From assembly GCA_017413105.1 (NCBI GenBank), contig JAFPVA010000268.1, positions 1-42,556 on the forward strand: a stretch of DNA of 42,556 nucleotides, read 5' to 3'. The first letter of the stretch is position 1; each line of letters opens with the position of its first letter. This document shows positions 1 through 42,556 of this stretch, piece by piece. The stretch comes from Butyrivibrio sp. (lineage in GTDB: Bacteria; Bacillota; Clostridia; Lachnospirales; Lachnospiraceae). The translations under genes and the position numbers were made by a program. The notes below the pieces were generated by a model. That model ran no database searches. It saw only the letters and a program-made list of their open reading frames with translations, and was not told the origin of the DNA.

Positions 1-1914
1 CATTTCCTTGGTAACAACAGGAAGTGCCTCTAAAATCTTATTATTTACTATTGTCTCAACCTTCTGTATTTCTTCAGCTGTCATAGCCTGATGATAGCTA
101 AAGTCGAATCTTGTCTTATCTGGATCCTGATATGAACCAGCCTGCTCAACACCATCACCAAGAACCTCCTGAAGAGCCTTCTGAAGAAGATGTGTAGCGG
201 AATGGTTACGACAGGTCTTTGCACGATTCTCAGCATCCACATTAAGAGATACCTTATCGGATGTCTTAAAGCTGCCTGATACAACCTTACCTACATGCGC
301 TGTTCTTCCGCCGGCAACCTTAACAGTCTCAAGAACTTCAAACTTTGATCCGTTATGTCCAAGAATCTCACCGATATCGCCAACCTGACCACCCATTGTG
401 CCATAGAAAGTTGTCTTATCTGTAATGATTGTACCCTGCTGACCCTCTGTAAGCTCATCTGTAAGTGCCTCTGCACCTGCCATGGCTACAACTGTTCCGT
501 CACAGCCAAGAGCTTCGTATCCAAGGAACTCGCTCTTTACAGAATCATCAAGACCATCAAATACACCTGCGCCGGTAGACAGGTTTGCTGAGAAATTCTG
601 GTTCTCTCTAGCCTTCTGCTTCTGCTCTTCCATAGAAGCCGCAAAGCCCTTCTCATCAACGCCAAAGCCTTCCTCCTTTGCAAGCTCAAGTGTAAGCTCT
701 ACAGGGAATCCGAAGGTATCATAAAGGAAGAATGCATCCTTACCTTCAATTTCCTTCTTGCCGGCTGAGGAAGTAGCGTCAAGAATCTTCTTGAACTCCT
801 TCATGCCGTTCTCAAGAGTTGACTCAAAACGGGTGATCTCTCTCTCAAGCTCTGTAAGAACAAATTTCTGGTTCTTGTTAAGATGCTCATAGCTTTCCTT
901 GTACTCATCGATATAAATCTGTGCAACACCAAGAATCTGCTGCTTGTTAAGTCCAAGAGTCCTTGCATGTCTTACTGCACGACGAATAAGTCTTCTGAGA
1001 ATATAGCCGGCACCTGTATTAGAGGGAAGAAGCTTAGCCTCATCTCCGATAAGCATAACAGCTGTACGTGTATGGTCAGCTAAGATTCTCATGGATCTTG
1101 TAGTCTTCTCATCTGAATCGTACTTAATGCCGCTTTCTTTCTCAATATAAGCGATAACAGGAGCGTGAAGATCAATCTTGTAAACATCATCTACACCGTT
1201 AAGGAATGCAAGAATTCTCTCAAGTCCCCATCCTGTATCAACATTCTTCTGTGAAAGAGGAGTAAGATGTCCGTCATGGTGCTTCTCATATTGCATGAAA
1301 ACATCGTTACCAATCTCTGTATACTTGCCGCAGTGGCAACCGGGGCCACAGTTTGGACCGCAATCCGGAACATCTTTTACGTAGAACATCTCACTGTCAG
1401 GACCACAAGGACCGTATTCAAGGCCCCACCAGTTATCCTCGGCAGGAAGATAATAGATATTCTCAGGCTTAAATCCTGATTCAATACGATATTTTGCACC
1501 CTCTTCATCTCTTGGTGCGTTTTCATCACCTGCAAAAACAGTTGCTGCAAGATGATCAGCATCAAAACCAAAGAGCTGCGTAAGAAGTTCAAAGCTCCAC
1601 TGGCATCTCTCTTTTTTGAAGTAATCGCCAAGTGACCAGCTTCCCATCATCTCGAAGAAGGTTCCATGGCTCTTGTCACCTACAGAATCAATGTCATTTG
1701 TACGAACACATCCCTGAACATTGCAAAGTCTTGTGCCCATGGGATGCTTCTTACCAAGAAGATATGGCATAAGAGGCTGCATGCCGGCTACGTTGAACAT
1801 AACACCTGTAGAGCCGTCAGAAACTAGTGAAACTGCGCCGCAATCCACATGACCTCTATCAATATAAAACTGCTTCCAAGCCTTGCGCAGTTCATTAGCT
1901 GTAAACTGTTTCAT
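1..1914 (-). CDS. alaS: Alanyl-tRNA synthetase, C-terminus beyond window
   Basis: Charges tRNA-Ala with alanine and hydrolyses mischarged Ser/Gly-tRNA-Ala in the cytoplasm. The frame is open to the window edge, so 638 residues are visible of the usual 870-880. The ATG at 1914 has a strong GGAGG upstream. The N-terminus carries the class II catalytic core, and the editing motif HSATH is at residues 571-575. The active-site neighbourhood reads GPCGPDSEMFY instead of the E. coli GPCGPCTEIFY. It is followed by a Cys-rich loop (C185, C189, C193, C195), which I think is typical of a clostridial subtype. The gene lies 93 bp downstream of glyS on the same strand and may be co-transcribed with it. I saw no T-box leader. 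The C-terminal oligomerisation (C-Ala) domain is outside the window. Confidence 0.97.
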   Translation of the reverse strand, partial: MKQFTANELRKAWKQFYIDRGHVDCGAVSLVSDGSTGVMFNVAGMQPLMPYLLGKKHPMGTRLCNVQGCVRTNDIDSVGDKSHGTFFEMMGSWSLGDYFKKERCQWSFELLTQLFGFDADHLAATVFAGDENAPRDEEGAKYRIESGFKPENIYYLPAEDNWWGLEYGPCGPDSEMFYVKDVPDCGPNCGPGCHCGKYTEIGNDVFMQYEKHHDGHLTPLSQKNVDTGWGLERILAFLNGVDDVYKIDLHAPVIAYIEKESGIKYDSDEKTTRSMRILADHTRTAVMLIGDEAKLLPSNTGAGYILRRLIRRAVRHARTLGLNKQQILGVAQIYIDEYKESYEHLNKNQKFVLTELEREITRFESTLENGMKEFKKILDATSSAGKKEIEGKDAFFLYDTFGFPVELTLELAKEEGFGVDEKGFAASMEEQKQKARENQNFSANLSTGAGVFDGLDDSVKSEFLGYEALGCDGTVVAMAGAEALTDELTEGQQGTIITDKTTFYGTMGGQVGDIGEILGHNGSKFEVLETVKVAGGRTAHVGKVVSGSFKTSDKVSLNVDAENRAKTCRNHSATHLLQKALQEVLGDGVEQAGSYQDPDKTRFDFSYHQAMTAEEIQKVETIVNNKILEALPVVTKEM

Positions 1915-2007
1915 TATTTTTCCTCCAATATATATCTGATATACGGATTGCGGAAACAAAGACCTTTGTGTAAGCATAGTTCTTTGTGACTTTGAATCCC
2001 TATATCA

Positions 2008-3417
2008 TTAAAAATCAAACTTATCACTAAAGAATGCATCAAGCTGGTCGATGGCAACTCTCTCCTGCTCCATACTGTCTCTGAATCTTACTGTAACCAT
2101 GTGGTCATTCTCGGACTCAAAGTCATAAGTTACGCAGAATGGAGTTCCGATCTCGTCCTGACGGCGATATCTCTTACCAATGTTTCCGCGATCATCAAAT
2201 TCACAGTTGTATTTCTTGGAAAGCTGAGCGTAAATCTTCTCAGCGCCCTCGTTAAGCTTCTTGGAAAGAGGAAGGATACCGATCTTAACAGGAGCAAGTG
2301 CCGGATGGAAATGAAGAACTGTACGCATATCAGGCTTCTCTTCTGTTCCGATATTCTCCTCGTCATATGCCTCGCAAAGGAATGCAAGAGTTACACGGTC
2401 TGCACCAAGTGATGGCTCAACAACATAAGGAATGTACTTCTCATTTGTCTCATCATCGAAGTAGTCCATAGGCTCACCGGATGTTTCCTGATGTCTTGTA
2501 AGGTCATAGTTAGTTCTGGATGCAATTCCCCAAAGCTCACCCCAGTCTGTGAATGGGAATGCATACTCAATATCTGTAGTATGATCTGAGTAGAATGAAA
2601 GCTCCTCAGGATCATGATCACGGAGTCTAAGATTCTCTTCCTTGATTCCAAGGGAAAGAAGCCACTCGTAGCAGGTCTTTCTCCAGTACTCAAACCATTC
2701 TGTCTGTGTTCCGGGCTTGCAGAAGAACTCAAGCTCCATCTGCTCGAACTCTCTGGTACGGAAAGTAAAGTTACCGGGAGTGATCTCATTACGGAAGCTC
2801 TTACCAATCTGGCAGATACCAAACGGAACCTTCTTACGTGATGTACGCTGAACGTTCTTAAAGTTTACAAAAATACCCTGTGCTGTCTCAGGACGAAGAT
2901 ATACTGTATCCTTAGCATCTTCTGTAACGCCCTGAAAGGTCTTGAACATAAGGTTAAATTCTCTGATTCCTGTAAAGTTGTGCTTTCCGCAGGATGGACA
3001 TGGAACGCTGTGTTCCTTGATGAAGTTCTCCATCTCCTCATGAGACCAACCGTCTACTGAAGTCTCAAGGGTAATTCCGTTCTCTGCAGCAAAATCCTCA
3101 ATGATCTTATCTGCTCTGAATCTCTCATGACACTCTTTACAATCCATAAGAGGGTCAGAGAAACCGCCAAGATGTCCTGAAGCAACCCAGGTCTGTGGAT
3201 TCATAAGGATTGCACAGTCAACACCAACATTATAAGGGTTCTCCTGCACAAACTTCTGCCACCATGCTTTTTTTACATTATTCTTGAACTCAACGCCAAG
3301 ATTACCGTAGTCCCAAGTATTGGCAAGTCCTCCATAAATCTCTGAACCGGGATACACAAATCCCCTTGCCTTCGCCAGAGCTACAATTTTATCCATGGTT
3401 TTCGCGTTCTTATCCAT
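2008..3417 (-). CDS. glyS: Glycyl-tRNA synthetase, single-chain alpha2 type
   Basis: Attaches glycine to tRNA-Gly in the cytoplasm. At 469 residues it matches the homodimeric eukaryote-like GlyRS rather than the split alpha/beta glyQ+glyS form. Recognisable parts are the N-terminal region [20 protein letters not shown] (about residues 22-41), the class II motif 2 region around FRNEITP, motif 3 with the arginine of GADRVTLAF, and a C-terminal anticodon-binding domain beginning near [11 protein letters not shown]. The ATG at 3417 has GGAGG closely upstream. It follows the small lipoprotein gene by 38 bp in a run that includes recO and era, and precedes alaS. The window also encodes a tRNA-Gly(CCC), a substrate of this enzyme, but elsewhere in the window. 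Confidence 0.97.
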
Positions 3418-3455
3418 AATCCTCCATTCCTGCTATTGCACAGATATATAAATAT

Positions 3456-4058
3456 TTATTTTGAAAGAAGCAGCCATGCCGCATCATCTGTTACTGCTGA
3501 AAAATCTGCCTCTTTTTTATCCATTACAGAAACACCTCTACTTACGTAGGATATATTATAAGGTGCTTCAATTTTGGTCTTGTCACCGGAAATAATGACA
3601 TGCCTCTCATTCAGGTTCTCTATCTCATCAAGAACCATCTTATCCCCCTCAGGACTTACAAGGTCCCCGGGAAGCGAAAAACCTCTTGATGAGGCTTCAT
3701 CCACAGTCCCGAAAAAGAAAGTAACCTGATTAAAATGAGAATAATCGATATAATTACTGTAACTAATCTTCAGACTAACCTCTCCGTCCTCTGAAACAAC
3801 TGATTCCTCAAGGGTTATCCTGGGTGTTGAATACTCAGAATTGTAATATGTGATCTCTTTGGCAGCCATATCCTCAAGTTCCGATAACTGGTAATAATCC
3901 TTCTCAAAGCCGTCACAGATCACATTGAAAATCGTGCCATCTTTGTTAACCGTTATCTTTGTTTCAGATACCTTGTCTGAACCACATGCACATAAAATTG
4001 AAGCAGCAAAAGCCACCGCTGTGATAATCAAGGGAAATCTCTTTATATTTCTGACCAA
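3456..4058 (-). CDS. Small secreted lipoprotein of unknown function
   Basis: I do not recognise a domain. The frame opens upstream, but the best start is a TTG at 4058 because AGGTG lies 7 nt before it. The protein is then 200 residues. It has a basic N-terminus, a hydrophobic stretch and a lipobox LCAC, so it should be lipidated at that cysteine and anchored outside the cytoplasmic membrane. The mature part begins with an acidic/polar region rich in beta-strand-forming residues and has no visible catalytic motif. An earlier TTG at 4073 is possible but has no ribosome site. It sits between recO and glyS in the leftward housekeeping operon. The position looks like routine co-transcription and gives no functional clue. 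Confidence 0.75.
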   Translation of the reverse strand: MVRNIKRFPLIITAVAFAASILCACGSDKVSETKITVNKDGTIFNVICDGFEKDYYQLSELEDMAAKEITYYNSEYSTPRITLEESVVSEDGEVSLKISYSNYIDYSHFNQVTFFFGTVDEASSRGFSLPGDLVSPEGDKMVLDEIENLNERHVIISGDKTKIEAPYNISYVSRGVSVMDKKEADFSAVTDDAAWLLLSK

Positions 4059-4115
4059 AGCCCCACACCTCAAAAAGCCTAAAAAATTACAAACAAAGTT
4101 ATTATAGCCAAATCA

Positions 4116-4772
4116 TCACTCTTTTTCAATAGCACTTAACATCTCAAGACTCTTTAAGGGCCTGTCTATGAATTTTTTCCGAAGTTCAAGGGTAAACCTG
4201 TCAAGTTCAGCAAGAACCTCACTACTGAGTGAAAAGGAAAAAAGTCGGTTGATCGGAGTTTTGGTAATAAACTCGAGAGCATATCTTGTATCTTCCAGGA
4301 GCCTTTGCTCATTTGATGCACCGGGATATTCTCCTTCTATCTGCAAAGCCCTTATCTCAAATATGCATCTGACAAGCCTGTTTTTGATGTTTTCTTTTAA
4401 AAGAGCTTTAAGCGACATATACAAGAGATTTAAAAGATCCACATCCTCAACATTTTCTCTTGTATAGTAGGATGCCATCTCAAGAAAAAAGGTGCCATAA
4501 CAGGCACCTTCCAAGTCTTGCCTAAAGCCTTCAAAATAGTTTTCAATGTCCGCTTCTATTAAAGAATAGGAATTTTTTCCCACGAATAATTTAAAGGTTC
4601 CAAAGCAGAAAGGCTCAACGAGGCCTGAGAGTTTGCTGCCTGGTTTTCTGGCGCCTCTGGCAAAAGCTGTTATCTTGCCTCTGTCAGAAGTAAAAATAGT
4701 CACTACCCAGTCATAATCTGCGGTGGGAGCATGTTTTAGAATTATTCCGCGTACAGTAACAAAATCTTCCAT
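4116..4772 (-). CDS. recO: DNA repair protein RecO
   Basis: RecO anneals single strands and, with RecR, loads RecA onto SSB-coated DNA in recombinational repair. The 218-residue protein starts with the expected OB-fold signature (FVTVRGIILKH, then DWVVTIFTSDRGKITAFARG around residues 20-40). An alpha-helical C-terminal part follows. It is shorter than many RecO proteins (about 240-255) and has no CxxC pairs, so the zinc finger found in some relatives is absent. It begins 5 bp after the era stop codon and only a weak AGAGA lies upstream, so translation is probably coupled to era. The era-recO-glyS order is a common clostridial arrangement. Confidence 0.93.
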   Translation of the reverse strand: MEDFVTVRGIILKHAPTADYDWVVTIFTSDRGKITAFARGARKPGSKLSGLVEPFCFGTFKLFVGKNSYSLIEADIENYFEGFRQDLEGACYGTFFLEMASYYTRENVEDVDLLNLLYMSLKALLKENIKNRLVRCIFEIRALQIEGEYPGASNEQRLLEDTRYALEFITKTPINRLFSFSLSSEVLAELDRFTLELRKKFIDRPLKSLEMLSAIEKE

Positions 4773-4777
4773 ATTAA

Positions 4778-5869
4778 CTAGTCTCTTAAATTCTTCATGT
4801 CATAACCAAAGCTTTTAAGCTGGGTCTTGTCATCTCTCCAGTCTTTTCTTACTTTAACCCAGAGCTGAAGGTTCACCTGGCATCCAACCAGCTCTTCAAT
4901 GTCTTTTCTGGCAGCGGAGCCAATCTTTTTAAGCATGGTGCCTCCTTTGCCAATTACTATTCCCTTGTGGGAATCCCTCTCACAGATGATGGTAGCATCT
5001 ATATCCATAATGCCTTCAGGATCATAATCGTTATCCGGCTCCTGATCCAATCCTGTCATATCCATATTGAATACCACAGGGCCATCAGCTTCATCAAGTT
5101 CTTCTTCAAGCATAATATCAGGCTCAGGATTTTGCATTTTACTCTTCTTTGGAGGATGTTGATGTCTTTTTTTCTTTGGCTTTGGCTGTTCCGCTTTCTT
5201 TTCCCGCATACGCATTGTCTCTATTGTTACAGCAATGCCATGGGGAACTTCATCCTGTAAAAGACGAAGGGCCTTTTCTCTGATGATTTCTGCAGCAATC
5301 TGTCTTTCAGGCTGATCTGTAAGAGTCTCCTCATCATAAAATGGCGGTCCATAGGGAAGGAATTTCTTAATTGCAGCCATCACACCATCTATGTTTTTTC
5401 GCTTAAGAGCGGCCACATGAACTACCTCTGAAAAATCCATCTCATTTCTGTAGGCATTTTCAAAAGTAGCAAGCTTGTCCTCAGATACAGTATCTATCTT
5501 GTTGATAACAAGGATAACAGGCTTTTTACACTTTTTAAGCTCCTCAATTATTGACTTCTCTCCTGCTCCAATAAAGGTGCTGGGCTCCACAAGCCAAAGA
5601 ACCACATCTACCTCTTCAAGAGTACTCTTGGCCACCTTCGTCATATACTCGCCAAGCTTGTTCTTGGTCTCATGAATACCGGGAGTATCAAGAAATATCA
5701 TCTGGCATTCGTCATCCGTGTAGACTGTCATGATCTTATTTCGGGTGGTCTGAGGCTTGTTGGAGGTGATGGCAATCTTTTGCCCGATCATCTGATTCAT
5801 CAGAGTTGATTTGCCAACATTCGGCCTTCCTATTAAAGTGATAAAACCTGTTTTAAAATTATTATCCAT
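4778..5869 (-). CDS. era: GTPase Era with a charged insertion in the C-terminal half
   Basis: Era is an essential GTPase that binds the 3' end of 16S rRNA and assists 30S maturation. The P-loop GRPNVGKS is at residues 14-21, G3 DTPG at 61-64, G4 NKID at 123-126, and the KH-domain GKGG at 307-310. The start at 5869 is chosen over an in-frame ATG at 5956 because it has AGAAGGA upstream and gives the canonical Era N-terminus. It overlaps the upstream gene by 8 bp, suggesting translational coupling. Length is 363 residues against about 300 for the family. The excess is one insertion at about residues 221-286, Lys/Pro-rich then Asp/Glu-rich. It sits after GIAVTIETM and before the KH strand IDATIICERDS. 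GTPase and KH motifs are otherwise intact. Confidence 0.96.
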   Translation of the reverse strand: MDNNFKTGFITLIGRPNVGKSTLMNQMIGQKIAITSNKPQTTRNKIMTVYTDDECQMIFLDTPGIHETKNKLGEYMTKVAKSTLEEVDVVLWLVEPSTFIGAGEKSIIEELKKCKKPVILVINKIDTVSEDKLATFENAYRNEMDFSEVVHVAALKRKNIDGVMAAIKKFLPYGPPFYDEETLTDQPERQIAAEIIREKALRLLQDEVPHGIAVTIETMRMREKKAEQPKPKKKRHQHPPKKSKMQNPEPDIMLEEELDEADGPVVFNMDMTGLDQEPDNDYDPEGIMDIDATIICERDSHKGIVIGKGGTMLKKIGSAARKDIEELVGCQVNLQLWVKVRKDWRDDKTQLKSFGYDMKNLRD

Positions 5870-6908
5870 TATTATCCTTCTGATTATTCGTTTCCTGAGG
5901 ACTCTGCATCGGTGCTGTTCCTTGCATATTCTGCGGCGGGATCTGCCCTGATGCATATCCGGACATCTGCTGCATTCTCATAAGCTTTTTCTTTTTGCCC
6001 GCCTTATCAATTGCTCTTATTATAAAAAATATAACGACAAGGAGCAGTATTACAAGAATTATCTGTGGAAGGTGAACCACAAACCATACACAGGCTTCCA
6101 CAATGAAGTCACCAATTTCAACTATGCTGTCAGCAAAGCCCTCTTTCATCCTCTGCCAGGGACCTTTTTTCGCAGTATCTGTATATTTGGTTACTTCATC
6201 AATATTAAGATATACTGTACTGTAGTTGATCTTATTGTCATAGGTGCGAAGCTGGGATTCTATGCTCTCAATCTGATATCTCACCTCAGAGAGTCTCTGC
6301 TCGATAGTAATTATATCTTCAACAGTCTCTGCCTTTTCAAGAATTTCCAAGAGTCTTTTTTCTTCAGATGTAAGGGCATTCTTTTTGCTCTCGATGTCGA
6401 CATAATTAAGGGTCACATCCTCCACATTTGTGGATTTGTTGGTGATGTTGGTAGAGTCCTCAACTACCTCAATAAATTTGTCCAGGTTATTTGCAGGAAT
6501 TCTTAAGGTAAGACAGGCATTTCTGCGCCTTGAGCCTGAATAACTGCTCCCATTGTAAATATCACTGGATTCTATATATCCACCAAGCTCTTTTACCTTG
6601 TTCTGCACCTGGAAAAGAACACTGTCAAGGTCCTCAGTCTCAGTGGAAACATTCATGGTCGTAATTAGCTTCCTTGATGTATCCACCACTTCAGAGCTCA
6701 TATCCGCTTCCATTGGACTTTCTAAATCATCCATGGCGCCTTCAGCCTGATATACCGACTTTGATTCGAAGGAATTATCATAGGCTTCTTCCGTAGCGAA
6801 TTCCGCAGTGCTTGAAGCATATTTACTCCCACTGCTTCCGCAGCCTGAAGCCAAAACCGACGCCATAATGATTGCAGATAAAAGTAACCCCAGCTTTCTC
6901 TTTTTCAT
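5862..6908 (-). CDS. DUF4349 membrane-anchored lipoprotein
   Basis: Function is unknown beyond the DUF4349 family assignment. The protein has a lipobox LASGC (Cys23 when counted from the ATG at 6908), a Ser/Glu-rich linker, and then the DUF4349 core. The core contains the family pattern of a VSTETEDLD-like strand, a KVKELGGYIESS segment, and a helical coiled-coil region around TSEEKRLLEILEKAETVEDI. It ends with a strongly hydrophobic membrane segment near residues 280-305 and a Gln/Pro-rich tail. The start at 6908 is preferred to ATG 6917 or TTG 6926 because GAGGAGG lies 9 nt upstream of it. It overlaps era by 8 bp. Having both a lipid anchor and a C-terminal membrane helix, it probably exposes the coiled coil outside the membrane with a short cytoplasmic tail. 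Confidence 0.88.
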   Translation of the reverse strand: MKKRKLGLLLSAIIMASVLASGCGSSGSKYASSTAEFATEEAYDNSFESKSVYQAEGAMDDLESPMEADMSSEVVDTSRKLITTMNVSTETEDLDSVLFQVQNKVKELGGYIESSDIYNGSSYSGSRRRNACLTLRIPANNLDKFIEVVEDSTNITNKSTNVEDVTLNYVDIESKKNALTSEEKRLLEILEKAETVEDIITIEQRLSEVRYQIESIESQLRTYDNKINYSTVYLNIDEVTKYTDTAKKGPWQRMKEGFADSIVEIGDFIVEACVWFVVHLPQIILVILLLVVIFFIIRAIDKAGKKKKLMRMQQMSGYASGQIPPQNMQGTAPMQSPQETNNQKDNNG

Positions 6909-6939
6909 AACCCGCATCCTCCTCAAATCACTTCAACCT

Positions 6940-9870
6940 TTATTTGTTTACAAGCTGCTCTACCTTATTAAACAAATCCTTGCTCTCATCGATCTTATCT
7001 GAAGTTCCGATAACACAGAGGCAATTATCAGCCATAAATGCATCAACATACTTTGCCAGTTCTCTAATGGTGTCCTTGTTTGTTGAAAGAAGCTCATCCC
7101 TGTTTCTCTGGATATTCTCCATCTTTGCATGGCAAAGGAATGCAGTAAGTCCGTAGGTTCCCTTACCTGATGGAGTCTTTGGCGTATCCAGATCCGAAAC
7201 AGCGCCTATGATGTACTGAAGAATTGTTCTGTCATCAGCATTAAAACTTCTAAGATAATCAGCAGCTTTCTCAAATACATCGATACTATTCTTAAGGTTA
7301 GGATCTCTGTAAGTTACAAAAGCAGCATCACCATTCTTGGCATAACTGCTCATACATCCATAGGCTCCCCCAAGAACCCTGATGTTCTTCCAAAGGTAAT
7401 CGTAGCCCATCATCACCTTCAAAACTCTAAGGGCTCCGTTATACTTAAGGCCCTTGGAAGCAAAGTTTCCGGCTCTGCAGACATACTGAACCTGTCCTGC
7501 AGTCTTGAAGGCCTCATTTTTCTTCTCCGGCACAAGCTTAAGCTCTCCAAGAGAGATTTCTTCTGTATAAATAGCTTTAGAAAAGCTAAGACTTTCTTCC
7601 GGAATTCCCTCATATTCCTTCTCAGTTCCAGTGATGTCCACCAAAAGATTTTCCGGTCTGAAGATTGCCTTACAGAGGTTCTTTAAGGTATCAATAATCT
7701 CCCTTGCGCCTTCTTCAGTATTTATAGACTCATTCATCTTCTCAAGATGTCTGAAATACTCAATTCCACTGACGCCGTCCGACACCATGGCAGCAGGTGA
7801 AATATAGCTCATGGCACGAAGTGCTGCGGTCTGATGACCGGCTGACGAAAGATCCGACTGGAGTCTTGCGTACTGCTCTGCAAAGATTTCCTTAAGCCTC
7901 TTTACATCATCAAATTTTGTGGTCATAAGTATCTCTTTTACCAGTTCAAAGGCTTTTGCCAGATTGTTGTGAAGAACCTTCACACTGATCTCAAAGGTAG
8001 TCTCAAACTGTGTTACATCCGCTGCATCAGTGTAGGTGCTGATAGCACCACTGATACCACCGGTATAAATATTGATATCATTATAGAGGTCACCGTAAGT
8101 ATGATTCTCTGTATCCAGCATCCCCAGTGCTTTCTTTAAGACTGCCGCATAAGGAAGATACTTTACATCGATATTTTTCATGTCAAATATGAAATTCACA
8201 TAATCAATTCCATTAGTGAATACATCATGGAAAAGAATCTTGCAACCTTCATATTCTCTAAGCTCATAAATAAACTTCTCTGATTCTTTCTTAAGATCCT
8301 CAAGTTTAAGAAGCGGGATTTTCTTAAGATCCTCAGGGTCATCTTCACTTTCCTGATATTCCTTAAGTTCCTTTGTCTGCTTAACAATCTCTTTTATCTC
8401 ATCGGCTGAGAGCGAATCCCTGTATTCTTTCAGTTTTTTCTTAAGCTCCTCATCCTTCTTCTCGTTGAGGCCTCGCTCCGGCTCCAGAAGAACAACGGTA
8501 CTATGGTCATTATCAAGTAGATACTTCTGGATGAGATTCTCGAAATATCTGCCCTCTGCCTCTTTATGAAGATCTTCAAAAGTAGCATTGGCCTCAACAT
8601 TTATCCATGGATATCTGTCATCATAAAGCCAGCTGTCAAATATCTGAAGACCGTATAAAAGCCCCTTAGGGAATCTTCCGAAATCAGCCTCTCTATACTT
8701 GAACTCGTCATAGCTAAGGCCTGCTAAAAGAGCTTTTTTATCGATACCGTTTTCTACCTGAGTCTTCAATATATCTCTAATGGTCTGTACAAATTCATCC
8801 TTTTGGGACGCATCGGCATTTTTGGCCACAATGGAAAATACAGGCTGCTGAATGCCGTTGTCATATTCACTGTAAACATCCTGTCCTATTCCTTTATCAA
8901 TAAGAGCTTTCTTAATCGGAGCTCCCGGTGCTGAACAAAGGGCATAGTCAAGAATATCAAAGGCAATGTAAAGCTTTTTATCCAGTGTGGAACCAACTGA
9001 CCAGTTAAAGGAAAGGTAGGTATTCTGCTCCTTTGATTCCTCCTGCATAATGGAATATTTCTTATGAATTTCCTTAGGCGAAGAGAAAGCTTCCTGCCTG
9101 TCTATCTTTGAATCCACCTCAAGATAATCAAATTTGGAAAGGTAATTCTTATCAATATAATCAAGCTTCTCAGCCATATCCATATCGCCGTAAAGATAAA
9201 TATAGCTGTTAGAGGGATGATAATATTTCCTGTGGAAATCAAGATATTCCTCATAAGTAAGCTCAGGGATCACATCAGGATCACCGCCGGATTCATAACC
9301 ATAGGTAATATCAGGATAAAGAGAACTCTGTATCTCTCTTGAAAGCACATCATCAGCTGAAGAAAAGGCACCGCGCATCTCGTTGTATACTACGCCATTT
9401 ATGGTTAGCGGAGAATCCTCATCCTCCATCTCATAGTGCCATCCTTCCTGCTTAAAGATCTTGTCAGTCTTGTAAATATTTGGGTAAAAAACTGCATCAA
9501 GATATACATGCATAAGATTCTGAAAATCCGTGTCATTACAGCTGGCAACAGGATAAACAGTCTTATCCGAATATGTCATGGCATTCAAAAAAGTATTGAG
9601 CGATCCCTTTACAAGCTCCACAAAAGGGTCCTTTATAGGAAATTCCTTTGAACCGCACAGTACTGTATGCTCGATAATATGCGCTACTCCGGTAGAATCC
9701 TTTGGCGGAGTCCTGAAGCCTATTACAAAGACCTTATTGTCATCATCATTTGAAAGAAGGGTCACTCTTGCCCCGGTCTTTTTATGCTTAAGGATATAAC
9801 TTTCAGAGTTAAGATCATCAATTCTTCTCTTTTCGATAATCTCATAGGTCGTTAAATCTTCTAATCTCAT
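6940..9870 (-). CDS. M16C-family zinc metallopeptidase (PreP/insulinase-like)
   Basis: This large 976-residue peptidase matches the size of presequence-protease-like M16C enzymes, which form a closed chamber and degrade short peptides. The inverted zinc motif HxxEH is present as HIIEH at residues 64-68. The downstream zinc-ligand glutamate is in NEMRGAFSS, typical of the family. The M16C-associated middle domain and a second non-catalytic M16 half follow. The ATG at 9870 is preferred to the one at 9888 because GAGAGAGG sits just upstream of it and nothing sits before 9888. No signal peptide is visible, so it should be cytoplasmic. It is followed by the DUF4349 gene after 31 bp, and is probably the first of a run through era and recO. 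Confidence 0.94.
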   Translation of the reverse strand: MRLEDLTTYEIIEKRRIDDLNSESYILKHKKTGARVTLLSNDDDNKVFVIGFRTPPKDSTGVAHIIEHTVLCGSKEFPIKDPFVELVKGSLNTFLNAMTYSDKTVYPVASCNDTDFQNLMHVYLDAVFYPNIYKTDKIFKQEGWHYEMEDEDSPLTINGVVYNEMRGAFSSADDVLSREIQSSLYPDITYGYESGGDPDVIPELTYEEYLDFHRKYYHPSNSYIYLYGDMDMAEKLDYIDKNYLSKFDYLEVDSKIDRQEAFSSPKEIHKKYSIMQEESKEQNTYLSFNWSVGSTLDKKLYIAFDILDYALCSAPGAPIKKALIDKGIGQDVYSEYDNGIQQPVFSIVAKNADASQKDEFVQTIRDILKTQVENGIDKKALLAGLSYDEFKYREADFGRFPKGLLYGLQIFDSWLYDDRYPWINVEANATFEDLHKEAEGRYFENLIQKYLLDNDHSTVVLLEPERGLNEKKDEELKKKLKEYRDSLSADEIKEIVKQTKELKEYQESEDDPEDLKKIPLLKLEDLKKESEKFIYELREYEGCKILFHDVFTNGIDYVNFIFDMKNIDVKYLPYAAVLKKALGMLDTENHTYGDLYNDINIYTGGISGAISTYTDAADVTQFETTFEISVKVLHNNLAKAFELVKEILMTTKFDDVKRLKEIFAEQYARLQSDLSSAGHQTAALRAMSYISPAAMVSDGVSGIEYFRHLEKMNESINTEEGAREIIDTLKNLCKAIFRPENLLVDITGTEKEYEGIPEESLSFSKAIYTEEISLGELKLVPEKKNEAFKTAGQVQYVCRAGNFASKGLKYNGALRVLKVMMGYDYLWKNIRVLGGAYGCMSSYAKNGDAAFVTYRDPNLKNSIDVFEKAADYLRSFNADDRTILQYIIGAVSDLDTPKTPSGKGTYGLTAFLCHAKMENIQRNRDELLSTNKDTIRELAKYVDAFMADNCLCVIGTSDKIDESKDLFNKVEQLVNK

Positions 9871-9902
9871 TAAGCCTCTCTCTTTCATTTTTTATTGTAT
9901 AA

Positions 9903-9918
9903 AAAGGTAAAAACCTTT
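9903..9918 (-). terminator. Weak candidate terminator hairpin after the 601-aa membrane protein
   Basis: A 6-bp stem (AAAGGT/ACCTTT) with a 4-nt loop overlaps the stop codon of the upstream gene. On the minus strand it is followed by a short T run. The stem is short and AT-rich, so it may only attenuate transcription into the M16C gene. Confidence 0.3.
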
Positions 9919-11722
9919 AAAAATCAAAATCATCTCCGGGAGTAAACTCTATATCAAAATCATCCTTCTTCGGAGTTTCTTTAACCGGTGCTTTATCCTT
10001 CTTATCGTCCTTAGGATTTCTGTCAAGAGCGATAGTTCCTTTGAACTTAGGCATCTTCATCTTGGACTTTGTAATATCCATTTCATCCTCAGCTCCCTCA
10101 GGAAGCACCATTCCTTCAGGTACAAAGCGTGTAGTATAGGATTCAAAGGCATTACCGGTCTCCTTGATAGAATCGTTGTTTACTATCTCGGCATGTTGCT
10201 CCTCGATAACTTCTACCGGATTCTCATCCGCATCATCCAGACTGCTCTCAGCTTCTATATCTTCTGCCTTACTATCTTCAAGCTTATCCTCTGATACTTC
10301 TTCTGATACTTCATCAATTTTATCTTCCTGCATAGCCTCGCTCTCATAAGGAGCTTCATCGCTTTCCATCTCAGGTCTTAACTTAGCAGCAGGCTCCTCC
10401 GGCATTACCACTAAAGGCTCAGATGGCAAAGAATTTATAGGCACTGATACAGCCTCATTAATAGGCTGCCTTTCAGTTTCTACCATAACATTTGCATCAA
10501 GTGTTATAAGAGACGCAACACATCCAAGGACAAATGCAAAATAGATTGTAAGCATCATCTGGCTGTTCATTCTTGTGGCGCCAAAGAAAGGTGTTGCAAA
10601 AAATACAAGCATTGTCGACAAAAGCCAGGGTGATACCCGCTCAAAATACTTATTTTTCCAATATCCGACTATAACTCCGGACATAACAATAAATGTTACA
10701 AGGTACTCTGTTTTGTAATTCGTATAGGTCCAGAAAGTACTGAATGTATTTATGTTTTTAAAGAAATACTTTGACCATCCGGAAAGCACTACATCAAATC
10801 TGTCAAAACCGCCCTCCTGCAGAATCATTCCCCAAAAAGCGGCAAGGGCACTGACTATAATTATAGAAAGTCTTATAACCTCTTTTACCGGCTCTGACTT
10901 ATGTAAGAAAAGTCCGGAAAGCACAAGGGGAAGAACTACTACCGCCGTACCCGCATCAACATAGGTCATAAATCCGATAACAGCGCCCAAAATGATATAC
11001 AGAATCACATAGGCTCCGGAAGTAAATTTGCCGTCACTATCAAGTCTTAAATAGATAGCTAAAAACAAAAGTTCAAGCCCGTACATTAATATAAACAATT
11101 CATCTGTGCTGATTGTTGCACTTGAAAAATTATCCATAAAAAGAGGCATGAAACATACATACAGGGTAAAGACCAAAGATGCAGCTTTTCCCATTAAAAG
11201 CCTGCAAATAATAGCTCCCAGCAAAGCAAACAGGATAAAAAGAGCTATCTGGAAATAATAGGCAAATATAATGCGATTGCCTGTAAACAAAAGAACCACA
11301 TTAAGAATCTTAGAATAAACCAAAGAAAGAAGATCATATTCAGAAGACGCAGGTGCTCCCACCATGGCATTTTCGTAAAGTGACAACTTGCCTGCCGGCT
11401 CTGCGACAGTCCTGCCTAAAGCATCAGCTCTGACAATAACGCCACCGACCAGGGTTGTTATGATCATAAGCACATAGATCAGCTTGCAAAATGTAGTTTT
11501 CGCAATGTCGTCGATGTATGTGGCGTCACACACTTTTCCAAGCAGGTACGTAACAATTCCCATAAGGAGAACGCCAACTATGGTGACCCCAAAAGTATAA
11601 GCAACAATGTCTTTAGATGGAAAGAGTCCTGAAAAGAAACCGGAACTTGCTACCATAATAACATCAAAAATAATAAACACTACCCAGATGCATACCGATG
11701 GCCACTTACGTTTTAGTTTCAT
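9917..11722 (-). CDS. Polytopic membrane protein with long acidic cytoplasmic tail, function unknown
   Basis: The 601-residue protein has an N-terminal part (about residues 1-412) made of roughly ten or more hydrophobic segments. Polar loops between them recall GT-C-fold glycosyltransferase-like membrane proteins, but I see no diagnostic catalytic motif and would not assign that function. From about residue 413 onward the chain is hydrophilic and very rich in Glu/Asp (several EE/DE clusters). The last residues are a repeated Asp-Phe-Asp pattern, DDFDIEFTPGDDFDF. The tail is low-complexity and likely disordered in the cytoplasm. The ATG at 11722 has GGGGGAG 7 nt upstream. It lies 60 bp after yebC and 46 bp before the M16C peptidase on the same strand. 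Confidence 0.85.
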   Translation of the reverse strand: MKLKRKWPSVCIWVVFIIFDVIMVASSGFFSGLFPSKDIVAYTFGVTIVGVLLMGIVTYLLGKVCDATYIDDIAKTTFCKLIYVLMIITTLVGGVIVRADALGRTVAEPAGKLSLYENAMVGAPASSEYDLLSLVYSKILNVVLLFTGNRIIFAYYFQIALFILFALLGAIICRLLMGKAASLVFTLYVCFMPLFMDNFSSATISTDELFILMYGLELLFLAIYLRLDSDGKFTSGAYVILYIILGAVIGFMTYVDAGTAVVVLPLVLSGLFLHKSEPVKEVIRLSIIIVSALAAFWGMILQEGGFDRFDVVLSGWSKYFFKNINTFSTFWTYTNYKTEYLVTFIVMSGVIVGYWKNKYFERVSPWLLSTMLVFFATPFFGATRMNSQMMLTIYFAFVLGCVASLITLDANVMVETERQPINEAVSVPINSLPSEPLVVMPEEPAAKLRPEMESDEAPYESEAMQEDKIDEVSEEVSEDKLEDSKAEDIEAESSLDDADENPVEVIEEQHAEIVNNDSIKETGNAFESYTTRFVPEGMVLPEGAEDEMDITKSKMKMPKFKGTIALDRNPKDDKKDKAPVKETPKKDDFDIEFTPGDDFDF

Positions 11723-11782
11723 TTCAGAACTCCCCCACGTCTATTATTATGTTTTATCTAAAATATTAAAATCCAAAACTCC

Positions 11783-12520
11783 TTATTCTTCAGGCTCATC
11801 CCAGTTATGGTAAACAGCCTGTACATCATCATCCTCATCAAGAAGATCAAGAATTCTTGTAAGATACTTAACTGTCTCAGGATCGGTTACAGAAACGTAA
11901 TTCTGAGGAATCATTGTAACTTCAGCAGAAGCTGTCTCAATCTTAGCCTCATTAAGAGCCTCTACTACAGCCTGGAAATTGTCAGGAGTTGTAAGAATCT
12001 CATAACTATCCTCTTCCTCATTGAAATCATCAGCTCCGGCATCAAGAACCAGCATCATAAGATCATCAGAAGACATACTGCACTCTTCTTTATCGATAAG
12101 GATCTGACCCTTGTTGTCAAACATATATGATACGCAGCCCGGAGTTCCAACGTTTCCGTTACCCTTCGTGAATGCGCTCTTTACATTTGCTGCTGTTCTG
12201 TTCTGATTGTCTGTAAGAGTCTCAACGATAATAGCAGTTCCGCCAGGTCCATATCCTTCGTAAGTGATGCTCTTATAATCTACGGCTCCATCAGCACCTG
12301 ATGCCTTCTTGATGCCACGCTCGATAGTATCGTTAGGCATGTTGTTTGCCTTAGCCTTGGCGATTACAGTAGCAAGCTTAAAGTTATTTGCAGGGTTTGG
12401 GCCTCCCTCTTTTACTGCTACAGCAATTTCCTTACCAATGATAGTAAAAATCTTTCCCTTTGCTGCATCATTCTTTTCTTTCTTGTGTTTGATGTTCGCA
12501 AACTTTGAATGTCCTGACAT
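11783..12520 (-). CDS. yebC: YebC/PmpR (TACO1) family protein
   Basis: The 245-residue protein has the family's near-invariant N-terminus (SGHSKFANIKHKKEKNDAAKGK) and the motif NDTIERGIKKA around residues 60-70. The signature GPGGTAIIVETLTDNQNRT follows. Family members were long annotated as transcriptional regulators. More recent work ties them to translation, where they relieve ribosome stalling. Which role applies here cannot be read from the sequence. The ATG at 12520 has AAGGAAG upstream. The gene follows the CorC/HlyC-type transporter by 25 bp in the same direction and is probably co-transcribed with it. Confidence 0.96.
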   Translation of the reverse strand: MSGHSKFANIKHKKEKNDAAKGKIFTIIGKEIAVAVKEGGPNPANNFKLATVIAKAKANNMPNDTIERGIKKASGADGAVDYKSITYEGYGPGGTAIIVETLTDNQNRTAANVKSAFTKGNGNVGTPGCVSYMFDNKGQILIDKEECSMSSDDLMMLVLDAGADDFNEEEDSYEILTTPDNFQAVVEALNEAKIETASAEVTMIPQNYVSVTDPETVKYLTRILDLLDEDDDVQAVYHNWDEPEE

Positions 12521-12545
12521 AAAAAACTTCCTTTCGTTATAAAAC

Positions 12546-13907
12546 TTATTTTGCTATCTCTAATTCTTTTTCTTCCTCTGAAGGCTTGCTCTCAGGGAGT
12601 TTATTAACTAAAACGCTCTGAATCATATGATTGTTCACAGAAAGAATCTTGAAACTATAGCCATCAACTACTGCGCTAAAATCTTCATCCGGCTCAGGTA
12701 TTCTGTCCAGCTTGGAAATAAGAAAGCCGTTTAGCGTCTCAAATTCACTCTCCTCAAAGGAGATCTTAAACCTCTTCTCAAGTATCTCCAGCGGCGTCTT
12801 ACCTTCAATCATGAATTCGCCCGGATTCTTGGTAGGTTTGATATAGTTCTCATCCTCGTCATACTCATCGAGGATGTTGCCCACGATTTCCTCAAGGATG
12901 TCCTCCATGGAAACAAGGCCTGCTGTCTGACCGTACTCATCTATAATGATAACCATCTGGGTCTTGGTAGACTGCATACTGTGGAAAAGAGAATCAATGT
13001 TCCTGGTCTCGGGAACAAATTTAGGCTGCCTCAGAAGCCCCTTGATCTTCCTGATAGGGAGATTTTCATCAGTCTCCTCGGAAAGCTTCTTCATGGCATC
13101 TCTTATGTGCATGATACCTATTATGTGATCAATGTCATCCAAATATACAGGAAACCTGGAATTATTGGTATCCATCATAAAATTGACCGCATCCTTAAGG
13201 CTCATATTGGCATCAATAGCAACCATAGCCTTTCGGTTTGTCATGATATCCCTTGCCTCTTTATCAGAAAACTCGAAGATATTGGTTATCATATCCGCCT
13301 CAGTTTCCTGTAAGACACCCTGCTCCTGACCTTCAGTTACCATGGACTTGATCTCTTCTTCTGTCACATCGGAAGCGTTGTCTTCCCCTCTGATACCAAA
13401 TACAAAGAGAATTCCTCTTGCCACATAATCTGTCAGAAACACAAAAGGAGTCAAAAGCGCATTAAAAAAACTTACCGGATAAAAGCAAAAATACGCCCAT
13501 TTTTCAGGTCCTCTGTGAGCCATCCTTCTGGGAATGATCACTCCAAAGCACATTATCACAAGAGCAACACAAAGACCACTAAGTAAATATGTTAGGCTCC
13601 TTAAAATCTGATTGCCGTCAAATTCAAGCAGCCAGATAAAGTACTCTGCAATAAGCCCTGTAACAATTCCTCCAAGAGCCATATTTAGAATTATACTTAA
13701 AAGCTGCATGCTGTTCTTGAGCCTTGAATCATTTTCAAGGATCTTAAGAAGTCCTGTACTTATCTTATCCTTATTTTCCGCAGCCTTTTTCTCAATATCC
13801 TCTTCACGGATGTGAGAAATTGCAACGGCAAATCCCTGCACAAGGCAATCAATGATCAGCAACAGAATAAAAAGCACAATACTGACAGAAGGCGAGCCTT
13901 CGTCCAT
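12546..13907 (-). CDS. CNNM/CorC (HlyC)-type membrane protein with DUF21 and CBS pair
   Basis: These proteins are linked to magnesium/cobalt efflux; older annotation calls them hemolysins. The 453 residues divide into a DUF21 transmembrane domain (about 1-190, with hydrophobic segments near 8-28, 65-90, 100-125 and 145-170), a CBS pair (about 205-330, including VAIDANMSLKDAV and MVIIIDEYGQTAGLVSMEDI), and a CorC_HlyC C-terminal domain (about 345-430). The CBS pair usually binds adenine nucleotides and gates transport. The ATG at 13907 has AGGAGG 7 nt upstream, and a good promoter lies at 13973-14002. It heads a likely operon with yebC. Confidence 0.93.
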   Translation of the reverse strand: MDEGSPSVSIVLFILLLIIDCLVQGFAVAISHIREEDIEKKAAENKDKISTGLLKILENDSRLKNSMQLLSIILNMALGGIVTGLIAEYFIWLLEFDGNQILRSLTYLLSGLCVALVIMCFGVIIPRRMAHRGPEKWAYFCFYPVSFFNALLTPFVFLTDYVARGILFVFGIRGEDNASDVTEEEIKSMVTEGQEQGVLQETEADMITNIFEFSDKEARDIMTNRKAMVAIDANMSLKDAVNFMMDTNNSRFPVYLDDIDHIIGIMHIRDAMKKLSEETDENLPIRKIKGLLRQPKFVPETRNIDSLFHSMQSTKTQMVIIIDEYGQTAGLVSMEDILEEIVGNILDEYDEDENYIKPTKNPGEFMIEGKTPLEILEKRFKISFEESEFETLNGFLISKLDRIPEPDEDFSAVVDGYSFKILSVNNHMIQSVLVNKLPESKPSEEEKELEIAK

Positions 13908-13972
13908 AATATATCCTCCTATAATGAATAGAATGCTTTGTCATGCCAAAATCACATAAAATATCAAATTAC

Positions 13973-14002
13973 ACTATACCACATATTCGGAGTTTCTTCC
14001 AA
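13973..14002 (-). promoter_or_regulatory. Predicted sigma-A promoter for the CorC/HlyC gene
   Basis: On the minus strand a -35 TTGGAA (13997-14002) and a -10 TATAGT (13973-13978) are separated by 18 nt, about 65 nt upstream of the start codon. The same 178-bp gap separates it from the divergent plus-strand J-domain gene. I could not find an equally convincing promoter for that gene. Confidence 0.6.
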
Positions 14003-14085
14003 TAATTCTTTAAATAGCAGCATTTTCATAGTAAAATCTAATGAGTAAATTCAAAAAAGTTTTGTCGGGGAGATAGTTTTAGTTA

Positions 14086-15066
14086 ATGATTTCGCTTGTT
14101 TCAATTGTCTTAAATACTGTGCTAAGCTTTATTATAAATATCCTAAAGGCAGTATTTTCCATACTTTTGTGGTTCATAAAAGCCTTTACGAAAGCCCTTA
14201 AGCTGTTTTTTTGTGCTCTCCCTATTACTTCAATGATTTTTTTCCTGTTAATGGTTATCAATCTCCTGATTCTCGTAATAGGGAATCCATATATCCTAAG
14301 CCTCATTCCTAAGGTTTTCGGTATATCCTTTTTATCTCCGGATAAAAACACCGCTCTTCTGACAGCTGATGCTCTTAAGCTGTGGTGGGCTTCCAATGTT
14401 TATGTCTATCATGGACAGGGCTCTTATATACCCCTTCTCTTTCTTACCGCGATAATGTTCATACCTGTAGTTAGTATATTCCTTAGCTTCAGCGTGCTTA
14501 CCTCCTACGGAAGCCTATTATTTGTTGCAATAGCTGGTGATGCCATAATTTACCTGCTTCGGGCTCTTTTTTCCAAAAGCTTCCTTGCTCAATTTCAGGA
14601 CAGATACTACTTTCTCTTCCCTGACGCCGGGAAAAGACATTATGAAAAGAGCTATAACAAGTGGCTTAGAAAGCACCACGAAGAATTCGAGGAAGAAGCC
14701 TATGAAAAAAGCCCTGATAGGAACAGGTATGATGACTTCTACGAAGAATATGAGGATGAAGGCTACGACCCTGACTTTGATGATGAGGATAATGAGGATT
14801 ACGACCCTGACTACGATGACGAAGAAAATGAGGATTATGATCCTGACTACGACGATGAGTATTATGAAGAAGATGATGAATCTGATGCAATGACCGCAAA
14901 AACAACCTTCGATTTCTTTGCAGGCTGCACCAGCAGGGAAAGCGTAGAAAAAAAGTACCGCTCTCTTGCTAAGCTCTATCATCCCGATAATATGGACGGT
15001 GACACCGCAGCTTTACAGGAAATAAATGCACAGTACGAGCAGGCAAAGATAAGATTTCCACGTTAA
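14086..15066 (+). CDS. Membrane protein with C-terminal J-domain
   Basis: This is the only plus-strand protein gene I support in the window. The 326-residue protein has several hydrophobic segments (about 1-40, 45-75, 112-160), then a basic stretch, then an extremely acidic region (about 198-268). That region contains three 12-residue repeats of the form YDPDYDDEENED at 227-262. The last 55 residues form a J-domain with HPD at 299-301 and helix sequence KKYRSLAKLYHPD. J-domains stimulate DnaK/Hsp70 ATPase, so this protein could recruit DnaK to the inner membrane face. The zinc-finger and peptide-binding domains of true DnaJ are missing. The ATG at 14086 has GGGGAG upstream at a somewhat long distance (about 13 nt). 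Partner and substrate are unknown. Confidence 0.85.
   Translation: MISLVSIVLNTVLSFIINILKAVFSILLWFIKAFTKALKLFFCALPITSMIFFLLMVINLLILVIGNPYILSLIPKVFGISFLSPDKNTALLTADALKLWWASNVYVYHGQGSYIPLLFLTAIMFIPVVSIFLSFSVLTSYGSLLFVAIAGDAIIYLLRALFSKSFLAQFQDRYYFLFPDAGKRHYEKSYNKWLRKHHEEFEEEAYEKSPDRNRYDDFYEEYEDEGYDPDFDDEDNEDYDPDYDDEENEDYDPDYDDEYYEEDDESDAMTAKTTFDFFAGCTSRESVEKKYRSLAKLYHPDNMDGDTAALQEINAQYEQAKIRFPR
14764..14871 (+). repeat. Three in-frame 36-bp repeats encoding an acidic 12-residue unit
   Basis: Each unit encodes Tyr-Asp-Pro-Asp-(Phe/Tyr)-Asp-Asp-Glu plus four mainly acidic residues. The three copies differ by a few bases, consistent with slippage or duplication followed by drift. They lie inside the J-domain membrane protein gene. 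Confidence 0.85.
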
Positions 15067-15083
15067 GCGTTTTATATTCGAAT

Positions 15084-15129
15084 AAAAGAGCTCAGGCAAG
15101 TCCAATTACAGGACAGCCCGAGCTCTTTT
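15084..15129. terminator. Bidirectional intrinsic terminator between convergent genes
   Basis: A long interrupted stem pairs AAAAGAGCTC-GGC-GTCC with GGAC-GCC-GAGCTCTTTT around the loop AATTACA. It has poly-A on the left and poly-T on the right, so it can end transcripts from both the plus-strand J-domain gene and the minus-strand PTS operon. Confidence 0.88.
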
Positions 15130-15148
15130 CTATTTCAATTTATGAGTT

Positions 15149-16591
15149 TTACATCATTTTCTTTATTTCATCATATACAAACTGTACCTTAGGTCCAACA
15201 ATTACCTGAACAGTTGTCTTGGAAGGTCTTACCACTCCCGCTATTCCGGCATTCTTTATAACCTTCTCATCTACCTGAGTATAATCATTAACCTCTGCAC
15301 GAACTCTGGTTGCGCAGTAATCGATTTCTTTGATATTGTCTTTTCCTCCAAGGCCCTGAAGAACGAGCTTCGCCATAGAAGTAAAGTCATCGTTTGCAAG
15401 CTGTATCTTGCTCTCTGCTTCTTCGTCATCATCCTCACGTCCGGGAGTCTTAAGATCAAACTTAAGGATTACAAAACGGAATACAAAGTAATAAATAACT
15501 GCATATACAGCACCAACAGGAATAAGGATCCAAGGATTTACTGCCATGGGAGCCTTAAAGCTAAGAACCCAGTCTACGAGACCTGCCGAGAAATTAAATC
15601 CAAGTCTGAACGGAAGAAGTGCACATATAATAGCTGAAATACCTGTAAGTACTGCATGTACAAGGTAAAGACCTGGAGCAAGGAACATGAATGCAAATTC
15701 CAGAGGTTCTGTGATACCGGTAAAAAAGGAAGCAAGCGCACCTGCTATCATAAGAGAAGCAACCGCTTTTTTCTTATTGGGCTTAGCTGTGTGGTACATT
15801 GCAAGAGCTCCGGCAGGAAGACCAAACATCATAACAGGGAAGAATCCTGTCATATACTGACCTGTCACGCCCTTTACTGCGCCTTCTGCTCCGGACCAGA
15901 AAAGTCCCAGATCATTGATATCTGCAGTGTCAAACCAGAATACCGCATTGAGCGCATGATGAAGTCCCAGAGGGATAAGCGCTCTGTTAAGCATTGCGTA
16001 GATACCTGCTCCAACAGCGCCAAGACCAACGATTGATTTACCAAAGGCTACAAGACCTGCGAAGATAAGCGGCCAGATAAAGTAAAGAACAACAGAAGCA
16101 CATACGGAAATAACAGCTGTAACAATCGCAACGCACCGCTTTCCACTAAAGAAAGCAAGCCAGTCAGGCAGCTTCGTATCCCTGAACTTGTTGTAGCAGC
16201 CTGATCCTATAATACCTGCCAGGATACCGATAAAGCAGTTGGAAATCTTTCCAAAGGCTGCAGGAACTTCGGAAGCATCCACGCCTTTGTACATGGCAAC
16301 AGCTCCGGTGCTAAGAAGTGTTGTGATCATCAGGAATGAAACAATACCTGCAAGAGCACTGGTCCCGTCATGATCCTTCGCCATTCCTACTGAAACACCG
16401 ATTGCAAACAGAATAGGCATCTGATCGATTATGGCAGATGCAGCCTTGATCAGAAACGCTGAAACTATATTGTTTGCTCCCCATCCACTTGGATCGATCC
16501 AGTATCCGATACCATACAGAATACCCGCAGCCGGCAAAACAGCTACCGGAAGCATCAAAGACTTACCGATCTTTTGCAAATACTTCATCAT
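15149..16591 (-). CDS. nagE: PTS sugar permease, EIIC-EIIB (glucose/GlcNAc family)
   Basis: Takes up and phosphorylates a sugar using phosphate from EIIA. At 480 residues it has an EIIC membrane domain (1 to about 380) with the family motif GITEPLEF at 292-299, an acidic linker (about 384-398), and an EIIB domain whose phospho-accepting cysteine is C426 in DYCATRVRAEV. Segments such as LGLHHALNAVFWFDTA and the stretch through FPVMMFGLPAGALAMY resemble E. coli NagE more than PtsG, so N-acetylglucosamine is my preferred substrate; glucose is possible. The domain order is IIC-IIB with IIA encoded separately just upstream. A GGAGG lies 9 nt before the ATG at 16591. The transcript ends at the hairpin at 15084-15129. 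Confidence 0.9.
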   Translation of the reverse strand: MMKYLQKIGKSLMLPVAVLPAAGILYGIGYWIDPSGWGANNIVSAFLIKAASAIIDQMPILFAIGVSVGMAKDHDGTSALAGIVSFLMITTLLSTGAVAMYKGVDASEVPAAFGKISNCFIGILAGIIGSGCYNKFRDTKLPDWLAFFSGKRCVAIVTAVISVCASVVLYFIWPLIFAGLVAFGKSIVGLGAVGAGIYAMLNRALIPLGLHHALNAVFWFDTADINDLGLFWSGAEGAVKGVTGQYMTGFFPVMMFGLPAGALAMYHTAKPNKKKAVASLMIAGALASFFTGITEPLEFAFMFLAPGLYLVHAVLTGISAIICALLPFRLGFNFSAGLVDWVLSFKAPMAVNPWILIPVGAVYAVIYYFVFRFVILKFDLKTPGREDDDEEAESKIQLANDDFTSMAKLVLQGLGGKDNIKEIDYCATRVRAEVNDYTQVDEKVIKNAGIAGVVRPSKTTVQVIVGPKVQFVYDEIKKMM

Positions 16592-16641
16592 ACTACTTTT
16601 CCTCCTTTATGTTTTTGTGATAATGAATATAACAATAAAGT

Positions 16642-17124
16642 TCATTTCGACAGAAGGATTGCAGCTTCTCCTGCTGATACATTACCTTCTTTCTTTTCAA
16701 GGTTGGAAAAATCATCCGGATTGGATATGATGATAGGCGTAATGGTATCGTACCCCGCTTCCTTTACGCCATTAAGGTCAACTTCGACAATAAGGTCACC
16801 CTTTTTAACCTCATCTCCCTGTTTTGCATGGATGGTAAAGCATTTTCCCTCAAGTTTAACAGTATCGATTCCTATGTGAATAAGAACCTCAGCCCCTTCG
16901 CTGCTCTTTAAGCAGTAAGCATGTCCTGTTGGGAAAAGAACTGCCAATGTGCCGTCACAGGGCGCATAAAATCTGCCCTCAGAAGGCTTAAGAGCAACGC
17001 CTTTTCCAACCATCTCCTCTGAAAAAGCAGGATCGCTAACATTAGAGATAGGCACAAGTTCGCCTTTTGCAGGCGCGCAGATTTCAATTTTCTTACTTTG
17101 GAATAATTTATCGAATAACCCCAT
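16642..17124 (-). CDS. crr: PTS EIIA component, glucose family
   Basis: Soluble phosphocarrier between HPr and the EIIB domain of the adjacent permease. From the ATG at 17124 it is 160 residues. The phosphorylated histidine is H83 in LIHIGIDTV (E. coli H90 equivalent) and the second active-site histidine is H68 in PTGHAYC. The 17124 start is preferred over a TTG at 17142 because GGGAGG then falls about 9 nt upstream. It precedes the EIICB gene by 50 bp and is likely the first gene of a two-gene operon. I could not identify an antiterminator (RAT) site or a confident promoter in the short AT-rich leader downstream of the mscL terminator. Confidence 0.93.
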   Translation of the reverse strand: MGLFDKLFQSKKIEICAPAKGELVPISNVSDPAFSEEMVGKGVALKPSEGRFYAPCDGTLAVLFPTGHAYCLKSSEGAEVLIHIGIDTVKLEGKCFTIHAKQGDEVKKGDLIVEVDLNGVKEAGYDTITPIIISNPDDFSNLEKKEGNVSAGEAAILLSK

Positions 17125-17210
17125 ATAGAATTTCCTCCCCAATTAACTTTATAAATATTTTACACCATATCTGGTAAATATAGAAACGTATTTTAATATA
17201 TATTGTATTA

Positions 17211-17242
17211 AAAAGATCCCCGGATTTTAATCCAGGGATCTT
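17211..17242 (-). terminator. Intrinsic terminator of mscL
   Basis: On the minus strand, AAGATCCC-GGATT pairs with AATCC-GGGATCTT around a short loop with one mismatch. A run of T follows. It lies about 45 bp past the mscL stop and insulates the PTS operon. Confidence 0.85.
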
Positions 17243-17286
17243 ACTATTATGCTATATTCAATTACATCTAGAAGCGTTAAATATAA

Positions 17287-17769
17287 TCAAAGATCAGATG
17301 TACAACAAGGGCACTTTGTTGCCTCTATGTTGATCTCACTCTTACATTTAGGACAGATCTTAGTTGTTGCAGGAGCCTCTGCCTCTTCCTTAGCAAACTT
17401 CTCGCTTACGTTGTTCATAAACTTGATAAGTAAGAAGATAACCAAAGCCATCAGGATGAAGTTAATAACTACAGTAATGAAAGTACCATAGTTAAGAGTT
17501 GCTGCTCCGGCTTCCTTAGCTGCCTCAAGAGTTGCATAGGAACCGCCATCAAGCACTACAAACTTGTTGTTGAAATCGATTCCCCCGGTAAGAAGACTGA
17601 TAACCGGCATGATAATGTCATCAACAAGAGATGAAATAATTTTCTGGAATGCTCCGCCGACGATAACGCCGACTGCCATATCCATCACATTACCACGCAT
17701 AATGAACTCACGGAACTCTCCGGCAAGGCCCTTTCCCTTACCTGCTACTTTTTTCATTTTCTCTGTCAT
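17287..17769 (-). CDS. mscL: Large-conductance mechanosensitive channel with C-terminal zinc ribbon
   Basis: Emergency osmotic release valve in the cytoplasmic membrane. The N-terminal amphipathic segment and first membrane helix carry the MscL signature (EFREFIMRGNVMDMAVGVIVG at about residues 18-38). The second helix is at about 98-116. At 160 residues it is longer than E. coli MscL (136). The extra C-terminus carries four cysteines (C139, C142, C153, C156) in a CPKC...CPCC pattern, a zinc-ribbon-like tail that other Firmicute MscL proteins also have. It is monocistronic, with its own terminator and a TATAAT -10 at 17850-17855 (minus strand) sharing a gap with the divergent tRNA promoter. 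Confidence 0.96.
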   Translation of the reverse strand: MTEKMKKVAGKGKGLAGEFREFIMRGNVMDMAVGVIVGGAFQKIISSLVDDIIMPVISLLTGGIDFNNKFVVLDGGSYATLEAAKEAGAATLNYGTFITVVINFILMALVIFLLIKFMNNVSEKFAKEEAEAPATTKICPKCKSEINIEATKCPCCTSDL

Positions 17770-17844
17770 TTCCCTGCTTTCTCACAAATTAGATTTGTGT
17801 CCCCAAAAAGTCTGTTGTATGTTACAAAATATGTTATGTTACTC

Positions 17845-17873
17845 TTGAAATTATACCACATATTGTATAAAAT
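17845..17873 (+). promoter_or_regulatory. Predicted promoter of tRNA-Gly
   Basis: A -35 TTGAAA (17845-17850) and a -10 TAAAAT (17868-17873) are 17 nt apart. They place the transcript start near 17880, about 20 nt before the tRNA. The minus strand of the same stretch contains a TATAAT (17850-17855) usable by mscL. Confidence 0.65.
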
Positions 17874-17899
17874 AAAATAGTCGCTTGTACAGAACGTTC

Positions 17900-17970
17900 G
17901 CAGGATTAGTACATCGGTAGTATGTTAGCTTCCCAAGCTGAAGAGGCGGGTTCGATTCCCGTATCCTGCT
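17900..17970 (+). tRNA. tRNA-Gly (anticodon CCC)
   Basis: A full cloverleaf can be drawn. The acceptor GCAGGAT pairs with ATCCTGC plus discriminator T, and the D stem is GTAC/GTAT. The anticodon stem is TTAGC/GCTGA with loop TTCCCAA, which puts CCC at 17932-17934. The T stem GCGGG/CCCGT closes a TTCGATT loop. CCA is not encoded. It should read GGG codons. The 3' end of the gene is part of a larger inverted repeat with sequence about 110 bp downstream. Confidence 0.93.
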
Positions 17971-18124
17971 TAAACCAAGTGATGCAAAAAAGAGAATATA
18001 CTGGCTACCCGCCAAGTTTACTTGAGCGGTAGACAGTATATTCTCTTTTTTATATCGCGCGCCAGCGCGGATTAGGATTGCGTCAGCAATCCTAATATGC
18101 ATCACTTGGTTTAATCAGGATACG
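17960..18124. repeat. 27-bp inverted repeat that includes the tRNA 3' end
   Basis: The left arm 17960-17986 begins inside the tRNA T-arm/acceptor and runs to AAACCAAGTGATGCA. The right arm 18098-18124 is its reverse complement at 26 of 27 positions. The arms enclose a terminator-like hairpin and two more small palindromes. This whole gene-poor stretch (17770-18214) otherwise holds only the tRNA and promoters. Confidence 0.85.
17986..18051. terminator. Strong bidirectional terminator hairpin
   Basis: A perfect 18-bp arm pair runs from AAAAAAGAGAATATACTG (17986-18003) to its complement at 18034-18051. The pairing continues through CTAC and CGC with one bulged base. A6 on one side and T6 on the other let it stop the tRNA transcript (+) and read-through from the solute-binding-protein operon (-). 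Confidence 0.85.
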
Positions 18125-18201
18125 CAGGGGAAAGCACTGCGGCTTGGGATTGCGTAGCAATCGCAAGATGCATCACTTGGCATGAGCAATGCATGTATTG
18201 C
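18056..18201. repeat. Cluster of short palindromes, including two related hairpin-plus-tail units
   Basis: In order: CGCGC/GCGCG (18056-18069); ATTAGGATTGC/GCAATCCTAAT (18071-18096); CGCAG/CTGCG (18123-18141); CTTGGGATTGC/GCAATCGCAAG (18143-18167); GCAAT/ATTGC (18186-18201). The second and fourth are each followed by ATGCATCACTTGG, making two direct copies of a roughly 38-bp unit (18071-18109 and 18143-18180). The block starts just after the solute-binding-protein stop codon on the minus strand. Confidence 0.8.
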
Positions 18202-18214
18202 GGACTTCCTCACA

Positions 18215-20704
18215 TCACGAATTCTCATTCACATAGATTGTAAGCCTACTCTGGATAATATCCGCAACCTCCTTGGCGCTCTTCTGCCCGCTGAAAAATG
18301 CAGATGCTTCCTCAAAGATGATGTTGTTTACACTCTCATTGTAATTACTTACCAGAGTAAGTGATTTAATATAGTTTGTAAGTTCAACCACATCCTCATT
18401 GCTCAGAGGTTTTGCTGTAACTTCCTGACCTCCGACATAGTAGGTATCCTCATACTCAACCTTTTTGTCCCCATCCATATAGTAGAGCTTTTGAGTAGAT
18501 TCCTGTGCCTGCTTCTCAAAGCTTGATTTTCTAACAGGGAAGCAATAATCCAATGTATTCTGATACTCCTCAGAAAGGAATGATTTCAAAAACTCCCAAG
18601 CTGCATCCTTGTACTTGGACTGTGAGCTGATGGCAAGCCTCTCATAAGGCATGATAACAGAGTTATTGATTCCAAACTCGTTTGGATAACCTACAAAAGC
18701 AACATCCTCACCAAACTGTATATCCCTCATATATGAATATGAGCGGAATCCGTTAAGGTTGATAATTGCAAAAAGAGCTTCATTCTCAAGATATAGAGTA
18801 TCCTTATAATCCTCCCATGCACTATCCGGATATTCCTCAGGGAACTTCCCTGCAAATTCCAAAAACTCAATAAATGATTCACTGTCAAAGCTACAGGACT
18901 TATTTTCCCAGTCAATATAGCTGTTTCCTGAATACCTGATTCCCTGCTCAAGGAAACTGTTTCTCGGCATGATTCCAAATGCAGCATCCGTACTCACACC
19001 ATACTTTTCCATCAGATCCTTGCAGTCCTTGAAGGAAAAGACATTCTTGCCTCCGGTAAGGCTTTTCTTTACAGCCATTGAACCCACATAGAAGCCGGGA
19101 ACAAGCTGATATAGCTTATCTCCCGTTCTCAGAGCATCCATGACATTGGTAACAAGTTCCACATTTCCAATATCAGGGTCATTATTGATATAAGTGCTGA
19201 TATCGGCGAAAAGGCCCTTATTTATGTAGCTGTCCACAGGCATCTGGCTTGAAAGCACCATAATATCAGGTGTATTACCGGAAATGATATCCATATTCAT
19301 CTTCTCAACCCCGGCGCCATATTCACCGTTATCGTCATAGCTGGAGTAATCAACAAATTTTATCTTGTATTCAGTGTTGTTCTTGTTAAATTCAAAGGCC
19401 TGTCTTCTTACATCATAATCGATGTAGTAACCGCCCATTGTAAGGATTTTCTTTTCCTTGACCTGATCTGCCGGAATCTTGGTCAGTCTTGCTACATACA
19501 TTTTATATTCCGCATCAGGTAAAAGAGCTACAAATTCCGCATCACTTATCGCAGTAAATAGATTTGTGGAAGATGTCATCTCGATATCTGAATCAACGAA
19601 ATCAAGGAGCTTTGTGGATTCCTCTTTAGCAAAGTCAATTCCGTAAATACCATCGTTTTTACACATATAGAGGTCATAGCCGTTTCCACCAAAAAATGAG
19701 GCGTCGGTATAACCTGTTACAACGGAGGATGGATCACCTATTTTTCCCGTTTCAGGGTCAAAACTGCAAAGTTCAATGCCCTTTTCACCATAGCTCTGAA
19801 CATAGAGCTTATTTCCAAAGCCCTTATAGAGCTGATAATAGCGATAATCATTATTATCCTTAAGGTCAACTAATGTCTTAAAACCAGTCTCCTCATCGTA
19901 TCTGAAAATTCCCTGGTCTATGCTGAGTATGAGCTTCCCATCATCTGTTATAACGAGGCCATTGGCGGATATGTAATTGTCCTCGTTTGGAAATTCTTTT
20001 AACAGATCAAGCTTATACTGTAAATTTCCATTGGCATCAAACTTTACGAGATAGACCTCATCGTTCTCACTCTCATCCATCATGCCTTCGTTTTCAGCGT
20101 CAGTGGAATCTACAGTCTCTTCAGCTTCAGAAGCTTCCAGTTCATCTGCGGTTGCAAGAGTCTCTGTGCCTTCGAGATTTTCCTCTTTTACCTCTTCCTC
20201 TTTTACATCTTCCTCTTTTGTCTCGGCTTCTTTATCTGTAGAATCTTTATCTTCAGCCTCGATCATTTCACCGTTTTCATTTTCATAGATATGCATATCC
20301 TCGTCTTCATAGGACCAGTGATATACATAGTAGATTCCATAAATATTTCCGTCCTTATCATAAGAAATATAGGAATAATTCTCGTTATCAGAAGTATTTA
20401 ATTTAGTGTTTCTAATGTCACTACCATCAGAATTAAAAGAGAATATGTTAATATATCCATCACCGCCATAGGTACTCGCATATACCTTATCTCCGGCATA
20501 CTGAATTCTGGAAAAATCAGAATCCTTGTCAATATCCAGAAGTTCCATGGCAAATACATAATCCTTGGAATTCTTAGCAGCCTTATCTACAAGGCTTTCC
20601 TTATCTCCGCTTTGCTTGCCGCAGCCGGATATAGCGCCTGCAGTAAGCGCCATGGCCAAAAAGCAGGATAAAACTCTTTTTACCATTCCTCTCTTCATTT
20701 TCAT
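18215..20704 (-). CDS. Lipoprotein: beta-propeller-like region fused to ABC sugar-binding protein
   Basis: The 829-residue product has a signal peptide and lipobox ISGC (Cys28). Residues about 47-410 show repeating short strands with D-G/N turns (YDKDGNIYGIYY, TDDGKLILSIDQ, NGYDLYMCKNDGIYGID), suggesting a beta-propeller. This part is interrupted at about 130-215 by an acidic Glu/Lys-rich insert. From about 415 to the end it resembles an extracellular solute-binding protein (COG1653-like), with ILTMGGYYIDYDVRRQAFEFNK and SGNTPDIMVLSS. Ordinary binding proteins of this class are 400-550 residues. It is the last gene of the operon with sugar permeases and a MacA/MacB-like pair, and probably delivers a ligand to those permeases. 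The ATG at 20704 has GAGAGGAG 5 nt upstream. The ligand is unknown. Confidence 0.85.
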   Translation of the reverse strand: MKMKRGMVKRVLSCFLAMALTAGAISGCGKQSGDKESLVDKAAKNSKDYVFAMELLDIDKDSDFSRIQYAGDKVYASTYGGDGYINIFSFNSDGSDIRNTKLNTSDNENYSYISYDKDGNIYGIYYVYHWSYEDEDMHIYENENGEMIEAEDKDSTDKEAETKEEDVKEEEVKEENLEGTETLATADELEASEAEETVDSTDAENEGMMDESENDEVYLVKFDANGNLQYKLDLLKEFPNEDNYISANGLVITDDGKLILSIDQGIFRYDEETGFKTLVDLKDNNDYRYYQLYKGFGNKLYVQSYGEKGIELCSFDPETGKIGDPSSVVTGYTDASFFGGNGYDLYMCKNDGIYGIDFAKEESTKLLDFVDSDIEMTSSTNLFTAISDAEFVALLPDAEYKMYVARLTKIPADQVKEKKILTMGGYYIDYDVRRQAFEFNKNNTEYKIKFVDYSSYDDNGEYGAGVEKMNMDIISGNTPDIMVLSSQMPVDSYINKGLFADISTYINNDPDIGNVELVTNVMDALRTGDKLYQLVPGFYVGSMAVKKSLTGGKNVFSFKDCKDLMEKYGVSTDAAFGIMPRNSFLEQGIRYSGNSYIDWENKSCSFDSESFIEFLEFAGKFPEEYPDSAWEDYKDTLYLENEALFAIINLNGFRSYSYMRDIQFGEDVAFVGYPNEFGINNSVIMPYERLAISSQSKYKDAAWEFLKSFLSEEYQNTLDYCFPVRKSSFEKQAQESTQKLYYMDGDKKVEYEDTYYVGGQEVTAKPLSNEDVVELTNYIKSLTLVSNYNESVNNIIFEEASAFFSGQKSAKEVADIIQSRLTIYVNENS

Positions 20705-20723
20705 AATATCTCCTCTCGACTAC

Positions 20724-21935
20724 TTATTTCTGTTTAAGCAATTTTCTTTTTGCTTCAAAATCATATTTTTTATCTGCCAGATAATACGCTATACCTCTGA
20801 CTGTCCAGGTCTTGTTTCGGTAAGCAATTACTATCATAACAGCTACTATCATAAAAATGGCAACTCTGCATATCATCCGGATCAGCCATAGCCTTCCCAG
20901 AATATCCTCCCAGCCTCTTGCAACATTCTCCCAGTAGGGATAAAAAATCGGCTGTGTCCACATACTCCTGATGCCAAAATCAAGGACTACAGATAAAAGT
21001 GACATTCCGTCAAATCTTTTGGTATTGTCTACAGAAGAGATATACTTTTCTTCTCTTCCTGAGCTTTCCCTTACAAGCCTTAAAGCAAGGCCGTCAACAG
21101 GATCCGGCATTACCACTTCATAGCAGTTTATTCCGCCGCTCTGCATTTTCTGCCCATCTTCAGACACTTCTACTTCGCTGACCCTTCCGCTAAGGATAGT
21201 TCCGTATTTGGCAAGAGAATCGTAGGACATATAAACAGTGCTTTTGGAGAGACCCGCAGCCACATTAAAACGTCCCTCTGCTCTTTTTACAACGCCGCAG
21301 ATATAGTGATTTACGCCACCAATTGTGACACACTCACCGATAATATCGTTTGAGCCAAAGAGCTGCCATGCAAAGTCCTCATCTACAACGATCCTGTCCT
21401 TCATCAGATCGTCCGCGCCAAAATATGCTCCCGAAATTATTTCCAATGGATGGAACAGGAAAAAATCACCTCCAACACCTATAGTATCGATGTTTTCAGC
21501 TTTTCGGTTTTCATAAATAACTGTGCTGATCCCCTGGGCGCTGTAGCAGCTGTCATAAAGCTTTATTTCCTCAGTCACTAAAGTGCTGTCCTCTACAACA
21601 TTTTCGCCGTTTTTATTTACAGGAACCGTATCTACTATCCGGTCATTATCATCATCGTCATCCTGCAAAATTCCGGCTTCCTGCATCTTTTTTTCAAGAC
21701 TGTACTCAAGTTTCTTTATATCATCAGAAGTGATCATCTGATCTTCAGTAAAAAACAGACTGATCTGAGCACATTTCTCGTCCCCCTGCCACCTTTCAGC
21801 CGCATGCTGATCAGGAAGCTTTTCGATAAAATGATTACTCAAAGCCATAAAGCCAAGATCCAGAAGTAATAAAGCTGCAACGATAATAAGCGCTATATTT
21901 CTTTTTTTATTTGAAAAGAATCTCTTAAAATTCAT
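20724..21935 (-). CDS. MacB_PCD-like membrane protein lacking the full FtsX permease domain
   Basis: The 403-residue protein has one N-terminal membrane helix (about 13-33) and a large extracytoplasmic domain with MacB periplasmic-core features (DRIVVDEDFAWQLFG, IIGECVTIGGVNHYICGVV). One hydrophobic segment follows near the C-terminus (about 357-375). MacB/FtsX permeases normally have one helix before and three after this domain. Here two are missing and there is no nucleotide-binding domain. It also contains a short poly-Asp stretch (DDDDDN). Its ATG overlaps the stop of the MacA-like gene by one base (TAATG), so the two are translationally coupled and likely form a complex. It may be a structural partner rather than a transporter. 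Confidence 0.75.
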   Translation of the reverse strand: MNFKRFFSNKKRNIALIIVAALLLLDLGFMALSNHFIEKLPDQHAAERWQGDEKCAQISLFFTEDQMITSDDIKKLEYSLEKKMQEAGILQDDDDDNDRIVDTVPVNKNGENVVEDSTLVTEEIKLYDSCYSAQGISTVIYENRKAENIDTIGVGGDFFLFHPLEIISGAYFGADDLMKDRIVVDEDFAWQLFGSNDIIGECVTIGGVNHYICGVVKRAEGRFNVAAGLSKSTVYMSYDSLAKYGTILSGRVSEVEVSEDGQKMQSGGINCYEVVMPDPVDGLALRLVRESSGREEKYISSVDNTKRFDGMSLLSVVLDFGIRSMWTQPIFYPYWENVARGWEDILGRLWLIRMICRVAIFMIVAVMIVIAYRNKTWTVRGIAYYLADKKYDFEAKRKLLKQK

Positions 21936-23521
21936 TACTGGTTTGCAAGCCTCACCTGATCCCCTGGATTTACAGGTTTATTAGAAGTAGTAATAACATA
22001 TTCATCCCCATTCAGGGCTGCCGTAATGGCTGTGTAGTTGTCGTCAGAGGCAAGAACACTGACTTCAACGTTTGATGTGATATATCTGTTTCCCAATGGG
22101 CTGGACTTACTGTTTACCACAAGGAGATACTTGCCGGTAGAGCTGGTCTTTATAGCACTGTTTGGCACAACCATGTCATAATCAACAGATCTCTCTCCTA
22201 TTGCCAGCGAAATATTCTGTCCGGGAGTTACTTCCCTGCTCTCTATCTTGAAAGTAAGGACCTTTTTACCTGCCGGATCTGTCTTGTCGTTTTTGATTGA
22301 TGTAAGGGTTGCTTTAAAATCATTACTGAACATCCAGGCATTCTGAGGCTTTGCAGCATCTCCCACCTTGAGCTTCTGGGCCTGGGCGTTGGTTACGGAA
22401 AAGCTTGTTGTCATATCTTTTCCATCTATCTGGATAACTGCCACTGTCTCATCCGCTGATACAGATTCCCCTGCAGCCTTTGACAGACTTGATACTATTC
22501 CGGCAACCGGTGACTTTATTGAAGCACCAACGGAAGCTTCCTCAAGCTCTTTTATCTTTTCTCTCTGTTTTGCAATCTTGTCCCTTGTATCGCACAAAGA
22601 TATCTCAGTCTTAATCGAAGTGATGATTTCCGTCTTATCCTTCTCAGCTTCCTCAAGTTCCTTTTTGGCCTTGGTCTCATTTTCTTTTGCCTCAAGGAGC
22701 TGCTGATCATAGCTGGTTTTTACCTGACTGGAATAAGTTGATAATTCCTTGGTTTCCCTGCTATTTTCATTCTTTATCTGTTGCCAGTACTTCTTGGCGT
22801 CATTTTTCTCTTCTTCAGTCATGGTCTTGCTGTTGTCTATGACTGTTATCTGATAGTCAGCCAGAGCATCCTCATAGCTATAGGTGTCCTTGTTGTAGCT
22901 GATCTCATTGGTGTCCCTTGACTGAAGCTTTGTCAGATATTCAGTGGTCTTTGTGGCAGCATCTGCTACAGCCTTTGCAGCATCATATCTGTCATTGGCT
23001 TCCTTAAGCTTTATCTGATAAGCATCATAGCTTATAGTTCCGCCGCTTCTTACTCTTGAGATAACATCATCAGGAATATCTCCGGAAAAAAGAGTCTGCT
23101 CGTAGGAAAGTTCCATATCATCGAGTTTTTCTCTTGCTGTTTTAAGCTCCTCCGATTCATTATCCTCAAGGTAATAGATTACATCTCCAATATCAACGTG
23201 AGATCCCTCTTTTACTGCCACACCGGAAATCTTCCTGGTCTCCTTAACAGTTACGTTATAAGGATCTTCCGCTGTAACAGTGCCTGTTCCTCTTATCTGA
23301 GGGCTTATGGAGCCGCTCTGTATTCTCTGGGTTGCAACCTGTGGCAGAGAATAATTCATGATAGTATTGGAAAAGAAAGTAAGAAGAAGCATCACTGACA
23401 AAAATGCAATTGCAACATTTTTTATCATGTCCTTTTTATCAACAGGCTTCTTGCCATCCTTCATTAAATTATTTCCGTTACTACCAACTACTTCAATCTC
23501 AGTTTCAAATAAATCTGACAT
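21935..23521 (-). CDS. MacA/HlyD-type membrane-fusion adaptor
   Basis: A 528-residue protein with one N-terminal membrane helix (about 36-55) and no lipobox. The first half of the lipoyl/barrel-sandwich domain follows (GTGTVTAEDPYNVTVKETRK, VKEGSHVDIGDVIYYLEDN). A long alpha-helical coiled-coil hairpin spans about 125-345. The second lipoyl half (GASIKSPVAGIVSSLSKAAG) and beta-barrel domains complete the adaptor. In MacAB-type exporters such adaptors link a permease to outer layers. In Gram-positives they act with FtsX-type permeases. Here the neighbour downstream is the MacB_PCD-like protein, coupled through TAATG, and the genes upstream are sugar permeases, which is an unusual mix. Confidence 0.87.
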   Translation of the reverse strand: MSDLFETEIEVVGSNGNNLMKDGKKPVDKKDMIKNVAIAFLSVMLLLTFFSNTIMNYSLPQVATQRIQSGSISPQIRGTGTVTAEDPYNVTVKETRKISGVAVKEGSHVDIGDVIYYLEDNESEELKTAREKLDDMELSYEQTLFSGDIPDDVISRVRSGGTISYDAYQIKLKEANDRYDAAKAVADAATKTTEYLTKLQSRDTNEISYNKDTYSYEDALADYQITVIDNSKTMTEEEKNDAKKYWQQIKNENSRETKELSTYSSQVKTSYDQQLLEAKENETKAKKELEEAEKDKTEIITSIKTEISLCDTRDKIAKQREKIKELEEASVGASIKSPVAGIVSSLSKAAGESVSADETVAVIQIDGKDMTTSFSVTNAQAQKLKVGDAAKPQNAWMFSNDFKATLTSIKNDKTDPAGKKVLTFKIESREVTPGQNISLAIGERSVDYDMVVPNSAIKTSSTGKYLLVVNSKSSPLGNRYITSNVEVSVLASDDNYTAITAALNGDEYVITTSNKPVNPGDQVRLANQ

Positions 23522-23554
23522 CTCCCTTTTACTCCCGTTAAAACAAAAATTTTT

Positions 23555-24481
23555 TCACCCCTTGATACCACCCTGGTAAGATATTCCCTCCACCAGATAA
23601 TCCTCCCCATAAAGGAATATCAATAGAGGCGGTACCAGATATATCACAGCCACCGCAAAGGCAAGGCTGATTTCCCCTGCATTGATCTTGGACAAAAATA
23701 CAGAGAGCGGATGCATATCCGAATCCGGCAAAAGAATCAGCGGCTGCTCTACCATATTCCAATAATCAAAAAATACAAGAATTGCTATAGATGCAATACC
23801 ACCCTTGCAAAGCGGCATACATACCCTCGAAAAAATGTACCATTCATTGGCTCCGTCTATTGAGGCAGCCTCCATTACCTCTGTGGGTATCCTTCTCATG
23901 AACTTGGTAAGAAGATATACCGCAAAGGGCGAAAACATTCCCGGAAGCCATATTGCCCATCTGGTGCCATATATTCCTATTGCCTTTGAAACCAGGAAAT
24001 TAGGTACAAGAGTTACCTGATATGGCATAAGCATCATTATGATATATGCGAAAAAAATGGCATTTTTAACTCTCGAACTGTATCGTGCAAAGCCATAGGA
24101 AGCCAGTGTAGCAATAAGGAGCTGAACAGCAACTATAGGTCCCACATAAATTACTGAGTTCCAAAATTTGAACAGATACTCAGGGCTTTTAAAGAGTACC
24201 GTAAAGTACTGGGAGAAGCTTACCATATCAGGAATGAACTTAAGGTTCACAGTCTTTGAAACAAAGACTTTTCCGCCCTCCTTGGTAGTTGCAAAAATGC
24301 TCCCGTAATTCGCATTTATCTCAGCTGCCGACATGAAGGAATTGGTTATGGTCAGCACCGTTGGTAAAAGAAATATTGCTGCAAAGACAATAGCTGCAAA
24401 TGTAACAATGCTGGTCTTTATAATATCTAATCTGTGTTTGCGCCTAAGTAGACGCTCTTTTACTTTTGTCTGCATTCTCAT
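23555..24481 (-). CDS. Sugar ABC transporter permease, MalG type
   Basis: A 308-residue inner membrane permease of the binding-protein-dependent carbohydrate family. About six hydrophobic segments are visible. The cytoplasmic EAA loop, which docks the ATPase, reads EAASIDGANEWYIFSRVCMP around residues 203-222. The ATG at 24481 has GAGGG 9 nt upstream. It begins 5 bp after the end of the MalF-type permease, with which it should form the membrane channel. No MsmX/UgpC-type sugar ATPase is encoded nearby. Such ATPases are often shared and encoded elsewhere, so the energy source is inferred only. Confidence 0.92.
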   Translation of the reverse strand: MRMQTKVKERLLRRKHRLDIIKTSIVTFAAIVFAAIFLLPTVLTITNSFMSAAEINANYGSIFATTKEGGKVFVSKTVNLKFIPDMVSFSQYFTVLFKSPEYLFKFWNSVIYVGPIVAVQLLIATLASYGFARYSSRVKNAIFFAYIIMMLMPYQVTLVPNFLVSKAIGIYGTRWAIWLPGMFSPFAVYLLTKFMRRIPTEVMEAASIDGANEWYIFSRVCMPLCKGGIASIAILVFFDYWNMVEQPLILLPDSDMHPLSVFLSKINAGEISLAFAVAVIYLVPPLLIFLYGEDYLVEGISYQGGIKG

Positions 24482-24486
24482 AAATA

Positions 24487-25344
24487 TCAGCCCTCAACAT
24501 CCCTTCCGAAGAAATTCTCAACTGCATACATGGCATAGACTAGAATTGTAACTACTATGAACATGATGATAGCCGCTGAGGAGAGCTTCTGGTAATCAAG
24601 TGAAGCAAAGGTATTATTCATGAAATGCTGCAGCATATATAAGGTTGAGTAAGGATAATCTCCACTCATAAGATAAACCTCCCTGAATACTTTGAAGGAG
24701 CTTATAAGTGACATTATCGCTACAAACAAAATTGTGGATGAAAGATATCTCACCTTCACCATCCAGAATATCTGGAATTTATTGGCATTTTCCAGGGCTG
24801 CCACCTCTAAAAGATCCTTTGGAATGCTTGCCAGAGCCGCCATAAAAAGAATCATGTTGTAGCCAAGGTTCTTCCATAGAAAAAGCGCCAATATAACTAC
24901 GCAGGCCTTATCCGACTTAAGGAAATCTATTTTATCGCCGCCAAAAAACATCCTTATGTTATTGATGATACCGTTGTAATGAAACATTACCTGCCAGATA
25001 AGTACCACAGAAGCCGTAGGAACCATCAAAGGGCTTAAGAAAAACGTCCTGAAATAGCTCTTAAAGGGAATTCTGGATTCCATAACTGCCGCCAGAAAAA
25101 GTGATAACATAACCGCAAGAGGCACCGCCAAAACCGAAAAGATCAGCGTGTTGGATGCTGCCAGTTTAAATGCGGAATTATTCCAAACATTTATATAATT
25201 GGTAAGCCCAACAAACTCCTGCTGGATCGGATTGTTAATCAGGGAATAATATATGACCACCCCAAAAGGCGCCACAAAAAACAGAATTACCCCCAAAAAT
25301 GATGGCAAAAGAAAAAGCCAGGAAATCAGCTTTCTCTTTCTCAT
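24487..25344 (-). CDS. Sugar ABC transporter permease, MalF type
   Basis: A 285-residue permease from the ATG at 25344 (MRKRKLISWLFLLPSF). It has about six hydrophobic segments and an EAA-type loop, LLEVAALENANKFQIFWMVK. It pairs with the MalG-type permease and the binding lipoprotein. The frame is open upstream to 25449, but that extension overlaps the previous gene and has no ribosome site. The chosen ATG also lacks a clear Shine-Dalgarno. The nearest AAGGA (25389-25393) is 44 nt upstream, inside the previous gene's end, and 5 nt before an ATT codon in this frame. Translation by coupling or from a non-standard start is possible. Confidence 0.85.
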   Translation of the reverse strand: MRKRKLISWLFLLPSFLGVILFFVAPFGVVIYYSLINNPIQQEFVGLTNYINVWNNSAFKLAASNTLIFSVLAVPLAVMLSLFLAAVMESRIPFKSYFRTFFLSPLMVPTASVVLIWQVMFHYNGIINNIRMFFGGDKIDFLKSDKACVVILALFLWKNLGYNMILFMAALASIPKDLLEVAALENANKFQIFWMVKVRYLSSTILFVAIMSLISSFKVFREVYLMSGDYPYSTLYMLQHFMNNTFASLDYQKLSSAAIIMFIVVTILVYAMYAVENFFGRDVEG

Positions 25345-25375
25345 GCTATTAAATTTTGCTTTTTTAAATGAATTA

Positions 25376-27562
25376 TTAATTGGTATCCTTGATGACAAAT
25401 TCAGGTACCTTCCCCAACAAAAAATCGTAATATACAGTGGTAGTGCCATACTGGTCTATAGGCTTTGTCGACTTGATCTCTACGCTGTACTGCTGATCAA
25501 AGTAACCCTGATAATCAAACCACTGTCCGTAAAATCCATTCTCGCTGGTATTTGCAAGAATTTCTTCTATCTTATCAATATCTGTGTATTCTTTTTCCTT
25601 GCTCTCGATATCCATATCATACAGTTCTGTCTTGTCTATGGCAGAAATATCTATTCCCGGATATCGATTGATGACACTAATACTCTCAATACATTCTACA
25701 TCCAAAGTGTTCTCGGAATAAATACCATATTTTTTAAGAACTTCAATTGTATTGGTAAAAGACTCATATACATTCATCCTGTATTCAGCATAAGTTGAAA
25801 TAAAACCATCTGAGTCCTTACGTTCTACAGAATAATCAATCTGACCTATAGGAAGATTATTATTTGCCATTTCAAAGGTGTATTTTTCCAGTATATCTTT
25901 TCTGTAGGCATCACTTAGCTCACTGTAAGGCAGCTCTTTTGTATCATTATAGGCTGTAGAAGTTGTATATGAAGCGTTTCTGGTATAAGCATTTTTGTCT
26001 GCTTCTCTTATCTCATCGTCAAAGAATACGGCAAAAAAGCCTTTTTTGTATTCCTCTGAATCCACTATGGATGACATAAGCTTTTTATCCACATCGTAAG
26101 GAATTGTAATCTTTCTATATACGTCTTTTCCATTAGTCAGCCTGTATCTGATGTTTATGTCACTCCATCCCATATCATAATATTCATTATTTCTGTTGTG
26201 CTTTACGTATTCCTTCTGGGCCTTCATGCCAATTTCAGCAAGTTTGGAAAAGCTTGCCACATCAGTTATCTCCATATGCTCATCTGAAATATCCAGATAT
26301 TCATAATCGATCATATAGGAATAATCGCCGTTTGTTATAGCACAGCTCTTTACCTTAGCAGCATTCGGAATATAGCTGTCATATCCAAGAAGGTCTCCCT
26401 TAAAAATCACGAATATAAGAGCAACCACAGCAAGTGCCATCAGTGTCTGCGCTTTGCCAGAAAAAACTTTCTTTATATTGCTGTCAAGAATTGCCTCGAT
26501 AACACATCCGCATATAACCGTTGAAAGAAGCATTATCGCAAACATCAGGCCAAAGAGCCTGTCATTCCAGGCATAGTCGTAGACTGCATAAACGACATAT
26601 CCGGCAGCAAGGCCTACAATAACACAGCCTGTTATCTTAACTATCCACCTGAAGGGCCTGTAAACTATAGTCTGTCCTGCGTGTTCTGCTCTTCTGAATC
26701 TGCTAAAGATTACCACCAGTATTAAAGCCACAATACCTGTTATAAGAGTATCGACAGTTCCCGGAATAACCGCAGCAAGCGACTTCTTAAAGCCCGCAAA
26801 ATCCCAATAATATCCTACTTTATCGGTCATATTCTTAAGGTCAAAGAACAGTCCGAACCTGTCGTAGAGAGGTGACGCTATGATTCCGATTTTTTCATTG
26901 TAAGCAAAGGTTGCGTAAAAAATCCCTTTAAAACTATACAGTTCAAAACCAAGAACCAAAGAAACAAACATAAAGAACAGAACCACTAAAAGCGCTATAG
27001 GAAAGGTTCCACTGAGAAGTATCGCCAAAAGGGTTATGTTATAAACAGTAAAATAAAGGATTATATTTCTTACCATCTCAGCTAGAGCCGTGGCAAGAAT
27101 AACATCATTGACTCCGCCCATTGCCGCTGCAATTATTAGTGCCAGTGCCTCAATAATTACGTACATAATGATGTATGTGGAAAAAGCCTTGAAATAATTT
27201 CTCCAAAGTCTCTGAGCCCTTGTGGTGGGCTGACTCATGTAGAAGTCCAGCTGTTTTTGATCAAACACATAGGCAAATCCCTGAAAAGCAAAAGCAATGG
27301 CAATGAAAAATGTGATAACAAAACCAATCTGTTCAAAGCCTAAGACCCTGCCTACAGCATTTAGCTTGTAGTGATGAAGTACCTCTGCCGACTGACTATA
27401 GAGCATTGAGTAGTTCACGCTTCTTGATATCAGCATGATCACACCGAGGATGTAATAAACCGCCATCAGAAGGAATCCAATAATGGAAGTCCAAAGGGTC
27501 CTTGTGATGTATTTTTTATGATTACCCATTTTCTCACTGAAGGATAAACTTTTTGATGTCAT
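25376..27562 (-). CDS. ABC-2-type permease with DUF6449-like extracytoplasmic C-terminus
   Basis: A 728-residue protein. The N-terminal half has many hydrophobic segments typical of ABC-2/YtrC-like permeases, including the family feature FAYVFDQKQLDFYMSQPTTR (about residues 97-116). The C-terminal third is hydrophilic, with repeated Tyr/Asp-rich strands that I associate with DUF6449. The ATG at 27562 has GGAGG 9 nt upstream and overlaps the ATPase gene by 29 bp. A second ATG at 27529 has a weaker site. It should be the membrane partner of the YtrB-type ATPase encoded just upstream. The export or import direction cannot be told from sequence. Confidence 0.85.
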   Translation of the reverse strand: MTSKSLSFSEKMGNHKKYITRTLWTSIIGFLLMAVYYILGVIMLISRSVNYSMLYSQSAEVLHHYKLNAVGRVLGFEQIGFVITFFIAIAFAFQGFAYVFDQKQLDFYMSQPTTRAQRLWRNYFKAFSTYIIMYVIIEALALIIAAAMGGVNDVILATALAEMVRNIILYFTVYNITLLAILLSGTFPIALLVVLFFMFVSLVLGFELYSFKGIFYATFAYNEKIGIIASPLYDRFGLFFDLKNMTDKVGYYWDFAGFKKSLAAVIPGTVDTLITGIVALILVVIFSRFRRAEHAGQTIVYRPFRWIVKITGCVIVGLAAGYVVYAVYDYAWNDRLFGLMFAIMLLSTVICGCVIEAILDSNIKKVFSGKAQTLMALAVVALIFVIFKGDLLGYDSYIPNAAKVKSCAITNGDYSYMIDYEYLDISDEHMEITDVASFSKLAEIGMKAQKEYVKHNRNNEYYDMGWSDINIRYRLTNGKDVYRKITIPYDVDKKLMSSIVDSEEYKKGFFAVFFDDEIREADKNAYTRNASYTTSTAYNDTKELPYSELSDAYRKDILEKYTFEMANNNLPIGQIDYSVERKDSDGFISTYAEYRMNVYESFTNTIEVLKKYGIYSENTLDVECIESISVINRYPGIDISAIDKTELYDMDIESKEKEYTDIDKIEEILANTSENGFYGQWFDYQGYFDQQYSVEIKSTKPIDQYGTTTVYYDFLLGKVPEFVIKDTN

Positions 27563-28439
27563 ACCCCACTACCTCCGTTTCACTTATAAATATCTCCTCC
27601 AGAGAAAGAGGAAGCACCTCAAAGAAGATGGGATTTCCCATCTTAAAGGCTCTCTCAACGTCTTCCCTGTCCCCTCTCATGGTTATGGTATGGAGTCTTC
27701 CCCTGGTCTCATGTATAAGAACTTCCATGCCATCTATAGCCTTATCCACATCTTCATCATTCGCAAAGACACACTGAACCTTCTGCATCTTAAGCTTCAT
27801 GTCAGATAAATCCTCAGAAAGTATCACACCTCCCTGATGAAGAAGACCGATGTGATCACATATATCCTCAAGTTCCCTTAAGTTGTGGGAAGCTATAACC
27901 GGTGTCAGACCTCTGTCTGCCATCTCTCCTGCCATAAGACTCTTTACTCCCTGTCTCACCACAGGATCAAGACCATCAAAGGTCTCATCACAAAGAATAA
28001 ACTTTGTTCCTGCGCAGATTCCAAGGAGAATTGCCACCTGCTTTTTCATGCCCTTGGAAAAAGAGCTTATTCTCCTCTTTACATCAAGTCCAAAGCCGCT
28101 GCACAGCTTGTAAAACTTCAGCTTGTCAAATTTCTCATAAACTTCTTCGAAGTAATCTGCCATTTCTTCCGGAGTTGAATTGGGAAGAAAATACTGATCA
28201 TCCGAAATAAAGAAAATGTCTTTTTTCACATCCGGATTGTCATACACAGGTCTTCCATCCACACAGACTACTCCATCGTCAGGTTTTACTACACCTGAAA
28301 TGATCCTGAGCAGTGTGCTCTTGCCTGCTCCGTTTGTCCCAACCAGACCGAATACTTCACCATCACGTATTGATAATGAAACATGATTGACTGCCTTTAT
28401 GTCATCGAAATTCTTGTTAAGTTCCAATAATTCAATCAT
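27534..28439 (-). CDS. ABC transporter ATPase, YtrB-like
   Basis: A 301-residue nucleotide-binding subunit. Walker A is GTNGAGKS (34-41), the signature is FSKGMKKQ (127-134, the variant usual in YtrB-type proteins), Walker B is FILCDE (147-152), and the switch histidine is H185 in ASHN. The C-terminal 80 residues form the extra domain of ABC-2-type ATPases. It overlaps the repressor gene by 4 bp (ATGA) and the permease gene by 29 bp, so all three are tightly coupled. It probably powers the DUF6449-type permease. Whether it can also energise the MalFG-type pair is doubtful, since those normally use MsmX-type ATPases. Confidence 0.93.
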   Translation of the reverse strand: MIELLELNKNFDDIKAVNHVSLSIRDGEVFGLVGTNGAGKSTLLRIISGVVKPDDGVVCVDGRPVYDNPDVKKDIFFISDDQYFLPNSTPEEMADYFEEVYEKFDKLKFYKLCSGFGLDVKRRISSFSKGMKKQVAILLGICAGTKFILCDETFDGLDPVVRQGVKSLMAGEMADRGLTPVIASHNLRELEDICDHIGLLHQGGVILSEDLSDMKLKMQKVQCVFANDEDVDKAIDGMEVLIHETRGRLHTITMRGDREDVERAFKMGNPIFFEVLPLSLEEIFISETEVVGYDIKKFILQ

Positions 28440-28840
28440 GCCCTTCCTCCCATATCAAACTTATCACTCTCAATATTCAGATTATTAACTTCGTTTTTTA
28501 TCTCCTCAAGGATTTCCCCTACCGGAATTCCAATATCTTCGGCCTCCTTAAGAAGTTCAATGATTGCGCAAATAAGTTCCCTCCTCTTATTATCAATCAT
28601 TGCTGTATTGTTCTTAACAAAGTTTCCCCTGCCTTTTACCGTATAGATGAACCCCTGCCTTTCCAGTTCTGCATAGGCCTTCTGTACAGTATTAGGATTT
28701 GTTGACAGCTCAATAGCCAGGCTTCTTACCGACGGCATCTGTTCATCCGCCCTCAGAATCCCCTTTAGTATCTGCAATTTGAAATTTTCGACAATCTGCT
28801 CATAAATAGGCCGGCTGTCATGATAATCGATAATATTCAT
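28436..28840 (-). CDS. GntR-family repressor, YtrA subfamily
   Basis: A 134-residue regulator with an N-terminal winged helix-turn-helix (about 1-70), including PSVRSLAIELSTNPNTVQKA and ERQGFIYTVKGRGNFV. Only a short helical tail follows, as in the YtrA subfamily, which lacks a large ligand domain. It is the first gene of an operon of ABC components, typical of YtrA-type regulators. A perfect palindrome lies between its promoter -10 and its start codon, so autorepression is very likely. Its stop overlaps the ATPase start (ATGA). The inducer is unknown. Confidence 0.93.
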   Translation of the reverse strand: MNIIDYHDSRPIYEQIVENFKLQILKGILRADEQMPSVRSLAIELSTNPNTVQKAYAELERQGFIYTVKGRGNFVKNNTAMIDNKRRELICAIIELLKEAEDIGIPVGEILEEIKNEVNNLNIESDKFDMGGRA

Positions 28841-28849
28841 ATCCCACCT

Positions 28850-28880
28850 CTAAGTGTACTACCCATGTTAGTACACTTAG
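28850..28880. promoter_or_regulatory. Palindromic operator of the YtrA-like repressor
   Basis: Perfect 12-bp arms CTAAGTGTACTA and TAGTACACTTAG with a 7-bp spacer. The core can be read as AGTGTA-N13-TACACT. It directly abuts the -10 element and covers the likely transcription start, so binding would block initiation. Confidence 0.85.
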
Positions 28881-28909
28881 ATATTACACTTGTCCTTTGA
28901 TAAAATCAA
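28881..28909 (-). promoter_or_regulatory. Promoter of the GntR/ABC operon
   Basis: A minus-strand -35 TTGATT (28904-28909) and -10 TAATAT (28881-28886) with 17-nt spacing. The operator palindrome begins immediately downstream. Confidence 0.75.
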
Positions 28910-28927
28910 CCTGTTTTAAAATAAAAA

Positions 28928-28963
28928 GCTGCAAGCCATCCGCCTTTTCGAATGATTTGCAGC
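28928..28963 (-). terminator. Terminator of the ACT/DUF711 operon
   Basis: On the minus strand GCTGCAA pairs with TTGCAGC with further interrupted pairing inside. TTTTTATTTT follows. It lies about 20 bp past the DUF711 stop codon. Confidence 0.8.
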
Positions 28964-28981
28964 CTAAATACTTCATATTTC

Positions 28982-30346
28982 TTAGTTCTTAAAGCTATGA
29001 ACCGGGGCAGGAATGCGTCCTGTACGGTTTACAAAATTATCACAGGAGAACTGGTTTACCGGCATGATAGGTGCATAACCTAACAGACCTCCAAATTCTA
29101 CTGTTTCGCCAACGCCCTTCCCTATTACAGGTATGAGACGTACTGCTGTAGTCTTCTGATTTATCATTCCAATTGCCATCTCATCAGCGATGATACCTGC
29201 AATTGTCGTATCCTTGGTATCTCCAGGAATAGCAATCATATCAAGACCAACCGAGCATACACAGGTCATGGCTTCAAGCTTCTCAAGTGTAAGGGCTCCA
29301 GCCTCAACTGCGTTGATCATACCCTGATCCTCACTGACTGGAATAAAGGCTCCGGAGAGACCACCTACATAGGAGGATGCCATAACACCTCCCTTTTTAA
29401 CCTGATCATTTAAAAGCGCAAGTGCTGCAGTTGTTCCCGGCGCTCCAGCATGCTCTACTCCAATCTCATGGAGAATATCTGCTACAGAGTCACCGATAGC
29501 AGGCGTAGGCGCAAGGGAAAGGTCGATGATTCCAAAAGGAACTCCAAGCCTTTGGGATGCTTCTCTTGCCACCAGCTGGCCAACCCTTGTAACCTTAAAG
29601 GCAGTTTTCTTTATAGTCTCACAAAGTACCTCAAAACTCTCTCCTCTTACTTTTTCAAGAGCTGTCTTTACTACACCGGGACCACTTACGCCGACATTGA
29701 TGATCTTATCGGCCTCAGTTACGCCATGGAAAGCTCCGGCCATAAATGGATTATCATCAGGAGCATTACAGAAAATAACAAGCTTAGCACATCCCAAAGA
29801 ATCATTTTCCTTGGTGGCCTTTGCCGTTTCTTTTACGATGGTTCCCATGAGACGTACCGCATCCATATTTATGCCTGTCTTGGTGGAACCAACATTTATT
29901 GAAGAACAAACTACATCTGTTGTAGAAAGAGCCAGTGGAATAGACTCAATAAGCAGCTTATCGGCTGCTGTCATGCCCTTGCTTACAAGAGCGGAATATC
30001 CTCCGATGAAGTTAACGCCAACTTCTTTTGCAACCGTATCAAGAGTTTTGGCAATTGAAGCAAAGTCCTCTTTTGTCTTGCAGGCAGCGCCTCCAACAAG
30101 TGCTATCGGAGTAACAGATATTCTTTTATTTACAATAGGGACTCCAAATTCTCTTGAAATCTGCTCGCCGGTCTTTACAAGGTCTTTTGCCGCATTATAG
30201 ATCTTATCATGTATGTTTTTATTTAGTGTATCCAGATCGGAAGAAATACAGTCTAAAAGGCTGATACCCAGGGTAATGGTACGAACGTCAAGGTTCTCCT
30301 TCTCAATCATTTCATTAGTTTCAACTACTTCATAAATATTGATCAT
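28982..30346 (-). CDS. PFL/DUF711 family protein (UPF0210)
   Basis: A 454-residue protein clearly of the conserved UPF0210 group, often annotated as PFL family. Distinctive stretches are [33 protein letters not shown] and [18 protein letters not shown]. The biochemical function is not established to my knowledge, and no pyruvate formate-lyase glycyl-radical motif is visible. It sits 24 bp downstream of an ACT-domain protein, the usual partner in Firmicutes, so the two probably act together in an amino-acid-responsive process. The pair has its own promoter and terminator. Confidence 0.93.
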
Positions 30347-30370
30347 CTTATTAGCCCCTTCGTCAAGTTC

Positions 30371-30643
30371 TTACAGCCTGTGCATACTATCAAAGATTTC
30401 TTCCTTCTGACATTTGATCACAACACCGATCTCTTTTCCAAGAGCCTCAAGATCATCAGCTACAGTATTGAATTCTTTGGATGTTCCGGACATATCCACG
30501 ATCATCATCATATTAAAATAACCGCTGACAATTGTCTGGGAGATATCAAGAATATTGATATCGGAATCGGCAAGATAGGTACAAACTTTGGCAATTATGC
30601 CTACTGTATCCTTACCCACAACAGTGATGATAGTTTTGTTCAT
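30371..30643 (-). CDS. ACT domain protein (UPF0237)
   Basis: A 90-residue stand-alone ACT domain. The N-terminus TIITVVGKDTVGIIAKVCTY shows the GKD-x-x-G-I turn where ACT domains bind amino acids. A second strand-helix half follows (residues about 30-85). Such proteins usually dimerise and sense small ligands. GGAGG lies just before the ATG at 30643. It leads the two-gene unit with the DUF711 protein. Confidence 0.94.
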   Translation of the reverse strand: MNKTIITVVGKDTVGIIAKVCTYLADSDINILDISQTIVSGYFNMMMIVDMSGTSKEFNTVADDLEALGKEIGVVIKCQKEEIFDSMHRL

Positions 30644-30690
30644 AATTATCCTCCTTGAGAATGTTCTTTCAACAAACTAAGCTTGTTAAA

Positions 30691-30719
30691 AAAGTATCAG
30701 CATATTAAATAAATGTCAA
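30691..30719 (-). promoter_or_regulatory. Promoter of the ACT/DUF711 operon
   Basis: A consensus -35 TTGACA (30714-30719), 17-nt spacer, and -10 TACTTT (30691-30696) on the minus strand, about 50 nt before the ACT gene. Confidence 0.7.
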
Positions 30720-30743
30720 TGCCGGAAATGCCAAAAGACTATC

Positions 30744-31541
30744 TTAAAATTCCAGGACCGGTGAAAGCTTACTCCTGTCCGCTACCATAATGCGGAAATC
30801 ATTTCCGTGGTATGGGTTATCCCCCATCTCAACCTCTACTCTGACAGTCTCAAAAGCCAATTCCGGAAGGTTATTTTCTTTTGACAGATGTCCTAAAAAG
30901 ATTCCCTGAATATTATCATGAAGAAGCCTGCAGAGAAGCTCTCCACTCTTTTCATTGGAGAGATGTCCCATATCCCCAAGAATTCGTCTCTTAAGCTGAT
31001 AAGGGTATGGACCTGTCTGGAGCATACGGACATCGTGATTAGCCTCCAGCAAAAGTGCATCGCAGCCTTTGAGACAGTCCACAGTATAGTCGGTGTAACA
31101 TCCAAGGTCAGTCGCCACGCCAATTTTCCTGCCGCCACAATATACTCTGTATCCGCAGGGTTCCATTGCATCATGAGAAATTGTCATGGGATTGATTATC
31201 ATGTCTCCCACAGATACTTCCTTATCCACCTGAACTGGAATGAACTCCGAAAGAATCATCTCGTTCTTTTTATCACTCATCCTGATTCCCTTGATTGTTC
31301 CATGTGTGGCATAAATAGGAATCTGGTATTTCTTAAGAATCGTGTGCAGGGCTGCAATATGATCCGTATGTTCATGAGTCACAAAGATTGCATCTATATC
31401 CCCAAGGCTAAGGTCAAGTTCACTTAACCCCTCTTCAATCCTCTTCTTACTCACTCCCGCATCGATCAGGATATGTGTATTATCCGATCCCACATAAGTA
31501 CAATTTCCACTACTACCACTCGCAATACTTGTAAATCTCAT
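30744..31541 (-). CDS. walJ: Metallo-beta-lactamase fold hydrolase, WalJ/YycJ type
   Basis: A 265-residue cytoplasmic protein of the MBL superfamily. The metal motif THEHTDH is at residues 55-61. The N-terminus FTSIASGSSGNCTYVGSDNT is characteristic of WalJ/YycJ. Further ligands are expected at the histidine of SHDAMEPCGY and the aspartate of VATDLGCYTD, with GHLS motifs in the C-terminal half. In Bacillus-type genomes the gene is linked to walRK and to DNA repair or replication coordination. Here it is not with walRK but lies just beyond the polA-coaE-FtsA-like group. A plausible TATAAT -10 is at 31581-31586. Confidence 0.93.
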   Translation of the reverse strand: MRFTSIASGSSGNCTYVGSDNTHILIDAGVSKKRIEEGLSELDLSLGDIDAIFVTHEHTDHIAALHTILKKYQIPIYATHGTIKGIRMSDKKNEMILSEFIPVQVDKEVSVGDMIINPMTISHDAMEPCGYRVYCGGRKIGVATDLGCYTDYTVDCLKGCDALLLEANHDVRMLQTGPYPYQLKRRILGDMGHLSNEKSGELLCRLLHDNIQGIFLGHLSKENNLPELAFETVRVEVEMGDNPYHGNDFRIMVADRSKLSPVLEF

Positions 31542-31580
31542 TTAATCCTTATTTCACTCCCAACAAAAATATACTGGCAT

Positions 31581-31586
31581 ATTATA
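31581..31586 (-). promoter_or_regulatory. Candidate -10 element for walJ
   Basis: TATAAT on the minus strand, about 40 nt upstream of the walJ start codon. The -35 region (TTTCAT at 17 nt spacing) is weak. Confidence 0.4.
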
Positions 31587-31709
31587 ACAGTTTTCCAAGC
31601 AATATGAAATCTCCTGCACATTCTGCTTGCATAGTAGATTTATTGAAATAGAATAGCGCAAAATATTGTGCAAAAGCCCAGATATGCGCAGTTCTCGGAC
31701 GAGGAAGAT

Positions 31710-31796
31710 GATTTTCAAAATGAAAAAACGAAGAAAAGTCGATTGTTATGAACTACGTGAAATGAGACTTTTCTTCGTTTTTGAATTTAGAAAATC
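31710..31796. terminator. Large inverted repeat, probable terminator of the FtsA-like gene
   Basis: The arms 31710-31740 and 31766-31796 pair as GATTTTC plus AAAACGAAGAAAAGTC, with an internal loop of about 7 nt, around a 25-nt loop. It is the main feature of the 304-bp gap 31542-31845. I found no gene in that gap. No long U tract follows the stem, but the stem itself is A/T-rich at its edges, so termination is inferred. Confidence 0.55.
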
Positions 31797-31845
31797 ACGA
31801 CGCAAGCGAAAACCAGCATTCTGGACTCTGTACTATATCCGCGCC

Positions 31846-34011
31846 CTACTTCCAATATACTTCGATTTTGTCGCCCTCTTTTATGGGCTGCATATAATCC
31901 GGTGTAGAGCCATTGAGTGTAGTCACTATAGCCCTGCCGTTTGGCTTGGAAAGATCAAAATCAATAGCATCAAAAATATCTACGAAAATATAATCTGCTT
32001 TGCCGTGAAGTGTCACGGATTCATTGTTAACTATTACATGAAGGTCATGGGCTAAGATATTTCTTATGGGAGCAGGTTCCTCTTCATAAGCCCCATCATC
32101 CTCCGGAAGGTCATCTAACGAAAGCTGCCCATCTTTTCCCTCTACAAATCTGACATCCTCATCCGAGCTCTCATAGGACTCCTCATTAGCCTGAGATATT
32201 TCCATCTCATCAGCATCAGGAAAATCTTTATAATAGTCCATTATAGCTTCTTCCTGATCCTTGAATTCTATCTTGAAATTCTCATAAACAGGAGTGTTGA
32301 CGTCACCTCTCTCGTTGTTAACGATGATCACAGTATCTTCTGTGATAGTGATATCCATAAGCTCAGCTATCTGTGCCGCTGTGTTGTAATCAAGGACCTT
32401 GACCTCATCACCGGGTTTAATGCTGTAAAAACCGGTCTGAGCTTCGCCGTTAACTGTAGCGTATCTGGAAGCCTCCACATTCTTGCCGTTAACATTGACA
32501 CTAAACTTGGTCTTAAACTCCGGAATGCTCTCGATTGTAGCTTTTCCGGGATTTCCGGCTGTCGAAGGAGTGACATTTATGATATCGTTGGCATGGATCT
32601 TGGAGTGGATATCAGCAGGATGCCCATTAAGCTGGATAACAGCGGCCTCACCGGGTTCTCCCCTGGATGTTCTCTCCTTTCCATTAACTGTGTACTTAAG
32701 TTCCTGCCCTCTCTTCGGGAAAAGATCTTCATTCGGAAAAGCAACCTGCATGGCCGCATCTACAATCTGAAGCTTGCCATTATCATAGAGCTTAGTCTGA
32801 GTTCCGTTAAAGGAAACAAAGATAAAGTTGTTGGCTTCCTCGTAATAGCTAAAGCAGATACCAAGAGGTGTAACTAGAAGTGAATCCTTCTCAATTCCGT
32901 TGTTATTAAGGAAAGTAATATCCTTCATAACCTCTTCACCTCGAAGAGCAACTCTCTCCTCAGGAAGATCCATCTCTTTTGCTATAGCCTGTGTATATCC
33001 GGGCACGCATCCACCGCCACCGACAACAAATACAGCGCTTACAGGTTTATCACCATTAAGGCGTCTTATCTCTCCTGCAGCCTTTGTAGCCATTTCATCA
33101 ACCTTGGGCTTAATGATCTTCGCTATTTCCTCGGCAGTTATGCATTTATTAAGGCCCATGATATCAACATAATCAACCTTATCCTCATGGCTTGCCCTGA
33201 TCTTTATCTCATCTGCTGTATTAAAATCTACCAGACAATTTTTAGCTATTATTTCTGTGATATCGTCTCCGGCAATCGGGAGCATACCATAGGCTGTAAT
33301 GGAGCCATCATCTGTAACACATATATCTGAGGTTCCTGCTCCAACATCCACCAGAGCAAGATTGAGCATTCTGAATTTATCCGGAATAGCAACCATCATA
33401 GCTGCAATAGGCTCCAGTGTAAGATTGGCAACATTAAGACCGGCTCTTTCGCAGGCCTTATAAAGACCATCAACACAGTCATCCGGAAGGAAGGTTGCAA
33501 TAAGCTCTACACTTACTTTTCCGGCATTATGTCCCTCCAGGTTTGCAATCTGATAGCCATCCAGATAGTAATGCATTACTGAATAGCCAACCAGGTAGAA
33601 CTTGAGCCCCGAAGTATTTTTTTCTATAAATTCAGCATAGGCTTTCTCAACTGCCGCTGAATCCAGATTATAAATATCCTCATCCGTAATGGTATGGCCA
33701 TCAGGATATTCATAATCATAACTGACCCTTACTGTCTTAAGGACACGACCCGCTGCAGCAATACAGACATCCGTCAGATGAATATCCGTCTGCTGTTCCA
33801 GATTATCCTTTACAATGCGGATGGTCATGGCAACTTTTCCGATGTCATGAATCTGTCCATCCAGCATGGCTCTCGTCTGGTGAGTCTCAATTGACTGGGC
33901 AATTACATTAAACTGTCCATCATTCATGTAGCCCACAGTTCCAACAACACTTCTGGTTCCAATATCCAGACCAAAAACTACCTTTTGCTGCGCTTGCTCC
34001 AAACTAGGCAT
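31846..34011 (-). CDS. FtsA-like ATPase with beta-grasp-like C-terminal repeats
   Basis: A 721-residue protein. Residues 1 to about 390 follow the actin/Hsp70 fold of FtsA/PilM. The phosphate-1 motif GLDIGTRSVVG is at 14-24, phosphate-2 VDVGAGTSDI at 221-230, and the adenosine motif VVGGGGCVPG at 329-338. FtsA itself is about 420 residues. The extra 330 residues contain three segments of the form NG-x-P/A...I-x-x-G/N-D-x-I-x-V (about 459-480, 518-540, 698-718) and an acidic linker (585-650). No membrane-targeting amphipathic tail like FtsA's is visible. The start at 34011 has GTGGAG 5 nt upstream and overlaps coaE by 8 bp. I would not call it the cell-division ftsA. Confidence 0.85.
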   Translation of the reverse strand: MPSLEQAQQKVVFGLDIGTRSVVGTVGYMNDGQFNVIAQSIETHQTRAMLDGQIHDIGKVAMTIRIVKDNLEQQTDIHLTDVCIAAAGRVLKTVRVSYDYEYPDGHTITDEDIYNLDSAAVEKAYAEFIEKNTSGLKFYLVGYSVMHYYLDGYQIANLEGHNAGKVSVELIATFLPDDCVDGLYKACERAGLNVANLTLEPIAAMMVAIPDKFRMLNLALVDVGAGTSDICVTDDGSITAYGMLPIAGDDITEIIAKNCLVDFNTADEIKIRASHEDKVDYVDIMGLNKCITAEEIAKIIKPKVDEMATKAAGEIRRLNGDKPVSAVFVVGGGGCVPGYTQAIAKEMDLPEERVALRGEEVMKDITFLNNNGIEKDSLLVTPLGICFSYYEEANNFIFVSFNGTQTKLYDNGKLQIVDAAMQVAFPNEDLFPKRGQELKYTVNGKERTSRGEPGEAAVIQLNGHPADIHSKIHANDIINVTPSTAGNPGKATIESIPEFKTKFSVNVNGKNVEASRYATVNGEAQTGFYSIKPGDEVKVLDYNTAAQIAELMDITITEDTVIIVNNERGDVNTPVYENFKIEFKDQEEAIMDYYKDFPDADEMEISQANEESYESSDEDVRFVEGKDGQLSLDDLPEDDGAYEEEPAPIRNILAHDLHVIVNNESVTLHGKADYIFVDIFDAIDFDLSKPNGRAIVTTLNGSTPDYMQPIKEGDKIEVYWK

Positions 34012-34627
34012 CTTTTCTCCACTCCCCAATTTTGTCATCTATATCTTTTGCGGCCCTATTAAGATCGCCGCTGTTGTCTATAACAAAGCTGCAGTGTTCT
34101 CTAAATGTAGTATCATCAAGCTGCTTACCAAGGATATCCGTTATCTTCTCATCCGAATATCCCCGGGAATTCTTAAGTCTTTCTCTTCTTACCTCCTCCG
34201 AGGCGTAGACATACCATAACTCGTCAGCAATTTCATCATATCCGTTCTCTATAAGAAGCGCTGCCTCGACGAAAACAAAGTCATAACGTCCTAAAGCCCG
34301 CTCCTTATCTATAATATTAATAATAAAGGTATTTACCGCAGGATGCAAAATATTATTAACTTTTTTTAGAAGATTTTTGTCATTAAAAATAGCTGATGCC
34401 ATTTTCGCCTTATCAATCTCACCGTCCTCGGAAAGTATTTCTTTACCAAAAAGCTCCACAAGTTCATCGTAGGCCGGATATCCCTTCTTCTTGATGTCAT
34501 TGGCCACATCATCAGAAAAGATGACCAGGCAGTTGTAATGCTGCTTGATATATCCCAGAACTGTGCTCTTTCCTGCACCGATTCCGCCGGTTATGCCTAT
34601 GATATTTGTTCTGCCTCTCTCTAACAT
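34004..34627 (-). CDS. coaE: Dephospho-CoA kinase
   Basis: Catalyses the last step of coenzyme A synthesis, phosphorylating dephospho-CoA with ATP. The 207-residue length is normal. The P-loop is GGIGAGKS (residues 14-21), followed by the CoaE-typical DDVANDI and the LHPAV motif near residue 95. It starts 32 bp after polA and overlaps the FtsA-like gene by 8 bp, so polA, coaE and the FtsA-like gene are probably one transcript. The polA-coaE order is common in Gram-positives. Confidence 0.96.
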   Translation of the reverse strand: MLERGRTNIIGITGGIGAGKSTVLGYIKQHYNCLVIFSDDVANDIKKKGYPAYDELVELFGKEILSEDGEIDKAKMASAIFNDKNLLKKVNNILHPAVNTFIINIIDKERALGRYDFVFVEAALLIENGYDEIADELWYVYASEEVRRERLKNSRGYSDEKITDILGKQLDDTTFREHCSFVIDNSGDLNRAAKDIDDKIGEWRKDA

Positions 34628-34659
34628 GTAACCTTACTTCCCTCAGAAATCTCTTATAA

Positions 34660-36873
34660 TTACTTTGCTTCGTACCAGTCACTTCCCACATGGCATTCCG
34701 CCTCGAGCGGAACTGCAAGCCTAGCTGCGTTCTCCATTTCCCTTGTCAAAAGAGCTGTGACTTTGTCCACTTCAGCAGGATCTGTCTCAATTACCAGTTC
34801 ATCATGGATCTGAAGGATAAGCCTCGATCTCAGATTTTCTCTCTTTATGGCAAAAAAGACATTTATCATGGCAATCTTCATAATATCAGCAGCAGTTCCC
34901 TGAATAGGAGCATTCATGGCCACACGTTCACCAAACTGCCTGAGATTAAAGTTTCCAGCCTTAAGTTCCGGTATGGGACGTCTTCTGCCGTACATTGTAA
35001 CGCTATAGCCCTTTTCTTTGGCATCTGAGATAACCTTTTCCTGATAAGCCCTTACTCCCGGATAAGTCTCAAAGTACTTTTCCATGTAGTCCCTGGCTTC
35101 TCCGACAGAGATGGAAAGATCCTGGGAAAGGCCAAAGGAACTGATGCCATATACAATGCCGAAATTTACAGCCTTGGCATTTCTCCTTTGCAGGGATGTC
35201 ACTTCATCAAAGGGTACATGAAATACCTTCGAAGCAGTTATTCTGTGAATGTCTTCTCCTTCGTGATAGGCATCGATAAGTCCCTGATCTCCGGACATAT
35301 GAGCCAGTATACGCAGCTCAATCTGAGAGTAGTCCGCATCTGCGAAAACATAACCTTCCCTTGGAACAAAGACCTTTCTGATAAGCCTTCCAAGTTCTGT
35401 TCTCATGGGAATATTCTGAAGGTTAGGCTCAGTTGAACTTATCCTGCCGGTGGCAGTAATGGTCTGGTTAAAGCTTGTATGTATCCTGCCATCAGCTTCA
35501 ATGAACTCAGCCAGTCCATCAGCATAGGTGGATTTTAGTTTTGCAAGGCCTCTGTACTCAAGGATATCCGCAACAATACTATGCTCAGGAGCCAGCTTTT
35601 CAAGAACATCGGCCGCAGTTGAATAGCCGGATTTTGTCTTCTTTTCAGCCGGAAGTCCAAGTTTTTCAAAGAGTATCTCTCCGAGCTGCTTGGGAGAATT
35701 TATGTTAAACTCGCAGCCCGCAGCCTCATATATGGTCTTTTCAAGTTCAGTGATCCTTGTGGCAAGCTTATCTCCATAGGCCTTAAGCTCATCATTTTTC
35801 GCAATAATGCCCTCTTTTTCCATAGCAAAAAGAATATAGGAAAGAGGCATTTCCATGTTGTAAAAAAGACTGAGCATGTTTGTCTTTGCAAGTTTCTTGA
35901 ATATAAGTGGTGCTGACAAAAGACAGATGTAGGATATCTTCCCTGCATATTCCGCCACTTTTTTCTCGTCAGCTTCTTTTAAAGAGTTCTTTCCAAAAAG
36001 ATCTGTCCTTTTCTCAAGGGTGAGCTTGCAGTACTCCTTAGCCACATCAGAGGGTTCATAATCATTCTTAATAGGGTTAAGAAGATATGCTCCGATAAGA
36101 ACATCAATAAGTCTTGGGGATGCTGCAGTAGTAATACTATCTGATGCATCATCTTCGTAACCGGAAGTCCTTATCTTTATCTCAAAGGGTTCAAAAATCT
36201 TATAGCTCTGCTTGGCGTCAAATGTTACCAGAGATACTTTCTCACTAAGGTCTGACAACTTTTTGCCCAGATAATCTGCTGTTATAAAATTCTCTGCCTT
36301 TATGAATACCGCTTCGCTTTCATCAAAACAAAGTGAGACTCCCAGAACTTCTTTCTCTTTGCCATGGGAATCCTTTGAAGGATTATCAAACAGCACATAA
36401 AAAGCAACGTAATTGTCATTCTTTTTGGCGCCATAGGAAAGAGCTTTGGCAAAAATATCCTCCACCTCATTAAGATCCGAAGTAGATCGTATGCGGCAAT
36501 TAAATATCGGCGCAGATTTTCCTTCAGAACCGCCGGAAACTGAAGCGAGCTTATTTTGAAGTGCCTCTATAAGAGCATCTGACTTTGGCACAGACAGGCT
36601 TCCTTCTTCAACGGTCACACCAAGCTCCAGAAGAACCTCTGTCCAAAGCTTTTCAAAGTTTTGAACCTGCTCCTTAATAAGCGAAAGTTCCTCGTCACCA
36701 TGAACAACTTCCACCCTCTCAAAATCACCTGTCTTAAGATCACTTAAGATTTTGAACAACGCTCCATAGACACCACCAAGATGACTTCCGCTCTCGTCCG
36801 TAAAATCAGGTATTGCGTAAAATGCGTCTCGTACAAGACTATTTATATCTATTATCAATCTGTTGTCTGCCAT
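34660..36873 (-). CDS. polA: DNA polymerase I with most of the 5' nuclease domain missing
   Basis: The polymerase domain (about 330-737) is complete: motif A DADYSQIELR (512-521), motif B RRNAKAVNFGIVYG (563-576) and motif C QIHDELVIE (689-697). The 3'-5' exonuclease-like domain (about 125-310) lacks the FDTETD metal motif, reading FYVLFD instead, so proofreading is probably lost. The N-terminus matches only the first 45 or so residues of a normal 5' nuclease domain (LIIDINSLVRDAFYAIPDFT). The rest, including the ADD, GDKD and GDSSDNIPG metal-binding motifs, is absent. Length is 737 against about 870-930. The frame is intact. It should fill gaps but not remove RNA primers or flaps itself. It follows a small zinc-finger gene by 13 bp. 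Confidence 0.95.
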   Translation of the reverse strand: MADNRLIIDINSLVRDAFYAIPDFTDESGSHLGGVYGALFKILSDLKTGDFERVEVVHGDEELSLIKEQVQNFEKLWTEVLLELGVTVEEGSLSVPKSDALIEALQNKLASVSGGSEGKSAPIFNCRIRSTSDLNEVEDIFAKALSYGAKKNDNYVAFYVLFDNPSKDSHGKEKEVLGVSLCFDESEAVFIKAENFITADYLGKKLSDLSEKVSLVTFDAKQSYKIFEPFEIKIRTSGYEDDASDSITTAASPRLIDVLIGAYLLNPIKNDYEPSDVAKEYCKLTLEKRTDLFGKNSLKEADEKKVAEYAGKISYICLLSAPLIFKKLAKTNMLSLFYNMEMPLSYILFAMEKEGIIAKNDELKAYGDKLATRITELEKTIYEAAGCEFNINSPKQLGEILFEKLGLPAEKKTKSGYSTAADVLEKLAPEHSIVADILEYRGLAKLKSTYADGLAEFIEADGRIHTSFNQTITATGRISSTEPNLQNIPMRTELGRLIRKVFVPREGYVFADADYSQIELRILAHMSGDQGLIDAYHEGEDIHRITASKVFHVPFDEVTSLQRRNAKAVNFGIVYGISSFGLSQDLSISVGEARDYMEKYFETYPGVRAYQEKVISDAKEKGYSVTMYGRRRPIPELKAGNFNLRQFGERVAMNAPIQGTAADIMKIAMINVFFAIKRENLRSRLILQIHDELVIETDPAEVDKVTALLTREMENAARLAVPLEAECHVGSDWYEAK

Positions 36874-36886
36874 AATTCTCCAGTTC

Positions 36887-37216
36887 TCATATACCCAATG
36901 AAAAAGCTAAAACTACCGTAACCACAAGAAGAGCCAGCACCAAAAGTTCCAACATCAGCCCCGAAAAAGAAATGTAACGTCTGAACCTGAGCTTCTTCCT
37001 TGCCTTCCCCAGTATCCCATCCAATTCATTTTTTAAGTTAAAGTTGTTGCCATCCTCAAGTCTCTGCATACCAACCTTAACAAGGAACTGAATGGTAAGC
37101 TCTTCCTTGCATTCCGGACATTTATCTATGTGATTTAAGAAATCAGAAAGTCCCTGATTGTCCAGTTCATCATCCAAAAACAGCGGGATCATTCTGTCTG
37201 CATCTTTACAATTCAT
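36887..37216 (-). CDS. Zinc-finger (zf-HC2) anti-sigma-like membrane protein
   Basis: A 109-residue protein. The N-terminal zf-HC2 motif consists of C3 with H29-x3-C33-x2-C36, as in ZAS-type anti-sigma factors. One C-terminal membrane helix follows (about 84-107). In ZAS proteins the zinc domain holds a sigma factor at the membrane. No sigma factor gene is nearby, so that role is only a possibility. AGGCGG precedes the ATG. It is 13 bp upstream of polA and probably co-transcribed with it. Confidence 0.75.
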   Translation of the reverse strand: MNCKDADRMIPLFLDDELDNQGLSDFLNHIDKCPECKEELTIQFLVKVGMQRLEDGNNFNLKNELDGILGKARKKLRFRRYISFSGLMLELLVLALLVVTVVLAFSLGI

Positions 37217-37312
37217 ATCCGCCTGGCACCCTCAACATATTGTATGTGTAAACTAAAGCTGAGCATATAATTCTACAACATATAGAATACAACAAAACCA
37301 GCAAAAATAAAA

Positions 37313-37344
37313 GAGGCTGTAGTACCTTAGCGGCATACAACCTC
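37313..37344 (-). terminator. Intrinsic terminator
   Basis: On the minus strand GAGGTTGTA pairs with TACAGCCTC (9 bp, one G-U) around a 14-nt loop, followed by TTTTATTTTT. It lies about 85 bp beyond the gene ending at 37429. Confidence 0.85.
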
Positions 37345-37359
37345 ATTATCGTGCATCAA

Positions 37360-37395
37360 GTTCTCACGAAATGCGCAGCTTAGTGCGCATTTCTG
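37360..37395 (+). repeat. Dispersed hairpin repeat, copy 1
   Basis: The conserved flank GTTCTCAC is followed by the perfect 10-bp hairpin GAAATGCGCA/TGCGCATTTC (37368-37393). A near-copy in the opposite orientation lies at 42440-42474. Confidence 0.7.
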
Positions 37396-37428
37396 CCTGA
37401 ACAGTAACTCATTATCAACAATCAAAAA

Positions 37429-38031
37429 TCATGTGTCATATTCGATAGTCATGCTAACATCATCTCCGACAATCGATATTTCAACATCCTTGGCTATCTT
37501 ACTGAGAATCGATCTCTCCAGCTCATTCTTGGCTTCCTGCACGAACTCATTGTTTTCATCCATGCCATTAACACTAGAGATGTAATTACTCATCCTCCAG
37601 GTTTCTACAGAAGTTGCTGCAAGCGATGTAGGATCAACCAGACCCATCATGCCAATTCTTGATTCTCTTGCACTTCTCTCATCCTTAGGCAAAAGAGCCA
37701 ATTCAAAAACTTCACGGATCTTGCCGATAACGCCTTTTGCTGCAGCATTTTCTTTTGAAGTAGAAATCTCCATCAATTCTTTTCGCTTCTTGGCAAACAT
37801 AATGGTGTTTGTATTAAGATGAAGCTTACAGCAGCCATCTTCCTTTTCAACAAAGAACTCTGCATCCATGTCACCTGTAATGGAACGGATAAGGTTCATT
37901 GTCTCCTCTGCAAGAAGTCTGACTCTAAGAGCTGCCTTAGGTGAAAGGTCAGATACAAAACTCTCTACCAACGCCAGTGCCTTGTCAGTACTATCCTCAT
38001 TCCTGTTGATTACGATTGTCTCAGATTTCAT
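37429..38031 (-). CDS. Hypothetical protein, possibly a degenerate HATPase-type fold
   Basis: A 200-residue soluble protein. The segment SPKAALRVRLLAEETMNLIR resembles the N-box helix (E-x3-N) of histidine-kinase/anti-sigma ATPases. The next strand (EFFVEKEDGCCKLHLNTNT) resembles the sheet that follows it in that fold. No G-box motifs are evident, so ATP binding is uncertain and the assignment is weak. The ATG at 38031 has GAGGGGG upstream, and the gene ends at the terminator at 37313-37344. It stands alone between the GPH symporter and the zinc-finger gene. Confidence 0.75.
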   Translation of the reverse strand: MKSETIVINRNEDSTDKALALVESFVSDLSPKAALRVRLLAEETMNLIRSITGDMDAEFFVEKEDGCCKLHLNTNTIMFAKKRKELMEISTSKENAAAKGVIGKIREVFELALLPKDERSARESRIGMMGLVDPTSLAATSVETWRMSNYISSVNGMDENNEFVQEAKNELERSILSKIAKDVEISIVGDDVSMTIEYDT

Positions 38032-38086
38032 CCAATTGCCCCCTCGTGTTCATAATATAACAATATTATAAACCAAAAAGCGGCAA

Positions 38087-39526
38087 TTATAAATCCTTAG
38101 ATTTTCTCTGAACAAGTTCTACTGATATTTCCTGAAGCTTGCTGTCAGTAAGAATGTACTTTTTCTTGAACCATACAATTGCAAAGATAAGTCCGACAAT
38201 AGGGATAATTGTCATAGTCATTCTAAGTCCCATCTTCTGTGCAGTCTCAACTCCAAGAGAATAATCAATCTCTGTAGCAGTCTCGGCTGTGTCGTTTGAA
38301 AGAGCCAGAATCTGAAGAGCAAGCGCTGCAATAAAAGCAGAAACACCGGATGCAAGCTTTACAACAAAGGTCTGCATTGAGAAAATAACTGACTCGTCGC
38401 GGCGACCATTCTTAAGCTCTCCATAGTCAACTGTATTAGCAAGAAAGACTGTTGTAATAACTGCCAGCATTCCGTTAGCTGCAAAGATAAAGAATCCCGG
38501 AATGAACAGAAGGTAAACATTGTTCATTGCTGTTGAAGCAAGAATAAGCAGTGTAATATATCCAACAATTGCCATTCCCATGCTGATGAAATAGATCTTT
38601 ATTGAAGTAAAGAATCTTCTAAGGAGCGGATAAAGAATCATCATTGCAAGGATCTGGATACCACCACCGAAAGTAGAAAACAGGGTGTAATCTCCTCTCC
38701 AGCCAGCTCCACCAAAATCATATTTAAAGAAATAAATTACAAGATTAGATGTGATATAAATTGAGCAGTTAACAATTACAATTGCTACAACAACTGACAT
38801 AGCCTGATCGTTCTGGATAAGAGCCTTGAACATCTCCCCAATGGAAGCAGTCTTCATATCAACTGTAGATTTCTCTTTTACATTGATACAGCAGATAACT
38901 GTAAAGAGAACAAATAAAATTGCTACTGCAATTGAAAAGTATGAGAAACCAATTCTCTCAACTTCACGGTCAGAAATACCTGCTCCTCCAAACATATGAC
39001 CAAGAGCAGAAACACTCATTACAGTGATGATTGTAATGACAGCTGAGCCAACACCTGCACAGGAACGGGCAAGAGTTGTAAGACCTTCTCTCTCTTTTCC
39101 TCCCTCAGTAAAAGCAGGAATCATTGACCAGTAGGGGATGTCCATCATGGTGTAAGTAACACCCCATACAATATATGTAACTGCTGCGTAAGCTACAAGA
39201 CCACTTCCGGAAAGTGCCGGAGGTGCTGAAAACATCAGATAAAGAACTATGGCATTTGTTACTGTTCCAATAAGCAGCCAGGGACGGAATTTGCCCCATC
39301 TTGTCTTTGTCTTAGCAACTATTGCACCCATGACAGGATCATTGAATGCGTCAAACACACGGGCAACCATAAGGATTACACCCATAGCTGCGGCACTAAC
39401 TCCAAGAATATCCTGGAAATAATATAGTACATAAGATGCAGAAAGCATGTAAACCATGTCCTTACCTACAGCACCAAGACCATAGGAAGCTTTTGCTGCT
39501 CCTGAAAGTTTCATTTTCTTTTCCAT
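38087..39526 (-). CDS. Sugar:cation symporter, GPH (MelB-like) family
   Basis: A 479-residue transporter with about 12 hydrophobic segments. The family signature DAFNDPVMGAIVAKTKTRWG spans about residues 59-78, where GPH proteins bind cation and sugar. Substrates of the family are glycosides, pentosides and hexuronides; which one applies here is not readable. Its start codon overlaps the stop of the upstream GT-B-like gene by one base (TAATG), so both are made together. A dedicated link between the transported sugar and that protein is plausible. Confidence 0.93.
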   Translation of the reverse strand: MEKKMKLSGAAKASYGLGAVGKDMVYMLSASYVLYYFQDILGVSAAAMGVILMVARVFDAFNDPVMGAIVAKTKTRWGKFRPWLLIGTVTNAIVLYLMFSAPPALSGSGLVAYAAVTYIVWGVTYTMMDIPYWSMIPAFTEGGKEREGLTTLARSCAGVGSAVITIITVMSVSALGHMFGGAGISDREVERIGFSYFSIAVAILFVLFTVICCINVKEKSTVDMKTASIGEMFKALIQNDQAMSVVVAIVIVNCSIYITSNLVIYFFKYDFGGAGWRGDYTLFSTFGGGIQILAMMILYPLLRRFFTSIKIYFISMGMAIVGYITLLILASTAMNNVYLLFIPGFFIFAANGMLAVITTVFLANTVDYGELKNGRRDESVIFSMQTFVVKLASGVSAFIAALALQILALSNDTAETATEIDYSLGVETAQKMGLRMTMTIIPIVGLIFAIVWFKKKYILTDSKLQEISVELVQRKSKDL

Positions 39527-41016
39527 TAAACTCTTCCCTCCCTGAGACCCATAGCAATCTCAACTACTTTTTTGGCACCATCATAAATGCCCATGATTTT
39601 ATTAAGAATAATGCTTTCACACATTTCATCCAAAAGCTGTGTCTCCAGGAACTGATCCAGCATCTGGACTGTATGAGGAATATCTCTGCACTCCAATGTT
39701 CCATCTCCTATTTCAGCGGAGTGGATAGCTCCCCACATCTCATGTTTACCGACTCTCTTGATAAAGAGCTTAGGAATCGGATAAAATGCAAGTTCGCTTG
39801 GCTTAGTCACCAGAACATCTGCACTTCTCATAAGAATGTTGGTTGTATAAACCGCCTCGAAAATATCCTTATGGAAGAAGCCGTGGATTCCGCCAATCTC
39901 TTCATTGGGATCAAGAGCCTTCTGTGCAAAAGAGAGTGTATCCTCCCAGTTATCCATGTGGTCAGTCTTAAGAGCTGCCATCTCGGGTATCTCAGAATTA
40001 AGCTGATCCCAAACATTTCTATAATCACCCACATTTACATAAAGCATAGCTTTGCCTTTTTTGATGTATGGGATAAGGTGCTTTATTATCTCTGCAAAGA
40101 TTTCCTTCTGAGCTCCTGCTCCGCCGATCGTAAGAAGGAATCTCATGGGCTTTCCATTTTTCTTTCTATCAAGCCTTGCCTTGCAGTCAGCTTCTATGTT
40201 GCTAACAAGCTCATAGTCAATATAGTGGCCTGTATAAACAAGGTCCTGCTGCGGCATCGGATTGCATACATTCTTCTTGTTCATTCCGTTAAGGATTCGA
40301 TAGCCCATATATGCATTCTTACACTGAATAGTGTGAACACTTCCCTCTGAAAGATGGAGGGCCATTGGCCAGTTGTCAGGAATCGCATTGACTACATATT
40401 TCATTCCTGCATGGATTGCTGCCTGAGCAGGCCAAACATGAGTTGCAATAACAGGGATATCCTTAGGCACATTTTTGTATACAGGAGCCATAAGTTCAGC
40501 ATTCTTCTGATCCTTGGCATTATAAGAAAGAGCCCTGAATCCCTCGTAGTTTGTCGGTTCCCATACAAGCTTATTGAATATCGGATTCTTGGAAAGCCTT
40601 GACCCAAGGGAATAAAGATCATTCTGATGGCTGATGACCTTTGTACAGGTGGTCTCCTGATATGAATTAAGATCCATCCAGTAAGGTGTATATCCTAAAT
40701 GTTTAGCATAAGATGCCATTGCCATAGATATTCTGTAATGGCCAAAGCCCATTCTGATGTTTCCGACAATAATACCCTTGGACCTGTCCATTTCCCCCTG
40801 TGAAATCGCAGTCTTAGTTGAAATCTCAACATTCTTTACACCAAGAATAGGACCAATTACCTTATTATCAGTTATGTTTACCTTGTAGTCTGCCGCAGAA
40901 TCATCACCAAATTTCTTGATATAGCTCTTCTTAGACTTAATCGCGCTTTTATAATCTTTGTCACTAACTCTGTTTCCAAAAATCACTTTTGATTTCTCAG
41001 TCATAGCCTCTTCCAT
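39526..41016 (-). CDS. Conserved protein, GT-B glycosyltransferase-like
   Basis: I do not recognise the exact family. Near the N-terminus IIVGNIRMGFGHYRISMAMA resembles the Gly-rich loop plus GH of MurG/diacylglycerol-glucosyltransferase-type enzymes. Later MRFLLTIGGAGAQKEIFAEI and SADVLVTKPSELAFYP correspond to the GT-B C-terminal nucleotide-sugar region. A glycosyltransferase, or an epimerase with the same fold, is therefore likely. The start is uncertain. ATG 41016 has no clear ribosome site and ATG 41004 has GGAAGAGG too close. An extension to 41124 would run into the terminator of the preceding gene and is rejected. It is coupled (TAATG) to the GPH symporter gene. Confidence 0.7.
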   Translation of the reverse strand: MEEAMTEKSKVIFGNRVSDKDYKSAIKSKKSYIKKFGDDSAADYKVNITDNKVIGPILGVKNVEISTKTAISQGEMDRSKGIIVGNIRMGFGHYRISMAMASYAKHLGYTPYWMDLNSYQETTCTKVISHQNDLYSLGSRLSKNPIFNKLVWEPTNYEGFRALSYNAKDQKNAELMAPVYKNVPKDIPVIATHVWPAQAAIHAGMKYVVNAIPDNWPMALHLSEGSVHTIQCKNAYMGYRILNGMNKKNVCNPMPQQDLVYTGHYIDYELVSNIEADCKARLDRKKNGKPMRFLLTIGGAGAQKEIFAEIIKHLIPYIKKGKAMLYVNVGDYRNVWDQLNSEIPEMAALKTDHMDNWEDTLSFAQKALDPNEEIGGIHGFFHKDIFEAVYTTNILMRSADVLVTKPSELAFYPIPKLFIKRVGKHEMWGAIHSAEIGDGTLECRDIPHTVQMLDQFLETQLLDEMCESIILNKIMGIYDGAKKVVEIAMGLREGRV

Positions 41017-41118
41017 TCTGCCAGCATTTTCACTCTGGCCATAATAAAAAATATCGCAGGAAACGAAAATAACGCTTTGGGTTTCCACAATGGAATAATA
41101 CCACTTTGCCCGTAAAAT

Positions 41119-41156
41119 AAGCAAGAAACGCTTTTTACAAATTTCGTTTCCTGCTT
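41119..41156 (-). terminator. Terminator of the HD-GYP gene
   Basis: Minus-strand AAGCAGGAAACG pairs with CGTTTCTTGCTT (one G-T pair) around a 14-nt loop, then ATTTTA. It begins about 27 bp past the HD-GYP stop codon. Confidence 0.6.
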
Positions 41157-41182
41157 TTGTGCAATTTTACTTTTATTATTTT

Positions 41183-42265
41183 TTATACGACGGCTACAAT
41201 TGAAATTGCTCTCTTCTTTGAGAGATCAACGTACTCGTTTCCGCACTTTACAACCGGTTTGGAAAGATATGTAGGATTTATGAAGATTATTTCCCCGGTC
41301 TGACCGGTACTAAGCATAACCCTGTTGGCTATAAAAGTATTAACAATATTGGTGAGGAAAGTCATGATGACATTGGGATCATACTTCTGAAGACCGCTGT
41401 TTTCAAACTGCTCAATTACCGTAAACGGGCAGATTGAATTCCTGTACAGCCTCTTTGAAGTCATTTCATCGTAGACATTTGCCACTGTCACAATGGATGA
41501 AATATGGTCTATCTGTTCATTTTTTAAATGCAAAGGATAGCCGGAACCATCCCTTAATTCATGATGCATCAGGATACAGCTTTTGATATGAGAATCAATA
41601 TCTTTTCCCTTTACAAGCTCATAACCTTTGACTACATGCTCCCGCATGACTTTCTGTTCGTATTCAGTAAGTGGAGTTGTTTTATTGATAAGTTCAGAGG
41701 GTATAAGCATTTTGCCGATATCGTGAAGGAGTCCTCCTGCCGTGGCAAGCCTGACATCCTCCTCAGGAAGTCTTAGCCAGGTCGCAAGAGTATTACTTAT
41801 AAGAGACACATTCAGACTGTGCATATAAACAGCATCACTGTTATCCCTGAGGTTATGAAGCATGTCAAAAATACCGGCTGTGCCTCCCGCTTCTACAAAT
41901 AAGTGGTACACCGGCTCTGTAAGTTTTTCCACATCAAGCTGCATGGAATCATTGGCGATCATTCTGAAGGCTTCTTCGAGTTTTTCGGCATTTTCCTCGA
42001 TGTGCTGTTTAAAGCGTATGAACCCTTCAGAATTACGAAGTTTTTCTGCATAGGAAAGTTCAGATAAAGGCTTTTCTTCTTTCTTCTCAACAACCTTTTT
42101 CTTATCCTCGACAAAAATATTATAAAGAGAATAAGCCTTGATTCTTGCAATATCCTTATCATCCAGAACTGTTCCTTTTGTAAGGACCAGTCTGTCATCT
42201 ACAGTGTAGATATTTTCCGATACCACAAACCCAGGCTCGAGCTTGTCCACAGAAACCAGCTTCAT
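41183..42265 (-). CDS. HD-GYP domain phosphodiesterase
   Basis: A 360-residue cytoplasmic protein. The N-terminal 55 or so residues form a small beta-rich domain common in HD-GYP proteins, followed by a charged linker (53-95). The HD-GYP domain (about 130-310) contains LLHDIGK with the metal-binding H181-D182, the HHE of residues 234-236, and RDGSGYP at 238-244. These motifs are those of active c-di-GMP (or cGAMP) phosphodiesterases. No sensor or membrane segment is present. It is likely monocistronic, with a candidate promoter at 42318-42344 and its own terminator. Confidence 0.92.
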   Translation of the reverse strand: MKLVSVDKLEPGFVVSENIYTVDDRLVLTKGTVLDDKDIARIKAYSLYNIFVEDKKKVVEKKEEKPLSELSYAEKLRNSEGFIRFKQHIEENAEKLEEAFRMIANDSMQLDVEKLTEPVYHLFVEAGGTAGIFDMLHNLRDNSDAVYMHSLNVSLISNTLATWLRLPEEDVRLATAGGLLHDIGKMLIPSELINKTTPLTEYEQKVMREHVVKGYELVKGKDIDSHIKSCILMHHELRDGSGYPLHLKNEQIDHISSIVTVANVYDEMTSKRLYRNSICPFTVIEQFENSGLQKYDPNVIMTFLTNIVNTFIANRVMLSTGQTGEIIFINPTYLSKPVVKCGNEYVDLSKKRAISIVAVV

Positions 42266-42317
42266 GTTTTTTCCTCAGATAAACAAGAGTAAAAATCTCG
42301 TGAAAGTTTACACTTCT

Positions 42318-42344
42318 AGTATAGCAAAAAATAAGCATTCGCAA
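42318..42344 (-). promoter_or_regulatory. Candidate promoter of the HD-GYP gene
   Basis: A minus-strand -10 TATACT (42318-42323) with TTGCGA (42339-42344) 15 nt upstream. The spacing is short, so confidence is limited. Confidence 0.4.
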
Positions 42345-42439
42345 CAGTTTGATGATGAAATTTTGACGATATGCCGTTATTAAGAAAAAACAGGCGTTGT
42401 ATAAGCTTCTAAAAAAGCATGAGTTCTTGGATAAAATTA

Positions 42440-42474
42440 CAGAAATCCGCACTTGCTGCGGGTTTCGTGAGAAC
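42440..42474 (-). repeat. Dispersed hairpin repeat, copy 2
   Basis: On the minus strand it reads GTTCTCACGAAA, then CGCAGC, AGTGCG and ATTTCTG, matching the copy at 37360-37395 apart from a few stem and loop bases. The stem is kept (one G-T pair). It lies in the 291-bp end region 42266-42556, where I see no gene. Confidence 0.7.
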
Positions 42475-42486
42475 ATGATTCAAGAG

Positions 42487-42532
42487 TCAACCAAGCCCTG
42501 CGACGTTAGTCGCCTTCAAATGGCTTGGTTGA
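42487..42532. repeat. Nested inverted repeat at window end
   Basis: Perfect 11-bp arms TCAACCAAGCC and GGCTTGGTTGA enclose a smaller hairpin CGAC-GTTA-GTCG. It is 12 bp from the dispersed hairpin repeat. It may be a terminator of a gene beyond the window, but no clear T run follows. Confidence 0.6.
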
Positions 42533-42556
42533 TACATTCTTGGATTTTATATCCAA

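Follow-up and report, generated by a model that had tools for sequence, protein, structure and literature searches.

A conserved gene block of Butyrivibrio and its relatives places MalFG-type importer permeases beside MacA/MacB-like proteins

The window analysed here is a stretch of 42,556 nt from Butyrivibrio sp. (contig JAFPVA010000268.1). Its ORF list contains a run of eight ORFs (nt 18215..28840), all on the minus strand, and the products of all eight gave matches exceeding the Pfam cut-offs (Table 1). The run is tightly packed, as a preliminary description made from the letters alone had claimed, and the families and gene couplings given there were confirmed. The ATPase gene overlaps gntR by 4 bp (ATGA, -4) and shares 29 bp with the DUF6449 gene, one junction has the form TAATG (-1), and the remaining intergenic gaps are 5-33 bp, taking nt 25344 as the MalF start. 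The latter is uncertain (25344 or 25449, the open frame reaching 25449), and no clear ribosome site was seen ahead of nt 25344. The last gene is followed by a strong hairpin with a U-run.

Table 1. Genes and signals of the eight-gene run, in the direction of reading
Feature	Position (nt)	Strand	Length (aa)	Details
YtrA operator AGTGTA-N13-TACACT	28853..28877	-		directly upstream of gntR
GntR-family (YtrA-type) regulator	28436..28840	-	134	PF00392, 48.9 bits
ABC-2 exporter-type ABC ATPase	27534..28439	-	301	PF00005 (ABC_tran), 84 bits
DUF6449 membrane permease	25376..27562	-	728	PF20047, 40.9 bits
MalF-type importer permease	24487..25344	-	285	PF00528 (BPD_transp_1), 45.3 bits; UgpA, 92 bits
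MalG-type importer permease	23555..24481	-	308	PF00528 (BPD_transp_1), 46 bits; GlcU, 96 bits
MacA/HlyD-like adaptor	21935..23521	-	528	PF13437 (HlyD_3), 34.7 bits
Free-standing MacB periplasmic core protein	20724..21935	-	403	PF12704 (MacB_PCD), 37.9 bits
Solute-binding lipoprotein	18215..20704	-	829	PF01547 (SBP_bac_1), 44.4 bits at 438-715
Terminator-like hairpin 3' of last gene	17985..18052	-		fold -37.2 kcal/mol, z -11.4

The two BPD_transp_1 permeases carry the EAA coupling loops of type-I importers; that of MalG is canonical, and that of MalF is altered in the close group of loci. The adaptor has a single N-terminal transmembrane (TM) helix with the signature LTFFSNTIMNYSLPxV, which is kept in the distant loci L060 and L062-L065; the canonical MacA of L019 lacks it. 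The adaptor has MacA among its PDB matches, and it scores 84 bits against RND_mfp (cut-off 94.9), in addition to the HlyD_3 match above the Pfam cut-off. Hydropathy places a TM helix at either end of the core protein, the profile of which matches the periplasmic domains of MacB in the PDB. Profile comparison confines the likeness to canonical MacB to this periplasmic core: the protein has no recognisable ATPase or FtsX domain, and FtsX was not found among the Pfam matches of the members scanned. No MacB-type ATPase gene is present in the window, or lies between block genes in the loci mapped, and the canonical MacA, MacB and ATPase genes of this genome are on another contig.

The solute-binding lipoprotein has an additional N-terminal domain, of unassigned fold, ahead of the SBP_bac_1 region. 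The preliminary description had seen a propeller fusion in this protein, a claim that found no support: neither Pfam nor the PDB gave a significant match to the putative propeller, and self-profile comparison detected no internal repeat, a test resting on only seven similar sequences. The closest solved relative is CbpC (PDB 7x0o, E 7e-18), the binding protein of Clostridium thermocellum transporter C, which likewise has sugar-type permeases, and there is also a resemblance to Lmo0181.

Judged at the level of genes, the solute-binding protein (SBP), MalF, MalG, the adaptor and the lone MacB core are a conserved unit. In a survey of 200 genomes of the family, this genome included, the core protein was present (E<=1e-20) in this genome and 20 others, and the adaptor (same threshold) in this genome, the same 20, and one genome of the divergent group. 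MalG of the type found in the block (56-73% identity) was likewise present in this genome and 20 others, of which 19 are common to the core/adaptor set; both exceptions sit at contig ends. The order MalF-MalG-adaptor-core was found in 18 of 18 loci of other genera with upstream DNA. Twenty more divergent loci were fetched with MalG as the anchor, comprising G147 and 19 of 31 weaker matches (35-44% identity; the remaining 12 were left unread), three of them (L040-L042) picked in the knowledge of weak core matches nearby. The adaptor was found in 18 of the 20, and the core in 14 by profile and one further by a weak Pfam match. Locus L056 has no clear adaptor or core, and in L046 and L054 the adaptor is present and the core was not found despite ample downstream DNA; twelve loci, and then five, were also read in six frames. 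The more distant versions of the block are mostly kept together. Neither adaptor nor core was found beside any of the 21 ordinary MalFG pairs in 20 sampled regions of this genome. Conserved gene order is by itself no proof of subunit contact.

The first three genes (GntR, ATPase, DUF6449) form a cassette that is separable from the core block. In 42 of 79 genomes of the genus it stands ahead of the block, whereas in 12 inspected loci of the genus the same chromosomal site is without it. It is free-standing elsewhere in all eight of the eight same-genus genomes inspected, and is absent from 18 of 18 core loci of other genera with readable upstream DNA. A tree groups the loci of the genus (0.996) and does not separate a single gain of the cassette with later losses from several gains. 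The proposal that the eight genes work as one unit is therefore only partly right: the joint between MalFG, with its binding protein, and the Mac-like parts is maintained between genera and families, a few loci of the divergent group excepted, and the cassette is routinely separate.

The palindrome upstream of gntR is identical to the B. subtilis YtrA operator as quoted in an excerpt of PMC8060467, so that the regulator is YtrA-like, as first proposed, down to its operator. It occurs once in the 4.45 Mb genome, and L059 and L136 have it unchanged; in the other relatives inspected, palindromes of variant sequence were recognised by eye. The best NCBIfam matches of the regulator and the ATPase are PmtR (81.8 bits, cut-off 200) and PmtA (131.7 bits, cut-off 350). 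With B. subtilis YtrGABCDEF and Pmt (phenol-soluble modulin export) the cassette shares a GntR regulator and an ABC-2-type ATPase and permease, but its permease is a single DUF6449 protein and it encodes no counterpart of YtrE as a second ATPase. The MacB-core protein is part of the five-gene module instead and, unlike YtrF as described in the excerpt, has no recognisable FtsX-like part. In B. subtilis, ytr expression responds to antibiotics according to the same excerpt (PMC8060467), and control by cell-wall stress may extend to the core genes here, the operator itself sitting at gntR. An anti-phage role was considered and rejected, PADLOC having matched the ATPase alone, to ATPase-type models. 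No open-licence literature was found for DUF6449.

That only one ATPase is encoded for several types of permease had appeared puzzling. No MalK-type ATPase gene is present in the window, and the cassette ATPase most likely serves DUF6449, not MalFG. In six loci from three other families (L060-L065), a MalK/UgpC-type ATPase gene follows the core gene; three of the products exceed the NCBIfam cut-off, and each of the other three shares 73-93% identity with one of them. The present genome has UgpC-like ATPases elsewhere, the best piece scoring 390 bits and ended by a contig end; no permease match was found on the contigs of its best UgpC-like match. Since operons of relatives encode such an ATPase and this genome has others of the kind, the puzzle mostly dissolves.

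Compared with MalEFGK2 and UgpBAEC, the block shares the MalF and MalG families, the EAA loops and an SBP_bac_1 lipoprotein, together with the matching ATPase gene in the six distant-family loci, but adds two conserved membrane-anchored outer proteins, has the altered MalF loop in the close group and, in most cases read, has flanks unlike those of sugar-utilisation loci. With MacA-MacB and the B. subtilis YknXYZ efflux system it shares a MacA-like adaptor followed directly, and in the same order, by a MacB core; it differs in that the core has neither fused ATPase nor recognisable FtsX part, and in that the adaptor has its own TM signature and adjoins MalFG. The combination of MalF and MalG with MacB or an HlyD-type adaptor was not found in the open-licence literature searched, where zero counts for such general terms look surprisingly low; among the papers there that mention MacB_PCD, one concerns envelope genes of Corynebacteriales.

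The explanation we favour, with moderate confidence, is that a MalFG importer carries a MacA/MacB-like outer assembly, draws on a MalK-type ATPase in trans, and has an envelope role. MalF and MalG would supply the pore through the membrane, and the coupling site, of a type-I ABC importer, the adaptor and the motorless MacB core would sit beside them in the membrane and build the outer assembly, and the lipoprotein would dock on the latter. The ATPase powering it would be of the MalK/UgpC type, which some relatives encode within the operon and which this genome would provide in trans, and in many species of the genus the YtrA-type cassette in front would place the core under a cell-wall-stress switch. 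The likeliest role would be the uptake or handling of a molecule derived from the envelope (a glycan, muropeptide or lipid-linked precursor) rather than sugar feeding. Pointing that way are the exact YtrA operator, a D-Ala-D-Ala carboxypeptidase gene that adjoins malF in L062, the mostly housekeeping flank families listed for the close group, and OmpR-type two-component genes near divergent and distant loci (counts below), although such genes are rare near the close loci of other genera and were not found near the same-genus loci tested. A more far-reaching version, which we put forward tentatively and think possible rather than probable, is a new ABC architecture in which a type-I importer couples its ATP cycle to a MacA/MacB-like outer conduit that crosses the cell wall and leads large or lipid-linked molecules of the envelope from the surface lipoprotein to MalFG. 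If true, such a wall-spanning importer would mirror MacAB on the import side and would put the MacB ectodomain to a second use, with no motor of its own.

An ordinary importer for a dietary glycan, with adaptor and core as accessory scaffolds for keeping the lipoprotein in place or extending through the wall, is unlikely but is the strongest competitor. The MalF, MalG and SBP families are carbohydrate types, the SBP resembles CbpC and Lmo0181, and in three close relatives (L016-L018) the gene after that for the SBP encodes an alpha-amylase with starch-binding modules (recognised by Pfam on L017, with homologues in L016 and L018), which makes a glycan-feeding role possible in these. Against it, the flank families listed for the close group are mostly housekeeping and are without the LacI, AraC and glycosidases that appear among those listed for the ordinary MalFG pairs of this genome; as 25 of 81 and 25 of 73 families were listed, isolated glycosidases may have escaped notice, and one GH10 did come up. 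On this flanking-gene test a sugar-utilisation locus is not favoured. CbpC, moreover, has a blocked pocket, and in one study (PMC9601137) no binding was seen to any sugar tried, although an earlier study reported binding.

Operation in the reverse direction, MalFG acting as the motor of a MacA/MacB-like pump that removes antibiotics or peptides upon cell-wall stress, is improbable. Adaptor and MacB core are efflux parts, and the antibiotic response of ytr together with the YtrA-type operator would suit such a pump, but the type-I importer permeases, their EAA loops and the SBP point inward, and the core protein has nothing recognisable as the FtsX part by which MacB is coupled to its ATPase. 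Still less probable is a signalling complex that transports little, its ABC parts detecting a ligand outside the cell and passing the signal to a neighbouring two-component system. OmpR-type two-component genes lie close to 12 of the 20 divergent loci and to 4 of the 7 distant ones, versus 0 of 20 control regions, but near only 1 of 20 close loci of other genera and 0 of the 7 same-genus loci tested, and the window carries a GntR regulator instead. Least probable of all is a single envelope machine of all eight proteins, as first proposed, for despite tight gene coupling and the joint locus in just over half of the same-genus genomes, cassette and core are found apart within the genus, and none of the core loci read in other genera carries the cassette.

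ABC importers are usually thought of as a binding protein, a pore and an ATPase, and the surprising joint in this locus is that of an importer with Mac parts. Family searches label these parts separately, as a sugar permease and an efflux adaptor. The locus offers a gene set, an adaptor signature and a YtrA-type switch that are open to testing, and the presence of the block across many genera suggests a possible further use of outer conduits in Gram-positive anaerobes, for import or for maintaining the envelope.

The eight minus-strand genes of the preliminary description and their couplings were present as described when ORFs, families and junctions were checked. They encode GntR, an ATPase and DUF6449 (the cassette), followed by MalF, MalG, a MacA/HlyD-like adaptor, a free-standing MacB periplasmic core (core protein) and a solute-binding lipoprotein, SBP (the block). 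The MalF start is uncertain (see table). After the last gene comes a strong hairpin with a U-run, and beyond it lies a tRNA-Gly on the opposite strand. The genome is a 4.45 Mb draft assembly (94.9% complete, 7.28% contamination). Six relatives with names were found, all of them Butyrivibrio sp. contigs, and the window is accordingly taken to belong to this genus or near it, and probably to the Lachnospiraceae. Reading about 20 kb per relative, we found the complete set in all seven named or same-genus loci first gathered (L013–L018, L059), with gntR of L016 detected by six-frame reading. The locus is real and conserved, and its surprising part is the joint between importer and Mac-like genes. 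The proposal that all eight genes act as one unit is only partly borne out: they stand together in part of the genus, and the cassette is a genus-level addition, separable from the block.

Locations of features in the window, its genome and related loci
Feature	Sequence	Position (nt)	Remarks
MalF start	window	25344 or 25449	
730-aa protein	window	31846–34038	weak FtsA/MreB/PilM-like matches
Canonical ATPase, MacA, two MacB	own genome (G000), contig C67	15657–20500	suited as a reference for the motorless core protein of the window
Canonical ATPase-MacA-MacB set	L019	10366–14836	just downstream of block, one genus
SBP gene	L054	6105–10300	lies between malF and malG in this stretch
Separate cassette	L145, L146	~4275–12000	away from MalFG; then Mbeg1-like protein and lipoprotein of the window SBP type
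D-alanyl-D-alanine carboxypeptidase (Peptidase_S11)	L062	11418–12485	directly upstream of malF; two-component genes nearby

The same 200 family genomes, including that of the window, were surveyed for core protein, adaptor and MalG. At E<=1e-20 the core protein occurred in the own genome and 20 of the 200 (39 of 200 at E<=1e-3), and the adaptor in these same genomes plus one from the divergent group, i.e. loci with weaker MalG matches. MalG of the window type (56–73% identity) was likewise found in the own genome and 20 of the 200, 19 of them shared with the core set; the next-best matches were at 44% identity or less. Both mismatches lie at contig ends, one contig beginning inside the adaptor (G100) and the other stopping 255 bp past malG (G147). 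Twenty MalG-anchored loci were then read, comprising G147 and 19 of 31 weaker matches (35–44% identity), three of which had been picked for weak core matches nearby. By profile, MalF was present in 20, the adaptor in 18 and the core in 14; L044 adds a weak Pfam match to the core, contig ends cut L039 and L043 before any core, and no core protein was found in L046, L054 or L056. Of 398 genomes sampled across the phylum, 8 had a match, including the own and one same-genus genome. The six outside the family supplied seven distant loci; profiles detect all four of MalF, MalG, adaptor and core in each, although in L066 gene order differs and the core scores only 20 bits. An unannotated record, Subdoligranulum variabile plasmid OY725868.1, carries all five components (core at 27 bits). 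Neither adaptor nor core was found in 20 control regions of the own genome, which hold 21 other MalF/MalG pairs. That genome has 75 BPD_transp_1 matches but adaptor matches in three places only. One is the window, another is a short fragment, and at the third a canonical MacA stands next to an ATPase gene and two MacB genes.

The cassette is distributed differently. In all 18 other-genus family loci with upstream DNA, the order MalF-MalG-adaptor-core was kept and DUF6449 was not found; two more loci start within the adaptor at a contig end. Among 79 same-genus genomes, 73 have the core protein and 68 have DUF6449. In 41 genomes and the own, the two share a strand at a distance of 3.4–4.2 kb; both are present but separated in 24, two of which (DUF6449 45–47% identical) resemble contig breaks; seven have the core only, two DUF6449 only and four neither. 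Eight of these 24 were read over 13 kb at DUF6449; in all eight GntR-ATPase-DUF6449 stood by itself as a cassette, and MalFG was absent from the DNA read. Twenty further same-genus loci comprised three with the cassette and 17 without. In 12 of the latter (L122–L130, L138–L140) the block immediately follows homologues of the four genes preceding the window's set, in the same order: DUF711 (73–87% identical), ACT-type, metallo-hydrolase-like and FtsA-like. These loci represent one chromosomal site with the insert missing; the window, L013, L014, L015, L137 and L141 carry the cassette there. Blocks at other sites occur without it (L131–L135) and with it (L136, L059). Homologues of the window's 730-aa protein precede the block in same-genus loci of both kinds.

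Hydropathy gives the core protein a single transmembrane region at either end in all 26 close relatives; divergent ones mostly have more segments. In the PDB its profile found MacB and YknZ proteins and nothing else except one chance-level match. Compared with canonical MacB (own genome, L019), core proteins of the close, divergent and distant groups match as far as the end of the core, the FtsX part lying outside the match. The adaptor has one N-terminal transmembrane helix with a near-invariant LTFFSNTIMNYSLPxV, kept in the distant L060, slightly altered in L062–L065 and degenerate in the divergent group. Canonical MacA of L019 lacks this run, and in the locus read the own canonical MacA is truncated ahead of it. 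The EAA coupling loop is canonical in MalG and altered in MalF of the close group. The C-terminal part of the window's lipoprotein resembles CbpC (PDB 7x0o), and its N-terminal 400 residues gave no significant match.

The ATPase encoded in the operon belongs to the ABC-2 exporter type (PmtA is its best NCBIfam model) and travels with DUF6449, which is thus its probable partner permease. For MalFG, the most likely motor is a MalK-type ATPase encoded elsewhere. The best UgpC match of the own genome (390 bits) is interrupted by a contig end and a second, N-terminal piece (94.5 bits) lies on another contig, with no permease matches on either. In six of the seven loci outside the family, the gene after the core gene encodes a MalK/UgpC ATPase; three products carry OB_MalK and TOBE_2 and reach 466–504 bits against the NCBIfam cut-off of 432, and the others are 73–93% identical to one of these. 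A stand-alone ATPase of the MalK sort is described in PMC9601137 for C. thermocellum transporter B.

Glycan uptake is favored by an alpha-amylase gene that directly follows the SBP gene in L016–L018, which counts against an envelope role; Pfam assigns the CBM26 modules of its product in L017, and the products in L016 and L018 share about 95% identity with that one. Among solved structures the nearest to the lipoprotein is CbpC, whose pocket is blocked according to PMC9601137; cellodextrin binding by CbpC is reported in an earlier study and its absence in PMC9601137. The CbpC operon (Cthe_2125–2128) could hold the same system.

An envelope role is suggested firstly by the palindrome AGTGTA-N13-TACACT upstream of the window's gntR, single-copy in the own genome, which PMC8060467 quotes as the operator of B. 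subtilis YtrA. It is exact in three cassette-bearing loci of the genus (window, L059, L136), and the other seven upstreams inspected (L013, L014, L015, L017, L018, L137, L141) have a variant, judged by eye. According to the same paper, ytr expression in B. subtilis serves as a reporter for antibiotics of the glycopeptide and lipid II-binding kinds, and a thicker wall accompanies ytr overexpression (PMC8060467). Genes for an OmpR-type response regulator and kinase neighbor 12 of the 20 divergent loci and four of seven distant ones, against one of 20 close other-genus loci, none of seven same-genus loci and none of the 20 control regions, where kinases are of other types. Among the top 25 families of each set, close-group flanks (64 proteins) are mainly housekeeping, and those of ordinary MalFG pairs (65 proteins) include LacI, AraC, GH88, GH35 and alpha-amylase. 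Weighing operator, two-component genes, the carboxypeptidase of L062 and flanks against the alpha-amylase and the disputed CbpC binding, and reading the mechanism solely from gene families and conservation, we rank an envelope role first and glycan uptake second.
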